This document shows, in pieces, positions 1 to 64,000 of a stretch of 64,000 nt of DNA. Every line of letters begins with the position of its first letter. The stretch's first letter is position 1. The translations under genes and the position numbers were made by a program. Source of the stretch: Corythucha ciliata (lineage: Eukaryota; Arthropoda; Insecta; Hemiptera; Tingidae); assembly GCA_038030265.1 (NCBI GenBank), contig CM075941.1, positions 9,300,001 to 9,364,000 of the forward strand, written 5' to 3'. The notes below the pieces were generated by a model, which made no database searches, was not told the DNA's origin, and was given only the letters and a program-made list of their open reading frames with translations.

Positions 1-1449
1 GGGGGGGGGTTTGAGGGCCTGGGGCCCTCCTCGGGGTGAAGAAGAGAAGTCGTCGACGAAGAAGTAGAAGTTGAAGAAGAGGTGGAGGCCCCGGCTTGTT
101 GGTATTTCAAGCTCCGCTTCTTTTTTTTTTTCTTCCTCCCGTCGTTTTTTATACTTACCCCCCACCCCACTTCAACTCTCTAAAGCACTGACAACCATCT
201 TCCTCAACCACACAACGATTCTATTACTAATCGACGAGAGAGAGAGAGAAAAAAACTTAATGAAAGTGTGTTTCGACAACCTAGTGCCTCTACATTAGAG
301 CTCTTGATCTTTCCTCGTGATTCCTGATGGACACAAATTGGTTGGACACAATATGAAGGTTTTTAGGCCTCAAACTATTATTTTCAAGTTTTTTTTTTTC
401 TCGCTTTCAATCTTTTAAACAGGCGAATTATATCTTAAAAGCATATAAGGGCAAATACCTGCCCTTTTATTTCACCCAATCCGAAACCATCTTAATTGAG
501 TCCCATGTTAAAAACCAGAAAATTGATTCGAACCAAAAAATCATTAAAATTAAACCGCACGAAAAAGAACAGCGACGACAGGAAATCACTCTTTGACGGT
601 ATACAAAGATTGGAGAGAGGACTGTAGAGGAGAGAAAAGAGTGAGGGAGTTGTGGTCTAATTTATGGAACTCGGCAAAGAGTTTTGACAAGAGGGGCATA
701 AACAGACGCTTTATAGCAAATGAGATACACGCAGAGGATTCTTTCCCATCTGAAAAGTTCCGTGGGCGAAAAACCTTACACAGCGCGTGGCATTCCATTT
801 TTTTTTTTTTTTTTCAACTTGAGCCTATTTATCAGTTTCACTTTTCGAGTCCACCTACTATTTCATCGCTCGTGATTTAAAACAAGATTTCGTTTGAAAT
901 TGGAGGTTAAAAAAAAAAAAAAAAATTAAAATAAAACACTAAGACCATCGTCAGCACACCTCCGTTCGGTCTTTCTTGGCATAAAAAATAATGTTGGTCT
1001 CTCCAAAGCATAAAAAGTTGATGCGCGACCAGTGGTGCCGAAACGGTTTCAATGAGTCGTGGTGACCGACCCACACACATTATGAGAGCCCCCAAAAACG
1101 GGGGAGGAGGGGAGAGGGGATCACACCATAAATCATTGCCATACGCGTTAAGTTAGCTATAATGGTATACGGCGACAGTGGCGTGCCCTTGGGGAGGGTT
1201 TTGAGGGTTCAGAACACCTCCCAGAGTATACTTCAGCCCTGCGTAGTTGAAAAATAACAAAAAACTCTAAAAAATAAAAATAAATAACTATAAAAAGAAC
1301 AAAAACAAACAAACAAACAAATGAAACGAGAAAAACCCGGATCTGTTTGTCCCTAAAAGTTTGCCATTCAGCCCCGCTAAGTAACTATCCACGGCATCAA
1401 TGATATTTATACCACTGACCACCAGGCTTGAAAAATTGCGTTCTTTTGT
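1..1449. other. No gene seen; purine-rich and homopolymer DNA
   Basis: The first 250 bases are GAAG/GAG-rich low-complexity sequence, followed by AT-rich DNA with long A and T runs near 800 and 910. The short open frames have no recognisable domains. A hAT-like end, CAGTGGCGTGCCC, starts at 1176, and a stretch near 1030 (CAGTGGTGCCGAAACGG) recurs near 16381. No coding gene is supported. Confidence 0.6.
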
Positions 1450-2480
1450 TTACGTAGCTATTCCGAACCATACAAATGGATAGGCTGACTATACTCGCAT
1501 CAAAATATCGCAAAACTGATTATTCGCGCCTTGAAAATAGTTAAACTGACTATTCGTGCCCTAAAAATAACAAAAAATGACTTCACGAACCCTAAAAATG
1601 GCTAAACCAACTATTCGTGCGGCCCTGAAAATTCCTGAAAGATCGTAATACACGTGCACTATTAAAATGGCTAAGTTGACCACTCGCGCGCCAAAAATGA
1701 CCAAACTGACAATGCGCGCCTTGGCCTCTCGGACTATTTGCGCCCTAAAAACTGCTAAAGTGACTATTCATGGCCAAGAAAGCGTATAAACGTGAATTTA
1801 CAAAATCGACCTTTCGTGTACCAAGAATGGCAGAAGTGGCCATTTTGCGCCCTGAATTGATTCACTTCCGCCCTAAAAATGGCAAAAACTGACGATTCGC
1901 GCCTTGAAAATAGCAAAACTGTTTATATCCAACTGCCAAACTGCCGATTCTGCAGCTATAAAAGGACCACACTGATTTCAAAAGCCCTTCAAACAATTGG
2001 CACCCTGAAAATGCCTGATCCATGAAAACTAAAATGGGAAAACGACAAAATAGACCATTCACACACCAAAAACGGTCAAACTGATCGTTTCTCGCCTTGG
2101 CTTGACGTACTACTATTTATACGCACTATAAATGGCAAAACTGACTATGTGCCATAAAAAAGAGTTAACTGACAATTTGCGCCTTGACCAACCGCAATAC
2201 CTAAACTGGCGATTGCTGCCCTCAAAATGACCAAACTTACCATTCGCACATGGAAAATGGCTCTAAAAATGGCCAAACTGGCAATTCTCGCTCCAATGAC
2301 GGAATAACTGATCGTTTGGACTCAAAAAATACCAAAAGATACGATTCCTGCCCTGAAAATAACGCAGTGACTATTCACGCCCTGAAAATAGCCATACTGA
2401 CAGTTATCTGATGATTCGCGCTTTGAAAAGGCCTAAACAGATGATTCCTGTCCTGAAAATGGCAAATCCGACGCCCACGG
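1450..2480 (+). repeat. Degenerate 30-bp satellite, subfamily B
   Basis: About 30 diverged tandem units of roughly 30 bp are built from a core like CGCCCTGAAAATGGC followed by AAAACTGACTATTCG. Units vary in length and are heavily mutated, so the array looks old. Aligned to the much commoner subfamily A, the two share the skeleton CT.AAAAT.G..AAAA..CTA.TTCG, so B is probably a diverged branch of the same satellite. The array ends at a C-run near 2490. Confidence 0.85.
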
Positions 2481-2509
2481 ACCCCCCCCCCCCCAACCAG
2501 GACGCCATC

Positions 2510-3490
2510 TAGCGCTGCCTAGAGCTAAAATTGAGAAAAATCACTAGTAATCAGCGAATAAATTAAGAAAAACCGCTATTTGCAACTTCTGAAGGCAACG
2601 TTGCGGCAAAAAATTGAGAAAAAGCGTCATTGCACAAGTCGCAAAAAAAAAAAGTTACAAATCATTGATTTGCGGCTAAAATTGAGATGAGATCAATAAC
2701 GTCAATTCACCGCTAATGCGAGAAAGTCCTAATCGACGGCTCAAACAGAGTAAAAAGCTATACAATTCATAGCCTCAAGTTGAGAAAATTCGCTAATCAG
2801 CGGGTCAATTAAAAAAAAACGTAAATTCGCGGAAAAGTGTTGAAGAACGCTATCGCACGCGGCTAAAACTGAGAAAAACGCCGCAATCAAAGGTTCCTTT
2901 GAGGCTAAAATTGACGAAGAACACTAAAGGAAAAAAGCTAATTCACGGGTAAAATTGTAAATCACTAATTAGCGGCTAAAATTGAGAAAAACCTTAATTC
3001 GCAATTTCACAGCTTGGGAAATCGCAAATTCGCGGCTAAAATTGAGGGACAGTTCTATTTGGCGAGAAATTTCACTTCACATCACGAATGAAAAGCGCTG
3101 ATTCACACGAATAAAATGTAGAAAAACACAAATACAACGGCTAAAATTGAAAACAAAAAATCACTGATTCGTGGCTGAAATGGAGATAAATGGCGATTCG
3201 CGGTTAAAGATTAGAAAACACCGATTTGTGTCTTTTGAAGGAAACTTTATGGCTTAAATGGTGAAAAAGTGCTAATCCATCGCACAAAACCGGGGAAAAA
3301 TTGCTAATTCAAGAATGTTGATTAAAATTGAGACAATTTACTAAATCGTGGCTAAAATAGGGAAAATCGTCAATTTCCTGCTAAAATTGAGAAGCAGTGC
3401 TAAATGCTATTCGGTGATTAAAACAGAGAAGAACGCTGATCTAAGGCTAAAATGGAGAGAAACAGCTAATTAGCGGACAAATTAGGAAAA
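2510..3490 (+). repeat. Degenerate 29-31-bp satellite A, forward block
   Basis: Tandem, strongly diverged copies of a unit containing GGCTAAAATTGAG, an A-run, then CGCTAATTCG. Unit length is mostly 29-31 bp. Variant units carrying CTTCTGAAGGCAAC are interspersed, for example near 2588. There is no coding content. Orientation flips at about 3490. Confidence 0.9.
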
Positions 3491-5030
3491 AGAGCTAACT
3501 AGATCAGCTGTGATTTAGCCTCGAATTAACACATTTTCTCATTTTTAGCCACGAAATTGCCTCCTAAAACTGCGTACGTGCGTTTTCTCAATGTTATCCA
3601 TGAATTAGCTCATTTTCTAATGTTTAGCTGTGAATCGGCGCTTTTTATAAGCTCTTAGCCGTAAAGTTGCCTCAAGAATCTGCAAATTAGATGGCGTTTG
3701 AGTGCTCTTTCCCAATTTTATCCGCAAATTAGCGATTTTTCTAAATTTAAGCTGTGAATTGGCACTTTTCTTCATTTTAAACGCCTATTCGGGTTTTTCT
3801 CTTCTTATTACCCCGCGAATTAGCGATTTTTCTCAATTTCATTCCCAAAAGTGCCCTAGGAATCACCGAGTTGGCGTTTTATCAACATCAGCTGTGAATT
3901 AGCATTTTTCTCCCAATTTTAGCAGCGGGTTAGCACATTTTAACATTTTTAGGTACGAATTGGTGCTTGTTATAAACTCCTAGCAGTGAATTAACCACAA
4001 ATTTGCTTCAAGAATCCCCAAAGTAGAGATAGCGTTTGAGTGCTTTGTCCAAATTAATCCAAAAATTTAGCGTTTTTCTTCATTTTAAAGGCCAATTCAT
4101 GTTTTACTAAATTTTACCCGTGAATTAGCGCTTTTTTACAGTTTTAGCCGCTTCAATAAGCGCCTTTTCTCAATTTTATTCCCGAAGTTCCCCAAGAATC
4201 TTCAAGTTCCGGCGTTTTCTCAATTTCAGCTGTGAATTAACCTTCTGCCCTCAATTTTAGCAGTGGAATGAGGACATTTCTCAATTTTAGCTGCGAATTA
4301 TAGCGCTTTTTCTCGATTTTATCCGTAAAATTGAACTTTGTCGTACCTTAGCTGTGAATTAAAGTTTTTCCTCCATACTTTTAGACGCGAATTCGCGTTT
4401 TTCTCTATTTAGCGATGTGAATCAGCACTTTTTCTCAATTTCAGGCCTGAAGTTGTCTCTAAGAAGCGGCAAGTTGGCGTTTTCTCATTTTCAGCTGTGA
4501 ATTAGCGTTTTTTTCTCCATTTCAGCAATAAATTATCACATTTCCTTAATTATAGCGGCAATCTTTAGCGTTTATTCCTCCACTCTTATTTACACGAGAA
4601 TTCGTGTTTTTGTCTGTTTCACCCGTGAAGTAGCGCTTTTTCTAAATTTTAGTCCCTATGTTACCCCGGGAATCCACGAGTTGGCGTTTCTCCCTTTCAA
4701 CATTGAATTTGCGCTTTTTCTCAACTTTTAAAGCTGCTAAATTGTAGCACTTTATCACAATTTTAGCTGTGAATTAGCGTGTTTCTTGTTTGTTAAGGCG
4801 CAAACTCACGATTTTCTATCTTTCATCCTTGAATTAGCACTTTTCTCAGTTTTATCTGTGAGAATTAGCGCTTTTTCCCAATATCAGTCCCGATTTTGCC
4901 CCAACAATTCGTGACTTTGCGTTGTGTCAATGTCAGCTGTAAATTATCGCTTTTTCTCAATATTAACAGCCATAAATTTCAGTGATTTTTCTCAATTTCA
5001 GCCGCGAATTTAGTCATTCGTTCTCATCGA
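3490..5030 (-). repeat. Satellite A, inverted block
   Basis: The same satellite as the preceding block but in reverse orientation: TTAGC..GAATTAGCG, T-run, CTCAATTTTAGC. The variant unit resembling GTTGCCTCAAGAATC recurs near 3665, 3852, 4004, 4187, 4450, 4661 and 4897, about every 150-260 bp. This suggests a decayed higher-order repeat of about six to eight basic units. Confidence 0.9.
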
Positions 5031-5700
5031 CTAAAACGAGGAAAACGTCAATAATTCACACATAGAATTGAGAAAAACACAAATTCACAGCGGAAATTCG
5101 CGGCTTCTGAAGGCAAATTTGTGGCTAAAATTAAGGAAAATCACTAATTCGCGGCATAAAACTGCGATGAATCGGTGAGCAGACTCAGCTTTGAAAATCG
5201 TGTTTCGTGTGGTGGAATTTCGTGGTTTCTCGAGGCACCTTTTTAGGTAATGAAAATTTTACTAGTATGCTAAGAATTTTGGTTTTGAAGCGATGAATCG
5301 CGGCTAATGTCTGAGAATAAGCGCTCATTTGCCGTTAAAATTGGGGCTGGGGGAGGGGGGGACACCAATTCTGAATGCAACCAGCATGAAAGGGTATCTG
5401 CAGGAAGCTTCGCTGCTAAAATAAGAGAAAATGCGCTGACTCCAAGTTTATTTATACATAGGCCCTTGATAGGGGAGCTGAAATTGAGAATGCACGCAAA
5501 TGTACTAATTTTGGGGAATGTACGTGGCAAAAAGTTTGAAAATAGCGCTCACATTCGTTGGCTAAAACAGTGGAAAAGCTCTAATTCGCAGAAAAAGAAA
5601 AAGAAAACACTAATTATTCACGGCTAAAAATGAGAAAAGCGCTAATTCTCGGCTGTACAGTTGAGACAAAGTAGCCATGAATCGTTCAGCAGGCTCGGCC
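5030..5700 (+). repeat. Satellite A, forward block
   Basis: Forward-oriented, very degenerate units resume after the inverted block and fade out near 5700. They include a CTTCTGAAGGCAAA variant unit near 5105. A G-run lies at about 5349. The open frames here are accidental products of the repeat. Confidence 0.8.
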
Positions 5701-8700
5701 AATAATTGAAAAATGCCAATTCGCGGTTTCTCCCGGCTACGCGCTTGCTGCCAGGACTGCAACTTAACAGTTTACCAGGCCTGTGTGAGTTCCTGAAGAT
5801 TTTAACTATTCGTCTCAAATGTACAATTTGAGGGGCTGAATGGCCGCAGTTTACCTTCTCAGAGGACCAAAATTTAAAGTTAAGCTTCAAAATTATCACA
5901 GTAAACAGTTTTTGGACAGAAACTACTGATTATTATTGAAGAGGCCAAAGATGGAGTATTACCGTACTCGGCCAGTGTATGGTGCGTTGCCAAGGCAAGA
6001 AAATAATAAACTATTCGAACAAAAACATGTTAAAATCGCCCGATGTACAAGAAATTGACTAAAAAAAATTATTGGTTATAAAAAAAACGAACATAATTTC
6101 CTGTTAAGAATGGTCGGTTAATTTTTATGGACAAATCATTAAAACACATTTAAGGAGAGACTAAATAAAAAAGGTTTGGCCCTTTTTTTGTCCGCCCCGG
6201 CTCTTAAAATCTCCCCTTTTAACCCGAGTTTGAGTTTATTCAGCTGAAACGTCCCTAACATTTACTGTTTCTTTCTTCACGTTAGTCGCCATAGGTACGT
6301 GATACATTTCGAATCGCTTTGGGAATCTTGAAGTGATTAGTTGGCGATTCCGCCACCCTTCAACACCCAACGTGTGAGACTCACCGATCCGAATCCTTCT
6401 TTTTTTCTGATTCATCGTCCCCACAAGTCCTAACTATAGCAAGAAAAGAATGTCTTCCAGGATTTCGCACTCAATAAAAAGTAGCCATCTCTGTGAATCG
6501 CAACTTGGAATGTACCTATGCCCAGTGCCTTTTGTTTCGAAGCGTTTAACACTTTTTTTTTTTTTTTTTTCTTGAGACGGAGGACACGAACGTAGAATTG
6601 AGGAGGGCGAGGAATGGGAAGAGGTGAATTAAAATATTTCTGGGAAAGCAATGCGACTCACTTGAAATAAACGGCTGGATGGGGGCGTTATAGCGTTAAA
6701 AGTCTCTCGTATGGTGAACAAAAGAGAGAGGGATTTCCGCTCATCTTTCTATAAGCACACCATGTGAACCAAATAATAAATGGGATAAATGGAAGTGAAT
6801 TATTAGGGGACTTTTGCTTTAGAATTTAAGTTGAATAAAGTCACAGAACAATACAATAATCAGTTCTTGTTCAGTAAAATTGAAATCAGCTTTAAATACT
6901 TACAGCCTACATGATTCTTACAATAAATATCGAATAAACCGTGTTTTCTATTTACACAGAAAATGATAGCTGCTAAAGACTGTAATTTCATTTTCGAGAA
7001 GTTTTCTATAATCCCAACGAAAAGGAACCTTGGTGATTTCTTTCCCTTCCCTCAGACTCACTACACAAACTTCCCTCTCTCTTCAAAAGGACCTAAAAAA
7101 GAAGAAAGAAAAAAAAAAAAAAAAAAATGAAAGGAACTCTGAGATTTTAACGACTACCTTCTAACAGAAAGAAGGGTCCCCCCTTCTTCATCTATCCATT
7201 GGGCACAAACACATACGCACACAACCAGAAAGAGAGCCTCGGAGGCCCGGCTTCACAAGACAGGTACAAAGAGGCTGGGAAACCACTCTGAAGACAAACT
7301 TTTTGCGTCAGAGTAAAAATTTGTTGCAACTATTTTTTTTAATTTAACATTGTTTAATGAAAAAGAGCTTAAGCATATTTTCAGTCCGACAGCGTCCGGC
7401 TTGCAAGGGCGATGTTCAGCGCTCGAAAAGATATTCTTTCAAGAGTCGGCTGAAGTTAGTTTTTTGTAAAAAAATGACCTGTTTTATGCCATTTGAAAAA
7501 AGTAATCATTTCCTATTCTGAACAACCTTGATTAAATAATCAATCCAATCTGTTAGATTACATGAAGATGTATATTCTTTATAAAGCCTGGGTACCACAG
7601 GCTGTTTAACGGCATCCCCTCATCCCCAATAAAGGAATAATTACTTGTTTGGATGCTATAGAACGTATAAACTATTTCATAAACCTGTTGCGCTTATCGA
7701 TACGCTTATTTTTTCAATGCTCATTCTACGTGGCTCTCTACAATTATGCCGAAAATTACACGGTCTATACAAAATAATAATAATAATAACAATAAAATAA
7801 ATAAAATTGAAGTATGGGCTCTCATTTAAAAACTAGTTTCTCAACTCATTTTGTGTGTGTTTCTTTCTCTATTTTAAACAAGGAGAGGTCGAGGTGGTTG
7901 GTTATGAGCGGGGGCAGCGCAACAAATCCGTGACCGTATAAAGAAGCGCTGGCACCGACTAATTTATCATTTTCATCTATTAATTCAGGGCCCGGGAGTT
8001 TATTTTTTATTTTTATTTTTTTTCAGAAAGTAAAAACAAACAATTCGGACACAGCAGAAAATGAGAATTCGTTAAGCGTTTAAGCCCGGACTTTTTTGCC
8101 CATGACCGCGCCGATTTTAGAATACATAAACCAACGGCGTTCCAACCCAAAGTGGCTCGTTAGCCTTTTAAATTCCACCGCCCTTTCACTTCTTTCCTAG
8201 AATCAATTATTTGACGTGGCGCAAAAAAAATAATAACAAGAAATTAATTTCTCCGTGTAATTGGGATTGGCATTCCAGTAAATTGAAGTATCTTAGTCGT
8301 CCAACAAGGGTATAGATATCAGTGCCCAGAAATTAAAACTTGAAAGTGAAGAAATGTTGAGGTGATGGGTGAGGGGCAGGGGAGTATAATTTTTCATGGA
8401 ATGCGAGACATTCGCACTCAGACAAGAGATGTGCAACGCTTATTGACCCCTCTCGATGTACAAAAGAAACGTTGAAAGAGAGACGGACACAACATCCAAC
8501 ATTTTCTTTTGTCAAAGCATTAAATTTCGCGTCATTGCTCGTCCCATATCAGGTCCAGTCAAGGGTGTTGGAAACATGACAAGAAAAAGGACTATAAGAA
8601 AAGGGCCTTTCCATTCAAGATTTGAGACTCTTCCCATCCCTCAAAGAGACTTTACAGAGCAACGAAGGAGAGAATAGCGTTTGACCTGGGCCCGACAATT

Positions 8701-9405
8701 TAAATGATTAACGCCCAGTTAAAAGGGGGGAGAATAGGAGGGTTGAAAGTCCTCTTATGCCTGTTCTGAGCCGCATGTTGCTTGATTTGAAAAGCGTTTT
8801 ACTCCCTCCCTTTGAGTTTTCGAAGAGGGCCAACAGGAAAGCTGACAGCGGTGATGTTCACTGAAAATCGACACCAATCTCCCCATTCTGACGATGGACA
8901 AGCTTTCAACACAAATGATGACCTGTTAGAGATAAATTTTCGTGATTGTTTCGAAGAGCATTTATATGCATGAGACAAAACTTGTCCATGACACCTGTTT
9001 CGAGACAGACTCACGCGTGAACAGTCCGCACGCTATATCGGTGATGATACCATGGAACAATTTCGCACTCTTTGTCTCAAGGTACACGCTCTTTTACCTT
9101 CCGGCAAACATCAACTCGGAAGCGGGAGGGCTCACATTACAACTCACAAGTACTTCCCTAGAACAGAGCGACCGAGCCTAAGATGTACATATTGTTCATA
9201 AATTACTATACGACCATCAGGGAGACAAATGTTTGGCCTATAAGCTGGCTGGACCACTGTGTGGATTGAGCATTTTGCGGTTCGCGCATCTTGAGTGGTT
9301 CAAGCAGTTTGTGGTTAGAACGTTTTGTGGTTCAAACATTGCAGTGGCGAAAGGTGTGGATCGTCCTGTAGGTCACCGTTCACAGAGTGGGGGCCCTAAA
9401 ATCAC
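5700..9405. other. Intergenic AT-rich DNA, no gene seen
   Basis: Unique-looking, AT-rich DNA with many A and T homopolymers (near 6550, 7110 and 8010). No open frame here shows a recognisable domain, and none exceeds about 85 codons. No RNA gene or mobile element ends were identified. Conserved exons of an unfamiliar gene cannot be excluded by eye. Confidence 0.5.
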
Positions 9406-9800
9406 CATTTCATGTGGTAAAACTGCGGAAAAAATCACTGATTGGAGACTGAAAATTGAGAAAAAACTCTAATTCACTGCCATAATTGAGGAATAGCGCA
9501 AATTCGCGGCTATTATATTGAAATTGTACCTATATATTTTTGTTATGTGACAGTTTACTCTCCATCTAGTCACTCGTGGCAGCTTCAAGTCGGAATTCCA
9601 TTTAATTTTCTGTTTTTGTGGTAATTAATGAATTGTAAACACTAAACACGTCTCACGCCAATTGTGGGATGGTGGGGGGGGAGGGTTTGAGCAGCTAAAC
9701 TTGAAAAATGCGCCAATTCTAGGCTAAAATTGAAAATGAGCTCTCGTTCGCAGGCGACATAATATAGAAAAAAAAAAAAAAAAATCGCTAGGTCCACAGA
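9406..9800 (+). repeat. Satellite A remnants, forward
   Basis: A few forward units occur at 9420-9520 and again at 9690-9750, interrupted by unrelated sequence and a G-run near 9673. An 18-A run lies near 9767. These are scattered survivors rather than a clean array. Confidence 0.7.
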
Positions 9801-9919
9801 CTCGGAGTTTAGCGTGACTATACGTTTTTTGGCTGGCAATAAGTGGCAGTTGACTTTTGTGTTGGGACCTGCACCTGCTGGAGCGCGGAACGCCACCCCC
9901 CCCCCCACCAAGTTGAGTT

Positions 9920-10870
9920 TTCTTCACTTCAGCAGCAAATTAGCAATTTTGTCTATATTTTAGCAGAGAATTCTCTCAAGTTCTCAGTTTGATGTGAAAA
10001 TTCGGGTTTTCTTACGTTTTTTCCTCAATGTTAGCCAAAATAGCAGGTTTTATCCAAATTTCCACGAGTCACATTTTTTTTGTTCACCATGCGCTAGGAA
10101 TTCGCGAATTTCCTCAGCGGTTTTCCCCCTAAATCAGCCATAAATTGGCGCTTTTCATCAATTATAACCTCAAAATTGCCTTCAGAAGCCGCGAATGGAC
10201 GTATTTACAATTTTGGCCGCGAATTAGTGATTTTCCTCAACTTTTCCCGTGAATTAGCGTTTTTTTCTTAATTTTAGCGACGTAGTAGCGGTTCTAATCC
10301 TTGAATTAGCGAATTTTCTCAATTTTAACCACGAATTGGTGTTTTTCGTACTTTTAGATGCAAATTTGCGGTTTTCTCCATATTTAGTAGCGAATTGGTT
10401 TTTTTTAAAAGCCTTTCTCCGAATTTTGATTTTTTCAAGCCGCAAATTAGCATTTTTGTACATTTTAGCACCGCATGAGCAATTTTGATTTACTTTTAGC
10501 TATGGATTAGCCCTTCTTCACAGTTCTATCCTTGACTCAGCGGTGTTTTTTTAAACTAATAGCCATGGGAGGGGACAGGTGCATCTGCCCCTCTGGGAGG
10601 CCGTTTTTAGCCAATTTTTTGCGAAATTCCAGCAATACGAAGGGCATTCATTACAACACCCATCCCCCGCCGGTCCTTAGTAGGCTGTGGTGGACTGCCG
10701 GAATCACCCCCTCCGGAAGGATTTTTAGGTACGCCCTTGAATTTGCGTTTTTCTCAATTTTTTAGCCACAAAAGTTTAGCCGCGGACTAACACTTTTTAA
10801 TTGACGTTTTCTTTTTTAACCCTTTTCCCCCATTTTTAGAAGCGAAGGCGCGAATTTTCTAAAATTTGAG
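9920..10870 (-). repeat. Satellite A, inverted block
   Basis: Reverse-orientation units with the core TTAGCCGCGAATTAGCG and CTCAATTTTAGC. A variant unit containing TTGCCTTCAGAAGCCGCG lies near 10165. Between about 10560 and 10730 the array is broken by a GC-richer insert of unknown origin. Confidence 0.85.
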
Positions 10871-11240
10871 CCACCAAAAGCGGCTCTCGAGGGCTAATCG
10901 AGTACTCAGCCCACACTCTTTGCTGATATCACTTAATGCGACGTTAGGAGAGACTGAAATTAGTAGAAAGGAGCCAAATCGCGGTTCAACCTTCCAACCT
11001 TTTCGAATATAGAACCTAAAAATCGTCATTGTTCCGTATAAAAGCTTTTCTGGGGCCCTTTGGGCGGCCCGCCTTTCTCGCCCCTATCACAGTACGCGAT
11101 TCGTTGGGATCTTAGTGATATCCCTCATTCCCACCCCCAATACACTCCACGCAGCACCACTCACACTAGGCGGCGCACGCACTGTGAGACCCATTTTGCC
11201 ACTTCGGCCGAATCGGTCCCAATACTCCCGTAAAACGTAT
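10870..11240. other. Spacer between satellite blocks
   Basis: About 370 bp of mixed-composition DNA with no open frame of interest. It contains GCACGCACTG-type sequence near 11175 that resembles a stretch near 19845 in another spacer. This suggests the spacers between inverted satellite blocks share ancestry. Confidence 0.4.
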
Positions 11241-11244
11241 TCAC

Positions 11245-11480
11245 GTTAAAAAAAACAAGAAAAAACGCTAACTCGCACCAATAATTGGGAAAAAACGCCG
11301 ATTTCCATCTAAATTAGTGATATAAAGCGCTGATTCGCGTGCATGCGTTAACTTTCGGCCGATTGACCAATTAACTTTCGCTAATTGTCATGGCTAAAAC
11401 TAAGAAAAACGGCAATTAGCAATTTCCATAGAGGAAAGCTCGTGGTTAACATTTAAAAATCCATAATTTGTCTCAAATAT
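11245..11480 (+). repeat. Satellite A, short forward block
   Basis: Roughly seven forward units, very diverged, ending at a flip near 11480 where the reverse block begins. Confidence 0.75.
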
Positions 11481-12240
11481 ACACCATAATTTACCTATAC
11501 CGAATTTTCTCAATTTTTGCCAAGAATTGGCGTTTTATTCAATTTAAGCTGCAAATTAGCATTTTTTCCATTTTTAGCTGAGAATTAGCACTTTTCCCCA
11601 ATTTGAACTGAAAATTAGCGTTTTTTTAAAATTGAAGCTGCGGTAATTGGCGATTTTTTTCAATTTTAGCCGCGAATTAGTGATTTTCTTCATTTGTGTC
11701 CGCGAATTAACGTTTTTCCTCAATTTTATATCCGAAAATTGCAAATTAGCGATTTTTCCCAATTTCAGCTGTGAAATAACGTTTTATGCTAATTTTGCGG
11801 CGATTTAGCATCTTATTCCCCTTTTTAAACGCGAATGGGCGATTTGTGAATTTGCCATTTTTTTTCCAATTTTAACCTGAAAGCTTCACGTTTTTGTCAA
11901 TATTATAGCGTGTTTTCTCAATTTTAACCGTGGGGTTGGCCCTAATACAACACTTTTGAGTTGATTTCCATAATTTATTCGTAGAAGGCCTCCATGCACC
12001 GCGAATCAGCGATTTTCTCTCAACTTTAGTCTGGAAGTTGCATCGCGAGATCAGATTTTTTTAATTTTTTGCCGCGTCAGCAAGTTTCAAATTTTCGATC
12101 AGCACTTTACTGGACTTTAGGATCTAACGAAACTGGGGCTGCCGTGTATTTTCTCTATTATAGCCGCGAATTTTCCTCAGGAGAGCGCGGATTTTCTCAT
12201 TTTGTGAGCCACCAGACTAGCGCTTTCGGGGTCTCAATCG
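11480..12240 (-). repeat. Satellite A, inverted block
   Basis: Reverse units with GAATTAGCG and CAATTTTAGCCGCG cores. The array decays near 12200 into GC-richer sequence that ends with a hAT-like terminus reading CAGGGGCGTAGGTAC on the minus strand, ending at 12336. Confidence 0.85.
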
Positions 12241-12645
12241 AATATTCAACTTGCACGCTCTTTGCCGATATCACTTGCAACGTATCGGTCGGGGGGAGGA
12301 TCTATCTCCCATATCCCCCCCGTACCTACGCCCCTGGTTGTACACCAAACCGCACATTGACCAATTCGCTCGTATAGTGATGTGAATCACCCAACTTCAT
12401 CCTGGGTATGCGGCCAGCCAGATGAGGCAAACAAATTTCTCGTTATCGACAGTGATTGAATACGTCCAGGTCCAAGCCCAGGATTCTGGTCGAAGGACAC
12501 CGTTAATACTAAATTACTTCTGCTTTTATCCATGACGGAGACCACTTTTAAACTTCAGCTTTATTGTCCAGCCTATCTGAGGAATGCTCGTGGGCGTGAT
12601 TGTCGCGGGCAGTAGCGAAGCCCTTCCTCGCTGTCTCATGAAGCT
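12241..12645. other. Spacer with a hAT-like right end
   Basis: No gene. On the minus strand the sequence ending at 12336 begins CAGGGGCGTAGGTAC and is followed by a G-run, which resembles hAT-type termini. I found no matching left end or 8-bp duplication, so it is recorded as a solitary candidate end. Confidence 0.4.
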
Positions 12646-12860
12646 TACTGAACGTCTCAAAAATCACTTAACTCAATAAAACAATTAATAATGTACCGTC
12701 TCCAGCGCAAATGCGGTTGGGACTGCTCGTGACGAATAAGGTGAAGGACAGTAATGGCCGAAGGTCTGCCGCATTCACGTCACGAGCAGTCCCAAGTATC
12801 TTTGCGCTGGACCCAGTACATTATTAATTGTTATTGGGCTGCGATTTTTGAGCATTCATA
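12646..12860. repeat. Long imperfect palindrome (MITE or hairpin locus)
   Basis: The two halves are reverse complements for about 85 bp with a loop of about 45 bp. The best-paired inner part is 12701-12734 against 12779-12812: 11 matching bases, 5 mismatched, then 18 matching (TTGGGACTGCTCGTGACG). Outward, CAATTAATAATGTAC pairs with GTACATTATTAATTG, and a CTCAAAAATC segment pairs further out. It could be a small inverted-repeat transposon or a transcribed hairpin. No clear target duplication was found. Confidence 0.8.
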
Positions 12861-15800
12861 ACCGTCAATTTAAAAATTAACTTGTTTCGCTGCTCTAGGG
12901 TGAGCAATATGGGAGCAAAGGAATGGCTGGTGACCTCAGTCTCCACCCCTCCCACTACCGATGGGCAAAGGGAAATCTGCGGCACCTATAGTAAAGTTTA
13001 GTCACCTTGGCGACACCTGTAATACCTGGAATGTGCATAATGTGATAATGACGCGTGGCATTTGTTTTATTTATTTGTGGTCACCGGGCTCTATCCCCAA
13101 CTGAAGTCGTCTCCTTCCGGACCAAACATCGTCAAGATCATTTTTTTCTCTTTCCTTCACATTTCTCTGAGGTGGCTGAGCTGACGAGGGTGGCGATCGC
13201 CCCTATCACCCCCTCCCCAATCATAAAACCGCCCCTGCTCTCATATAGTGTACATGTATAAGTTTTCTTTGCCCGAAGGAAAAAATGAACATAAGTAGGA
13301 CAACAATGCATGATGTTGATTTTAGATTAGGTACCTCTTCTTTTCTTAAAACTTGAGTTTTCACCGTTAAAAGTGAAAACTGAAAAGACGGGAGTGATAT
13401 ATTTACAGGTAAAGCTATAGCTCTGCAGGAGTGAGCTTTAAGCCGGTTAGGTAAACACCCCCGCCCTCACCATCCATTCCTACTGTGTATGGATTTGTTC
13501 CACTTGGGGGGGCAAAAATTGTGTATACTGTATATTTCTTATAAAAAAAAAAGAAAAAAATCTTCGAGGCATTTCTCCCCTCTTCATCCATTTTCGTTTT
13601 CTTTCATTAAACGTTCGGAGGCTTAAAAAGAATCCTCTCCCTAAAATAACCATTAAAAGACGCTAGTATAGCTGAGAAAAAGAAGGGAAAAAACCTTATA
13701 CTACTCTCTCTCCCATTAAGCCTCTTCTCGTGAAGTTTCATTACGCCGAGCAAGCATTATCCTTCCCTGCCCCCCCCCCCCAACCAAGACATGCTCAGGC
13801 AACATCATGGTAATACACTTTGTTTTCCTTGAAACTTTGAAATCCACCCAAAAGAAATCCTTTTTTTTTTTCTTTTTTGTAATGAGACTGCTGGGATGAT
13901 TTATTAATTTTTAATCAATTCGTCCATTTTCGAGAAATTCGGTTTTAGAAAAAAGAAGAAAAAGTGGGAGCCATTGAGCCAACGTTATGAGCATACGAAA
14001 AAAGGTAACTTTATGTGTTTTCATAACTAGGAAAGAAAGGTCTAAAGCTCCAAAAGCGGTGCGGTTCTTGTGGAAAAGTGAGGGGGGGGGGGGGGGTGAA
14101 AAGATGGGAATATTTGCCCACGAGCAGCAGGAGAGGCTTTTCCTCTCTTCTTTTTATACAAAAGGTGTAATCGGCGGCGTAGGGGGGCGGTTGAGGGGGG
14201 GGGGAAGGAAGGGCCCGCTTCGAAGGGAAAATGCAATTTTGGTCACGTAAAAAAAAAAAAAAAAAAAATATCGGTTGTGGGGGAAAACTGGCTTTGTGAT
14301 CAGCGTTGTGGAATGGGGGAGTACCACGTCCTCCCCCCCCCCCCAACACCACCGCCTGTTCCAAGAGAGTAAAAGTTAGACCATCAACAAGATGATGGTG
14401 GAGGAAAAGGCGTCTTAAGATCTTAAGTTTTTGGCAGGGGATCAAGTTTGTACGATGAGAGTACAAGGCGAGGGGTTGTGAAAGGATTGGCTATCGAGGG
14501 CTGGACGGAGGGTCGAGGGGGGGGGGATTGAGAAGCGTTTGTACCTCCAACTCCAAGTGGCAAGTTCTTTGTTCTTTCGAAAAAGTAGCACATAGCAATA
14601 TAACGAAGGAACGATTCTTCTCTTTAGTTCTTTTATTATTAAAAGAATTGGCTGTGAGTGCCAGGGGTGGGAAGCCCTACAGGACGTCTGGTTGTCGCAA
14701 TCTTTTGTTGTTTTTTAACTTAATTCGATAGGGGTCAAAGAGAATACTAAAAGAGAGAAACAGAAAAAAGTTAATTTTAATTAATAATGTATATTTCGGA
14801 AACCCTTTTTTGGGGATTCTCAAGTCAATGGTGATGTATTTTCGTTTTGTTAGGATGAGGAGGAGGAGGAGGGGGGCGAACTTGAAAGATTCGCACGTGC
14901 GGTCATTGAAATTATACAGAGGGTCGTGATTTGAGGTATTTCAGTATGATGTTTTCCCCCTATGGATTAAAAACTAACGTTTGAGAGCTCAAATTTATTT
15001 TTTTTCTCCCCTGCGTTGTCAATTACAGCAGAAGCCTATTTACAAAGTTTTAATGAATAGCCTCCCAGCCTCCTTTCCCTTAAATAAAACTACAGAGTTT
15101 TCCACAACAAAAAGTTCACGTATAGCCTTTTCAAAACACGCGGGCCCTTTCCACTATACAGCACAAACCACTTGATTGATGTTCACTACGTGTACCGAAC
15201 CTCCTCATGTTCAATCAACGGAGAGGATATAGGAAGTATAACCCCCCCCCCCTGAAAGACTACAACCGTGCGCCTCTCTCTCTCTCTAAAAGGGCTCTTC
15301 TCCACCCAAGGGTTGATAATTACAGGCTTTTGAGGAGTTCCCGAAGGCCATTGTTTCTAATACACCTCCCTCTCCTTCTCACGGAGCATACTACCCAGAC
15401 GCACAAATTATCATATTTACGGCACCAAAAGACCACCTTCTATCACCTTAAGCTCGCCCACTCGGAATATCACATCTAATAAATCCGCGGACATAATTAA
15501 CCTCGTATATGCACGAGACTATATGAATAGTGGGGAGGGGGGGAGGCAGTGGGAAGGATGGATAATGATACTTTACGAAGGTTTCAAAGCGAGGAGAATT
15601 TGAATTGCCATCGTAGAATTTAATGATTCCGTCTTTTATATCACTATTGTAGATTGCCTGGAGAGTTTTTGATTTAAATAACTTATTTTTATGGCAAAAA
15701 ATATGTAAATTCCTTGACATAAAGAACTTATAAAGGAGGTTTTCATAAGTATTATTGGTACTTCCCTTAATAAAATGTAACATTCTCCATCTCTTAGTTT

Positions 15801-16565
15801 GTTTTTAGTGCACTCATAAAATGAGGTGGGCGGCGGGAAGTAAAAAAAAAAAAAAAAATAGCATTACATTGTATGTACTTTAAAAAATAAATTCCCCTGC
15901 CATTTTTATAGGCGTAACGGAAATCTTCCATTGCGCTAGACATAGAGGCAAGTTTCCTGTCGATTCACTTCGTATAATTTCGTGGTTAAGAGCCCGGAAA
16001 TATCCCCTCTCTCTCTTCATTCATGTATCTGCCTATAGTTCATTACATGTTACGAAAGCTTATAGAGTGGTTTCATTACAGGAAAACTTTCAAGAGCTCT
16101 TTATTTCAAAATAGAAAGGTATAGAAAGGGGGGGGGAGGGCAAAATACTGTTTTAAATACCTAACGAAACCAAATTAATTGAGAATTAAAGAAGGTGACC
16201 ATTTTTAATTTAGTACGGAACGTTTGAATGAGCCGATTGAAAAAGGAAGACCCTCTAACGATTTACGTCCAACTCAGAAGGCAATAAAAAAGATTAAACT
16301 TGTCATGGTTCAGGGACGAAAAATGACCACGATGAGCCACTACAAACAGAATTTTCCAAGTTGACAAAACGTACCTACGCCAGTTGGTGCCGAAACGGAT
16401 TCAATAAGGTGTATAGCACAGAGGGGTGGTCAACCGAAGGGCCGCGGGCCAAAAACTGGCCCGCCCATGGCCCCTACAGTTGGTAAATAATCATCGTTAA
16501 TATTAGATTTTGGCGCTCCACGGATTTTTGCGCTAATGGAAATCAGTACCCTCGTGGGCGGCTAA
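12861..16565. other. Intergenic DNA, no gene seen
   Basis: AT-rich DNA with numerous G, C, A and T homopolymers, notably G runs at about 14083, 14200 and 14518 and a C run at 14331. Open frames such as 14011-14466 read through these runs and have no domain. At 16381 and 16419 there are two hAT-like CAG starts (CAGTTGGTGCCG and CAGAGGGGTGG). No gene is supported. Confidence 0.5.
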
Positions 16566-18590
16566 TCCTCCCCTTAATCCAGACCAAAATAGAAAATAAC
16601 GCTAATTTGAGGCTGAAATTGTGATAAATGGCTAATTCACGGCTGAAATTGATGAAAAAATAACTGATCCACGGCCACAAATAAGAAAAAGTGCTAAATC
16701 ACGGATAAAGTTTAAAAAAAACTTCACTACAAAAATTAAGAACAAGCTCTAAAATCGCGGATAAAGTGTAAAATACAGTCATTTGCGTTTAAAATTACGA
16801 AACACGCTGATTAACGGATAAACTAGTAAAAAATCAGTAATTCACGAAAACAAAACTGTCGTAAAAAGTTCGTGGCTCAGTCTGAAAAAACGCTAATTCA
16901 ATGCTGAAAGTGAAAAAATGCTAATTCATGGAAAATTTATAAAAAATGCTAATTGACTGATAAAATTGGGGAAATCGCTCTTTAGCAGCGCAGCTAAAAT
17001 CACGTATTCACGGCTAAAATTAAGAAAAGTTGCTAATTTGTGGATGCAATTGAGAAAAATCGCTAATTAGTGGCTGAAATGAAGGAGAACACGAATTCAC
17101 TGCAAAATTCAGATGAATCGCTAATTGACGGCTAAAATGGTGAAAAATCGCAAAAATGACAAAAGAATTGCAAATTCGCGGCTAAAATGAAGAAAACTAG
17201 CTAGTTTATGGTTATAATTATCGCGGATTAAATAAAAGAAACTTCGATTCGCGACTTCTGATCGTAACTTCGTGCCAGAAAGTAAAAAAAAAAATCACAT
17301 AATCCGCGGCCAAATTTCAGAAAAAGCGTTTACAGGTAGTTCGCGGAAAAAATTGGGGGAACTCTAATTCGTTGATGAAACGTAGAAAAATCCATAATTA
17401 TAGCGGCTAAAAAGGGGACAAATCGCTAAAATTTGCGGCTAAAATGGAGATAAATTGCTAAATTCACGACTAAAACGAGGAAAAACACAAGTTTGCGGTT
17501 GAAATTAAGAAAAGCATTCTTTCCCAGATACCGAAAAATGTTTATTCGCGGCTAAAATTGACGTAAAGAGCTAATCGCCAGCTAGAACAGAGAAAAATTT
17601 CAATTCAAAGCTAAAAATGAGGAAAGTAGTTAATTAGCGGATAGATTAGAAGAAAAAGCGCTAATTCACGAATAAAGTGTAGAAAAACGCTAATAAGCAG
17701 CTAAAATTAATAAAAATCACAAATTCACGGCTGAAATTACTTAAAACACCAATTTGCGGCTAAAATTGAAAAAACACCAATTCGCGGCTAAAATGCAGAA
17801 AAACGCCAATTCGTGGCTGAAATTAGGAAATAGCTCTTTCGTGACTATAAAATTAAGAAAAACATTCTATTCCGACTAATATTGCTGACATTTTTAATTC
17901 GCTTCTAAAATTAAGGGAAAGTGCCAATCGGCGTGGCGGCTAAACCAAGAAAAACGCTAATTCGTTGCTGAAATCGAGAAAAATCGCTAATTAGCGGGTA
18001 CGTTAGAAGAAAAGACGCTAATTCACGACTAAAGTGTAGCAAAACGCTAATAAACATCTAAACTTGAAAGAATCACAAATTCACGGCTAAAATTAAGGGA
18101 AACTGCCAATTTGCGGCTAAAATTGAGAAACCCCGCTGATTTGCGGCTATAAAATTGAGAAAAAAATTGCGATGTATCACTCAGCAGGCTCAGCTACTGT
18201 TGGAATTGGAGAAGACGCCAAAATTCAAGGTTTCTCAAGGCAACTTCATGACTAAACTTTTACTATTAAACTAAGTACAATTTTTGGTTTTAAATTGTTG
18301 ATTCGCGGATAATATTGAGAAGAAGAGCTCATTTTCCGCTGAAATTACGTAAAATGCACCAATTATTCAGTGGTAAAACGCTAATTCGTAGCTAACGGCG
18401 ACACAAATCAAGAATTAACGGCTAAAATTGAAAAACGCGCCAAACATAATTGACATAAAGCGCTAATTCCCAGCTAAAATTATTAGATACGTTGCTCACT
18501 CGCGGCAGTACCGGCCTCAGACATTTGTCCCCCTTGGACGAATCCTTCAACTGCGCCCCCACCGTTCCGAAAAAAGCGGCGATTTGGCGT
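16566..18590 (+). repeat. Satellite A, long forward block
   Basis: About 2 kb of forward units, the longest same-orientation run in the window. Units are 29-31 bp and diverged. Variant units with CTTCTGATCGTAACTTCG (near 17263) and TCTCAAGGCAACTTC (near 18228) interrupt the regular series. Confidence 0.9.
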
Positions 18591-19400
18591 TTTCTACATT
18601 TTATCTGCAAATAATTAGCGATTTTTTTTTCACGCCAGAGCCTCTTCTCAATTTTGATCGGTGAATTAGCTATTTTTCTCCATTTTTGGCCTCGAGTTAC
18701 CGATTTTTATCAATTTCTACCGTAAATTAGCGCCTTTTCCTATGATTGCCTACTAACTAGCCTCCGGAAACCGCGGCTTGCCATTATCTAATTTCCCACA
18801 AATTAGCAAATTTTCTCAAACTAACCTCCCAATCAGTCATTTTTCTTTATTTTAGCCGCAAAAATTAGCGTTTTTCATATTTTCAGCCACTAATTTTAGA
18901 TTTGTATTCACTTTCTGGCACGAATTATCAAATTCACGTTTTCTCCGTTTAATCTGGGAATTAGCGTTTTTGCAGCTGCAGCGCTTCGCTTCTCAATTTT
19001 ATCAGTGAATTCTCCATTTTAGCCGCAAATTAGCGATTTTTTTCTCATTTTAGGCGTAAATTGGCGATTTTTCACCATTTTAGCTGTGAATTGCCGATTA
19101 ATCTTTATTTCAGCCGTGAATTAGTGAATTTTCTGAATTTTGCAGTGAGTTCGTATTTTTATTGTTTTTAGCAGGCTAATGAGCGATTTTTCTCAATTTC
19201 ATCCATAAATTAGCACTTTTTCATAATGTTAGCTGGGAATTAGCGATTTTTTTTTTCGCTTTATGTGAATTAGAGCGTTTCCTCAATTTGAGCCACGAAC
19301 TTTTTTTTCCCTCAGAAGCCGAAAATTGTCGTTTTCTTAATTCCAGCCGCTATTTATCGTTTTTTATACACTTTTCCGCGAAGTAGCCAATTACTTTTCT
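18590..19400 (-). repeat. Satellite A, inverted block
   Basis: Reverse orientation from about 18590 to about 19400, facing forward blocks on both sides. Variant units with GCCTCCGGAAACCGCGG lie near 18770 and CCCTCAGAAGCCG near 19310. Confidence 0.9.
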
Positions 19401-20260
19401 TGATATAAAACTCGCAGCTTTTGCGAAAAACGTTAATTTACAATTGCAACAACAAGCAGATACAATTGGGAAAACTCTTATACACGGCAAAAATGGAGGG
19501 AATCGCAAATTAAATTACTGCTAAAATTGAGAAAACCCGCTAATTCACTAATAAAATTGAAAAAAAGCGCGAATTAAGAAAAAATCACTAAAATTCATGA
19601 ATGAAATTGGGAAAAAAGCTATTTCGTGGATATAAGGTCTAGAAAAAACGTTAATTCGTGGATAAAAAGGAAAAAATCGGCTAATTCATAGCTAAAATTA
19701 AGAAAGACGCTATAATTCGGGGTTGAAATTAAGAAAAAGTGGTAATTTGAGGCTAAAATTGAGGATTCTGAGGACATTTTTTCCTTGTCCGCCGTTTTCC
19801 CTTAATTTTTCTAGACGAGCCCCATGGCGGTCCCTCACGCTGCACCACCGCACGCACTGCACAGTTCGCAGCTAAAATTGAGAAAACCGCTAATTCGCGC
19901 GGTTAAATCATGAGGAAATCAGCGAATTCGTGCGGCTAAAATTGAGTAAAAACTGTGAATCTGGTCTAAAATTAATTGAGAAATAATTCGCGGCTCCGAC
20001 TAATAAAACTCACTTATTCCCACGCCTAAGATTGAGACAAGCGCTCATTTGCAGCTAAGATAGAGAAAAAACGTAATTCGCGGCTAAAGTTAAAAATTCA
20101 CTCATTCTCAACTTGAAATGAGTGAAAAACGCCAACAAGCGAAAGTTCCATTTCGAATCAACATGAAAAAATCCGCAAAAGCTCCAATTCGTGCCCAAAA
20201 TGTAGGAAACGTCCTGATTCACGACAAAAATTCGGGAAAGCGCTAATTTTACGTTGATAA
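19400..20260 (+). repeat. Satellite A, forward block
   Basis: Forward units with a GC-rich break at 19760-19865, which includes CGCACGCACTG. The array stops near 20250. Confidence 0.85.
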
Positions 20261-21787
20261 ACCATCAATTCCCAGCGGTTCTTGCTGAGGCCTCGATCAC
20301 GGACCTCCCACGGTGTAGCGTTAGCGCTACTGATGATCTGCGTCAGAGCGATACGGATTCTTCACTTTACACATTCAATGAATATCCTACTCGGAGGAAT
20401 ACAGTTTTGAAGCCATCAAGTTTAGAATTAAAACCGATTTGTTTTCGCCTATTATTTTCCATTGTCAGACGCCTAATCTCCGCACTGGGTTTATAAATTC
20501 CCTTTTTACCCACAGCACGCAATTAGCGCACTTAGCACATACTGATTTCCTTCTCTCTCTCTCCTCTCGCTGCCGCACTCTCTGAACTTTGAGAGATAGA
20601 TTTGTGCGGTTTCAAGTAAACTTGCGCTTGAAGTGAGGTAAAGTTTCCCGTTTAGAAACCTGAAAACGAGATTTAGTTTGAAAGCTAACTCGTTTGCATG
20701 GGAGCGAGCGTGTGAAGCCAAACCCCCCCCCCCACTACCCGACAACCTCTCCCGGAGAGAATCCCATCCTTTCAATCCGTTTTAACGGGATTTTTTTTTT
20801 TTTTTTTTTTTGAGACAAAGAGAACGTTGGCAACGGGGGCAGTTGATTGCTGATGAAGTTCAATTTGTTTGTTGGTTTTTCGGGTAAATTATTTCAATGG
20901 AAAAAAGCTTTTGGCCTGCTTTAAACCCTCATCGCGTCAATTTTAAGCCTCTTTAAGTAACCGATTATTTAGAAAAATTATCATAAATAAACATACAAAG
21001 CTCTTCGTGTATGCATGGGAGGGATGATTTCCTTCTCGCTAAAAAAGAAGAAGCCCTAATTCATAATAATTACTTAGTTTTTTTGACATCCACCTGTCGT
21101 CCAACCCATCTGTTTAACTCTCACTCCATTCTCCCCCTCCCCCCCCCCAATAAAAACATCGCTGATTTTGATCGCTGAAAAAATACCGCATTTAAACACT
21201 CTATCTTTTCTCACTACACCATTCTTTACAGCAGTTTTCAACTTGTCCCAGACCCTCCCCCGCCCCATCCATCCATTTAACTCGAAACTGAATTAGTACC
21301 GATTCGCCATCGGTACTGGCTACAATTAAACTAGACAAAGGAATCAAATTAAACTTTTAAAAGGAAGAGAGAAGGTCTATATCCAATTTGTGGGTGGGCG
21401 TCAATTAGAGCTTTAATTGACGGGAATTAAACGGATGCGTTACCAACCTAAAAATCATTTCTATTTATTTTTAAAAGTTAATTGTCATCCGCTGTGTCAA
21501 CATTTTCCTTTCTCCCAACTTTGTTCATCAAGAAAAAAAAAAAAAAAAAAAAAGAGGGGAAAACTGGACAATCCCACACTCCTTTCATTACACTTAATCG
21601 ATCGAAATTAAGGATTATTATGACGTTATTTATAAGTGAACGCATGAATGGGATAGCAATTTTTATGTTTCACTTCCTGTCTAAAGTCTATTGTTGTTGG
21701 GGGAACATAGTTGGAGAGGTCCTGTTTCGATACGGTCACGTATACGCTTGGAGCCCCAAGGTGCTTTTAAGCTCACCACATTAGTCA

Positions 21788-21821
<34 letters not shown>

Positions 21822-22860
21822 CTTCCTGGGGGAAATTCCCGAAACATTCATCAATAAATTGTGTAGTAAAACGTAACCCATTCTATTGGGGGGGGAGGGG
21901 GTTGATTTTGAGATGATCCAATTTGGACATCAGGTTTTATGACCCGCTATAACACTCTGCACCTTGCTGTTTGTGTCGTGTCAAGTATTTTTTCCAAGCC
22001 TAAAAACAACTTTTCTTTTCTAATTCTATTTTTTCACCCCCAGAAACGAGTTGGGGTCCAAATTAGTAGATTTCTTAAACCGAATTAGAGTCCAAAACGT
22101 GTTAAAAGACTAAACAGGTTGGCGGATATATTACTGTGCGGGTCCCGTGTTGCCGGTGTCGCTTCCTTGACCAAAATAGCTGGAGTCAAGAAGTTCGATT
22201 ATTTACGATTATGAATTAGCCAGTTGAAGTTTCCATCTTTTTTTTATTATAAAAACAAAAATTGCAGAGAATTTTCTCATTAAAAAAAGAAAAAAAAAAA
22301 CGGATGCTAAAAAATAAAGGAAACCCGCATTTGGGAGCACCCTTCAAGGAATTGTCACATTTTTGTATAAAGGATTTCAGAGCCAAACCACATTCTCTTT
22401 TATGAGGAGATCTTCATCTTTTTCAAGTCAAAAACATTTTAAATTATTGAATAAAATATTTAGAATGTCACCAGCTTTCCCTTATTCAAGGCCTGAAAAC
22501 CAAGCTACGCGCTTCTCTCTTGTTCCAATAATTTTGTTTCGGATTTTTTTCCTAGTCAATAACTAAAGAGAAAGATCTCTGCACTGATTAACCAGCGTCG
22601 AGACTCAAGACTATGTGTTTCGAAACCAATGTACAAATTTTGTTGCCCTTAATCCAGTTAACCCAATTGAAATTTAAACATTATATGTTTGAAATCAAGT
22701 TGATGGGGGAATGGAGAGGGGGGGTTAAAAGATTTGTTCGCAATATGCCAACGTTTTTGATTGACACTAGGAGTGATACATGGAGTAAAAACTGTATGAA
22801 CACGTGTTAAAATAAGAGAAAAGTGAAAGGTTAAAAAGAGAAAAAGAGAGCACTGACCTG
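20261..22860. other. Intergenic DNA 3' of the Toll gene
   Basis: AT-rich DNA with A, T and C homopolymers and no recognisable gene. Because Toll is transcribed leftward, the 3' UTR and polyadenylation signal should lie in the right part of this stretch; an AATAAA on the minus strand near 22240 is one candidate but is unproven. Confidence 0.5.
21791..21821. repeat. (GA)n microsatellite
   Basis: About 15 perfect AG dinucleotide repeats. The open frames spanning it are low-complexity artefacts. Confidence 0.95.
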
Positions 22861-25800
22861 TTAAACAAAATAGGTTCGTCCCGGTTGACCCTGAGGATCA
22901 GGTATACAACTGTAAACGTGATGGTGGACTTTAGGCGGTTGCCTCTGCTGGTAGTCAATCGAAACGTAGCTATGAGGATCCTCTTCTTCGTCTGTCGTCG
23001 TCCTCTGTGACGACTCTTCCGAGACACAAGTCGACTGCGTCGGAGCGGAAGACTGTGTAATCGAGGCCGGTGACATTCGACACCAAGTCTCCTGTGTGGT
23101 GGGCGCCGCCGTGTAGCGAGCACCCGACCCTGGTTTTCCAGCGTCGACGACGACGACTTTTTTCAGAGCGCCGTCGGCGGTGGTTTTACGTCGAATGTCG
23201 GGCATGGCGTAGCGAAGTTTCTCCCAGAACCTTTTCTCACCCCACGAGATGACTTTACAGGTTTTGAGAAGAAGCTGGAGCTCGGGATCAGGACCGACGT
23301 CGGTTGTGAGCACCAAAAGGACTTTACTTCGCCGCGACCGAGTTCGCTCGATGCAGGCTTGAAGAGCCGCTCTAAAAGGCGGTCGCTCCCATTCATTTTG
23401 AAGGAAGGAGAGCGAAAGTACGATGACTATGCGTCGCGAGGCGTCCGATGCCCCTAGTATACTGTCGGTTAGATACGACGGGCTCATGACGTGAAGGTCA
23501 CGGTAGTGCAGACAAAGGGAGTAGCCGGATCTTTCAAGGTTAGCCGAAATGACTTGGCTAACGAATTCCTCGTCTTTTACGCTGTACACCACGTAAGCGT
23601 CATATAAGCGATTGTCTTCCTCGACAGAGCCCTCGCTAAAAACTCGTAATCCGTATTTAGAGTGAATCCACAGGCTCACGTCCTTTCTGAATATAAACCC
23701 AAGAATAGTTATTAAAAGGATGATAATGAAAACAACTAAACTAGCCGCTACAAAAGGAATATAATCTTCCTCAAGTATTGCAGGGTTGTAAAACGTGTTC
23801 CGTTGAACAGCGGATGTCGCGGCGGCAGAATCGCGAGCTTCCGAACATCTTTTGATCGTGTCAACAACGGTGGACTTCCCGTCAGAACAAACCAGTTTGT
23901 TCGAATCGACCGCAATTGAATTTTCTTTCAGCCACGACTCCATGTGTGCGAAATTTTCACACGTGCACGTCCAGGTGTTTCCCTCTAATGAAACGGTTGC
24001 GAGGGTTTCCGAGTGAATTTGCCATGGCTCGAAATTCACGATTTTATTTTGTTCGAGCTTTAAAACTTCCAAGGATTTCATTGATTTGAATGTGTTGTTC
24101 CCTAAATGTTTGATTTCGTTGTGCCCCAAATAAAGCTCGTTTAAATTTTCAAGTTGATCGAACTCAAACCCACGAAGCTCCTGCAAATGATTGTTTTCCA
24201 TGTGCAGTACTTTCAAACTGGTGACCCCGTTGAAAGTTCGATTATGTAAGGAGGCGATATTACTGTTATTTAAATATAAAACTTCGAGTTTCTTTTTACC
24301 AATAAAAACATGACTGCCGAGCTCACCCAAATCGTTACCGTCCAAATAAATCTCCGTCGCATCCATTGGAATTTTCGTCGGAACCGAGGTGTAACCGGCA
24401 TTTGAGCAATCGACCACGTTCGCCGTCCAAGTGTGGTCATGGTAACACGTACAGTTAGCCGGACACGTCATTTCACAGTCACAAGCGTCAAAATCACAAC
24501 AATGACACAGTGCGAAACAGTGGGTTTCATACGGACAGAGAAATTGCGACGGTTTCAAGTCCATTAAAGGACGAGTGGGACTGCCTCGCGTGTGCGACAA
24601 GTAACAAGTGACAGACTCAAGGTCCATAACCCGAGGATATTGTTTTTGCCGGCTCATGTCGTTAATCCTTTGAAGCCACTCCATCGTGCAGTCGCAGTCG
24701 ATCGGGTTGTTCCCGATAAAAAATTGAGGCGCGTCTTTTATATCAGGCGAGAGTCTCAGAGCGTTCAAATCGATCGACTGTAATTTATTCGCGAACAAAA
24801 CAACTCGGCTCAAATTCGCTTTACGCTCGAATGTGCCCGGCTTAACTTTTCGTATCAGATTATCATTTAAGAGGACCGTTTCAACGCTGTCAGGAATTGA
24901 ATTCTCATTAATTTCAGTCAACCGATTAAAGCTAGCGTCCAACATTTTGATCTGCAAGTTGCTCCGCTTTTCGAAATAATTCCCCAAATCCGCCACGTTA
25001 TTTTTATGCATATCCAGCCATTCCAAGCTCTGTGGAATCAACGCGTAGTCAAACCACTGTAACTGATTATCCGAAACGTTCAACCAAACGAGTCCAGTGA
25101 GATTTACGAACATTCCATTTATGTCTTTTAATTGATTCCCATCAAGACGGATGGCGTGAAGCGTTGGACTCGTCCCGAAAGCAGCCTTGTCAACGTGTTG
25201 GATTTTATTGTAAGCTAAATTTAACACCTGAAGGGATGGAAGAGTTGAAAAAGCGTCCTTTGACACGTTCGTCACCAGGTTGTCAATGAGTCGAAGACCG
25301 TAGAGCTGTTCAAGACCTTGAAATGACGCGTTGTTGATTGAATCGATGCGATTTTCCCCCAAATCCAATGTTTTCAAAAAACGAAGCTGAGCGATTCCTT
25401 CGGGAATTTGATTCAATTGATTACCACTTAGTCCGAGGTCGTGTAAATTTGAACAGTTTTCAAATGCCTTTGGGTTGACTGCTGTTATTTGATTGTGATC
25501 CAAAAATAACTGGTTGAGAACGTATAGACCGGTAAAGTGATGAGATTCTATCATAATTAATTTATTATGTGACAGAGTCAGGGCGTGTAAATTACTCAGC
25601 GTCGCAAACGCATTATCAGCCAGACTGTCGATGTTGTTGTGATCTAGATTGAGGATTTGAAGGCTGTATAAATCTTGAAAAACGTGAGAGTCAATTTTGT
25701 TCAATTGATTACGCCTTAAATTGAGAACGACTAGGCGAACCAGCCCAGAAAATGTGTCTCGATTGACCCACGAGCTTGTCAGTTCGTTATAAGATAAATC

Positions 25801-26733
25801 AACCACGAGAAGCTGATCGAGACCTTCGAGAAGACCCGGAGCGAGAACACTGATGGAATTGTTATTCAAGTAGATTTCGCGCAGGTCTCGCGTCGATTGA
25901 AAAAGCTCGGGCGGAAGAGCAACAAGTTGGTTGCTTGAGGCGTTCAGGTGTTGAAGGGAAACGAGACCGACAAAAGCTCTGTCAGCCATGGAAGAGATGG
26001 AATTTTCTTGTAGCAATATTTTCTGAAGCGACCTGAGGCTTGTGAAAGCATTGTCTGGAATGACGGCGAGATCGTTGCGTGACAAGTCTAGCTCTTCAAG
26101 ACCCACGTTACATGTCTTTCCAGGAGCTGAAGGACCGTTTCCCCAGTCGGAAAATCCCAGTTCTAAAACGTCTTGAAGTCGATTATGAGACATATTTAAA
26201 TGACTCAAAGAGTACAAAGGACAGAATAACTCATTAGGGATGTTCCAAACGTTATTGTCACTCAAATCAAGATGTTTCATTTGAGTCAGTCCACGAAAAG
26301 CATTCGCGTGGAACTCCATTGTCATCGCTGGCCAGTCGGTATTGTGGGTGCGGAGAATAAGCGTTTTCAACTCTCTCGAACCAGTTAAAACCCCCGCCGG
26401 AATGTACCGGATTTTACAATAATCCAATTTAAGCTCCCGTAATCGGTGCAGTTGAGACAGAAAACTATTCTGCTCGAGGGCGCTCTCAAAAAACAACACA
26501 TCGCTACATTCCAAGTTGAGCGTCGTAATCATGTCCAATTGAGCCGTCGTCAAATTTGACAACACTCCCTCGACATTCCCAATCGTACGTAACTTACACT
26601 GCAACGACACTGTCACTTCTGGTTCGTCGGCGACACTTAACACGCGCTCCCAATCACAATCGGGCTCGTTCGCTGCCAAAACCAACGCGACCGTCGCCAC
26701 GAGCCCACGAATAGCGATGTCTACAAACCCCAT
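22861..26733 (-). CDS. Toll receptor, long (Toll-6/7/8/18-wheeler-like) type
   Basis: Transmembrane receptor of the Toll family, 1290 aa and one exon. Family members signal through the TIR domain in innate immunity, and long Tolls also act in cell adhesion and tissue patterning; the ligand is not predictable. I chose the Met at 26733, not the in-frame Met at 26913, because a hydrophobic signal peptide (residues about 1-20) follows it directly. Then come about 20 leucine-rich repeats (about 60-670), a cysteine cap with DCDCTMEWL near 677, a cysteine-rich spacer and second N-cap (CPANCTC near 755), about six more LRRs, a second C-cap, a membrane helix (about 989-1014) and a TIR domain (about 1041-1178). 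A Ser/Thr-rich tail follows. The early segment with DWPAMTME and LGFSDWG is typical of the long-Toll class. The TIR is diverged: box 2 reads RDLHVMSPS without the usual Pro-Gly. The gene is flanked by repeats. Confidence 0.95.
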   Translation of the reverse strand: MGFVDIAIRGLVATVALVLAANEPDCDWERVLSVADEPEVTVSLQCKLRTIGNVEGVLSNLTTAQLDMITTLNLECSDVLFFESALEQNSFLSQLHRLRELKLDYCKIRYIPAGVLTGSRELKTLILRTHNTDWPAMTMEFHANAFRGLTQMKHLDLSDNNVWNIPNELFCPLYSLSHLNMSHNRLQDVLELGFSDWGNGPSAPGKTCNVGLEELDLSRNDLAVIPDNAFTSLRSLQKILLQENSISSMADRAFVGLVSLQHLNASSNQLVALPPELFQSTRDLREIYLNNNSISVLAPGLLEGLDQLLVVDLSYNELTSSWVNRDTFSGLVRLVVLNLRRNQLNKIDSHVFQDLYSLQILNLDHNNIDSLADNAFATLSNLHALTLSHNKLIMIESHHFTGLYVLNQLFLDHNQITAVNPKAFENCSNLHDLGLSGNQLNQIPEGIAQLRFLKTLDLGENRIDSINNASFQGLEQLYGLRLIDNLVTNVSKDAFSTLPSLQVLNLAYNKIQHVDKAAFGTSPTLHAIRLDGNQLKDINGMFVNLTGLVWLNVSDNQLQWFDYALIPQSLEWLDMHKNNVADLGNYFEKRSNLQIKMLDASFNRLTEINENSIPDSVETVLLNDNLIRKVKPGTFERKANLSRVVLFANKLQSIDLNALRLSPDIKDAPQFFIGNNPIDCDCTMEWLQRINDMSRQKQYPRVMDLESVTCYLSHTRGSPTRPLMDLKPSQFLCPYETHCFALCHCCDFDACDCEMTCPANCTCYHDHTWTANVVDCSNAGYTSVPTKIPMDATEIYLDGNDLGELGSHVFIGKKKLEVLYLNNSNIASLHNRTFNGVTSLKVLHMENNHLQELRGFEFDQLENLNELYLGHNEIKHLGNNTFKSMKSLEVLKLEQNKIVNFEPWQIHSETLATVSLEGNTWTCTCENFAHMESWLKENSIAVDSNKLVCSDGKSTVVDTIKRCSEARDSAAATSAVQRNTFYNPAILEEDYIPFVAASLVVFIIILLITILGFIFRKDVSLWIHSKYGLRVFSEGSVEEDNRLYDAYVVYSVKDEEFVSQVISANLERSGYSLCLHYRDLHVMSPSYLTDSILGASDASRRIVIVLSLSFLQNEWERPPFRAALQACIERTRSRRSKVLLVLTTDVGPDPELQLLLKTCKVISWGEKRFWEKLRYAMPDIRRKTTADGALKKVVVVDAGKPGSGARYTAAPTTQETWCRMSPASITQSSAPTQSTCVSEESSQRTTTDEEEDPHSYVSIDYQQRQPPKVHHHVYSCIPDPQGQPGRTYFV

Positions 26734-28157
26734 TTTGATTTCATTAGTAACCGATCCGAAAGGCTCTGACGCCGAAACAGAACTGAAGTTACTGTTCAGA
26801 GACGGGAAACAGAGAGACCGGCTCACGGATATTTTCTCCCACTTTTTGTTTCCCCACCCCCTAAATGTTGGGGGGGGAGGGTGATTGACGCGTCGCTCAC
26901 TCGGCACCGCCACTTTCCGGACATGTCCCTCTGACGAGAGTTAACCGACGCTTCATCAATGGGCGGGACTTGAGGGGGGGAAAAAAAAGGAAACTTCCCA
27001 TTTCTCCTTCTTCCTTTTGGCACAACCATTCCTGCTCTTGAGAATGCCAGCCCGACCTCCTAATTATCTTTTCGGACAAACCCTGTGCTATCATTCGTAC
27101 CCCACTCGAAAAAAAGCTGCCCCCTCCCCACCACCACTCATTGAAAAATACATATATTATACATAGTTGGCAATTAAAATGTTACGACTGAAATGGTTTT
27201 TGCTCGCCTTCTTCTTCGAGAAAAAGACAATTTTTTAAAAACACCCAAGAGACCTTCATTTCTGTCTTTCTTCTTAAGAAATTAGTCCCTTACTAAAATT
27301 AGCCCGCCTTGGACAGGGTTATTACCCACCGAAAATGTCGCTTTTAAAAATATAGCCATAATTCAGTTGTCTAGAAATAATTACAAAAAGCTCACTTTAA
27401 TAGACCTATTAATTTCCTTGAAGACCTATTAACACTCCCCACTTTAGGGAACTCAAGCTATTTTTTATTTATTCGAACTACTCTGGGGGAACCTTAACTC
27501 ACACACGCTTAAACCCGATAAAAATAAACACGCATCAAAAGCTCTCAAACGACCGTTTCAATTTTAAATGAGTATAAAAACTAAAACTTACCGAGAATGA
27601 TTTCAAAGTATGAAGACAAAACTATCAAGAGTCACTAAATGCTGAGGTATAAGTGGAGTAATTGAGAGTTTCGCGTTTCCACATTCACACAAATAATATT
27701 GTCTCTTCTATAGCTGTACGCCAACAGTTTTAAAGCTACGTAACAATTATTAATTATAATTAAGGCTATGTACTCGTTGTAACACAAGGGCTTAATATTA
27801 ATTCCGTAAAAATCAGGCGAAAGGCTTCATTTGATTGCACGGGAAAGGACGTCGGGGAAAAATTGCGGGATATTCAATCCTTCTCTCCTCTTGTCGACAA
27901 CAACCATTGCAAAAAAAAAAAATCTCTTTATAACGACATTTTCAAACCCCGAAATAACCTGATTTCCCGGTATAGAACTGTAATCGAGTTTATCGTTTTA
28001 TTGGCGGAATTTTAGTGGGTAATGGATGAAGTAGGAAGAGGCGTGCTGCTAATCCACTGATATGGATATACATACAGCGGTGGATTTACAAGGTGGGTTT
28101 TGGGGATTTCACGCCCCCACCCCACCAACCCCTAGTACAAGGGAGACAACAAGAATG
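26734..28157. other. 5' flank of the Toll gene, presumed promoter region
   Basis: This region lies upstream of Toll on its strand. The first 180 bp is open in the Toll frame but G/C-run-rich and probably 5' UTR. No clear TATA box or initiator could be assigned. A hAT-like start, CAGCGGTGGATTTACA, lies at 28075. No other gene was seen. Confidence 0.4.
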
Positions 28158-28197
28158 AAGATGGGGTAATAAGAGACATGAAGGGGTAATAAGAGAC
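28158..28197 (+). repeat. Left terminal inverted repeat of the pogo-like element
   Basis: Tandem pair of GGGGTAATAAGAGAC separated by five bases; the outer copy is preceded by AAGAT. The right end mirrors it. Confidence 0.85.
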
Positions 28198-28787
28198 AAA
28201 TATATTTTTTTCCTGCCAAATCATTCTTTTCTCATAGTTGTGAATTTTTTTGTAGGTTGCTGTTGCCCAAAGAATGAACACCAATTTTTTTCAGATCCAA
28301 AGAAACATTCAGGGAGTAAGGAAAAATTGTTGATTTTTCACGTTGGACCAGTGTCTCTTATTCGCCGACACGAATAATAAGAGACAAGGTTCTCAATCTC
28401 CATCAGAGAAGCCAGAAAAGCTCCCAGAGAAGTGCTGGGGTGATAGGAGACACATAACAACATGTCTCTTGATAGGCAAAAAGTTTCATACGCAAATGTC
28501 TAACCAGACTGAAAATATTGACCTTCAGAGTTGGGTGAGGAAAATTTGAGCCAAAACTTCCGAATCATATAAACTGTGAACTCGAAAAACGTTTTAATTA
28601 TTTAAAATGTTCATTTAAAAATATATAGTAACACGTTTGGCCAATTAGGAGCGGTCCATCCTCTTAAACTAGTTCATTAAGGCAGCCTTTTCTTTGCAAG
28701 AATATCACATGCATAAAATGCACACAGGAATAAACTTCTTAGGGCCTAGTGACTATAACAAATTAAACACAAGAATAAAACTTAGGG

Positions 28788-29798
28788 CTAATAAATTGTA
28801 GGGTAATTCGACCAATCGATTGAAAATTTATAATAATCTAAAAAGCGACCACTGCGTCCTTTGACCGGTGTAGGGATGTGATCCACAATGTCCTTAATGT
28901 TGACGCAAGATTCTTCATCAGTGTAATTGAACCTGTAGGTCCCTGCTTTTCTCTGCATGAAGTTAACCTCCAACAGCTGGGTTGGAAGGGAAACTGAAAT
29001 GACACAACATACGTAGTGCCTGAATGTAGCTGGGGTTTTTCCAAACACCTTCACAATTAAGTGAGTTCCTGGGGTGAGGTTTTGTTGAGAAGTGGTGACG
29101 ACACTGTTGCATACAGAATTGAGAGTTCCAGATGATGATCGTCAAAATCATCCTCAGATATTGCTTCTGGAGGCATTTGAACGTCTCTTTCTCGTTTTTT
29201 AGAAACGGAGGGCTTTCTGGCTGGAATGACTTTTATTTTGTGGTTCACAGTTTCCTCAGGAGATGATTGATCGTCAGAATCACTCACAGATATTGCTGCT
29301 GGAGGCGTTTGAACGTCTCCTTCTGGTTTTTCAGGAACAGAGGGCTTTCTGGCTGTCATTTTCCGATTCTCAGGTGTATTCGGAAGAGATTCCTCAGTTG
29401 AAGTGTCTACGACTGGTAGATCAAGGTCAGCGTCGCTCTCACAGTCGGAAAATTCGGCTGCTGCCCAAGGTTCTTCAGATCCGTCTCAGAAGGGGTTTGC
29501 CGCTTTCCACTCTTTCTTTGCACCTTTTTAGTCCCAGGCCGTTTCTTTGGTAGAATGACTTTGATTTTCTTGATTTTTTTTCTCCTTCTCAGCAGCCTCC
29601 AGTCGTTGGATAACATCATTTTTCGTCAATATTTCACCTGTATTCACAGTTAGCCGTTTTCTTTTCATTACAACACTAGGCTGAGTTTTATCAGTCATTT
29701 CGGTCAATTTAAATCTAATGAAGTCCTCAAATCTAGATGGCGGAGCTACTCCAAGACCCACAGTCGTATTTTCTTGAGAAGTTGAAGGTTGGGGGTTG
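28788..29798 (-). pseudogene. 3' part of the pogo-like transposase gene
   Basis: Several minus-strand open segments together give the C-terminal half of the transposase gene: a linker beginning DNPQPSTSQENTT (just beyond the BEL insertion), a Lys-rich segment that changes frame near 29560, a segment with an internal duplication (ARKPSV...DVQ.PP.AIS twice, 29141-29350), and a final segment 28788-29054. The last has KVFGKTPATFRHYVCCV and ends with YYKFSIDWSNY. This last part resembles a compact C-terminal domain also present in the transposase at 52366-54967. The reading frame is broken, and introns, frameshifts or both could explain it. It is continuous with the part beyond the BEL element: the split falls inside one codon string at the TCAAT duplication. 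Confidence 0.7.
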
Positions 29799-29803
29799 TC
29801 AAT

Positions 29804-30340
29804 TGTCTTGGACGACACCAAAAATGAAAAAAAAAAACAAAAACCAAACAATAAACCCACTTGGAAGGGGTGGAACTGACAACACAAAAATTTGATTTTT
29901 TCGAAAGAGTATGCGCTCGTGTATTTTTCCCTCTTTTTTGTTTACTTTCAATGTGATTCCTTCTGTCGAGCCGTCTTGTCCCCTCCGGATGTCTCGTCGA
30001 ATTCGGAGACCGGATGCAATACTGCGGGGAAAGAAAATAAAAGAAAACGAAACTCAGACTCAGGCACGCACAATTTAAAAAAGGGTGAAACGGAACGATA
30101 CGCACAAAGCCATACTTTCTCGATGAGTGATGTTGATTGTTGAGCCGGGTTTTTTTTTTGGGGGGGGGGGAAACCTTCCACGGTGTTATATGATGAGTTA
30201 TATTTTTTAAGGGTAGCAAATTGAGTGCATACTCAGGGACAACTTCTTAATATACATAAACGGAAATATAATAATAATAATCTTACTATATATAATAGAT
30301 ATAATAAAAAACAAAAACTAAATTTGGTGGATGCCAAACA
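29804..30340 (-). repeat. 3' LTR of the BEL element
   Basis: 537 bp, TG...CA on the minus strand. It is preceded by a purine-rich GTCGGGCGGGA at 30341-30351 that could serve as the polypurine tract. It contains T and G runs near 30150 whose length differs from the other LTR. Confidence 0.95.
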
Positions 30341-30367
30341 TCCCGCCCGACCGCTGGAGTGTCCACT

Positions 30368-33300
30368 TCAGCAAGAGTGTTCGAACGGCAGTGGAATCAA
30401 TTTATTTGCTGGCCGTTTATACTGAGCAGACGACGTCTTTACTGTTGCAACGCGCACGTGACCATCCTGCCCAGGGAAAACATCTACGATGCGACCAATC
30501 ATCCAGGACAACGGCGATAAGCCGTCATCTTTGATGAGCACTACCATGCCGGGTTTCAAGTCCATAGCCTGTTTGGTCCACTTGTTACGAGCCTGTAGAG
30601 ATCGAAGATACTCGTCTTTCCAACTTTTCCAAAATGTCTGGGCTAACCGCGAAACAAGATGCCATCGATTTCGAAGATCAGTCTTTGTGTCAGTTCGATT
30701 TGGTTCAGGGATGGCCTGAAGTGAATCTTGAATGAGGAAGTGTCCAGGTGTGATTACATTGAACTCGTTAGGATCTTCACTGGCAAGGACCAAAGGTCTT
30801 GAGTTTAAGGAAGCCTCTACCTTAGTCATCACAGTTGCTAATTCTTCGAATGTCAGGAGGCTACCTTGGGTGATTCTCATCAAACACTGTTTCGCAGACT
30901 TCACAGCTGCTTCCCAGCTACCCCCGAAGTGGGGAGCGGACGGTGGGGAGAAATGCCACTGGATGCCTAATTTTGATGATGCGTCGCTGATTTCAGTCTG
31001 GCTAGATGTCAACATGAGGAACCTTTTCAATTCCCGACAAGCACCAACGAAATTAGTCCCATTATCACTATACAAATTGAGACAAAGCCCCCTCCGGGAA
31101 ACGAAGCGAGTCAACGCCGCCAAAAATGCATCCGTTGATAGGCTAGATACAACTTCAATATGACACGCCCTCGTATTGAGACAAATAAAAATGCATATAT
31201 ATGCTTTTGTCTGTGGGGCTTTGCGAAGTGACGACGATTTTATGAGGATGGGCCCAGCGTAGTCGACTCCGGTGTTCACAAATGCTCTGGGTGGTTGCTC
31301 GACTCTTACTCGAGGAAGAGGGGCCATCTCAGGCTGAAACGAGGTTTTCTTAACCCTGTAACAGGGCATGCAACGGAAAATTACAGTTCTGATTTCTCGG
31401 CGAGCTCCCAAAATCCAAAATCGCCTTCGAACGAGGGCGAGTAGCGACGATGGGCCGGGGTGACCAAACTGGTCATGATAGAATTTGATGATCAAACTAC
31501 TCAGATGATTTTTACCGGGCAGTAGAACAGGATGCCGACTCTCGGCGGGTAAATCAGACTGGGTTAACCTCCCCCCTACCCTCATAAGGCCATCATCGTC
31601 GAGAAAGGGGCTTAATTTTGAAACATGATACGATGGAGGGGAGGACGCTTTGATTTTGTCAATATCGTCATGAAACTCTGACTGCTGAACTACTTTTACC
31701 CAGAAATGTAAAGCTTTTCTTAATTCTTCAGTCGTCAGGGGACCGGTACGTTTTAGCGAAGTCAAGTTCTTCCATCGAAGACAGTACGCCGTTACACGCT
31801 GAAGCCTCAACAGCGAGGAGAATTTCGACATCAAGGTATCGAGACTTGTGTCCTCGACTTCAATTTTTAGTACCTTTTTTGATTTTTCCTCCAATGTGGC
31901 AGGATCTGGCTTTGGAAATGCAATTTTCGACGGAGGCCAGTTCTCTTCTGAAGTCAAAACGAATGGCGGTGCTTGCCACCATAGTGTGTGGTAAATGAGC
32001 TCGCTTGGCATCAGGCCTCTTGAAGCACAGTCGGCAGGGTTGTTTTCAGAAGCTATGTGCTTCCACCACGAAGAATCGGTGTGCTGTTGGATGAAATCCA
32101 CTCTATGAGCCACAAAAGTCTGCCAGCGATCGGGTGAAGATCGAAGCCAATGAAGAACGATGGACGAATCCGTCCAACAAAATATTTTCTCAATTTCTAT
32201 GTAGGACTGTAGCAGCGGAAGAACCTTATTTAAAACACGAGTGAGAAGTTCCGCAGCGCATAGTTCAAGTCGAGCTAGAGTTATTTTGCGGTTTGAAGGG
32301 CTGAGCCTCGTCTTCGCGATTAGAATGGTGGAATTGGACTCCCCCGTTAGGTGTACTGTAACCAGATAAATAACGCAGGCATAAGCGCGTTCCGAGGAGT
32401 CGGCAAAACCATGAAGGCGGAATACGGGTTTCTGACCGAGTCGCTGCACTGGCCGTGACACCTCGATTTTAGAACAATGAATCAGCTCTTCTTGGAAACG
32501 GTACCATCGCGCCGCAATTTCGGGGGGCACAGGATCGTCCCAGTGTAATTTCAAATTCCACAGCTCTTTCATAAGAAGTTTTCCGACGACAATAATAGGT
32601 GCCAACCAACCCATGGGGTCATAAATTCTAGCCAGATCGGACAAAATTTGGCGTTTTGTGGCCTTCCCGCTCGAGGACGAAAATTTGTACGTAAAAAAAT
32701 CTAGGGAGGGATTCCAATTCAAACCCAGAATTTTTAGAAACGGGCTATCTGTTTCCAACGACAGGTTTCCGATGCTCCGAAGATCTTCAGCAGGGATGTC
32801 GAGGGCGGGACTCTCCAACATGCCCTTGTGGTGTCGAGGAGGAGACCGCCGACCATGTGCTTCGTCGCTGCAGCCTCCACGGGGATCTGCGGCGGGCGAC
32901 ATGGGGGAGTGGAGGCCCGCCGGGAGACGCGGCTCTTGTCCGAGACCGGCGGGCGTATGGCCGTCTCCTGGCCTTCTCCCGCTCCTGGCTGGAGCGAAGA
33001 GGGCTGGGACCGGCCATGCTTGAGTAGGGTTCCCTACTCGGGCAACCCGGGCAGGGTTCTCTTCCCTGTCCGGTTTCGGTCCATGGCGGAAGCCAGCATC
33101 CTCAGCTCAAAAGACCCACCTCCGCGTGGTCTCTCTCGGGCACGGCTGGCTGGCCAGCAGCCGTGGCTAACGGGTTGAGCTGAGCGATGGGACCGACTCT
33201 GTTGCGGTATCCGGGCCAAAGATGGGGTACAGGCCAGGTAAAGGCCTGCAAAAAGGTCTAGGTACTGGCCACATCTTAAGGAGTTCCGCAGAGAGAGAGG

Positions 33301-34306
33301 GATGTCGATGAGCACCTCGGGGTGATTGGAGGCCCACTTTCGCATGACGAACCCTCCCTTAGTAAGAATTTTTGCCAATTCGTGCCGTAAGTCGATGGCC
33401 GAGTCCACTGATGGGCACGAAGTTAGAAGGTCGTCGACAAAAATTTGACGGGATAGCGCATCCGATGCCGTTTTAAATTCTTTGCCCTCGTCTTCAACGA
33501 GTTGCAACAAGGTACGAATAGCCAGAAAGGGGCTACTGCTGACGCCGAAAGTCACAGTCAAGAGTTTGTACACTCCAACTTCATCTTCAGGACGAAAACG
33601 CCACAGAATTCGTTGATAATCACAATCAGCGGGGTCAAGACGAATTTGCAAAAACATTTGCTTAATATCTCCGGTCAGGGCAACGGGGAACATCCGGAAG
33701 CCAATGAGGACATTTACGATGTCATTTTGAAGTTTGGGCCCGGGAAAAACGCAATCATTGAGAGATTTTCCATTTTCTGAGCGGGCGGATGCATCGAAGA
33801 CCACTCGAATCGATCGATCTGTGCTGTCTTTTTTCCACACCGCATGATGAGGGAGGTAGTACCCCCTCCGAATTATTTTCCTCTTCGTGAGCCATTTTGA
33901 CCATGACGTTATCGTCTATGAGTTTCTGCATGAAGCCACTGTATTTACTTTGCAACTCTGGTTCTTTTTTGAAACGATATTCGAGGGTTTTTAACCGTTT
34001 CAGGGCCCGGGCTTTCGATGAACCTAATTGGGGTTCACCAGGCCTGAATAGAAGGGGCACGACGTAGCGACCATCTGGCTGTCTATGGTGCTTGGAAGCG
34101 TATAGTGCCTCACTTGAATCGTCCTCTTGGCCCCTAAATGTTTTAACTGGATAATTCTCAAGCTCCCAGAACGATGAAACCATGTCTTCCAGGCTAACGT
34201 GAAAAACTGAATTTATATTACATTGGCATACGATGGAAGACGACGCTTGGGAGTTCAAACGAGTTGGTCCCAATAAAATCCAACCAAGGGAACTTTCCAA
34301 CGCCAA
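30368..34306 (-). pseudogene. BEL/Pao pol: reverse transcriptase, RNase H, integrase
   Basis: Polyprotein that would copy and integrate the element. Reading on the minus strand: the RT palm (33034-34306, with FVDDLL in place of the usual YVDD), a break caused by the nested insertion at 32803-33297, RNase H (HGFADSSERAYACVIY and ARLELCAAELL), an integrase zinc-binding HHCC region ending FRCMPCYRVK, the integrase core with D (GVDYAGP), D (YSDNGTNF) and E (FGGSWEAA), and a C-terminal DUF5641-like segment. A one-base frameshift occurs near 33862, where the YYLPHHAVW motif leaves frame, and another near 34310 at the boundary with the protease part. The 844-codon portion 30368 to about 32800 is uninterrupted. 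This copy cannot make a functional polyprotein. Confidence 0.92.
32803..33297 (+). mobile_element. 5'-truncated non-LTR retrotransposon inside BEL pol
   Basis: A 495-bp GC-rich insert flanked by an 11-bp duplication, AGGGATGTCGA (32792-32802 and 33298-33308). On the plus strand its first part encodes the typical C-terminal zinc-knuckle region of RNase H-less or R1/I-like LINE ORF2 (CGVEEETADHVLRRCS), followed by a stop and a GC-rich 3' UTR without a poly(A) tail. Its composition contrasts with the BEL sequence around it. It cuts pol in the RT region and must be younger than the BEL insertion. Confidence 0.85.
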
Positions 34307-36297
34307 AGGTGTCCCCTTCGGCCTTCACGACGTCCGGTTTTTAACAGTTTCGGGAAAATATCGGCACCAAGAAGCACGTCGACTGCCTGAGGAATGGCGA
34401 AAGACGGGTCTGCCAATTCAAGATCGATTATATGTTCCCAAAGACGGGTGGGGAGCTCAGTTGACGGAAGGTTTCCAGCAATTTTATTCACGCAGTACGC
34501 GTCGACAAAATAGTGGGGACGGGCAGAAGCCGTCGGAGAGATTTCAAGACGGGCGGCATTTTTGATAGGAACCACGGCACCACCAAGTCCCCTCACGGGG
34601 TGGTGAGCTTGGTCAGTCTTCAAGCCACAGCGATTGACGAAGTCAGTGGTAACCAAGGAACATTGTGACCCAGGGTCCAGAAGGGCGCGCGCTACGATTT
34701 GTCCGCCAGATCCCGTTTTAACTGAAATTAGTGCCGTAGAGAGTAGAACTAGCGAAGAATCAGGACTGGTATCTCTCCTTGACAGGGCACACGTTTGTGG
34801 CAGTACTCCCTCGTCTCGACGTGAGGGTTTTGGGTCATCGTCCGGTCTCTTTGACTCCGAACTACTGCTAAAGTGTAGTAGAGAATGGTGCGAACCCTGA
34901 CAAACTTTACAATTTTGAACAGTCGTACACGAAGACGACGAGTGCCCCCCCTGAAGGCATTGGATACAAATGCGGGCTCTTTTGGCCGTTCGATACCGCT
35001 CTTTGGGGCTACGAGCCAAGAATTTTTTACAGTCGGCGAGGCCATGTGGTGAAGAACATTCGGCACAGCGAGGAGAGGGGGACCCAGAGGTTGCAACGAA
35101 CACCCCTCTCGAATTTGATTTTTCCGAGCCACATTGTTCGTATTTGCCCTTGCTAGCAGGACGGGGCTTGAGCTTGAACCGCGGGTCACCAGTCGTGATT
35201 AGAGTTTTGACTCGCCTACTCAGGAAATTGAGAAGCTGTTCGAAAGTCGGCTCTTCGCTTAAATTGAAGTTCTCGAATATTTCGCGAGTGTCGTCATCTA
35301 ATTTGCCAATAAGGAGGTAAAACAAAACGAAATCCCAACTTTGAACCGGATGATTCAAGGCCTATAGGGCGTCGAGGTTGGTCGTAAATTTGCTGACTAA
35401 TTCAGACAATGTCGAGCCTCTTCCCACGGGGGGGTGACGAACTAACTGTGACCATAGCTCGGAAGAAATAGCACGTCGATTATCGTAAGCCTTCATAAGG
35501 GTTTGCCAGGCTACATCGAGGTTCTGAGCTTCCAGTGGTAGACTCTGTACTTTCGCTAACGCGTCGCCTTTCAAAGCCGATCTGAGGTAGTAAAGTCTAC
35601 GCACAGGGGGGATGGACGAGTCTGACAAAATAAGAGATTGAAAGAGTTCTTTAAAGTTGGTCCAATTTGACTCTTTTCTTCCATCGAAAGTAGGAAGTTC
35701 GATAGCAGGGAGACGCACTCCGCCTAAATGGTGTTCCCGAAAAATTTCAGCAGGGGAAGGCACTGCCAGAGAAGTCTTCGGCTCCGATGAGCTGGCCTGA
35801 CTGGGCACATTTGAAGGAACAGGTGCCAAAGAAAGTTGAGCTAGGCAATTCGGCCCTGATTCTGAGATGTTATCACATATTTCCCTATTGTCCAAATTAG
35901 AAGGGGAATATGAGGGTTGGCCATGCTCCTCTGACAACTCTCCATTAGGAGTTTCGGTTTTTTCAACAGTGAAGAAGGACGAGCCAGCGGAACTGCGACC
36001 CCCCCTCAAGTTTTGAAGTTTCATTTCTAGCGAATAAATGTGGGTGAGGTAACGGTCGAAATCACCCAGCAAGGAGTCCTCGGTTATGGACTCAGGACGG
36101 ATTTCATGCGACAAAATGTCGTAGAAAAAGTCTTCGAATTGATTTTTTGTCTTGATCAGATCGGAAATTTCTAACACATTGCCTTCCGTTAGATTTTCGA
36201 TGGCATTTAAACCCTGTACTCGCTTGCAAAGCACTTGAAATTTGGCATAGGCTCTTTTGAAGTTGAACGAGCTCGCTTCACTTAATGATACACTCAT
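34255..36297 (-). pseudogene. BEL/Pao gag and protease region
   Basis: Begins at the Met at 36297 with a DUF1759-like gag (residues about 1-310). After an in-frame amber stop at 35362-35364 the frame continues with the rest of gag, a CX2CX4HX4C knuckle (CIQCLQGGHSSSSC), a second knuckle-like CKVCQGSHHSLLH, and a DUF1758-like retropepsin segment whose active-site region reads LLDPGSQ instead of the expected D-S/T-G. The frame is lost near 34310 before pol. The amber codon could in principle be a readthrough site, but together with the altered protease motif it more likely marks decay. Confidence 0.9.
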
Positions 36298-36517
36298 CTT
36301 AAATTTAACAAAACGAAACGGTGAAATAAAAAGAAGTAATTAAGCGACTAAATTACTAAATTGAAATAAACTGGGTATGAAAGCCACTAAAATTAGGGAA
36401 CCCGAAAAATTTAAACCAACGAATTAACCTCTACGATAAGGGTCATGCACGAGGGGCCACTTATTTAAGCTAACGCCTGGGCCTTAAATTTAATTAAATT
36501 AAAGGGGCTGAAAATAA

Positions 36518-36534
36518 TCCGGCCCGGAGGACCA
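36518..36534 (-). promoter_or_regulatory. Candidate primer-binding site
   Basis: TGGTCCTCCGGGCCGGA lies three bases inside the 5' LTR on the minus strand. It starts with TGG as expected for pairing to a tRNA CCA end. I could not identify the tRNA. Confidence 0.55.
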
Positions 36535-36537
36535 AAA

Positions 36538-37074
36538 TGTCTTGGACGACACCAAAAATGGAAAAAAAAACAAAAACCAAACAATAAACCCACTTGGAAG
36601 GGGTGGAACTGACAACACAAAAATTTGATTTTTTCGAAAGAGTATGCACTCGTGTATTTTTCCCTCTTTTTTGTTTACTTTCAATGTGATTCCTTCTGTC
36701 GAGCCGTCTTGTCCCCTCCGGATGTCTCGTCGAATTCGGAGACCGGATGCAATACTGCGGGGAAAGAAAATAAAAGAAAACGAAACTCAGACTCAGGCAC
36801 GCACAATTTAAAAAAGGGTGAAACGGAACGATACGCACAAAGCCATACTTTCTCGATGAGTGATGTTGATTGTTGAGCCGGGTTTTTTTTTGGGGGGGGG
36901 GGGGAAACCTTCCACGGTGTTATATGATGAGTTATATTTTTTAAGGGTAGCAAATTGAGTGCATACTCAGGGACAACTTCTTAATATACATAAACGGAAA
37001 TATAATAATAATAATCTTACTATATATAATAGATATAATAAAAAACAAAAACTAAATTTGGTGGATGCCAAACA
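36538..37074 (-). repeat. 5' LTR of the BEL element
   Basis: 537 bp, nearly identical to the copy at 29804-30340. Visible differences are an A/G near 36560, a G/A near 36647, and the lengths of the A, T and G runs. It should contain the promoter for minus-strand transcription of the element. Confidence 0.95.
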
Positions 37075-37625
37075 TCAATAGATGTTGAAAGATTAGGGTC
37101 TTCTCCGCTGGGTGTCACATTAGGGGTGTCTTCATGTTCCTCGCGTGCATTAAACCTTGCCAGTTTAATGGGGTCATATGCTTCCTTTGGGTATCTAGAT
37201 GAATCAACTGGGAATAAGCCAGTCAACTTAAACCCAGAGATGATGTTCTTCTCTAGAAAATATTCGTCCCACAAAATTTTAATCTGTTTCACCAAATCAG
37301 CATTTTTTAGAGGAACACCTGGGTTTTTTACCTCGTTGGAGGTTTTTCTCAGGCAAGTTGGGCACAAAAATCTTTCGGAACCAGTCAAAAAATAAATCAC
37401 CATCCATCCACCCATTTTTCTGTGCAGCATATGCTGTCCCTGGATATTCAATCTGTGAACCCATGACGACCAAACGTGTTTTCCTTTGAAAATGATGAAA
37501 GGAGGCATCTTAGAGCCATCAGCACTGCAGCAAGCTAGTACAGTTGTGTTGGTTTTTCCACTGCCTGCAATGTTTGTAGAAACTCTTTTAGTTCCAACAA
37601 CCTTAACTTCCTTGCTTTCCTAAAT
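37075..37625 (-). pseudogene. DDE part of the pogo-like transposase
   Basis: The minus-strand frame contains KRVSTNIAGSGKTNTTVL, CCSADGSKMPPFIIFKGK and, further on, EYFLEKNIISGFKLTGLFP. These are landmarks of the pogo/Tigger DDE_1 family. TTATTTAG just before the frame at about 37621 looks like a splice acceptor. The blocks that normally lie between (a D-G-H metal-binding block and a P-P-H-T-H block) are missing, and the stretch around the Gly-Trp-Met motif is read out of frame, so this copy has an internal deletion plus compensating frameshifts. It is truncated at 37079 by the BEL insertion, whose other side continues the same protein. Confidence 0.85.
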
Positions 37626-37920
37626 AAGTCGTCGAAAGAGTGTGAATTTTCAAGGTAAACGTTTATGTGCGTTTTACAGTTACTTTAGGGATGAAATATG
37701 AAAAAGAAGATCGTACGCTTGTGCGGAATTTCCTGAAGATTTAAATGAGCCCTTGAAGTCCAGGATTGGTGCAGAAATACGGCGGTAATTTCCGTAACGC
37801 GGAGTAGGCGAGGTACGATTGGAGGGGGGTCGAGGAAACACATGTGCAACTCCCCCTTAAGCCCTGTTCACAAACCATATGTTATGCGTCCGTGCAGTAT
37901 ATGCAACCAATCGAAATGCT

Positions 37921-38292
37921 TCATTTTTCGAGGGAATAAATTTGTTTGGTTGTGTAGACTCCACCGGATTGTAACTCATTGGGCGATGAACCGCATAGTT
38001 CAGAGCATCCTCGAAATGCTTGGAGCATAATATGACGGCCGCCCATGATGTTCCTCAGGGACTGGAATCTCTCGTCCTTCCTCTTACAGAGTTTCATCCA
38101 CTCGCGACACAGTCGGCAATCCTTACATCCGGTAATGTGGCGATTTTCCGCGATTGAGGTCCACTCGTCAACGTCCCACTTATAAACTTGGCACGGTTGA
38201 GGAAACTTAAAAAAATTGACGGAAGGGTCGTAAACGGGGCGGCCGGGACGCCCGTCACTGTTACAAATCCCGAAACAACAGTGCCTCCCCAT
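37921..38292 (-). pseudogene. THAP-like zinc-finger exon of the pogo-like element
   Basis: A 123-codon frame starting MGRHCCFGICNSDGRPGRP, with NFFKFPQP and then CREWMKLCKR. This resembles the N-terminal THAP-like C2CH DNA-binding segment found on many animal transposases. The clear match stops at about residue 75; the rest may be intron or decayed sequence. By position it should be the first coding exon of the pogo-like transposase, binding the terminal repeats. The assignment rests on spacing of Cys and aromatic residues. Confidence 0.55.
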
Positions 38293-38784
38293 TTTCGGGC
38301 TACAAATCGCGCTAAATATAAAAAATTATACCACTTATTAGGGGTAGAGAAACAGGATTCAGATTGTTATGGAGAACGACCCGTGTAACCTTAAGCCAAT
38401 ATAACCAGAAACTCGGGCCTGCCAGGCACATTGTCTATTGCCCCACGAGCGCTACAGCTGAGGTGAATAAGAGATGTCGTCATAAATAAAAAAGAAAGAA
38501 TCTGACGGCAATAGGGCTTCAGTACATTAAATTAATAATAAAAACAAATGGTTTGAGAAACTTACCGTGCATGAACGACGTGTTTCCCGGGCTGAATCCG
38601 TTTTTTTCGGAAATAAGAGACAACCTTAAAGTGACATTGAAAAGTAAGGTTTTAGGAGGTTGCAGAAGGTTGCAACACAGATAAGAGATGTAGTTGCCAA
38701 CAACTTCCAAACATTAGATTAGATCATTAGCGACCTCTGTTAAGCATTATTACAACTATTAAACTTCCCAGCTATTTTAAAATG

Positions 38785-38930
38785 CCTAAGACCCGTATTC
38801 AGAAACCAACCTTAACCTTTACGTCTCCTTTAAGCGCTTCAAAACAGATGACACATTTAATAAACCATCACATTTTTCAACTCCTTTAGTAAAGGCTTCG
38901 TAAAGGTGGGTTTCTGAATACGGCCCTTAG
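38785..38930. mobile_element. 146-bp MITE abutting the pogo right end
   Basis: Imperfect inverted repeat: CTAAGACCCGTATTCAGAAACC at the left pairs with its complement at the right (GGTTTCTGAATACGG..CTTAG), each about 25 bp. Its right edge touches the pogo-like inner terminal repeat, so it inserted next to or into that end. No coding capacity. Confidence 0.75.
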
Positions 38931-38965
38931 TCTCTTATTACCCCTGTCTCTTATTACCCCATCTT
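38930..38965 (-). repeat. Right terminal inverted repeat of the pogo-like element
   Basis: Two copies of GTCTCTTATTACCCC separated by one base, the outer followed by ATCTT; mirror image of the left end. It lies 5' of the transposase gene and would be the promoter-proximal end. Confidence 0.85.
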
Positions 38966-39264
38966 ACCCTATTGTAGATAAGTACAGAATTCCGAGATAT
39001 TTCTTTTATATTTTACTCAGTGCCGTCTTTAGGCGGGGGCCCCGCGTCAAGGGGGGCCCCGGATTCTTTAGATTTTATTTCTAATATATTAGAATATATA
39101 GGTATAATCGTCTTCTATCGATATGCGACCAACGTTGATCGAACTTAAGATGAAACATTTTTTTTTTAGGGTTTTTGTTTTTGATCCGGAACTTGTAGCG
39201 CAACGACGAAGGGATGAGGTGTCTTATAAGTAATGGGGGAGGAGTCCTTAGCTAATCCACGTTA
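38966..39264. other. Spacer with a hAT-like start
   Basis: No gene. A hAT-like CAGTGCCGTCTTTAGGCG starts at 39018 and runs into a G/C-rich stretch; no matching right end was found. Confidence 0.4.
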
Positions 39265-39544
39265 AAAATAGTGATAAACCCTGCGATTCTTGGCTAAAAT
39301 TGAGAAAAAAGCGCTAATTCACCGACGCAACGGGAAAAAATTACTTGTTTATTCGACGTGGAATTTGCGATTTTTTCGTATTTAACGATGAGTTAGCGCT
39401 TTTTCCTCATTTTATAAATGAATTAGTCATTTTTCTCATTTATAATAGCAGTATAAATTCGCAGTTTACTGCTAAAAGTGAGAAAAATTGCTAATTCGCT
39501 GCTAAAATGAAGAAATAGCGCTACGTGTGGCTAAATGTGATAAA
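39265..39544 (+). repeat. Satellite A, short block with an internal flip
   Basis: Forward units at about 39285-39340, reverse units at about 39350-39440, forward again to 39544, all very degenerate. It is a miniature of the inverted structure seen in the long arrays. Confidence 0.75.
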
Positions 39545-39832
39545 ATGGCATGTTCGTGGCAACCGCAGGTTCCCTGCCGACCGAGACCCATGCTGGTGCA
39601 CCGAGGAATTATTAACAAAGGCATTAGTGTTCTTGTGGATAAACATGCACAAATGGTATGTAACCAAACAGGGAAATAGCAGCGACTTATGACTTCTGAA
39701 TAGCGGTCGGCAGCTGGAGTGTCGTGATGATGACCCTGCAATAATCCGAACCGCCCGCTTCTGAATGATGAATAATCTCCGACTGCAAGGCGAGAACCCC
39801 CAGAAAATAATTCCATACGACCGGATCGTGAC
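39545..39832 (-). pseudogene. LINE reverse transcriptase C-terminal fragment
   Basis: On the minus strand one stop-free frame of about 95 codons gives the region after the RT catalytic core of a Jockey/CR1-type LINE: IIQKRAVRIIAG, then a Cys-Arg-Pro-Leu-Phe motif, LFPCLVTYHLCMFIHKN and NSSVHQHGSRS. Neither the start nor the end of an element is present. It sits between a satellite block and an opposite-strand LINE fragment. Confidence 0.8.
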
Positions 39833-41475
39833 GTATTGTGATAACTCTAAGGCACTTTGGGGTCGAGCCGAGGCTGATACAATGGATAGACTACTCGCTG
39901 AGTCATAGGTCGCAAAGGTGGGCAGCGATAGAGTAGAAAAACGAGTCAGTAGGGGGCCGCCCCAGGGCTCAAGTCTCTCGCCTCTTCTCTGGATACTTGT
40001 GGTGGGTAGTCTTATAAGGGAATGAGAGGAAAAGGGTCTTTTTGCGCAATTTTTTGCGAATGACGGGTTAGGGGAAAGGACTTATCCACATTGTAGTCCC
40101 TCATGAGGGGGTCGGTGGGGATAGTCGAGGCATGGTGTAGGCCTAGGGGTCTCACAATAAACCCTAGTAAGATGAATATGGTGTTGTTCACCCACAAGAG
40201 GAAAAGGGAGGGATGGCAATCATACCACTTTCGGGGCCAGGTCATCGCTCTTTCGAAACAGGTTAAATATTTGGGAGTCATATTGGATGAGAAGTTAAGG
40301 TGGAAGGAACACGTAGACAGCGTTTATAAGAAAGCTGTGGTGGCCTTTCACCAATGTACAAATTGTGGGGAAGGCCGCGCATCCTGCACGGGGCAGCCGC
40401 ATGGTGGAGGGTGATGGAGAATGGCTGCGGTGGGGGGCGGAAAGACTCACAAAAAATACAAAGGCTTGCTTGCCTGGCGATTTTGGGGCCATTCCGGACA
40501 ACCCCTACGAGGGCCATGGAAAGATTACTAGGCCTGAAGCCCCTGGACATTGAAGTCAAGGGTCGGGCACTTGAAGAAGCTTGAGACGCCAGATGCTTGA
40601 GAAGGTTAAGATGCCAGGGAGGCCTAAGGCGTGCCAGGCAGGGCCAATGGGACTGGTAGCTAAATAGAGTATCCCCATCCTCGGCACTTAGGCCGGATTA
40701 CGTGGTTATAAGGAACGACTTCTCCACCAAGATCAAACATCAAACAGAGAGTGGGAATCTCGGCAAGGGGAGCTGGTGTGTTACACTGATGGCTCCAAGA
40801 AAGGTCACGAAGGGCCGACGGGAGCAGGAATTTTTGTGCCAGAGCTGGGGGTGGAAATAAGTATCCCTCCAGGGGGACACACCTCAGTTTTCCAGGCCGA
40901 GGTGGTGGCGATCGATGCTTGTATTCGGGAGCTACGGAAGCGGAAAGTGACAGGTAGGGCAATTGGGCAGCTGAGGGCAATCAACAAACCCGCGGTGGAC
41001 TCAGCGGCCGTAACGAGTTTCAGAGTATAGGGATACGGGGCCTCCAAGGCGAAGGGAACTCCTTAACGTTGTGATGGATCCCGGTTCGTAGAGGATGGCA
41101 GAGAAATGAAAAAGCAGACGAGCTGGCCAAGCGTGGCGCGGACCAGCCGGTAATAGGACCTGAACCATCGGTGGGCATTGCCCGAATGGTGGTCTTGAGG
41201 GAGATAACGGCCTGGGCCAGTGACCAAGCTCTGAGGAAATGGTGGACTGAAGCCGAGTGAGCCGGCAAGCAAAACTGGGAATCGATGAGAAAGACCAGAA
41301 AGCTTCGGCATGTTTGCTGGGACTGACACGGGTAAAGATTAGGCGGATAGTAGGGATGTATACGGGACAATACGCCCTCAACAGGCACCTGTCCATCATG
41401 GGGGCAGTAGGGGAGCCCGATTGCGGTAGATGTGGGGGGGGGCTGAGGAAACCGCGGAGCACAATCATTATGTGA
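39833..41475 (+). pseudogene. Decayed LINE ORF2 (RT plus RNase H), R1/I-like
   Basis: Plus-strand fragments in three frames line up as one ORF2. They are the RT block with GRPQGSSLSPLLWI-type sequence (about 39945-40010), LTINPSKMNMVLFTHKRK and QVKYLGVILDEKLRWKEHV (40103-40340), the connector with IQRLACLAILGPFRTTP (to 40584), RNase H with CYTDGSKKGHEGPTGAGIF and a later D/E region (40776-41030), and a final LNRHLSIMG...CGRCG region (41257-41475). Numerous frameshifts and stops make it a pseudogene. Both ends of the element are missing. Confidence 0.85.
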
Positions 41476-42816
41476 GTGTGACGGCTACGTGGCGTCTAGA
41501 TACACTATTTTTGGTGACGATAGGATTTGCTTCCCCAGCTTGCTGAAAAGGATAAATTATAGGTTTGAGGAGTCGTACTATGCTCTCCGGAGCCCGGGCC
41601 CCAAGTGGATATGGTACATGGGCCGAAAAGGCTTTTGGCACCTTCGGAGTCGGGAGACCGTCCGAAGCCCTAGAAAAAACCCTAATGAAATTGGTTTTTG
41701 ATTTGTTATTTGTTCTGAATAATACACCTATGTTTTCGGTCAAAACATTTTTTTTACAACCCACCCTCAAACTTTTTCTGCGTGCGTTTTGTACAGGAAA
41801 TAAAGCCAGAATAGCGGCAAAATTTGGCCCACTTTCGAATGTGGCTTCAAAAATGTCTTTTGATGTGTACTTTGAGGATTCGGAGAGTCCTCAACCTATT
41901 TTTAAGGGCACCTAGACGTTGGCCAACTCACTCCTACAAGGGATGAAAAAAACATCCAAAACGAGGTGACTAATCATAGGCAGTTGTGTGTGCTAAGTCG
42001 ATAAAAATCAGCCCCAAGTCCGTGGGCTGATTACTTCTCGAGTTATGCCATAATTTGTACGGAAAAACGTTGTTTTTGCCTTGATTAGTTTATTAAAATC
42101 CTCACGCCCTCGATTTATAGATGAAGTCGTTTCATATGTCGTTTCTGAAGTTGTTTCAGAACTGTTTCTGTTGTTTGTTCAGAAATTCAGAAATTGTTTT
42201 CCCATGTTCGATCGTAAGCGACAAAACATGTTTAAAAAGTATCTTGCTCACAGTAGAAAGTTTTGAAATTACGAAAATAATTAGAATCAGTCACTAGGGC
42301 CACGTAAACGAATTTTCAAGAGAATCAGACGAGATTAAGTTGTCCTGGACGAAAAATACATCTCCTGTCAATTTGGCCAAGTGGCGCTTACGATACTTTG
42401 CCTTTCCAGTAACGATATAGCTTTAATTAATATACATAATAATGTTTATTAAGTATAATTATGCTGTTTTTTAAAAACAATTTGCCTGTCTCAGATCTTA
42501 GAGTTGAGGGTCAACAATCATCATGTTGACTTTGGAATGTGATTCTCATAATTATTGAAATTTCTGGAATTGATTTTGCCATCTGCCAGATGCGCTCAAT
42601 GCACCAAAAGTATAATAAATTACGGTAGCAGGGACTGCAAAAAAAACGGCACATGTACGAAACTGATTATTATTTACCACAACAGGGACTATAACGAGGT
42701 ACTTTCTGGCTCCCTTTTTCAATTAATCAAACTCATTCCCATTTCAACCCTCTTCTCCTACATCCTTCAAGGCCTCTGTAACGGCCAATATGTGATTGAA
42801 TGGCATGGGTGACAGT
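41476..42816. other. Intergenic DNA, no gene seen
   Basis: Open frames here (up to 116 codons) show no family signature. AT-rich toward 42480. No inverted repeats were recognised. Confidence 0.45.
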
Positions 42817-43040
42817 CAGGGGTGGGCAAGATACTTGAGTATTTAAAATACTTTGTATTTTAAATACAAAATACGTATTTTGTAACGGTATTTAAATACT
42901 TTTGGAAAAGTAGGTATTTGTATTTCTGCATTTAAAATACATTTTTGAAAGTATTTTGGGCTTTACATTTGAAATACATTTTCAAAAGTATTTTGTATTT
43001 CACACTTAACGAAAATACAAATACAAATACTTTTAATTTC
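42817..43040 (+). mobile_element. hAT-like element left end
   Basis: Starts CAGGGGTGGGCAAGATACTT and continues with many short palindromic copies of ATTTAAAATAC and GTATTTTAAATAC, a pattern typical of a widespread non-autonomous hAT type. An inner stretch (AAATACATTTTTGAAAGT...TTTTGGGCTTT) recurs at 46965-47020. The 8 bases before it (GTGACAGT) do not match those after the right-hand end at 47031. Confidence 0.75.
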
Positions 43041-43339
43041 AACGTTCTTTAGTTTCCACTTCTTCGCCACCATTCACCAGTATAACCTAACTTAGTGACA
43101 CCATATTTGGCACAAAAACCCGGAGTATAAACAGCCTTCGATTGACGTTTTCATTTTTCGAAAAAGTGGAGAGGGAAGGGTAGTCATGGTGGGAGGTGGA
43201 AGTTCCGAATTCCTTGTTAGCACAACTGCCACAAAAAAGATGCTAGCGGATGGAAACTTGGCACAAAAATGGATCATACAGAGCCCTAGCCTACAAGTAC
43301 ACAAAGCTGTACAAGTAAACAAAACTCGTGGCAATTATT
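43041..43339. other. Unique spacer
   Basis: About 300 bp between the hAT-like end and the satellite array. Nothing recognisable. Confidence 0.4.
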
Positions 43340-44372
43340 GCGAAAAACAACGCTAATTCGAGTTTAAACTAGACCAAAATGGCAAATTTACAACTCAAAT
43401 GGCGAAAAATCGCCTATTAATGAAAATAAATAAAAAATAGATAATGTGCTAATTCGCTGCAAAATTATCAGAAAACGCTATTTCACAGCTGAAATGAAGA
43501 AAATATAAAAGAAAGTATAGCTTCTGAAAGAATCGAGGCTCAAACTGAGAAACAGCGCTAATCCGTAGAAAAAAATTGCTCAAGCGGGCTGAAACCTAAA
43601 AAAACTACGCGGCTAGAATTGACAAAAATATTAATTAGCGGGGCCAACTTTAAGAAAAACACTAATTTTCAACTCAAACTGAGAAAAAAGTGCTAATTGG
43701 CTGCTAAAAAATGGCTAAACTGCAGCTGAAAATGAGGAAAACGCCAAATCGTGGCTAAAATGGAGGAAAATCTCCAATACAAACTAAAGAATCCCTACTG
43801 CACTGCTGAAATTGATTAAAAGCGCTAATCCGTGGCCAAAATTGGTTAAAGTTGTAGCGTGCCAAACGCTAACAAACCTCAATTTTTATTTTAAAAAATA
43901 ACAAATATTATGTTAAAATAACAACATCAGTCAGTTTGATCGCAAGTTCGTATTTTCCCAATTTTTCTATAATTAACTATAATTAGCCTGTCATAAATAA
44001 ATGAAAACTCTCGTTTTCAGCTCAAATTGGGAAAAAGTGTTATTCCCGGCTAAAATTTGAGGAAATCACGAATTCGTGGCTGAAAAATTAAGGTAATTCG
44101 CGAATTCACAGATTATAGAAACGCTTCAAAGCATCTCAAGTTGAAAAAAAACGCGAATTTACGGCTAAAGTTGAAGAAAATAATCGCGGATAAAGTGTGT
44201 TGGAATTTCTAATTCCGCCTTCTGACAACAACTTTGTGGCTAAAATTGAGGTAAACGGCAAATTCATGGTTATAAGTAAAAGAAAAAACACTGATTCACG
44301 GCTAGAACTGAGATGAAGCCCTATTCTACATATAATTAGATTGAAAAAAATTACTAATGCGGTGCCAAAAAT
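43340..44372 (+). repeat. Satellite A, forward block
   Basis: Forward, strongly diverged units, interrupted by unrelated AT-rich DNA at about 43865-44010. A CTTCTGACAACAACTTTG variant unit lies near 44218. Ends at the insertion of a 526-bp hAT-like element. Confidence 0.85.
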
Positions 44373-44898
44373 TAGTGATGCACGAGACCGAGACCGAGAC
44401 GAGACTTGAGTGGTCTCGGTCTCGGTCTCGCTCATGAGGGGATGGTCTCGGTCTCGATCATGATAAGTCGGTCTCGGTCTCGAAAGTCTCGGTCTCAGTC
44501 TCGGTCACGTCTCAAAAAGTTAAAGGCGCGAATTCAAAGTATGTGTGATGTTAGTGACGAGTGATCCTATTCTCGCCTCAATGATTACAGATGACGCATC
44601 GGCGGGGGAGGGGGGGTAGGTCCACCCCTTGGATCCACCACAGCCCGGAGGAGGAGGCCCATAACACAATAGCCGTCTCGGCATGAAACAAGGTCATTTC
44701 ATTGTTAAAATGTTCTGTATTCATAAATGAGCCATCATTTCTTTATTCTTTTGATTACGACACCGAGACCAGTCTCGGTCTCGTCTCGAAAATAGTGGTC
44801 TCGTCTCGGTCTCGGTCTCGTCTCGAAAATAGTGGTTTCGTCTCGGTCTCCCTCCAGAAATGGTGGTCTCGTCTCGGTCTCGGTCTCGTGCATCACTG
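44373..44898. mobile_element. Non-autonomous hAT-like element, GTCTCG-rich ends
   Basis: 526 bp with inverted ends: TAGTGATGCACGAGACCGAG at the left and its complement ending CATCACTG at the right. The termini are padded with tandem CGAGAC/GTCTCG. It lies inside satellite A. Flanking 8-mers are similar (GCCAA shared) but not exact. A second copy is at 59847-60316. No transposase is encoded. Confidence 0.8.
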
Positions 44899-45721
44899 GC
44901 CAACATGTAAAAGAACCCGCCAATTTGCGGCTAATATAGAGAAATGCAGTAATTATTCTGGCTAGAATAAAGAGAAAAGTTAATTATCAGCCTAAATTGA
45001 AACAAAAAGTGCTAATTCACTGTCAAAAATGGAAGAATTGCCGATTTGCAGTAAAAATATGGGAAAACGCCAATTCATGGCTAAAATGAACAAAATTCGC
45101 TAATACACGGGCTAGAAATAGCTACTGGACTGCTAAAATTACGATAAAGCGCTAATTTACGGCTAAAATTGAGACAAATTTAAATTTGCGTCCAAAATTG
45201 GAAATACGTTAATTCGCGGCTTCCTCGGGAGACTTTGAGGCTAAAATTGAGAAAAAGCGCTAATTTATGGCTATGAGTGAAAAACTCGCATATTCGCGGC
45301 TAAAACTGAGACGAAATCGCTAATCCGCAGTGTATGGTTACGGTGAACAAAAAAATGCTAATTTGTGGTAAACATTTCGAGAATTTTACGGCTTGTATTG
45401 AGTAATTTTCAGCTCATACTGAGTAAACCGCTAATAAAAATCGCTAATTTGCACCTAAAATTGTGGAAAACGCCAACTCGAGGAAAGTTAAAAAAAACAT
45501 CGCTGATTCACAGGATACCAAATCTACTTTGCTGCTAAAGTTGGGGAAAAGCGCATATTTATGTCTTTATGGGGGTCTTTATGCCTTGGGTGGGGGGGGA
45601 TTACCCCGCCAATTAGTTGCTAATTTGCGTCGAAAAGCGCTAATTTGCTGCTGTTAAAGTTGAGAAATAGCACTCATTCGTTGCTAAAATGGAGAAATTC
45701 GCAGTTTAAACTTGGCATAAG
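44899..45721 (+). repeat. Satellite A, forward block
   Basis: Continuation of the forward array after the hAT-like insertion, with a G-run near 45590 and variant units near 45220. The last unit is split by the element starting at 45722; its remainder resumes at 46492. Confidence 0.85.
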
Positions 45722-46491
45722 CCTTAGAGTATATATAACACTAGAGAGATTTTTGTCCTTTGCGCATTGAAGCAAGGACCTTCTGGAATGACCTCAGTCA
45801 CGTGACTGGTGTTTATTCCCCCTCACCTTGTTTTCGCTCCAAGTTGCTTTGCAACCTACTTGAGTAACCTGTAATAATTACTCGGCCGTTGCTCTGTTTG
45901 CTCCTTTGCTGTCGTTTGTGTGTTGTTCTTTTTTCCGTTTTTCCTTTGTCTATTCATCTTTCTTGCATTTCAACCGTTCTTTTAACGCCCCTACTGTCTC
46001 ATTTTTCCTTTCCTCATTTTCCACTAGTCCACTTCTTTCCTTATTTTCAACCTGGATTTCATTTTATTACGTTCAACGGCTATTATCTCACACCTAAGAA
46101 CGCATGGATAATTTGAGACGAGAAGCTAATTTGCTTGAAAATGAAACATTCAATTTCTTCTTGAAATAAATAGCGGGTGAAACTTAGCACAACGCTTTCC
46201 TTAACAACATTTTTTCATTCCTAATAGTTTCCAATATTTACCTTGAAATGAGCCATTTTCAAACAACGGGGAACTTGCACATTTGTCAAAAAGTGGTGTT
46301 TCTTGAAGAGGGCTCTTCAACAAGACAATTGCTCACATTAAACGTTGAAATCAATCAAGGGTTTTTTTACCTTCAAGCATTTGAAAAAGAGCGGGAAGTA
46401 ATGACCTCAGTCACGTGACCAAGGTGTTTGCTTCACTTTTTTCGTGACGCGCAGCCCAACCACCTCTCTACTGTTTATATATACTCTAAGG
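45722..46491. mobile_element. 770-bp DNA element with CATAAG target duplication
   Basis: Terminal inverted repeats of about 27 bp beginning CCTTAGAGTATATATAACA, with the mirror image ending CTCTAAGG. It is flanked by perfect CATAAG (45716-45721 and 46492-46497), and removing it restores a satellite unit, so it inserted into the array. Inside, TGACCTCAGTCACGTGAC occurs near each end in the same orientation (about 45789 and 46402). No transposase; superfamily unknown (6-bp duplication). Confidence 0.88.
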
Positions 46492-46870
46492 CATAAGCGC
46501 TGTTTAGCGGATAGACTGTGGAAATAGCGCTAATTTGCCTACAATATGTGGAAAAGGCCATGGCTAAAATTAGGGTAAGGCCTTAGAGGTTACCAATAGA
46601 GGTTTTGTGCATAGTTAGAGACTTTTAGGGGCCTCTTGAAGATTTCCACCCCGGGCCCCGATACAGGTCCACCAGTGACCTCACCTCCTTTTCAGCTCAC
46701 GATCCACCAGTGCTCGCCGGTTCGGTACTAAATACTTCGTGACAACTTGCCTACTTTTTTTTGCGCATCGCGGCGCGGCGCCATTTCGCGCTGCTACATT
46801 TTGCCAACTTGTCTATTGAAGGACCTGATATTTTTGAATTATTTATTTTTCGTGTTTTTCGCACTATCTG
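46492..46870. repeat. Satellite A remnant and spacer
   Basis: A few forward units (to about 46580), then about 290 bp of unique DNA with nothing recognisable. Confidence 0.6.
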
Positions 46871-47031
46871 CCGTCGAAATCGAATTTTTGAAAAGTATTT
46901 TAAATTGTGTTTGTATTTTATTCAAAATACAATTCAAAAAGTATTTGTATTTCAGTATTTAAAATACATTTTTGAAAGTTTTTTGGGCTTTGTATTTAAA
47001 ATACATTTTCAAAGTATTTTGCCCACCCCTG
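46871..47031 (-). mobile_element. hAT-like element right end
   Basis: Ends TTGCCCACCCCTG, the complement of the left end at 42817, preceded by the same ATTTAAAATACATTTTTGAAAG stretch in palindromic AT-rich DNA. It may be the partner of the 42817 end, which would make a 4.2-kb unit enclosing satellite, but flanking 8-mers do not match. Confidence 0.7.
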
Positions 47032-47981
47032 CCAATGAACAACCAAAACTAGTGTGCTTGGGCGGGCGGGTGGAATGGATATTCCTATGAAATCTTATAG
47101 AACAGGCCCCCAGCTTTCAGATCGTTTTTCATAGAAAAAAATTGGACTACTAGTTCCCGAGCTACTGGCAAAAATGTGCCTGCCTTTTTTCGCGTTTTTT
47201 GTCGCATAACTGACACCAATGATTTTTCCTGTAGGTTTCAAGGCTATTCACTTATGTGTAAAATTCAATTCCGGACCACTTTGATTTCATGACATTTTCT
47301 GATTGGAACAGCCGTTTTAAAGTTGCTGCTGCCTAAGTAATTTTTATTAATTTTACCAAAAGTGGCTAAAAATTACCATTAAAAAAAATCAATTCCAATG
47401 AAACGGCTGGGTCAATTGTGACAAAAGAAAGAACGATTCGACGCAGAATTCAATGCTTTTCAAAAAATGAGAGAGTAACATTTTCGGTAGAATGCGTCAT
47501 TGAGGAGTTATAAGCAAAAAACTGAAAAAAGTGTCAAAAATGAGCAGTTTTTGCGATTTTCTCAAAACGCACAAAGGAATTTTGTTGGATCTCTTCAGAT
47601 TTGTGTTCCCCACCCCAAAAAAACATAGAATGAAGTGAAAAAATCGAAGACAAAATTTTTGTCCAGGTCGAACTACCGTTTGACTGGACTATGGGGGGCT
47701 GAACTGGGCTCTATATGAGAGGGGGAAATGATACATATCTTGCATCACATTTTCTATTTACACTCCCTCTATATCTTATCTGTGTATTAATTGGTTTGAT
47801 TTCCCTCCTCTTCTTCTTGCCTTTCCGAACTGTGCATTTTAAGTCTGCTCCACACATACGGTGTGTGGCATCCCTTCACATTTTTACATTAAAAACATCA
47901 GTTGTTCGGTTTTTCTTTGTCAGAAAAATATAGACTTTCGTTCTCTGACTTACGTGGTCTCGTTTTTCTTGTACACGCTTA
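47032..47981. other. Intergenic DNA, no gene seen
   Basis: AT-rich DNA with no domain-bearing open frame and no recognised repeat. Confidence 0.45.
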
Positions 47982-48091
47982 CAGGTGTTTCCCAAATAAC
48001 GAGCAAAATACTAATCAATGTTTAGCATTGCCTAGAAACCAACCAACTGAAAATTGAAAAAAATATTTTGCTCGTTATTCGGTGAATACCG
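47982..48091. mobile_element. 110-bp TA-flanked MITE
   Basis: Inverted ends with AATAACGAGCAAAATA at the left and TATTTTGCTCGTTATT at the right, flanked by TA on both sides (47980-47981 and 48092-48093), as for Tc1/mariner-type insertions. Non-coding. Confidence 0.8.
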
Positions 48092-48232
48092 TACGTATGG
48101 AGCCGGCTTTACAAAAAATGATGACATTATAGTATTACTTCCTTTTCATCGATATGCCTAGGCCTAAAAGTCTGTCAATAATCATGTAAGCACCTTCGGA
48201 CCAGAACGTAATACCAATGAAATATAGCTATA

Positions 48233-48467
48233 CAGCGGCCCAGCAGAGTGGCAGAGGTCGTTAAGGCGTCGACTCTCATGTCCAGGTATCGCCTGCTGAG
48301 TGGGTTCGATTCCCACTACAGGCAGCATTATTTGAACAAAGGTCAAATTATGTGTAAAAAAAAAAAAAGTTAAAAAGTAACGTGTGTGCTCTCGCTCGCC
48401 CTCGTCCACGACACCTTAAAGGTAGTTGGACGTAAAGCCCCGTTGGTTTACCAACGATTACTTTACT
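48233..48467 (+). mobile_element. tRNA-derived SINE
   Basis: The head resembles a class II (Leu/Ser-type) tRNA: an A-box-like TGGCAGAGG at 48249, TTAAGGCGTC, and a perfect B box GGTTCGATTCC at 48303-48313, about 45 bases apart. Together they would form an internal RNA polymerase III promoter. The acceptor arms do not pair and the anticodon arm is damaged, so it is not a tRNA gene. An A-run at 48356 and a body with GGTAGTTGGACGTAAAGCCCC-like sequence follow. Perfect 10-bp TATAGCTATA flanks it (48223-48232 and 48468-48477). Confidence 0.75.
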
Positions 48468-48478
48468 TATAGCTATAT

Positions 48479-49347
48479 GGGTCGTTCTCACAAAAGATGC
48501 GCTATTTGAGTCACTGGACGATGAAATAATTCACGGTATAACTAGACGAATATTTTATCCCCCAATTATCATTATCATGTTGCTCTGCAGATGCATCACA
48601 TATATACGTTGCCAATGTATGGTTTATTCTTAGTTTTATCGAATTTAAAATGACTAATTTCTCATTAATCTGGCTGTCACTTAGTCTGAACGTCAGTGGC
48701 GAGGCGTCCGGTCATCGATAGATTCGCCGATGACTAGATTTTTCTTCGGAAAAGAAGGAATATTTGTCGGTCCCTTCTTGGAGAAAAAAAATTATTTAAA
48801 CAACGATAATTTCACTCAACTGAGTTCATAGGAGAGTTAGGAGGTCTGTTTTTCATCAACTGGGAGAATACTAGAGCGATCTATTGGGTCTTAATAGCGT
48901 AACAGATGCGCTAACTTTGGAGAATCCAATCTCCCTCCCTCCCATTCCCGTCCACTCCTTCATGTCTTCGTCAAGCTCAGTTTCCTTCTCTTTCTCGCGC
49001 GTTAGAAAAACAGCTCTACTCATCGCTTCTTCGGTCGAATCCGGTTCCTCTCGGCTCATTGTGCGAACGGTCGTGGTCGGCAACGGCTTCTTTTCAAATA
49101 TTTTCCCAGCGTTTATTTCATTTTTCATCTCTTTTCAGCGTTTGAATTTTGTTTCTCTTGAATTTGGTGCAGGTTCTCCAGTTTTTAAAATGGTATTTTA
49201 CGTAAGATCGTTATTCGTTCCGTTTGTAGAGACGAAGATCCGTATTTTTAAAAAGATCTCTTGTGTGCTGAAAAATGTGAATAATTCCGACGGTAGCATT
49301 TCAGGAAATGTAAATTTCTTTTAGAGACAATTAATTGAATAATTCGA
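48479..49347. other. Left arm of the 7.15-kb transposon
   Basis: Contains one CATTAATCTGG motif (48663-48673). Opposite-strand frames at 48871-49128 and 48884-49324 have moderately GC-rich, exon-like composition but no recognisable domain, so I do not call a gene. Confidence 0.45.
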
Positions 49348-51520
49348 TTTTTTTTTTTGGCATTAGCGTTAGCCATAGCCATGCTTGTATAAGTGAGAAT
49401 TTATGTGTTTCTTAAATGCGAATTTGACACTTGTGGACGAAATCAACTATTTTGTCGTACACACGAATATCATTCGATTGTAAAATTGAACTGTAATTGA
49501 AGGGAGAGTCAACAAAGGTTGTAATGGATCGAAATAGCTCAGCTCTTGAAGTTTCATGTTTCCGGCATTCCATGAACGTATGCTCTAATGAGTCGACTTC
49601 CCCACATGTATCACATTTATCATTAGCGACCTTGCCAATTCTGTGTAAGTATTGTTGGCAGATTCCATGGTTGAATTTCAGTCTGAAAATGATGCGAAAG
49701 AACTCTTTTCTCCGATCAATACTCCTAAACCAGACGTTTCGTCTTACGAGTGGGAACATGTTTTTATAAAATGAGCCAACTCTGTCATTACTCCGATACA
49801 CCTTTTGCCATTGCTCAAGCATACTACCGAGTGCCAGTTCCCAGAAATCTGTGTTCGGTAGCAGCAGATCAATCTGTTCGCCCGATATCGTTCCGATCCT
49901 AGCTAATTCATCCGCACGTGAATTGCCCCTCACCCCAATATGTCCACGTATCCAAACTAACACTACTGCTACTCCTTTTTCTTCTAAATTTTTCACAAGA
50001 TGAATTATTTCTGTGGCAATATAGGAGACTTTCGAGGAGTAAGCGAAATATTTTAGAGCACAGACTGCACTTAGGCTGTCCGTGATAATAGCAATCTTTT
50101 GGCCGTGCAAAGTACCAGCATATTTCAAAGCTTCTACAATCGCTGTAAGTTCAGCCGTAAAAACAGAACTATTTTCCGGTAGCTTAAACATGAATTCCTT
50201 GTCGTTAATCGGATCGAACACTCCACAACCGATTTTTCCGTCTAACCTGGATCCATCGGTGAACACCAAATGAAAACCCAATAGTAGCCTACATACCTTA
50301 TCTTCGAAAGCCTGATTTACCATTATAGAGTTGTGATATTTCTCTAGGTCTAACTCAAGAGTATTAACTTTATAGTTCAACATGTATTCGTACTCGAAAA
50401 TTTGGAGTTTCTTTTACTGTTTTATTTGACCGGAGGCTTTCGAGAAGTGCGTGAAACTGGCACACAATAATGGAGATGCTTTCTTTCGGCGGTATGCACT
50501 GGTTAGATCCTGAATTGCAAGGGAACAAATTTTACTCATAATGCTCGATTCAAAAGCCCTGAGTTTAAAGAAAAATCTATCCGCCAACAATCTCCTTCTC
50601 AAGGATAATGGGGCTATCCCTGACTCAGCTAATATACAATCCACTGGCGTGGATTTCAATAACCCAAGGCAAAATCTTAAGCATTTGTTTTGAATTTTTT
50701 CTAGCCCACTTAAGCTAGTTTTGGATGCATTTCCATAAAACATACAGCCGTAGTCCATAATTGACCGCACACACGCTTTGTAAAACAGGATCGCAATATT
50801 GGGATGAGCACCCCAGTGTAAACTTATGACCATCCGAAGGATATTAACTACTTTTTCGGTACGATCGCAAACGTATTTTATATGGGATTTCCATCGTAAG
50901 CCCTTATCAATGAACATACCCAAAAATCGAACTTTAGTCTGAACTTTGAATGTCCACCCTCCTAGGATGACCTGAGGGTCAATAATCACGTTGCGTCTAC
51001 GAGCAAAAAGGCAGCAACTTGATTTTTGGGTAGAGATTTCCAGCCCTACTTCAGTACTCCAAGTATTGAAATGGGTCATCGTCTGGTCCAATTTATTGAT
51101 ACACTCTGATATGGTGTCGCTCGAGACGTACAAGCAGATGTCATCTGCATATAGAAGAATCTTGACTCCTGGAACCAGAATATCTTCAATATCCGAAACA
51201 TAGATACTGTAGAGGAGTGGACTGAGAATATCCCCCTGAGGAAGGCCCTGATTAGCAACTCTAGGACCGATCCAAACATCATTCAAGCGAACATGCAATC
51301 GCCTTCCTTTCATTAAGGAAATGATATTGTGGCAAACTCGACTTGGTATTCCCAATTGAACCATCTTTTTTTGCAGTAGAGATAGCACAACATGATCATA
51401 AGCTCCTTGGATATCAAGAAATAGCCCAAGAGTAACTTTTCTAGTAGAGTAACTATTCTATATACGAATTCGTACGATGTATACAACAATGGATGAAAAT
51501 TAGGCACAATAGTATTGTGC
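49348..51520 (-). mobile_element. 5'-truncated LINE (RT plus RNase H) inside the DNA transposon
   Basis: Non-LTR retrotransposon on the minus strand. The 3' end has an 11-A tail (49348-49358 as T on plus). It encodes the C-terminal part of ORF2 only: no endonuclease and only the last RT blocks. An RNase H domain places it with the I/R1/LOA/Jockey-like lineages. The 5' boundary is uncertain (about 51450-51540) because the frame shifts upstream of the FLDI motif. The host DNA transposon must be older than this insertion. Confidence 0.85.
49412..51445 (-). pseudogene. LINE ORF2 fragment: reverse transcriptase and RNase H
   Basis: RT block A (LFLDIQGAYDHVV), block B (QGLPQGDILSPLLYSIYVS), catalytic YADD (LLYADDICLY) and KFLG-type block (VRFLGMFIDKGLRWKSHI) are all readable. 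An in-frame TAA at 50414-50416 separates them from RNase H, which has FTDGSRLDGKIGCGVF, VFTAELTAIVEAL, IITDSLSAVCAL and a late H/D region (RGHIGVRGNSRADELA). A Cys/His segment (CDTCGEVDSLEHTFMEC) follows. Apart from that one stop the frame is intact, so the copy is not very old. Confidence 0.92.
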
Positions 51521-51890
51521 CATAAGTAGAAAGGTATCATAATAGCAAATCGAGCAGGCCAGAATGCTTTTTAGAAGTTTTGGAACGTGAAAAATATGCA
51601 TTTTGAACAAGACCATATTTATTTTATGAATCATATTTGCCCTCATAACAGAGAAGGGGGGGGGGGTACACACGGAGATGACCGGTCAAAAAGTCCACGC
51701 GCCACCACTGCTGAACGTGGGATTTGAGAATCTGCAGCTCCTAAACTAGTTCATTTATTTTAGCCGGAAAAATTTATTTCATTTGCTGCACATCCCAACT
51801 TCACAGTTGGATGGGCAGATTAAAAACTCGAGCGCTGGTACCCCTTTGATCCATCATGATCGAATTTGTGCTGTCACCAAGGTTTGACCT

Positions 51891-52313
51891 CATTCATCTG
51901 GCCCGTCACGTTTCAACTTCCCTCTATCATGTGCAAAGTAATGTCAGTCTTCAAACATCAAAATTGGCAACACTGAAACCTTGCCTTGGCTCTTACGCGG
52001 GCTTTTTCCTCTCAGTTCTTCACCAGATCTCGAGGTGAGCAGAAGTTGATTTGAAAACTGGTAAGTGTTTTTATTACTCCTCATTCATCTGGCATGTTTT
52101 ATTCCTCTTGAGTAGTAATTAAGGAAGCAGTGCTGCATGTGTTTGGTACCTTAGATGATTACAAAAAGTCACATTTCCTTTTCATTGGTTCAAGTAGCGT
52201 AGTTTTCGACATATTCAAGGCTTTGTAGTGAAATCTCATTCATCTGGATCTCATTAATCTGGATCCTAGAGAATTCAACAAGCCAGATGAATGATATACC
52301 TGCCAGATGAATG
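51891..52313. repeat. Cluster of subterminal CATTMATCTGG motifs
   Basis: Direct copies at 51891, 52082, 52237 and 52252 and inverted copies at 52283 and 52303, just 5' of the transposase gene. Further copies lie at 48663, 55402 and 55442 (plus a decayed one at 55473). Likely transposase-binding sites or an autoregulatory promoter element. Confidence 0.8.
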
Positions 52314-52365
52314 AAATAAGTCGTTGGATGTTCCAGAACTCGAGACCAAGGCGCCCAATAAAAAA

Positions 52366-54967
52366 ATGTCCAGAGATGAGAAACTCAGAAGAAAGAGGGA
52401 AGCTGAAAGGGCTCGATACGAGAGGATGAAAAACGACGCCGAAGCATTAGAGGAGCGAAGGAAGAAATTGCATACCAACTACGAAGATTGAAAGAGACGG
52501 AAGGCTGTGAAGATGGTGAGTGAAATGACTGAAAGGGAGAAAAGAAAGAAGAGAAAACAGTGGAGGCAGAACAGCAGGGCATACGCAGAGAGGAAGAGGA
52601 GTCAAAGAATAGTGACTGAATTTTTGGACCGTAATTCTCCCCCAAATTCAAGCGATGAGGATTCTTCACAACCAAGTACTCTTCCAGTGGCAGTCCGGCC
52701 ATCGTCATCAAAACAAGCTAACTCGGGGCGAAAGAAAGTTCGAAGAGACAGATCGAAACTATTACGGGAAAATATAAAACTCACTGAAATGAACAAAAAA
52801 CTACAACGTGACAACTCTCGAATCAAACAGCGGTTTTACCGATTAAAAAGGAAAATTCAGTCACACGATTCTCCGTCAAAAATAGTCAGCAACAGAGAAC
52901 AGGGTGCAAAAGTGGTCAGAAGACGATTGCTTCTGGCAGAAGCGGTCCAGGCAGATATTCATGACAAATATCGGCAGTTAAAATCCCACAAAAGCAAATC
53001 GATTTTCCGAGAATTCATTGCTGGAAATCAACGTCAGTTGCGTAAATACCGATTGATTAACACCTTCCACACTTTCAGCGAATGTATTTTTAGGCGGCGA
53101 CCTGCGACAAACAACCGGAATGTAGCTCGAAAAATGAAGGCAATTAATGACTTTGTTCGTCGGGATGTTGGAGTTTTTTTTGAACAAGACGACGTTACCA
53201 AATGCTGTCCAGGGAAAAGAGACACCATAACATTCAAGAAATTGAAGAAACAAAAACGGTTGCTGAATGATTCCCTAAAGAACTTACACGGCCGGTTCAA
53301 TAAGTCACACGCGTACAATTTAAGTTACTCCTCGTTTTGCCGCTTAAGGCCATTTTGGGCAGTCGTTCCAAAAGTGAGTGAACGGGACACGTGCAAATGT
53401 CTGGTCCACGAAAATATGTCACTTGTGATTGGAACTCTCCATCGCTACAAAGTCATCGCAGAAAATAGCACTACGGCAGTTTTGAGTAAGGTATGTTGTG
53501 ATCCAATGAACGCCAACTGTTTGTTTCGAAAATGCACGTGTTGCCAGCATAAAACTACTCATTACAGAACCTTTGATGGCGGTCTCCAAGTGCAGTATCA
53601 CCAGTGGATCAATACAAAAGCTGATTACATGGATAAGAACACCAAGACACGCAAAACTGTGAAAAAGATTAAAAAAGAGCAACTTACGGCGACCCTTTAT
53701 GACCTCGTTCATATTTTCGAAGATAAGCTGGAAAGCTTTTTCCAACACGTTGGAAGCATACGTCACCAAAATGCACAAGTAGCTCACCTGAAACGTTTCC
53801 TCACCGTTGGTGATGTTTTGATCACTGCAGACTTCAGTGAAAACTACTGCTTGAAATATGGAACTGAAGTGCAGTCGTTCCATTTTGGGGGCAGTAGGCA
53901 ACAGATTTCACTGCATACTGTTGTAGTGTATTTCAAAACTGAGCACTTCGGGCCGGTTAAAAGCAAAAGTATTTGCACAATGTCTGATGTTCTGGACCAC
54001 GACGCACCATCAGTTTGGGCCCACATGCAACCCGTGTTTGAATTTATTAAATCATTAAAACAAAAGATTCAAAATTGCCACTTTCTTACTGATGGCCCCA
54101 GTGCTCAATATAAAAATAAAACTGTATTCTATTTGTTATGTAATGCACTGGTTCATCATTTCCCGGATGTGAAATTCGCCACCTGGAACTACCATGTCTC
54201 AGGACACGGCAAAGGAGCTGCAGACGGCGTGGGTGGATGCCTCAAGCGGACAGCCGACCGGCTGGTGGCTCAAGGCAAGGACATCGCCACGTTTGACGCG
54301 TTGACTTCGGCACTACGGGCTGAATGCAGAAACATCCTCATTCATGTCGTCACAGGAGACGATATTTCGGCTGTGAGGAACATCCTGCCTAACAACTTAA
54401 AGACATTCAAAGGGACGCTTCAAGTTCACCAGGTGGTGTATTCCAACGAAGAACCAACGAAGATTAAACTCAATAAGCTAAGTTGCTTCGAATGCTCCAA
54501 ATTCAAGATCGGCGAGCATAGTCCATTTCAAGAGGAAACAACTGTACCACCAATCGAGGACATTGACCCAACTCAAGTACTGGAAATCACCTCTCATGAA
54601 GTGAACGAGTTTCCCGGACACCATGAGCCCTCGGAGGAAACGGTCGCGACAGTAGAAGATGTCGAATCCATTGCCTCCGAGCATCTCAAAACGGCCGAAG
54701 AACTCGAAGTAAATGATTACGTTCTAGTCAGATTCTTAGTCAAAAAGAAGTTTGTATTCTACATTGGGATGGTTTCCTCGAAATTTAGCAAGAATGATTA
54801 CGACGTTTCATTTTTAAGGAAAAAAAAAAAATTATTACATATTTTCCTCTGTTATCGATTTGTCCAGCGTTATACTTTCGGACGTGGTAGCGAAATTGCG
54901 CCCACCTGCAATAACGAGGAATAGATATTTTTTCAAGGAAAATTTAAAAGAGTTCAATGTTCGTTAA
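52366..54967 (+). pseudogene. Orphan DDE-like transposase with two lesions
   Basis: The frame starts at ATG 52366 (MSRDEKLRRKREAERARYER), hits an in-frame TGA at 52489, and reopens from Met 52507 for 805 codons. The N-terminus is a basic, R/K-rich helix with a coiled coil (about residues 75-115 of the 805). A Cys-rich patch follows (CKCLVHENM, CLFRKCTCCQHK). The probable catalytic core has Asp442 (TADFSENYCLKYG), Asp529 (FLTDGPSAQYKNK) and an HGKGAADGVGG block at about 568-578. The C-terminal domain begins VNDYVLVRF near residue 737. A 12-A run at 54820-54831 throws the end out of frame: with one base fewer, the frame continues to 54967 and matches the end of the pogo-like protein. The HGKG..DG.GG block recalls a widespread but unnamed group of animal transposon proteins. 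Function is inferred from the termini and acidic residues. Confidence 0.8.
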
Positions 54968-55730
54968 TACAGAAACAATCATTCTTAAATGAGGGTGCCG
55001 AAATGATTTAGTAAAACAATTGAAGGTGGGCGGAATTTCGCTGTATTTTTTCAAGGTACAGTTTTAAAAAAATGTTTTTTAAAGATTTTTTAATGTGTGA
55101 GTCGTTTTCTGAAGTTCCTTTTAAAAGTTACTCTGATTTTTGTAGGTGCTTAAATGAGTTACTCGAAAAGACTAAATTCAGTTTTGGAATATTTCAATTC
55201 CAATAGGTGTGACTACTTGAAAGGCTGTGTAATTTGACTGAATAGAAATATAAAATTATTACTTTTTTGAACAATCCGGGCTTTTAATTACCTTCTCCTT
55301 TTAAAAGAATGGTGACGACATGATGTACTGAACGAATCTAAATCCAAATTTATTCTTTGAACAAATTCTACGAAATGAAGTGTTCCATTTTACATCGAAT
55401 TCATTAATCTGGCTTGATTTTCATTAAACTGTCCTCAATCTCATTAATCTGGATGCTTCAAATTTTCAAATTCATGTATCTGGGGTTGCATCATTTTTGA
55501 TGAATTGCTGCTGTCACAAATTGTTCAGAGACCCCAGCACAGGCGATTTTGATAAAGAAATCAAAAATTGGACACAGTTAACAAGCAGAAAATTCCTGCC
55601 TAAAAAAGTGCAACTTTTGTGAGAACGACCCATATAGCTGTACAGCTTACCTACGCTTGTCAATACAGCTATAGTTGCGACTTTGGCGAACAATAACTCT
55701 CAAGGAAGAACTTTTATAAGAGTTTTTCTT

Positions 55731-56005
55731 CGAGAACCAGTTGAAACAACCACATTCTTGCAATTGGCCCAAGAGACGTGTGGACCACTTGAACGACCCG
55801 GTCTTGCATTTGGTCCACATGGAAACTAGTCTACAAGACTTGTAGACTAGTTGAACGGCCAGGTCTTGCAGTGGCTCTACGTTGCAACTGGTCCGCAAGA
55901 CGTGTAGACCAAATGAACGACACGGTATTGCAACTGGTCTACAAGTCTTGTAGACCAGTTGGAAGACAAGCTGGTCCACAAGGCTTGTGGACCAGTTGCC
56001 AAGTC
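55731..56005. repeat. Palindromic minisatellite, ACTGGTCTACAAG type
   Basis: About seven diverged units of 35-45 bp, each centred on a near-perfect palindrome such as CTACAAGACTTGTAG and followed by a TTGAACG-like linker. Each unit could fold into a hairpin. It lies immediately right of the 7.15-kb transposon. Confidence 0.8.
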
Positions 56006-56375
56006 CCCTTTCCAAATACTTCTACCACACGCATCTCTATACCCTAATCCTTTTAAAAATTAGAGCATCAGACGTCTTGAAAATTATCAAAACGTTTTTT
56101 TTTGGGGAAGAAATACATTAATTTTAACGCATAATAAGTATTAATTACCTATACCTGCCTCTCTGCAACCCAGATAGCTTAACCTAAAATTTTCAGAAAT
56201 ATAACACTATTCAAGGCCTGTACGCGTCTGCTTTGAAAGAAAATGAATTGCAAAAGTAGGATTTTAAGTTCGCTAGGTTTTTCGGAAATAATTACTTCTT
56301 TGTTTTATTTATCAATTATTTGACTGATATGATATGGATGCTCAAGACAATTTCAGATGGAATCGAAGTCCTGCT
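56006..56375. other. Unique AT-rich spacer
   Basis: No gene or repeat recognised. Ends with GTCCTGCT, the left target duplication of the next element. Confidence 0.5.
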
Positions 56376-56459
56376 CAGGGGCGGATACACAGATTTGACC
56401 GGCCCGGGGTACTGGAAAAATATCGGCCCAATAGACATATACAGGGTGTAAAAAAAAAC

Positions 56460-56954
56460 GACTGGACAGAGAAAAACCAGTGAAGGGGCATCTTATTTCT
56501 GATCGAAATGATCATTTGCACTTTTCCGAAATTCCGCTTTGTTTCCGAGATATCCGCCATGTTTTTTTTTTGTTTTATTTTTGTTTTTTTCAGAAACAGC
56601 TTGTTGCGCACGCAATAATTGTTGCAATAGCAAAAATGATGAGCCCATGGAAATTTGATTTTCTGACTATATCACCAATACTTCCGGAATTATGTTTCCT
56701 TGCTAATCAGCTCAAAAACGTAGTATAGATGTCGTCCGATCTGTATAACAATAGGCTCTTTAAATAGAAAATTTGCTCTTTCCACTATTGCAACAATTAT
56801 AGCGTGGGCAACAAGCTGTTTCTGAAAAAAAAAAAAAAACCGGCGGATATCTCGGAAACAAAGCGGAATTTCGGAAAGTGGAAATAGTCATTTCGACCGG
56901 AAATGACCAACGTAATGAGGGGAGTTACCCCTTCATGGTTTTTCTCTGTCCAGT
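56460..56954. mobile_element. 495-bp fold-back (long inverted repeat) element
   Basis: Arms of about 180 bp start ACTGGACAGAGAAAAACCA at the left and mirror it at the right. Strongly conserved inner pieces are CCGAAATTCCGCTTTG and CAGAAACAGCTTGTTGC. The loop is about 130 bp. No coding sequence; transcription would give a long double-stranded RNA. Confidence 0.85.
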
Positions 56955-57650
56955 TAGGCGAAGTGTCCATTTTAGCCGCAAATTCGCGATTTCTCTCAAT
57001 TCCTGCTGTGAGTTAGCGATTTTTCTCAATTTTTACCATAAATTAGCGCTTTTTGGTAGTTGGCTGCAAAGTTTCCTCCGGAAGCCTCGGCTTGCTATTT
57101 TTTCAATTTTTTGTGAATTAGCAGATTTTCTCAATTTAACCCCCAAGTAGCAATTTATCATGATTATAACCACTCATTAGTGCTTTTTCCACATTTTAGC
57201 CGCAAAAATCATAGATTTTTGTACATTTCACCCATGAATTAGAGTTTTTCCCCAATTTTCGTCGCGAATTACGTAAAGCTTTTGGCTTTTGGCTGAGAAT
57301 TAAGCGATTTTTTCACTTTCTGGCACAAAGCTACGAAGCTGCGAATTTGACGTTTTATCCATTCAAATCGCAAATTAGCGTTTTTCCCCACTTCAGCGCT
57401 TCTCAATTTTATCGGTGAATTAGCCACGGATTAACGATTTTTCGCCATTTTAGTGGTGAATTAGCGTTTTTTCTGAATTTTTGCGGTGATTTCGTATTTT
57501 TCTTGATTTTAACCACTAATGAGCCATTTTTCTCAATTTCATTCATGAATTAGCGCTTTTTCTGTACTTTATCCGCGGAAGCTTTAAAATAACTTGAGCC
57601 GCGAAGCAGCGCTTTTTTTCACTTCTGTCCGTGAATTAGTAGCGTACCGA
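56955..57650 (-). repeat. Satellite A, inverted block
   Basis: Reverse units begin immediately after the fold-back element. A variant unit TTTCCTCCGGAAGCC lies near 57070. Decays near 57650 into GC-rich DNA. Confidence 0.88.
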
Positions 57651-57924
57651 GAGATAGGGGCGAGGGGGCCGGATCGCCCCGGCCTGATATGCCCGCGCCC
57701 GCCGGGCTGATGGGGCCCTAATAATATATAATAGGCATATGTGGGCCTAAAAATTGGATATTAAGGATCTATGTTCATGTTTGTAGGTACGTGAAAACGA
57801 GTTTTTGGCATGCAGTTCGACAGCGATATTGGCTCCTTTCGACGATTTTTAATCCATCCGATCCAGGAAAGAAGTGCTTGCAGGTGATCAGCAAATAGTA
57901 TAACTGAATAATCGATTTAGCCCA
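57651..57924. other. Spacer between inverted satellite blocks
   Basis: Contains a GC-rich palindromic stretch (GGCCGGATCGCCCCGGCC near 57670) and then AT-rich DNA; no gene. It marks the centre of inversion between the two satellite blocks. Confidence 0.5.
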
Positions 57925-59235
57925 CAAAAGCGCTATTCTGAAGGCTCAATTTGAGAGAATTGACGGGTAACTTCGCGGCTAAAATAGAGAGAATACGCTG
58001 CTTCCCAGTATTTTTTAGGTCCGTAAGCGGATAAAGATGAGAAGGCGTACTAATATGCTATTCTTGCAGGAAAGTACCAACGCAGCAAAAAGTTGGGAAA
58101 AATCGACAGTATTCGTGGCCAAAACTGTTCAAAAACCTTCATTCGCGGTATCTCGATGAAACATCCAGACCGAAATTGAGAAAAAATCGCTGATTCGAGT
58201 TGTTTAGATGCCACCTTATGTCTGAAATGAAGAAAAAACGCTAATTTGCTGTGGTAAGATTGAGACTTGGCCCAGTTTTTGCTTTTCTGCAAGCGCTAAA
58301 AGGCAAGAGAACCCGCTAAGGCTGTTCAATGAAAAAAAAAAAACACGCTAATTCGGGGCTAAAATTGAAAGAAATGACAAATTCCCAACTGAAACTGCAA
58401 AAAATCGCCCATTCGCGGATAAAAAGTGAAAAGCCACTAATTCACAGCCTAATTTTCGAAAAATGCTAATTCACGACTGAAATTGAGAAGAATGGCTAAT
58501 TAGCTGCTAAAATTGGGACATGCGCTATAATCCACGGCAAAAATTGAGAAAAATAGCTAATTCGCCAGTGAAATTGACAAAAAGCGCTGTTTATTAGCGG
58601 CTAAACTTGGAACAATCGTATTTCGCGGACTTAATTGAAAAGAATAGATAATTAATTCGCAGCTAAAATTGTAAAAAATCCGATAATTTGCGGATAAGTC
58701 TAGAAAAAACGTTCATTCGCGGATTCAAATGAAAAAAATCGGCTAATTCACGGCTATATTAGAGAAAACGCCAATTCACGACTAAAATTTAGTAAAAACG
58801 CTGACTCGGGGCTGAAATTCAGCAAAAGACAATAATCTGTTGCTTCTGAAGGCGACTTCGTGCCTAAACCTGAAAAAAAACGCGCTAGTCCATAGCTAAA
58901 AGTTGAAAACAAAATTGTATATGCGGGACAAAAATAGTTCGTACACCGCTTATTTGCGGCCAATGTTGAGAAAAATCGCTAATTAATTAGCGCGGCTGAA
59001 ATTAACGAAAAACGCTATACTTGCCGCCCAAAGTGCTAATTCACTGCTGAAAAGGTTAAAAAAAGCTAATTTGCTGCAAAAATCTAGGAAAACTTTAATT
59101 CATGGCAAACATTGAGAAAAATCGCTAACATGGGATAGAAACGCTACTTCACAGCTAAAATTGAGGAAAATCACCTATTCGCGGACAAATGTAGAGGAAA
59201 AGCTCTGTAATTCACGGCTAAAATTGAAAATTTCA
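57925..59235 (+). repeat. Satellite A, forward block
   Basis: About 1.3 kb of forward units, with a CTTCTGAAGGCGACTTCG variant near 58848. Ends at a short AATT-rich palindromic patch (59225-59285). Confidence 0.9.
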
Positions 59236-59846
59236 ATTTCAATTGAAATTGAAATTTATTCAATTGAATTTGAATTTATTCAATTTTCGGTTATTTTATC
59301 GTTTTAAATATTCATAATTAAAATGTGCTTATTAGGTCATTTTTTTTAGCCAACCTTCCTCCCTCCCCCCCCCCATCATTTTGCTAGACGCGCCCTAAGG
59401 ACACGGCGCCCCCGGGCGGTTGCCCGGCTCGCTCCTCCTAAAGCTGGCACTGATGGTTGATCTCAACCAAGTCGGAGAGAAAAACCGCATACAATGATCA
59501 CAATCTGCTTTGCTGGGCTCTGAATCTAACGAGGTAGAATGCCTAAGTCCCCGATCAAGTCCTAGCGCCCAGTGCCCTGAAGATTGCAACGAGACCATAA
59601 AATCGGTATTGGAGCAGGTATAAGACATCAAAGTAGGGAAAAAATGTACGCAGCTTGGGGACTGAGGCACAAAATGCTGCGGCAGGCCTTTAGAGTACGT
59701 GTATTCTGGGTGTTCTCAATGAGTGAATTTTGAACCAACCGCTAAGCTATACGCTATAAAACAGCCTTGTGTCTTGAGTCATGGATTAAAGGGTGTCCCG
59801 GTTTTGAGAAAACCCTACTTGATAGGTGTTCTCATTTGCCTCATTG
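59236..59846. other. Spacer inside the hAT-like element
   Basis: C-run near 59367 followed by a GC-rich stretch; no recognisable gene. The 91-codon minus-strand frame at 59395-59670 has no domain. Confidence 0.5.
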
Positions 59847-60316
59847 AAGTGATGCACGAGACCGAGACTTAGCATCTCGGTCTCGGTTTCGGTCGTTAGC
59901 AAGATGATCTCCGTCTCGTACTTAAAAAGTCGGCCGTATAGGTCTAGTCAAATCGCTGAAAACTCGTGTGGGGTATTCTATTAGAGGGTTATCGATCCCC
60001 TCCCCCCTTTGAAAGGTCTCCGATTTGCCCTTTGATGCTTGATGCTATGTGTGTAGGTCACAGTATTCCAAACTTGAGAAATTAGAGGCACGCTATTTCT
60101 GCACGAAACGAATCGAATTCGGGCCGGTCTTCGGTCCGGGCTAAAGACCCAAACCGGTTTCCGGAGAGGGGAGCATTAGATTGGGTTCATTTGTTGTGTA
60201 AAAAGATCTACTCCGGCACTATATGCATCGTGCTTTTTGGATCACACCGAGACCGAGAAAATGAGAAGTCTCGGTCTCGGTCCGGAAAATGCAATCTCGA
60301 TCTCGGTGCATCACTG
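59847..60316. mobile_element. Second GTCTCG-ended hAT-like element
   Basis: 470 bp with ends AGTGATGCACGAGACCGAG and CTCGGTGCATCACTG, homologous to the element at 44373-44898. The flanks share TCATTG (8-mers CTCATTGA and TTCATTGT), consistent with an aged 8-bp duplication. Non-coding. Confidence 0.8.
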
Positions 60317-60539
60317 TTCATTGTACCTATGCTATAATAGGCCAGTTCCGGGATTCTGTAGGCTTACCTTACGGACCATTACCGAGAAAAATTAATCTGT
60401 CAAAGCTGGGATCCGTCAAAGAGTTGGGGGGGGGGGAGCAGTCATCGGCCCTCCGGCCGCACTAGCCCTCCGGCCCTTCGGGCTCAGCCCGATCGCCCAC
60501 CCCCTGTATCCGCCCCTGGTCCTGCTGATCAATCATACT

Positions 60540-60870
60540 GGTGGACCCACCGCTTTGTCCGGAACCGACTACGGTCATATTGGTGGCCCACCAGTTTGTC
60601 CGAAGGAGTCTCCGGGGCATTCTGGTGGCCCACCAATTTGTCCGATACACTACGGACAAATTGGTGGTTTCACCCACCAATATGACCGCCCACCAATATG
60701 TCCGAAGTGTTTCGGACAAATTGGTGGGTGAGTGAATTTGTCTCATCCACCAATATGACCGCCCAGCAATTTGTCCGATGCACAACGGGCATATTGGTGG
60801 GTGCGGGAATTCCTTCCACTACCGCACCCACCAATTTGTCCACCCACCAATATGACAGCGACTCTAGTAC
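60540..60870. repeat. Minisatellite of alternating CCACCAATWTGWCCG units
   Basis: About fifteen copies of a roughly 15-bp unit in both orientations, so neighbouring units form hairpins (for example ATTTGTCCG...CGGACAAAT around 60640-60665). Starts just right of the hAT-like element. Open frames across it are repeat artefacts rich in NWW. Confidence 0.85.
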
Positions 60871-60978
60871 ACATCAGGGTGTAGTCCAAGAACAAGATGC
60901 TGCTAATAAGAGCGTGTAACAAACATATTTCTAAAAAAGTTGCGACAAGCCAAAAATACAGAAAATGGCTGATTCTGA

Positions 60979-61120
60979 TAGCGTTCCCCATTTGCACAAT
61001 ATTCTGCATTTGGGCAGTTCATTTCCACCCGTCTTCACTGAATTAAATCATATGTTAGTGGACAAGACGGGTGGAAATGAATAGCCCCGTTGCAGAATTT
61101 TGTCCAAATGGGGAACGCTA
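60979..61120. repeat. 142-bp near-perfect hairpin
   Basis: Left arm TAGCGTTCCCCATTTG...CATTTCCACCCGTCTT pairs with the right arm AAGACGGGTGGAAATG...CAAATGGGGAACGCTA. Arms are about 60 bp with a loop of about 20 bp. It could be a small MITE or a transcribed hairpin precursor. No target duplication is obvious. Confidence 0.85.
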
Positions 61121-62374
61121 TAAGAAAGCGAAAAGGAATTTAGAAAATGTTGCATAGCTACTCTAGTCCCAAATGACGTGCCCAAACCCGGCGTTTTCTC
61201 CGAGAATCTCATTATTGTACACGCTGTAGAAACGAGACAAAATTTAAATCCTGAAGGACTTGACCACAGGGATGTTTCTGGAAGAAAGATAGAACAGCCG
61301 AAGAGGTAATACAATTATCAACGATATTGTTCGATTTTTTAAAAAAATATGGTGGGCTCCTGTTTGAATTTTTTTAAAAATTGAAAACAGGTCAGTCACC
61401 CTTTTCCCTTTCTTTAGAAATGAAAAGCCGTTTGCCCCTATTTAAGAGATCATAAATCCTCCGTAACTGTCCACTCTATACCTCCTTCTGAAGCCACTGT
61501 TAGTGCAAGTTTAGTGCTCAGTGAAATACAACTTTCGTTTTTCATGGAAAAAAAAAAAAAAATGTCGCTTTCATTCCTTTGTACCCGGACCCGGGGTACT
61601 GCAAATGAACAGTATGACCAGTTCAGAGTCAACGATTCAACGACGATAGAGAAAACGGGAAACGTTTCAATTCTTGCAAAAAGGGTGGGTTTGACCTGTT
61701 ATGACTCGAAAAAGTTTTGTTGAAAGAAGCCGTAAACTGTTAAATGAAGAGAAGAAGTAAAAGTTGTCCTGGGAGAAGCACTGGGGGACGTTTACCTCGG
61801 CCCTTTGGTGCAAACAATGAAAACGTAAATTGGTCTCGCTTGAAATGAACAGATACGCTTTGCACATTAAAACAGCGGCTGGTAGTAAGGGGTGAGGGGT
61901 AGTCTTTAGTGTGACAATAAGTAAAAGTTGACCCTTTACCGGTTCGGTGACCATAGAGATAAAGAGGAACAAGTGAATGTTGCATGTTAAAAGGAGGAAA
62001 TATGGTTCTGCGTATAGTTCTTCATGGACAGGCATTAAATAAATAAGGTTACGCAAAGGACGCGACCACCAACCAGTCTTTTAAGAGTAAGAGACCTCGT
62101 ATATAAAAATGTAATGTTTACGAGTAAGTTGGAGTACAAAGCTACAATCCTGGCCGATTTTCGACGATCTTCCCACGCGCACATCAAATAATTATCAATG
62201 AAAAATGTATCTGAATGCGTGTGAAATATTCAACTTGTGAATTTGTAGCCAAGGATAGTAACGATAACTTGGCTAGAGAGCTCAAGTGGTTGTTCTGACA
62301 AGACCAGAGGATTTTAAAGAGCGCACCTACATGAAGGGTATATCAATCCATGTTTAACGTAAATAAGCTGCAAG
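61121..62374. other. Intergenic DNA, no gene seen
   Basis: AT-rich; open frames up to 129 codons on the minus strand (61667-62056) show no domain or signature. Confidence 0.45.
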
Positions 62375-62890
62375 TGCAAGGTTTTCTCAGTTTTAGCGGT
62401 GAAATCGCAGGATTTTTCAAATGCATCCGCGCGAATTAGCATTTTTTTTCTCTAATTTTAGCAGCCCTATTCTCGCTTTTTCCTCATTTAAGCAGTGAAT
62501 TATCGTTTTTCTTCACTCCTTAGTCCTGTGGATTAGTGCACTTTTTCTCTGTTCTATAGACGCGTATTTACCACGTTTCCGGACTTTGACCCGCGAATTG
62601 GCAGATGTTATGTCAAATTGATCCGCAAATCAGCGTTTTGTTCATTTTAGCTGCAGATGAGCGTGCATTTTCTCAATTGTAGATGCGATTTATTTCCTAA
62701 TTTTAGTAGCGAATTATTTCTCAATGTCAGTCATAACAATTACCATTCTTCCTTGATTTCAGCAGATTTTCTCGAATTATCCAATATTTATAATTTTTCT
62801 CCATTTTAGCTGTGAATGAGCGCGTTGTGTCAACTGTAGCAGCGATTAACGCATTTATCTGAAATTTAGACTCGAATTAGCGCCCACCAA
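62375..62890 (-). repeat. Satellite A, inverted block
   Basis: Reverse units, more diverged than most, ending near 62890. Confidence 0.8.
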
Positions 62891-63039
62891 GTGTTCTGCG
62901 AACTTCGCTTCTAACCACCACAAAATATAGATTGCATTGATTGTGGGGGTACGTTACATAGTAAGTGCGTGAACATCGACAGGGAGGACTTCGGGTTGAT
63001 TGATAAATCGACATTACACTTGTCCTAACTGTTCTGCTG

Positions 63040-63742
63040 CAGCTAGGAGGGCGAGAGGGGATGATACACCCATCAGATCATCTGCATCTCGAGCTACCGA
63101 GGTTGTATCTGCGGGGGTTGAGGGGTGCATGACGAGTGGCTGGGACTCTGCAGGAGCTCCGTGCATTGCGTGAGGAGGTTGCTGCACTTCGGGGCGGCCT
63201 GAGAGGACTTCCAGAGAGAATTGTCCACCTGGAAGAGAGATTTGAGGTAATGGAAAAAAAAAAAAAAAAAATTGCCGCTTTGAGAGAGATGAGAACAAGG
63301 AGCTCTATTCTCGAACAGGCAGCTATAGGGATAACGTTATGGAGATAAGGGGCGTCCCAAAGCGAAAAGGAGAGAATCTCCTTGAAGTTCTCGTTAATCA
63401 TCTCAATGGCGCTTGGAGTGAGGCTAGAGCCAGCTGACGTAACGAGTGCCTTTAGAGCGCCGCGTTCCGACCGCGGGCAGGGCCCGGACCAGCGCCCCTA
63501 GGGTCCTCCTCCCATAATTGTCTCTTTCACGTCGAAACGAACAAAGGAATACCTTCTGGGGAAGCGTCGCGTTAAGCAGGTCTTTCACCAGATTTTTCAA
63601 TCTTGCAAGGGAGCTTCGCTGGAAAAAATTAATCGATTTCGCCTGGGTCCGCGACGGGAAGATCATGGTTTGTCGGAAGAAGGGGGAGAGAGTCGTTGTC
63701 GTCAGCAGAGCTTCGGATCTTCATGTCTTCAGCCAATTATAG
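63040..63742 (+). pseudogene. LINE ORF1 (RNA-binding protein), frameshifted
   Basis: A coiled coil (LQELRALREEVAALRGGLRG, then LEERFEVMEK) leads into an A-run at 63256-63273. In another frame this is followed by an RRM-like stretch (VMEIRGVPKRKGENLLEVL), then a CTD-like part with PIIVSFTSKRTKEYLL and finally FAWVRDGKIMV, the usual end of such ORF1 proteins. The order matches ORF1 of L1/CR1-like LINEs, which coats element RNA as a chaperone. At least two frame changes are present. The A-run may be a mutated tract or an assembly error. Confidence 0.7.
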
Positions 63743-63785
63743 CAATCACTTTTTTGTGTTAATTCATTATTAAATCGATCAAAAA

Positions 63786-64000
63786 ATGGACCGGGATACT
63801 CTTCTCGAATGCCTGCTTTTTGAGATAACCGTGAACAGGAGTCCCGTCTGTGTTGATGTAGTTTATAGGCCACCCCGCGTCCCTTTTAGCAATGCACTCG
63901 GGAGTGTGCTGTCTTCTCTGCGAACCAGATACGAGCATTTCTTTCTCCTTGGGGACTTAAATTTGGGTCTTATAGTCGAGATTTGAATGACACCTCTGTC
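63786..64000 (+). pseudogene. LINE ORF2 endonuclease fragment, runs off the window
   Basis: The frame from 63786 has CVDVVYRPPRVPF and HFFLLGDLNLG, the central and later blocks of an AP-type endonuclease of non-LTR elements. The first roughly 150 residues of a normal endonuclease are missing between the ORF1 end (63742) and here, so this copy has an internal deletion. The frame stops at 63986; the remainder lies beyond the window. Confidence 0.75.

What the first reader, a model, noticed from the sequence alone, without database searches (positions are those of the whole stretch)
56376..60518. hAT-like element with perfect 8-bp duplication carries the satellite as cargo
Ends CAGGGGCGGATACA/GTATCCGCCCCTG and duplication GTCCTGCT are exact, and the interior holds inverted and forward satellite A. 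This suggests the satellite spreads around the genome by hAT-type transposition, explaining its scattered inverted arrays.
Basis: partly seen in the sequence, partly recalled or inferred. Interest (0 to 1): 0.75.

Follow-up and report, generated by a model that had tools for sequence, protein, structure and literature searches.

The report
Jumping DNA element carrying satellite repeats
In a true-bug genome, families of cut-and-paste jumping DNA carry blocks of a 30-base satellite-like repeat inside them and have brought those blocks to many places, which explains part of how the repeat became scattered.

Summary
In detail: 14/14-bp ends and an exact 8-bp duplication. The element belongs to a hAT-like family (f1) in a 400.9-Mb heteropteran genome: 458 exact ends against 2 for the reversed pattern. 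Of 20 facing end pairs picked blind to their interior, 20 carry the satellite; 15 have exact 8-bp duplications and 3 have one mismatch, against 0 of 380 between copies. The array moves as a frozen block: same-position monomers 95.8% identical between copies, different positions 54.9%. The window's insertion site exists empty elsewhere: 40 of 40 scored matches cross the junction. A second family (f2, 1644 ends) carries the satellite in 5 of 5 copies seen. The wider claim is only partly shown: 6 of 12 other window array segments descend in register from f1 or f2, and 28 of 32 consensus-like monomers in one chromosome stretch lie outside recognised ends. No sampled copy has a long reading frame and no helper was found. 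Satellite-bearing transposons are known (Helentrons, MITEs, foldback); I saw no hAT example in the papers searched.

The parts
56368..56375 (+). Left copy of the 8-bp target site duplication GTCCTGCT
   Evidence: Exact match to 60519-60526; joined flanks with a single GTCCTGCT align through the junction at 40 of 40 scored places (202 candidates), best 98% over 177/177
56376..56389 (+). Left terminal inverted repeat CAGGGGCGGATACA
   Evidence: 14/14 to right end; 458 exact copies in the genome against 2 for the reversed pattern
56442..56954 (.). Nested foldback element (inverted arms, outer end CAGGGTGTA...), a feature of the window copy's subfamily; boundaries approximate
   Evidence: Inverted arms; absent from the 7 short copies printed, present in L010 with a more complete right end
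56972..57624 (+). Forward satellite array, 16 recognised 30-bp monomers
   Evidence: PWM scan; 87-99% identical in register to 12 other copies
57625..57982 (.). Non-satellite middle segment, GC-rich at its start (TACCGAGA then a CAGGGGYGAGGGGGCC-like motif in several other copies)
   Evidence: 91-99% identical to 12 other copies where aligned; motif list
57983..59221 (-). Inverted satellite array, 25 recognised monomers
   Evidence: PWM scan; 87-99% in register to 12 other copies; the same arm of copy L041 shares weak in-register descent with the f2 array
59222..60504 (.). Right non-satellite segment of the element, including the nested element below
   Evidence: 97-100% identical in the close copies L010-L013 over its aligned parts
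59848..60316 (.). Nested small hAT-like element, ends AGTGATGCACGAGACC / GTGCATCACTG
   Evidence: Uninterrupted TCTCATTGTACC at this point in L029, L041, L043, L047
60505..60518 (-). Right terminal inverted repeat TGTATCCGCCCCTG
60519..60526 (+). Right copy of the target site duplication GTCCTGCT
11491..12336 (+). Relic of a second satellite-bearing hAT-like family (f2): array in register with f2, right end CGTACCTACGCCCCTG at 12321-12336
   Evidence: 80-83% to f2 copies L017, L018, L053; 526 bits against at most 278 in 8 monomer-order shuffles
9916..10567 (+). f2-derived array, possibly the left part of the same relic
   Evidence: 283 bits against at most 121 in 8 shuffles
43336..45575 (-). 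f2-derived arrays (43336-43844 and 44902-45575)
   Evidence: 175 bits against at most 111, and 293 against at most 133, in 8 shuffles
16949..17723 (-). Diverged array in register with the f1 forward arm
   Evidence: 255 bits against at most 172 in 8 shuffles
18646..19222 (+). Diverged array in register with the f1 forward arm
   Evidence: 245 bits against at most 185 in 8 shuffles

Best explanation
The feature is a non-autonomous hAT-like transposon. Blind-sampled copies are 1.5-4.5 kb long, with 3.36 kb the commonest form; the window copy, 4143 bp, belongs to a subfamily enlarged by two nested insertions. Most of its body is two opposed arrays of a degenerate 30-bp satellite-like repeat. Shown: the family is multi-copy, copies sit at different sites with their own 8-bp duplications, empty sites exist for two insertions, and the arrays travel as a fixed block. 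Inferred: a hAT transposase made elsewhere in the genome cuts and pastes the element in trans, with the satellite as a passenger; copies then decay, lose their ends and are hit by further satellite-bearing hAT elements in either orientation, leaving scattered inverted arrays. At least one more family (f2) does the same, so hAT transposition is a real route by which this repeat spreads. How much of the total it explains is open.
For: 458 exact ends against 2 for the control. 20 of 20 interior-blind end pairs carry the satellite (18 with both orientations, 2 with one), 15 with exact and 3 with one-mismatch 8-bp duplications, against 0 of 380 cross-copy matches. Monomers of copy L041: same position in 10 other copies 95.8% (n=350), different positions within L041 54.9% (n=595). 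WIN, L009, L010, L012 and L013 share the stretch that contains the nested hAT-like element at 98-99% yet have five different duplications, so the enlarged element itself moved. Empty sites: window copy and L022, whose host repeat is uninterrupted at window 37862-37690 with one GAAATTAC, 154 of 176 columns identical. f2: 1644 ends, control 0; 5 of 5 copies seen hold satellite, 3 of 5 have exact duplications. hAT dimerisation domains: 150 matches over the cut-off, all that were scored of 655 candidates.
Against: No sampled copy has a long frame: longest stop-to-stop 80-169 aa in the 20 f1 pairs, 115 in the window copy. None of 13 listed hAT-domain matches on C1 lies inside a listed f1 end (nearest 3.4 kb, on the outer side). 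40 of 82 f1 ends on C1 are outside the facing pairs under 12 kb and were not sampled. 12 of 20 similarity-fetched copies show no matching right end within the fetched 9 kb by the simple scan, and L027 has no satellite block. L035 and L036 have no duplication in fixed register; of the f2 pairs, L051 has 2 mismatches and L052 none matching. 28 of 32 listed consensus-like monomers in one C1 stretch are outside recognised ends.
Confidence: 0.92

Rival explanations
1. The satellite spreads mainly by another route (rolling-circle reinsertion, other transposons, local duplication), and hAT elements captured it early and carry a minor share.
For: Rough estimate of 370,000 monomers, about 11 Mb, against about 7,300 in roughly 229 f1 copies (mean 32 per copy) and about 22,000 in roughly 822 f2 copies (mean 27 in five copies) with exact ends; my arithmetic. 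Only 2 of 32 listed monomers on C1 3.17-11.62 Mb lie within 4 kb inside f1 ends, 0 inside f2 ends and 2 inside f3 ends, one of these being L049, where the f3 end was found. 6 of 12 other window segments have no clear in-register match. L049 and L050, picked by exact monomers, show no hAT end pair with duplication in the 6 kb fetched.
Against: Old copies lose exact ends, so exact-end counts are lower bounds. Four of the other window segments are f2-derived and two f1-derived at 65-83% identity. Among the about 100 places listed of 5741 matches, the only run was three monomers at C6:1984255, so long homogeneous arrays were not seen.
Confidence: 0.35
2. The arrays are not passengers but part of the transposon's machinery: tandem binding sites for the transposase or a host protein, kept in both families for that reason.
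For: Present in 20 of 20 blind f1 pairs and 5 of 5 f2 copies. The f1 inverted arm and the f2 array share weak in-register descent (156 bits against a shuffle mean of 113, 0 of 46 shuffles as high). hAT elements are known to have subterminal repeat motifs bound by transposase (recalled).
Against: In the 3.36-kb form the arrays begin about 270-290 bp from the left end and stop about 665 bp from the right end; totals run from 15 to 52 monomers in the blind sample and to 67 in L024, and monomers within a copy are only 54.9% alike. The f1 forward arm shows no in-register descent with f2 (20 of 46 shuffles as high).
Confidence: 0.1
3. The satellite entered an already inserted hAT at this locus, and the association is local.
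For: Satellite monomers are common nearby: 231 of 272 in the window lie outside the element.
Against: The same array order recurs at 87-99% identity in 12 other copies, and arrays are present in 20 of 20 blind pairs at other sites.
Confidence: 0.01
4. Each f1 element is a composite of two satellite-bearing elements, one inserted inside the other in opposite orientation, which made the inverted pair.
For: The middle segment carries a CAGGGGYGAGGGGGCC end-like motif after TACCGAGA in several copies; a like motif stands before the array in L049, whose array is followed by CCGCCACTG. The inverted arm, but not the forward arm, shares descent with f2.
Against: An exact second TACCGAGA follows the inverted array in 9 of 11 copies searched, but in the copies whose tails were printed it is not beside a hAT-like end; L029 has it with one mismatch and L032 not at all. 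In L049 the motif is also preceded by TACCGAG and neighbouring letters, so the likeness does not start at the motif as it should for a free end.
Confidence: 0.25

Closest known systems
Cg_HINE non-autonomous Helentrons of Crassostrea gigas (PMC7492417; abstract and outline seen)
   Same: Dispersed satellite-like arrays are the central part of non-autonomous DNA transposons; several element families; arrays spread by transposition
   Different: Helentrons, not hAT elements. Here there are 14-16-bp inverted ends and 8-bp duplications, and in f1 the repeat lies in two opposed arrays
Tetris foldback transposon of Drosophila virilis (PMC4079207; abstract and outline seen)
   Same: Non-autonomous DNA transposon with internal tandem repeats in inverted arrangement, said to have seeded satellite arrays
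   Different: Tetris repeats (about 220 bp) lie in the terminal inverted repeats themselves; here the 30-bp repeats are internal, behind short hAT-type ends
Satellite-containing MITEs, e.g. miDNA4 in Xenopus tropicalis, Xmix in Xenopus laevis (passages of the review PMC9659126 seen)
   Same: Non-autonomous class II element linked to tandem repeats
   Different: Listed there as Tc1/mariner or unassigned. In that review hAT occurs only in reference titles
Non-autonomous hAT elements in general (e.g. the hAT MITE family Mar, seen only as a reference title)
   Same: 8-bp duplication, short ends beginning CAG, no transposase (general features recalled)
   Different: Longer, and filled with satellite-like arrays

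Membership tests
hAT superfamily (non-autonomous member) | 8-bp target site duplication | tested here: met
   Window copy exact; 15 of 20 exact and 18 of 20 with at most one mismatch, against 0 of 380 cross-copy
hAT superfamily (non-autonomous member) | Short terminal inverted repeats of the CAGNG type (recalled consensus) | tested here: met
   CAGGGGCGGATACA, 458 exact ends
hAT superfamily (non-autonomous member) | Target site preference nTnnnnAn or nnnTAnnn (recalled) | tested here: inconclusive
   27 duplications: T at position 2 in 33% and A at position 7 in 41%; both together in 3 of 27; TA centre in 0 of 27
hAT superfamily (non-autonomous member) | Moved by a hAT transposase from an element with the same ends | tested here: inconclusive
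   150 hAT dimerisation-domain matches scored of 655 candidates; none of 13 on C1 lies inside a listed f1 end. The end list covers only C1 and the start of C2
hAT superfamily (non-autonomous member) | Clean insertion, shown by an empty site | tested here: met
   Window copy: 40 of 40 scored matches cross the junction (letters at the junction not printed); L022 with letters
Classical satellite DNA | Long homogenised tandem arrays | tested here: inconclusive
   Monomers within copy L041 54.9% identical; about 100 listed of 5741 matches are dispersed with one run of three. The whole genome was not scanned for arrays, so I say satellite-like
Foldback elements (Tetris, FB) | Tandem repeats forming the terminal inverted repeats | tested here: not met
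   Strong homology between the two ends stops after 14 bp; arrays are internal
Helitron/Helentron | No target site duplication (recalled) | tested here: not met
   8-bp duplications

The most novel reading that the evidence does not exclude
Most of this genome's dispersed 30-bp repeat (about 11 Mb by a rough estimate) was laid down by a group of non-autonomous hAT families that inherited one ancestral array, with nesting of these elements in each other producing the inverted arrays; the repeat is in effect a transposon interior that only looks like a satellite.
Probability: 0.4. Interest if true: 0.68.

Novelty: new variant of a known kind. Interest (0 to 1): 0.55.

Why it matters
How satellite-like repeats reach scattered sites is an open question, and the DNA-transposon vehicles I mainly saw named in the papers are Helitrons, Helentrons, foldback elements and MITEs. 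Here hAT-type transposition is tied to dispersal of a satellite-like repeat by duplications, empty sites and frozen array order, in at least two families of one bug genome (true bugs have holocentric chromosomes; recalled, and in listing titles). If several hAT families did inherit one array, the origin and spread of a satellite could be dated copy by copy.

Tried and rejected
Satellite inserted locally into one hAT: rejected. A nested third element with duplication TACCGAGA inside f1: suggestive left motif, but no proper right end beside the second TACCGAGA; kept as a rival with lowered odds. Autonomous partner: comparison of hAT-domain matches on C1 with listed f1 ends gave none inside. A longer form of the repeat in viral contigs: 0. 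Rfam at gathering cut-offs: 0. Naming the species: the best-scoring relative of the window's Toll-like protein is 80% identical (Apolygus lucorum) with other Heteroptera next, so I say heteropteran only (best 120 of 2428 listed). Literature for hAT plus satellite: listings; passages; outlines with abstracts. No hAT example seen, which is not proof that none is in print. The monomer estimate pools loci picked for f1 and for exact monomers and includes L049 and L050 although its printed label says L009-L048. One search used a typed subset of the f1 ends near the hAT matches.
Full report
What is there. At 56376-60518 the window holds a 4143-bp element with 14/14-bp inverted ends and an exact 8-bp duplication GTCCTGCT. 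Inside are 16 forward and 25 inverted copies of a degenerate 30-bp repeat; 41 of the window's 272 recognised copies are inside it. The best-scoring relatives of a Toll-like protein in the window are from true bugs, 80% identity to Apolygus lucorum, so the host is a heteropteran; its assembly has 400.9 Mb in 57 contigs and the window is C5:9300001-9364000.

It is a family. Searching the genome with the first 625 bases gave 146 matches from the 40 candidates scored of 1398. Eight of the 20 have a paired right end within the fetched 9 kb, six with exact and two with one-mismatch duplications; L011 shares the L012 site and has a damaged right end. 19 of the 20 hold satellite blocks in the fetched stretch; L027, similar only in its first ~450 bp, does not.

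A blind sample. The exact end occurs 224 + 234 times, against 0 + 2 for the reversed pattern. The listing covers C1 and the start of C2. C1 has 82 ends, 42 of them in 21 facing pairs under 12 kb. I took 17 of these 21 (three were over 4.5 kb, one was L013, already held) and the first three of C2 under 4.5 kb. All 20 carry the satellite: 18 in both orientations, L035 and L046 in one. Fifteen have exact 8-bp duplications, three have one mismatch, and two do not match in fixed register. Left against right flanks of different copies matched in 0 of 380 comparisons. The commonest form is about 3.36 kb; ten copies of 3.2-3.4 kb are 93-98% identical to each other and 86-87% to the window copy.

The array moves as a block. 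In 12 copies aligned to the window copy the arrays are 87-99% identical in register, much like the other parts. Monomers of copy L041 are 95.8% identical to the same position in ten other copies, but 54.9% between positions within L041. The window copy's subfamily has gained a foldback element and a small hAT-like element that the short copies lack; L009, L010, L012 and L013 share the stretch holding the latter at 98-99% with different duplications, so the enlarged element transposed as a whole. Array size varies among copies, for example 52 inverted monomers in L024.

Empty sites. The flanks of the window copy joined with one GTCCTGCT match 40 scored places (of 202 candidates), all through the junction, the best at 98% over 177/177 bases with no length change; the element thus sits in a dispersed host repeat. 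The letters at these places could not be read. A separate copy, L022, sits in a repeat that is uninterrupted at window 37862-37690 with a single GAAATTAC, seen letter by letter.

A second family. An end beside a satellite array at window 12336 led to two complete elements of 2.2 kb in the flanks of f1 copies L017 and L018, with ends CAGTGGCGTAGGTAGG / CAGGGGCGTAGGTACG, exact 8-bp duplications and one array of the same repeat. This end pattern occurs 1644 times, control 0. Three further pairs of at most 2 kb taken in list order (five were asked for, three allowed; one longer pair passed over) all hold the satellite; one has an exact duplication, one differs at 2 bases, one does not match. A third end type (263 matches, control 0) stands beside an array in L049. 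The f1 inverted arm and the f2 array share in-register descent (156 bits; 46 shuffles, mean 113, maximum 132); the forward arm does not.

How far it explains the scatter. Testing 12 other window array segments against f1 and f2 with 8 monomer-order shuffles, four descend from f2 and two from f1; 2500-3515, 5030-5760, 18170-18520, 19420-20260 and 62370-62890 do not, and 3515-5026 is borderline (151 bits against at most 132). Satellite elements insert into each other: the left flank of L010 is f1-like array and that of L028 f2-like array. But of 32 listed near-consensus monomers on C1 3.17-11.62 Mb, 2 lie inside f1 ends, 0 inside f2 ends and 2 inside f3 ends, one of these being L049 itself. A rough total is 370,000 monomers, about 11 Mb, far more than the roughly 30,000 that exact-ended f1 and f2 copies would hold. 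Older, end-less relics may fill the gap or another route may operate; the data do not decide.

Mechanism. Shown: multi-copy insertion with 8-bp duplication, empty sites for two insertions, frozen cargo. Inferred: cut-and-paste by a hAT transposase in trans. No sampled copy has a frame above 169 aa, hAT domains abound in the genome, and no autonomous partner with these ends was found in the part compared. Membership rests on 8-bp duplications and CAG-type ends; the helper is untested.

Known comparators. Satellite-like arrays as centres of non-autonomous transposons are described for Helentrons in oyster (PMC7492417, abstract), a foldback element in Drosophila (PMC4079207, abstract) and several MITEs (PMC9659126, passages). 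In that review hAT occurs only in reference titles, and in PMC10048060 not at all. I therefore call this a new variant of a known kind.

Noticed in passing
window 45723-46490: A 768-bp element with inverted ends CTTAGAGTATATATA and an exact 8-bp duplication GCATAAGC, sitting next to a satellite array; its ends are not of CAG type.
   Followed up: no
window 44373-44898: An element with ends resembling AGTGATGCACGAGACCGAGAC, filled with GGTCTC-type repeats, inside a satellite region; a similar one is nested at 59848-60316.
   Followed up: partly
window 13224-13237: A lone hAT-like right end CAGGGGCGGTTTTA (reverse strand); no left partner with at most 2 mismatches in the window.
   Followed up: no
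window about 1480-2480; L050 about 5340-5640: A second, different short repeat (units like GCGCCCTAAAAATGGCAAAACTGACTATTC) next to satellite arrays.
   Followed up: no
window 60533-60850: Tandem and inverted CCACCAATTTGTCCG-type repeats to the right of the insertion. The host repeat tested reaches only to 60583, so whether the whole stretch belongs to it is open.
   Followed up: partly
L013 (G000:C1:53745090-53754590): An f1 copy followed by a second partial copy of its right part, with GTTTTACA three times: a tandem or repair-made duplication.
   Followed up: no
G000:C7:11173238 and C7:11231805 (L012, L011): The same f1 insertion with the same duplication TTCCTGTC and 95% identical left flanks: segmental duplication of a filled site.
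   Followed up: no
window 22861-26940: Toll-like receptor gene open in one frame over 1359 codons, 80% to Apolygus lucorum over most of its first 500 residues.
   Followed up: partly
window 30368-33106 and 49412-51457: Pao/BEL-type retrotransposon frame and a non-LTR-like reverse transcriptase with RNase H.
   Followed up: no
window 52492-54924: 810-codon open frame with no Pfam match at E 0.001 and no solved relative by sequence.
   Followed up: no
G000:C6:1984255-1984343: Three consecutive exact consensus monomers, the only such run in the listed places, perhaps a younger homogeneous array.
   Followed up: no
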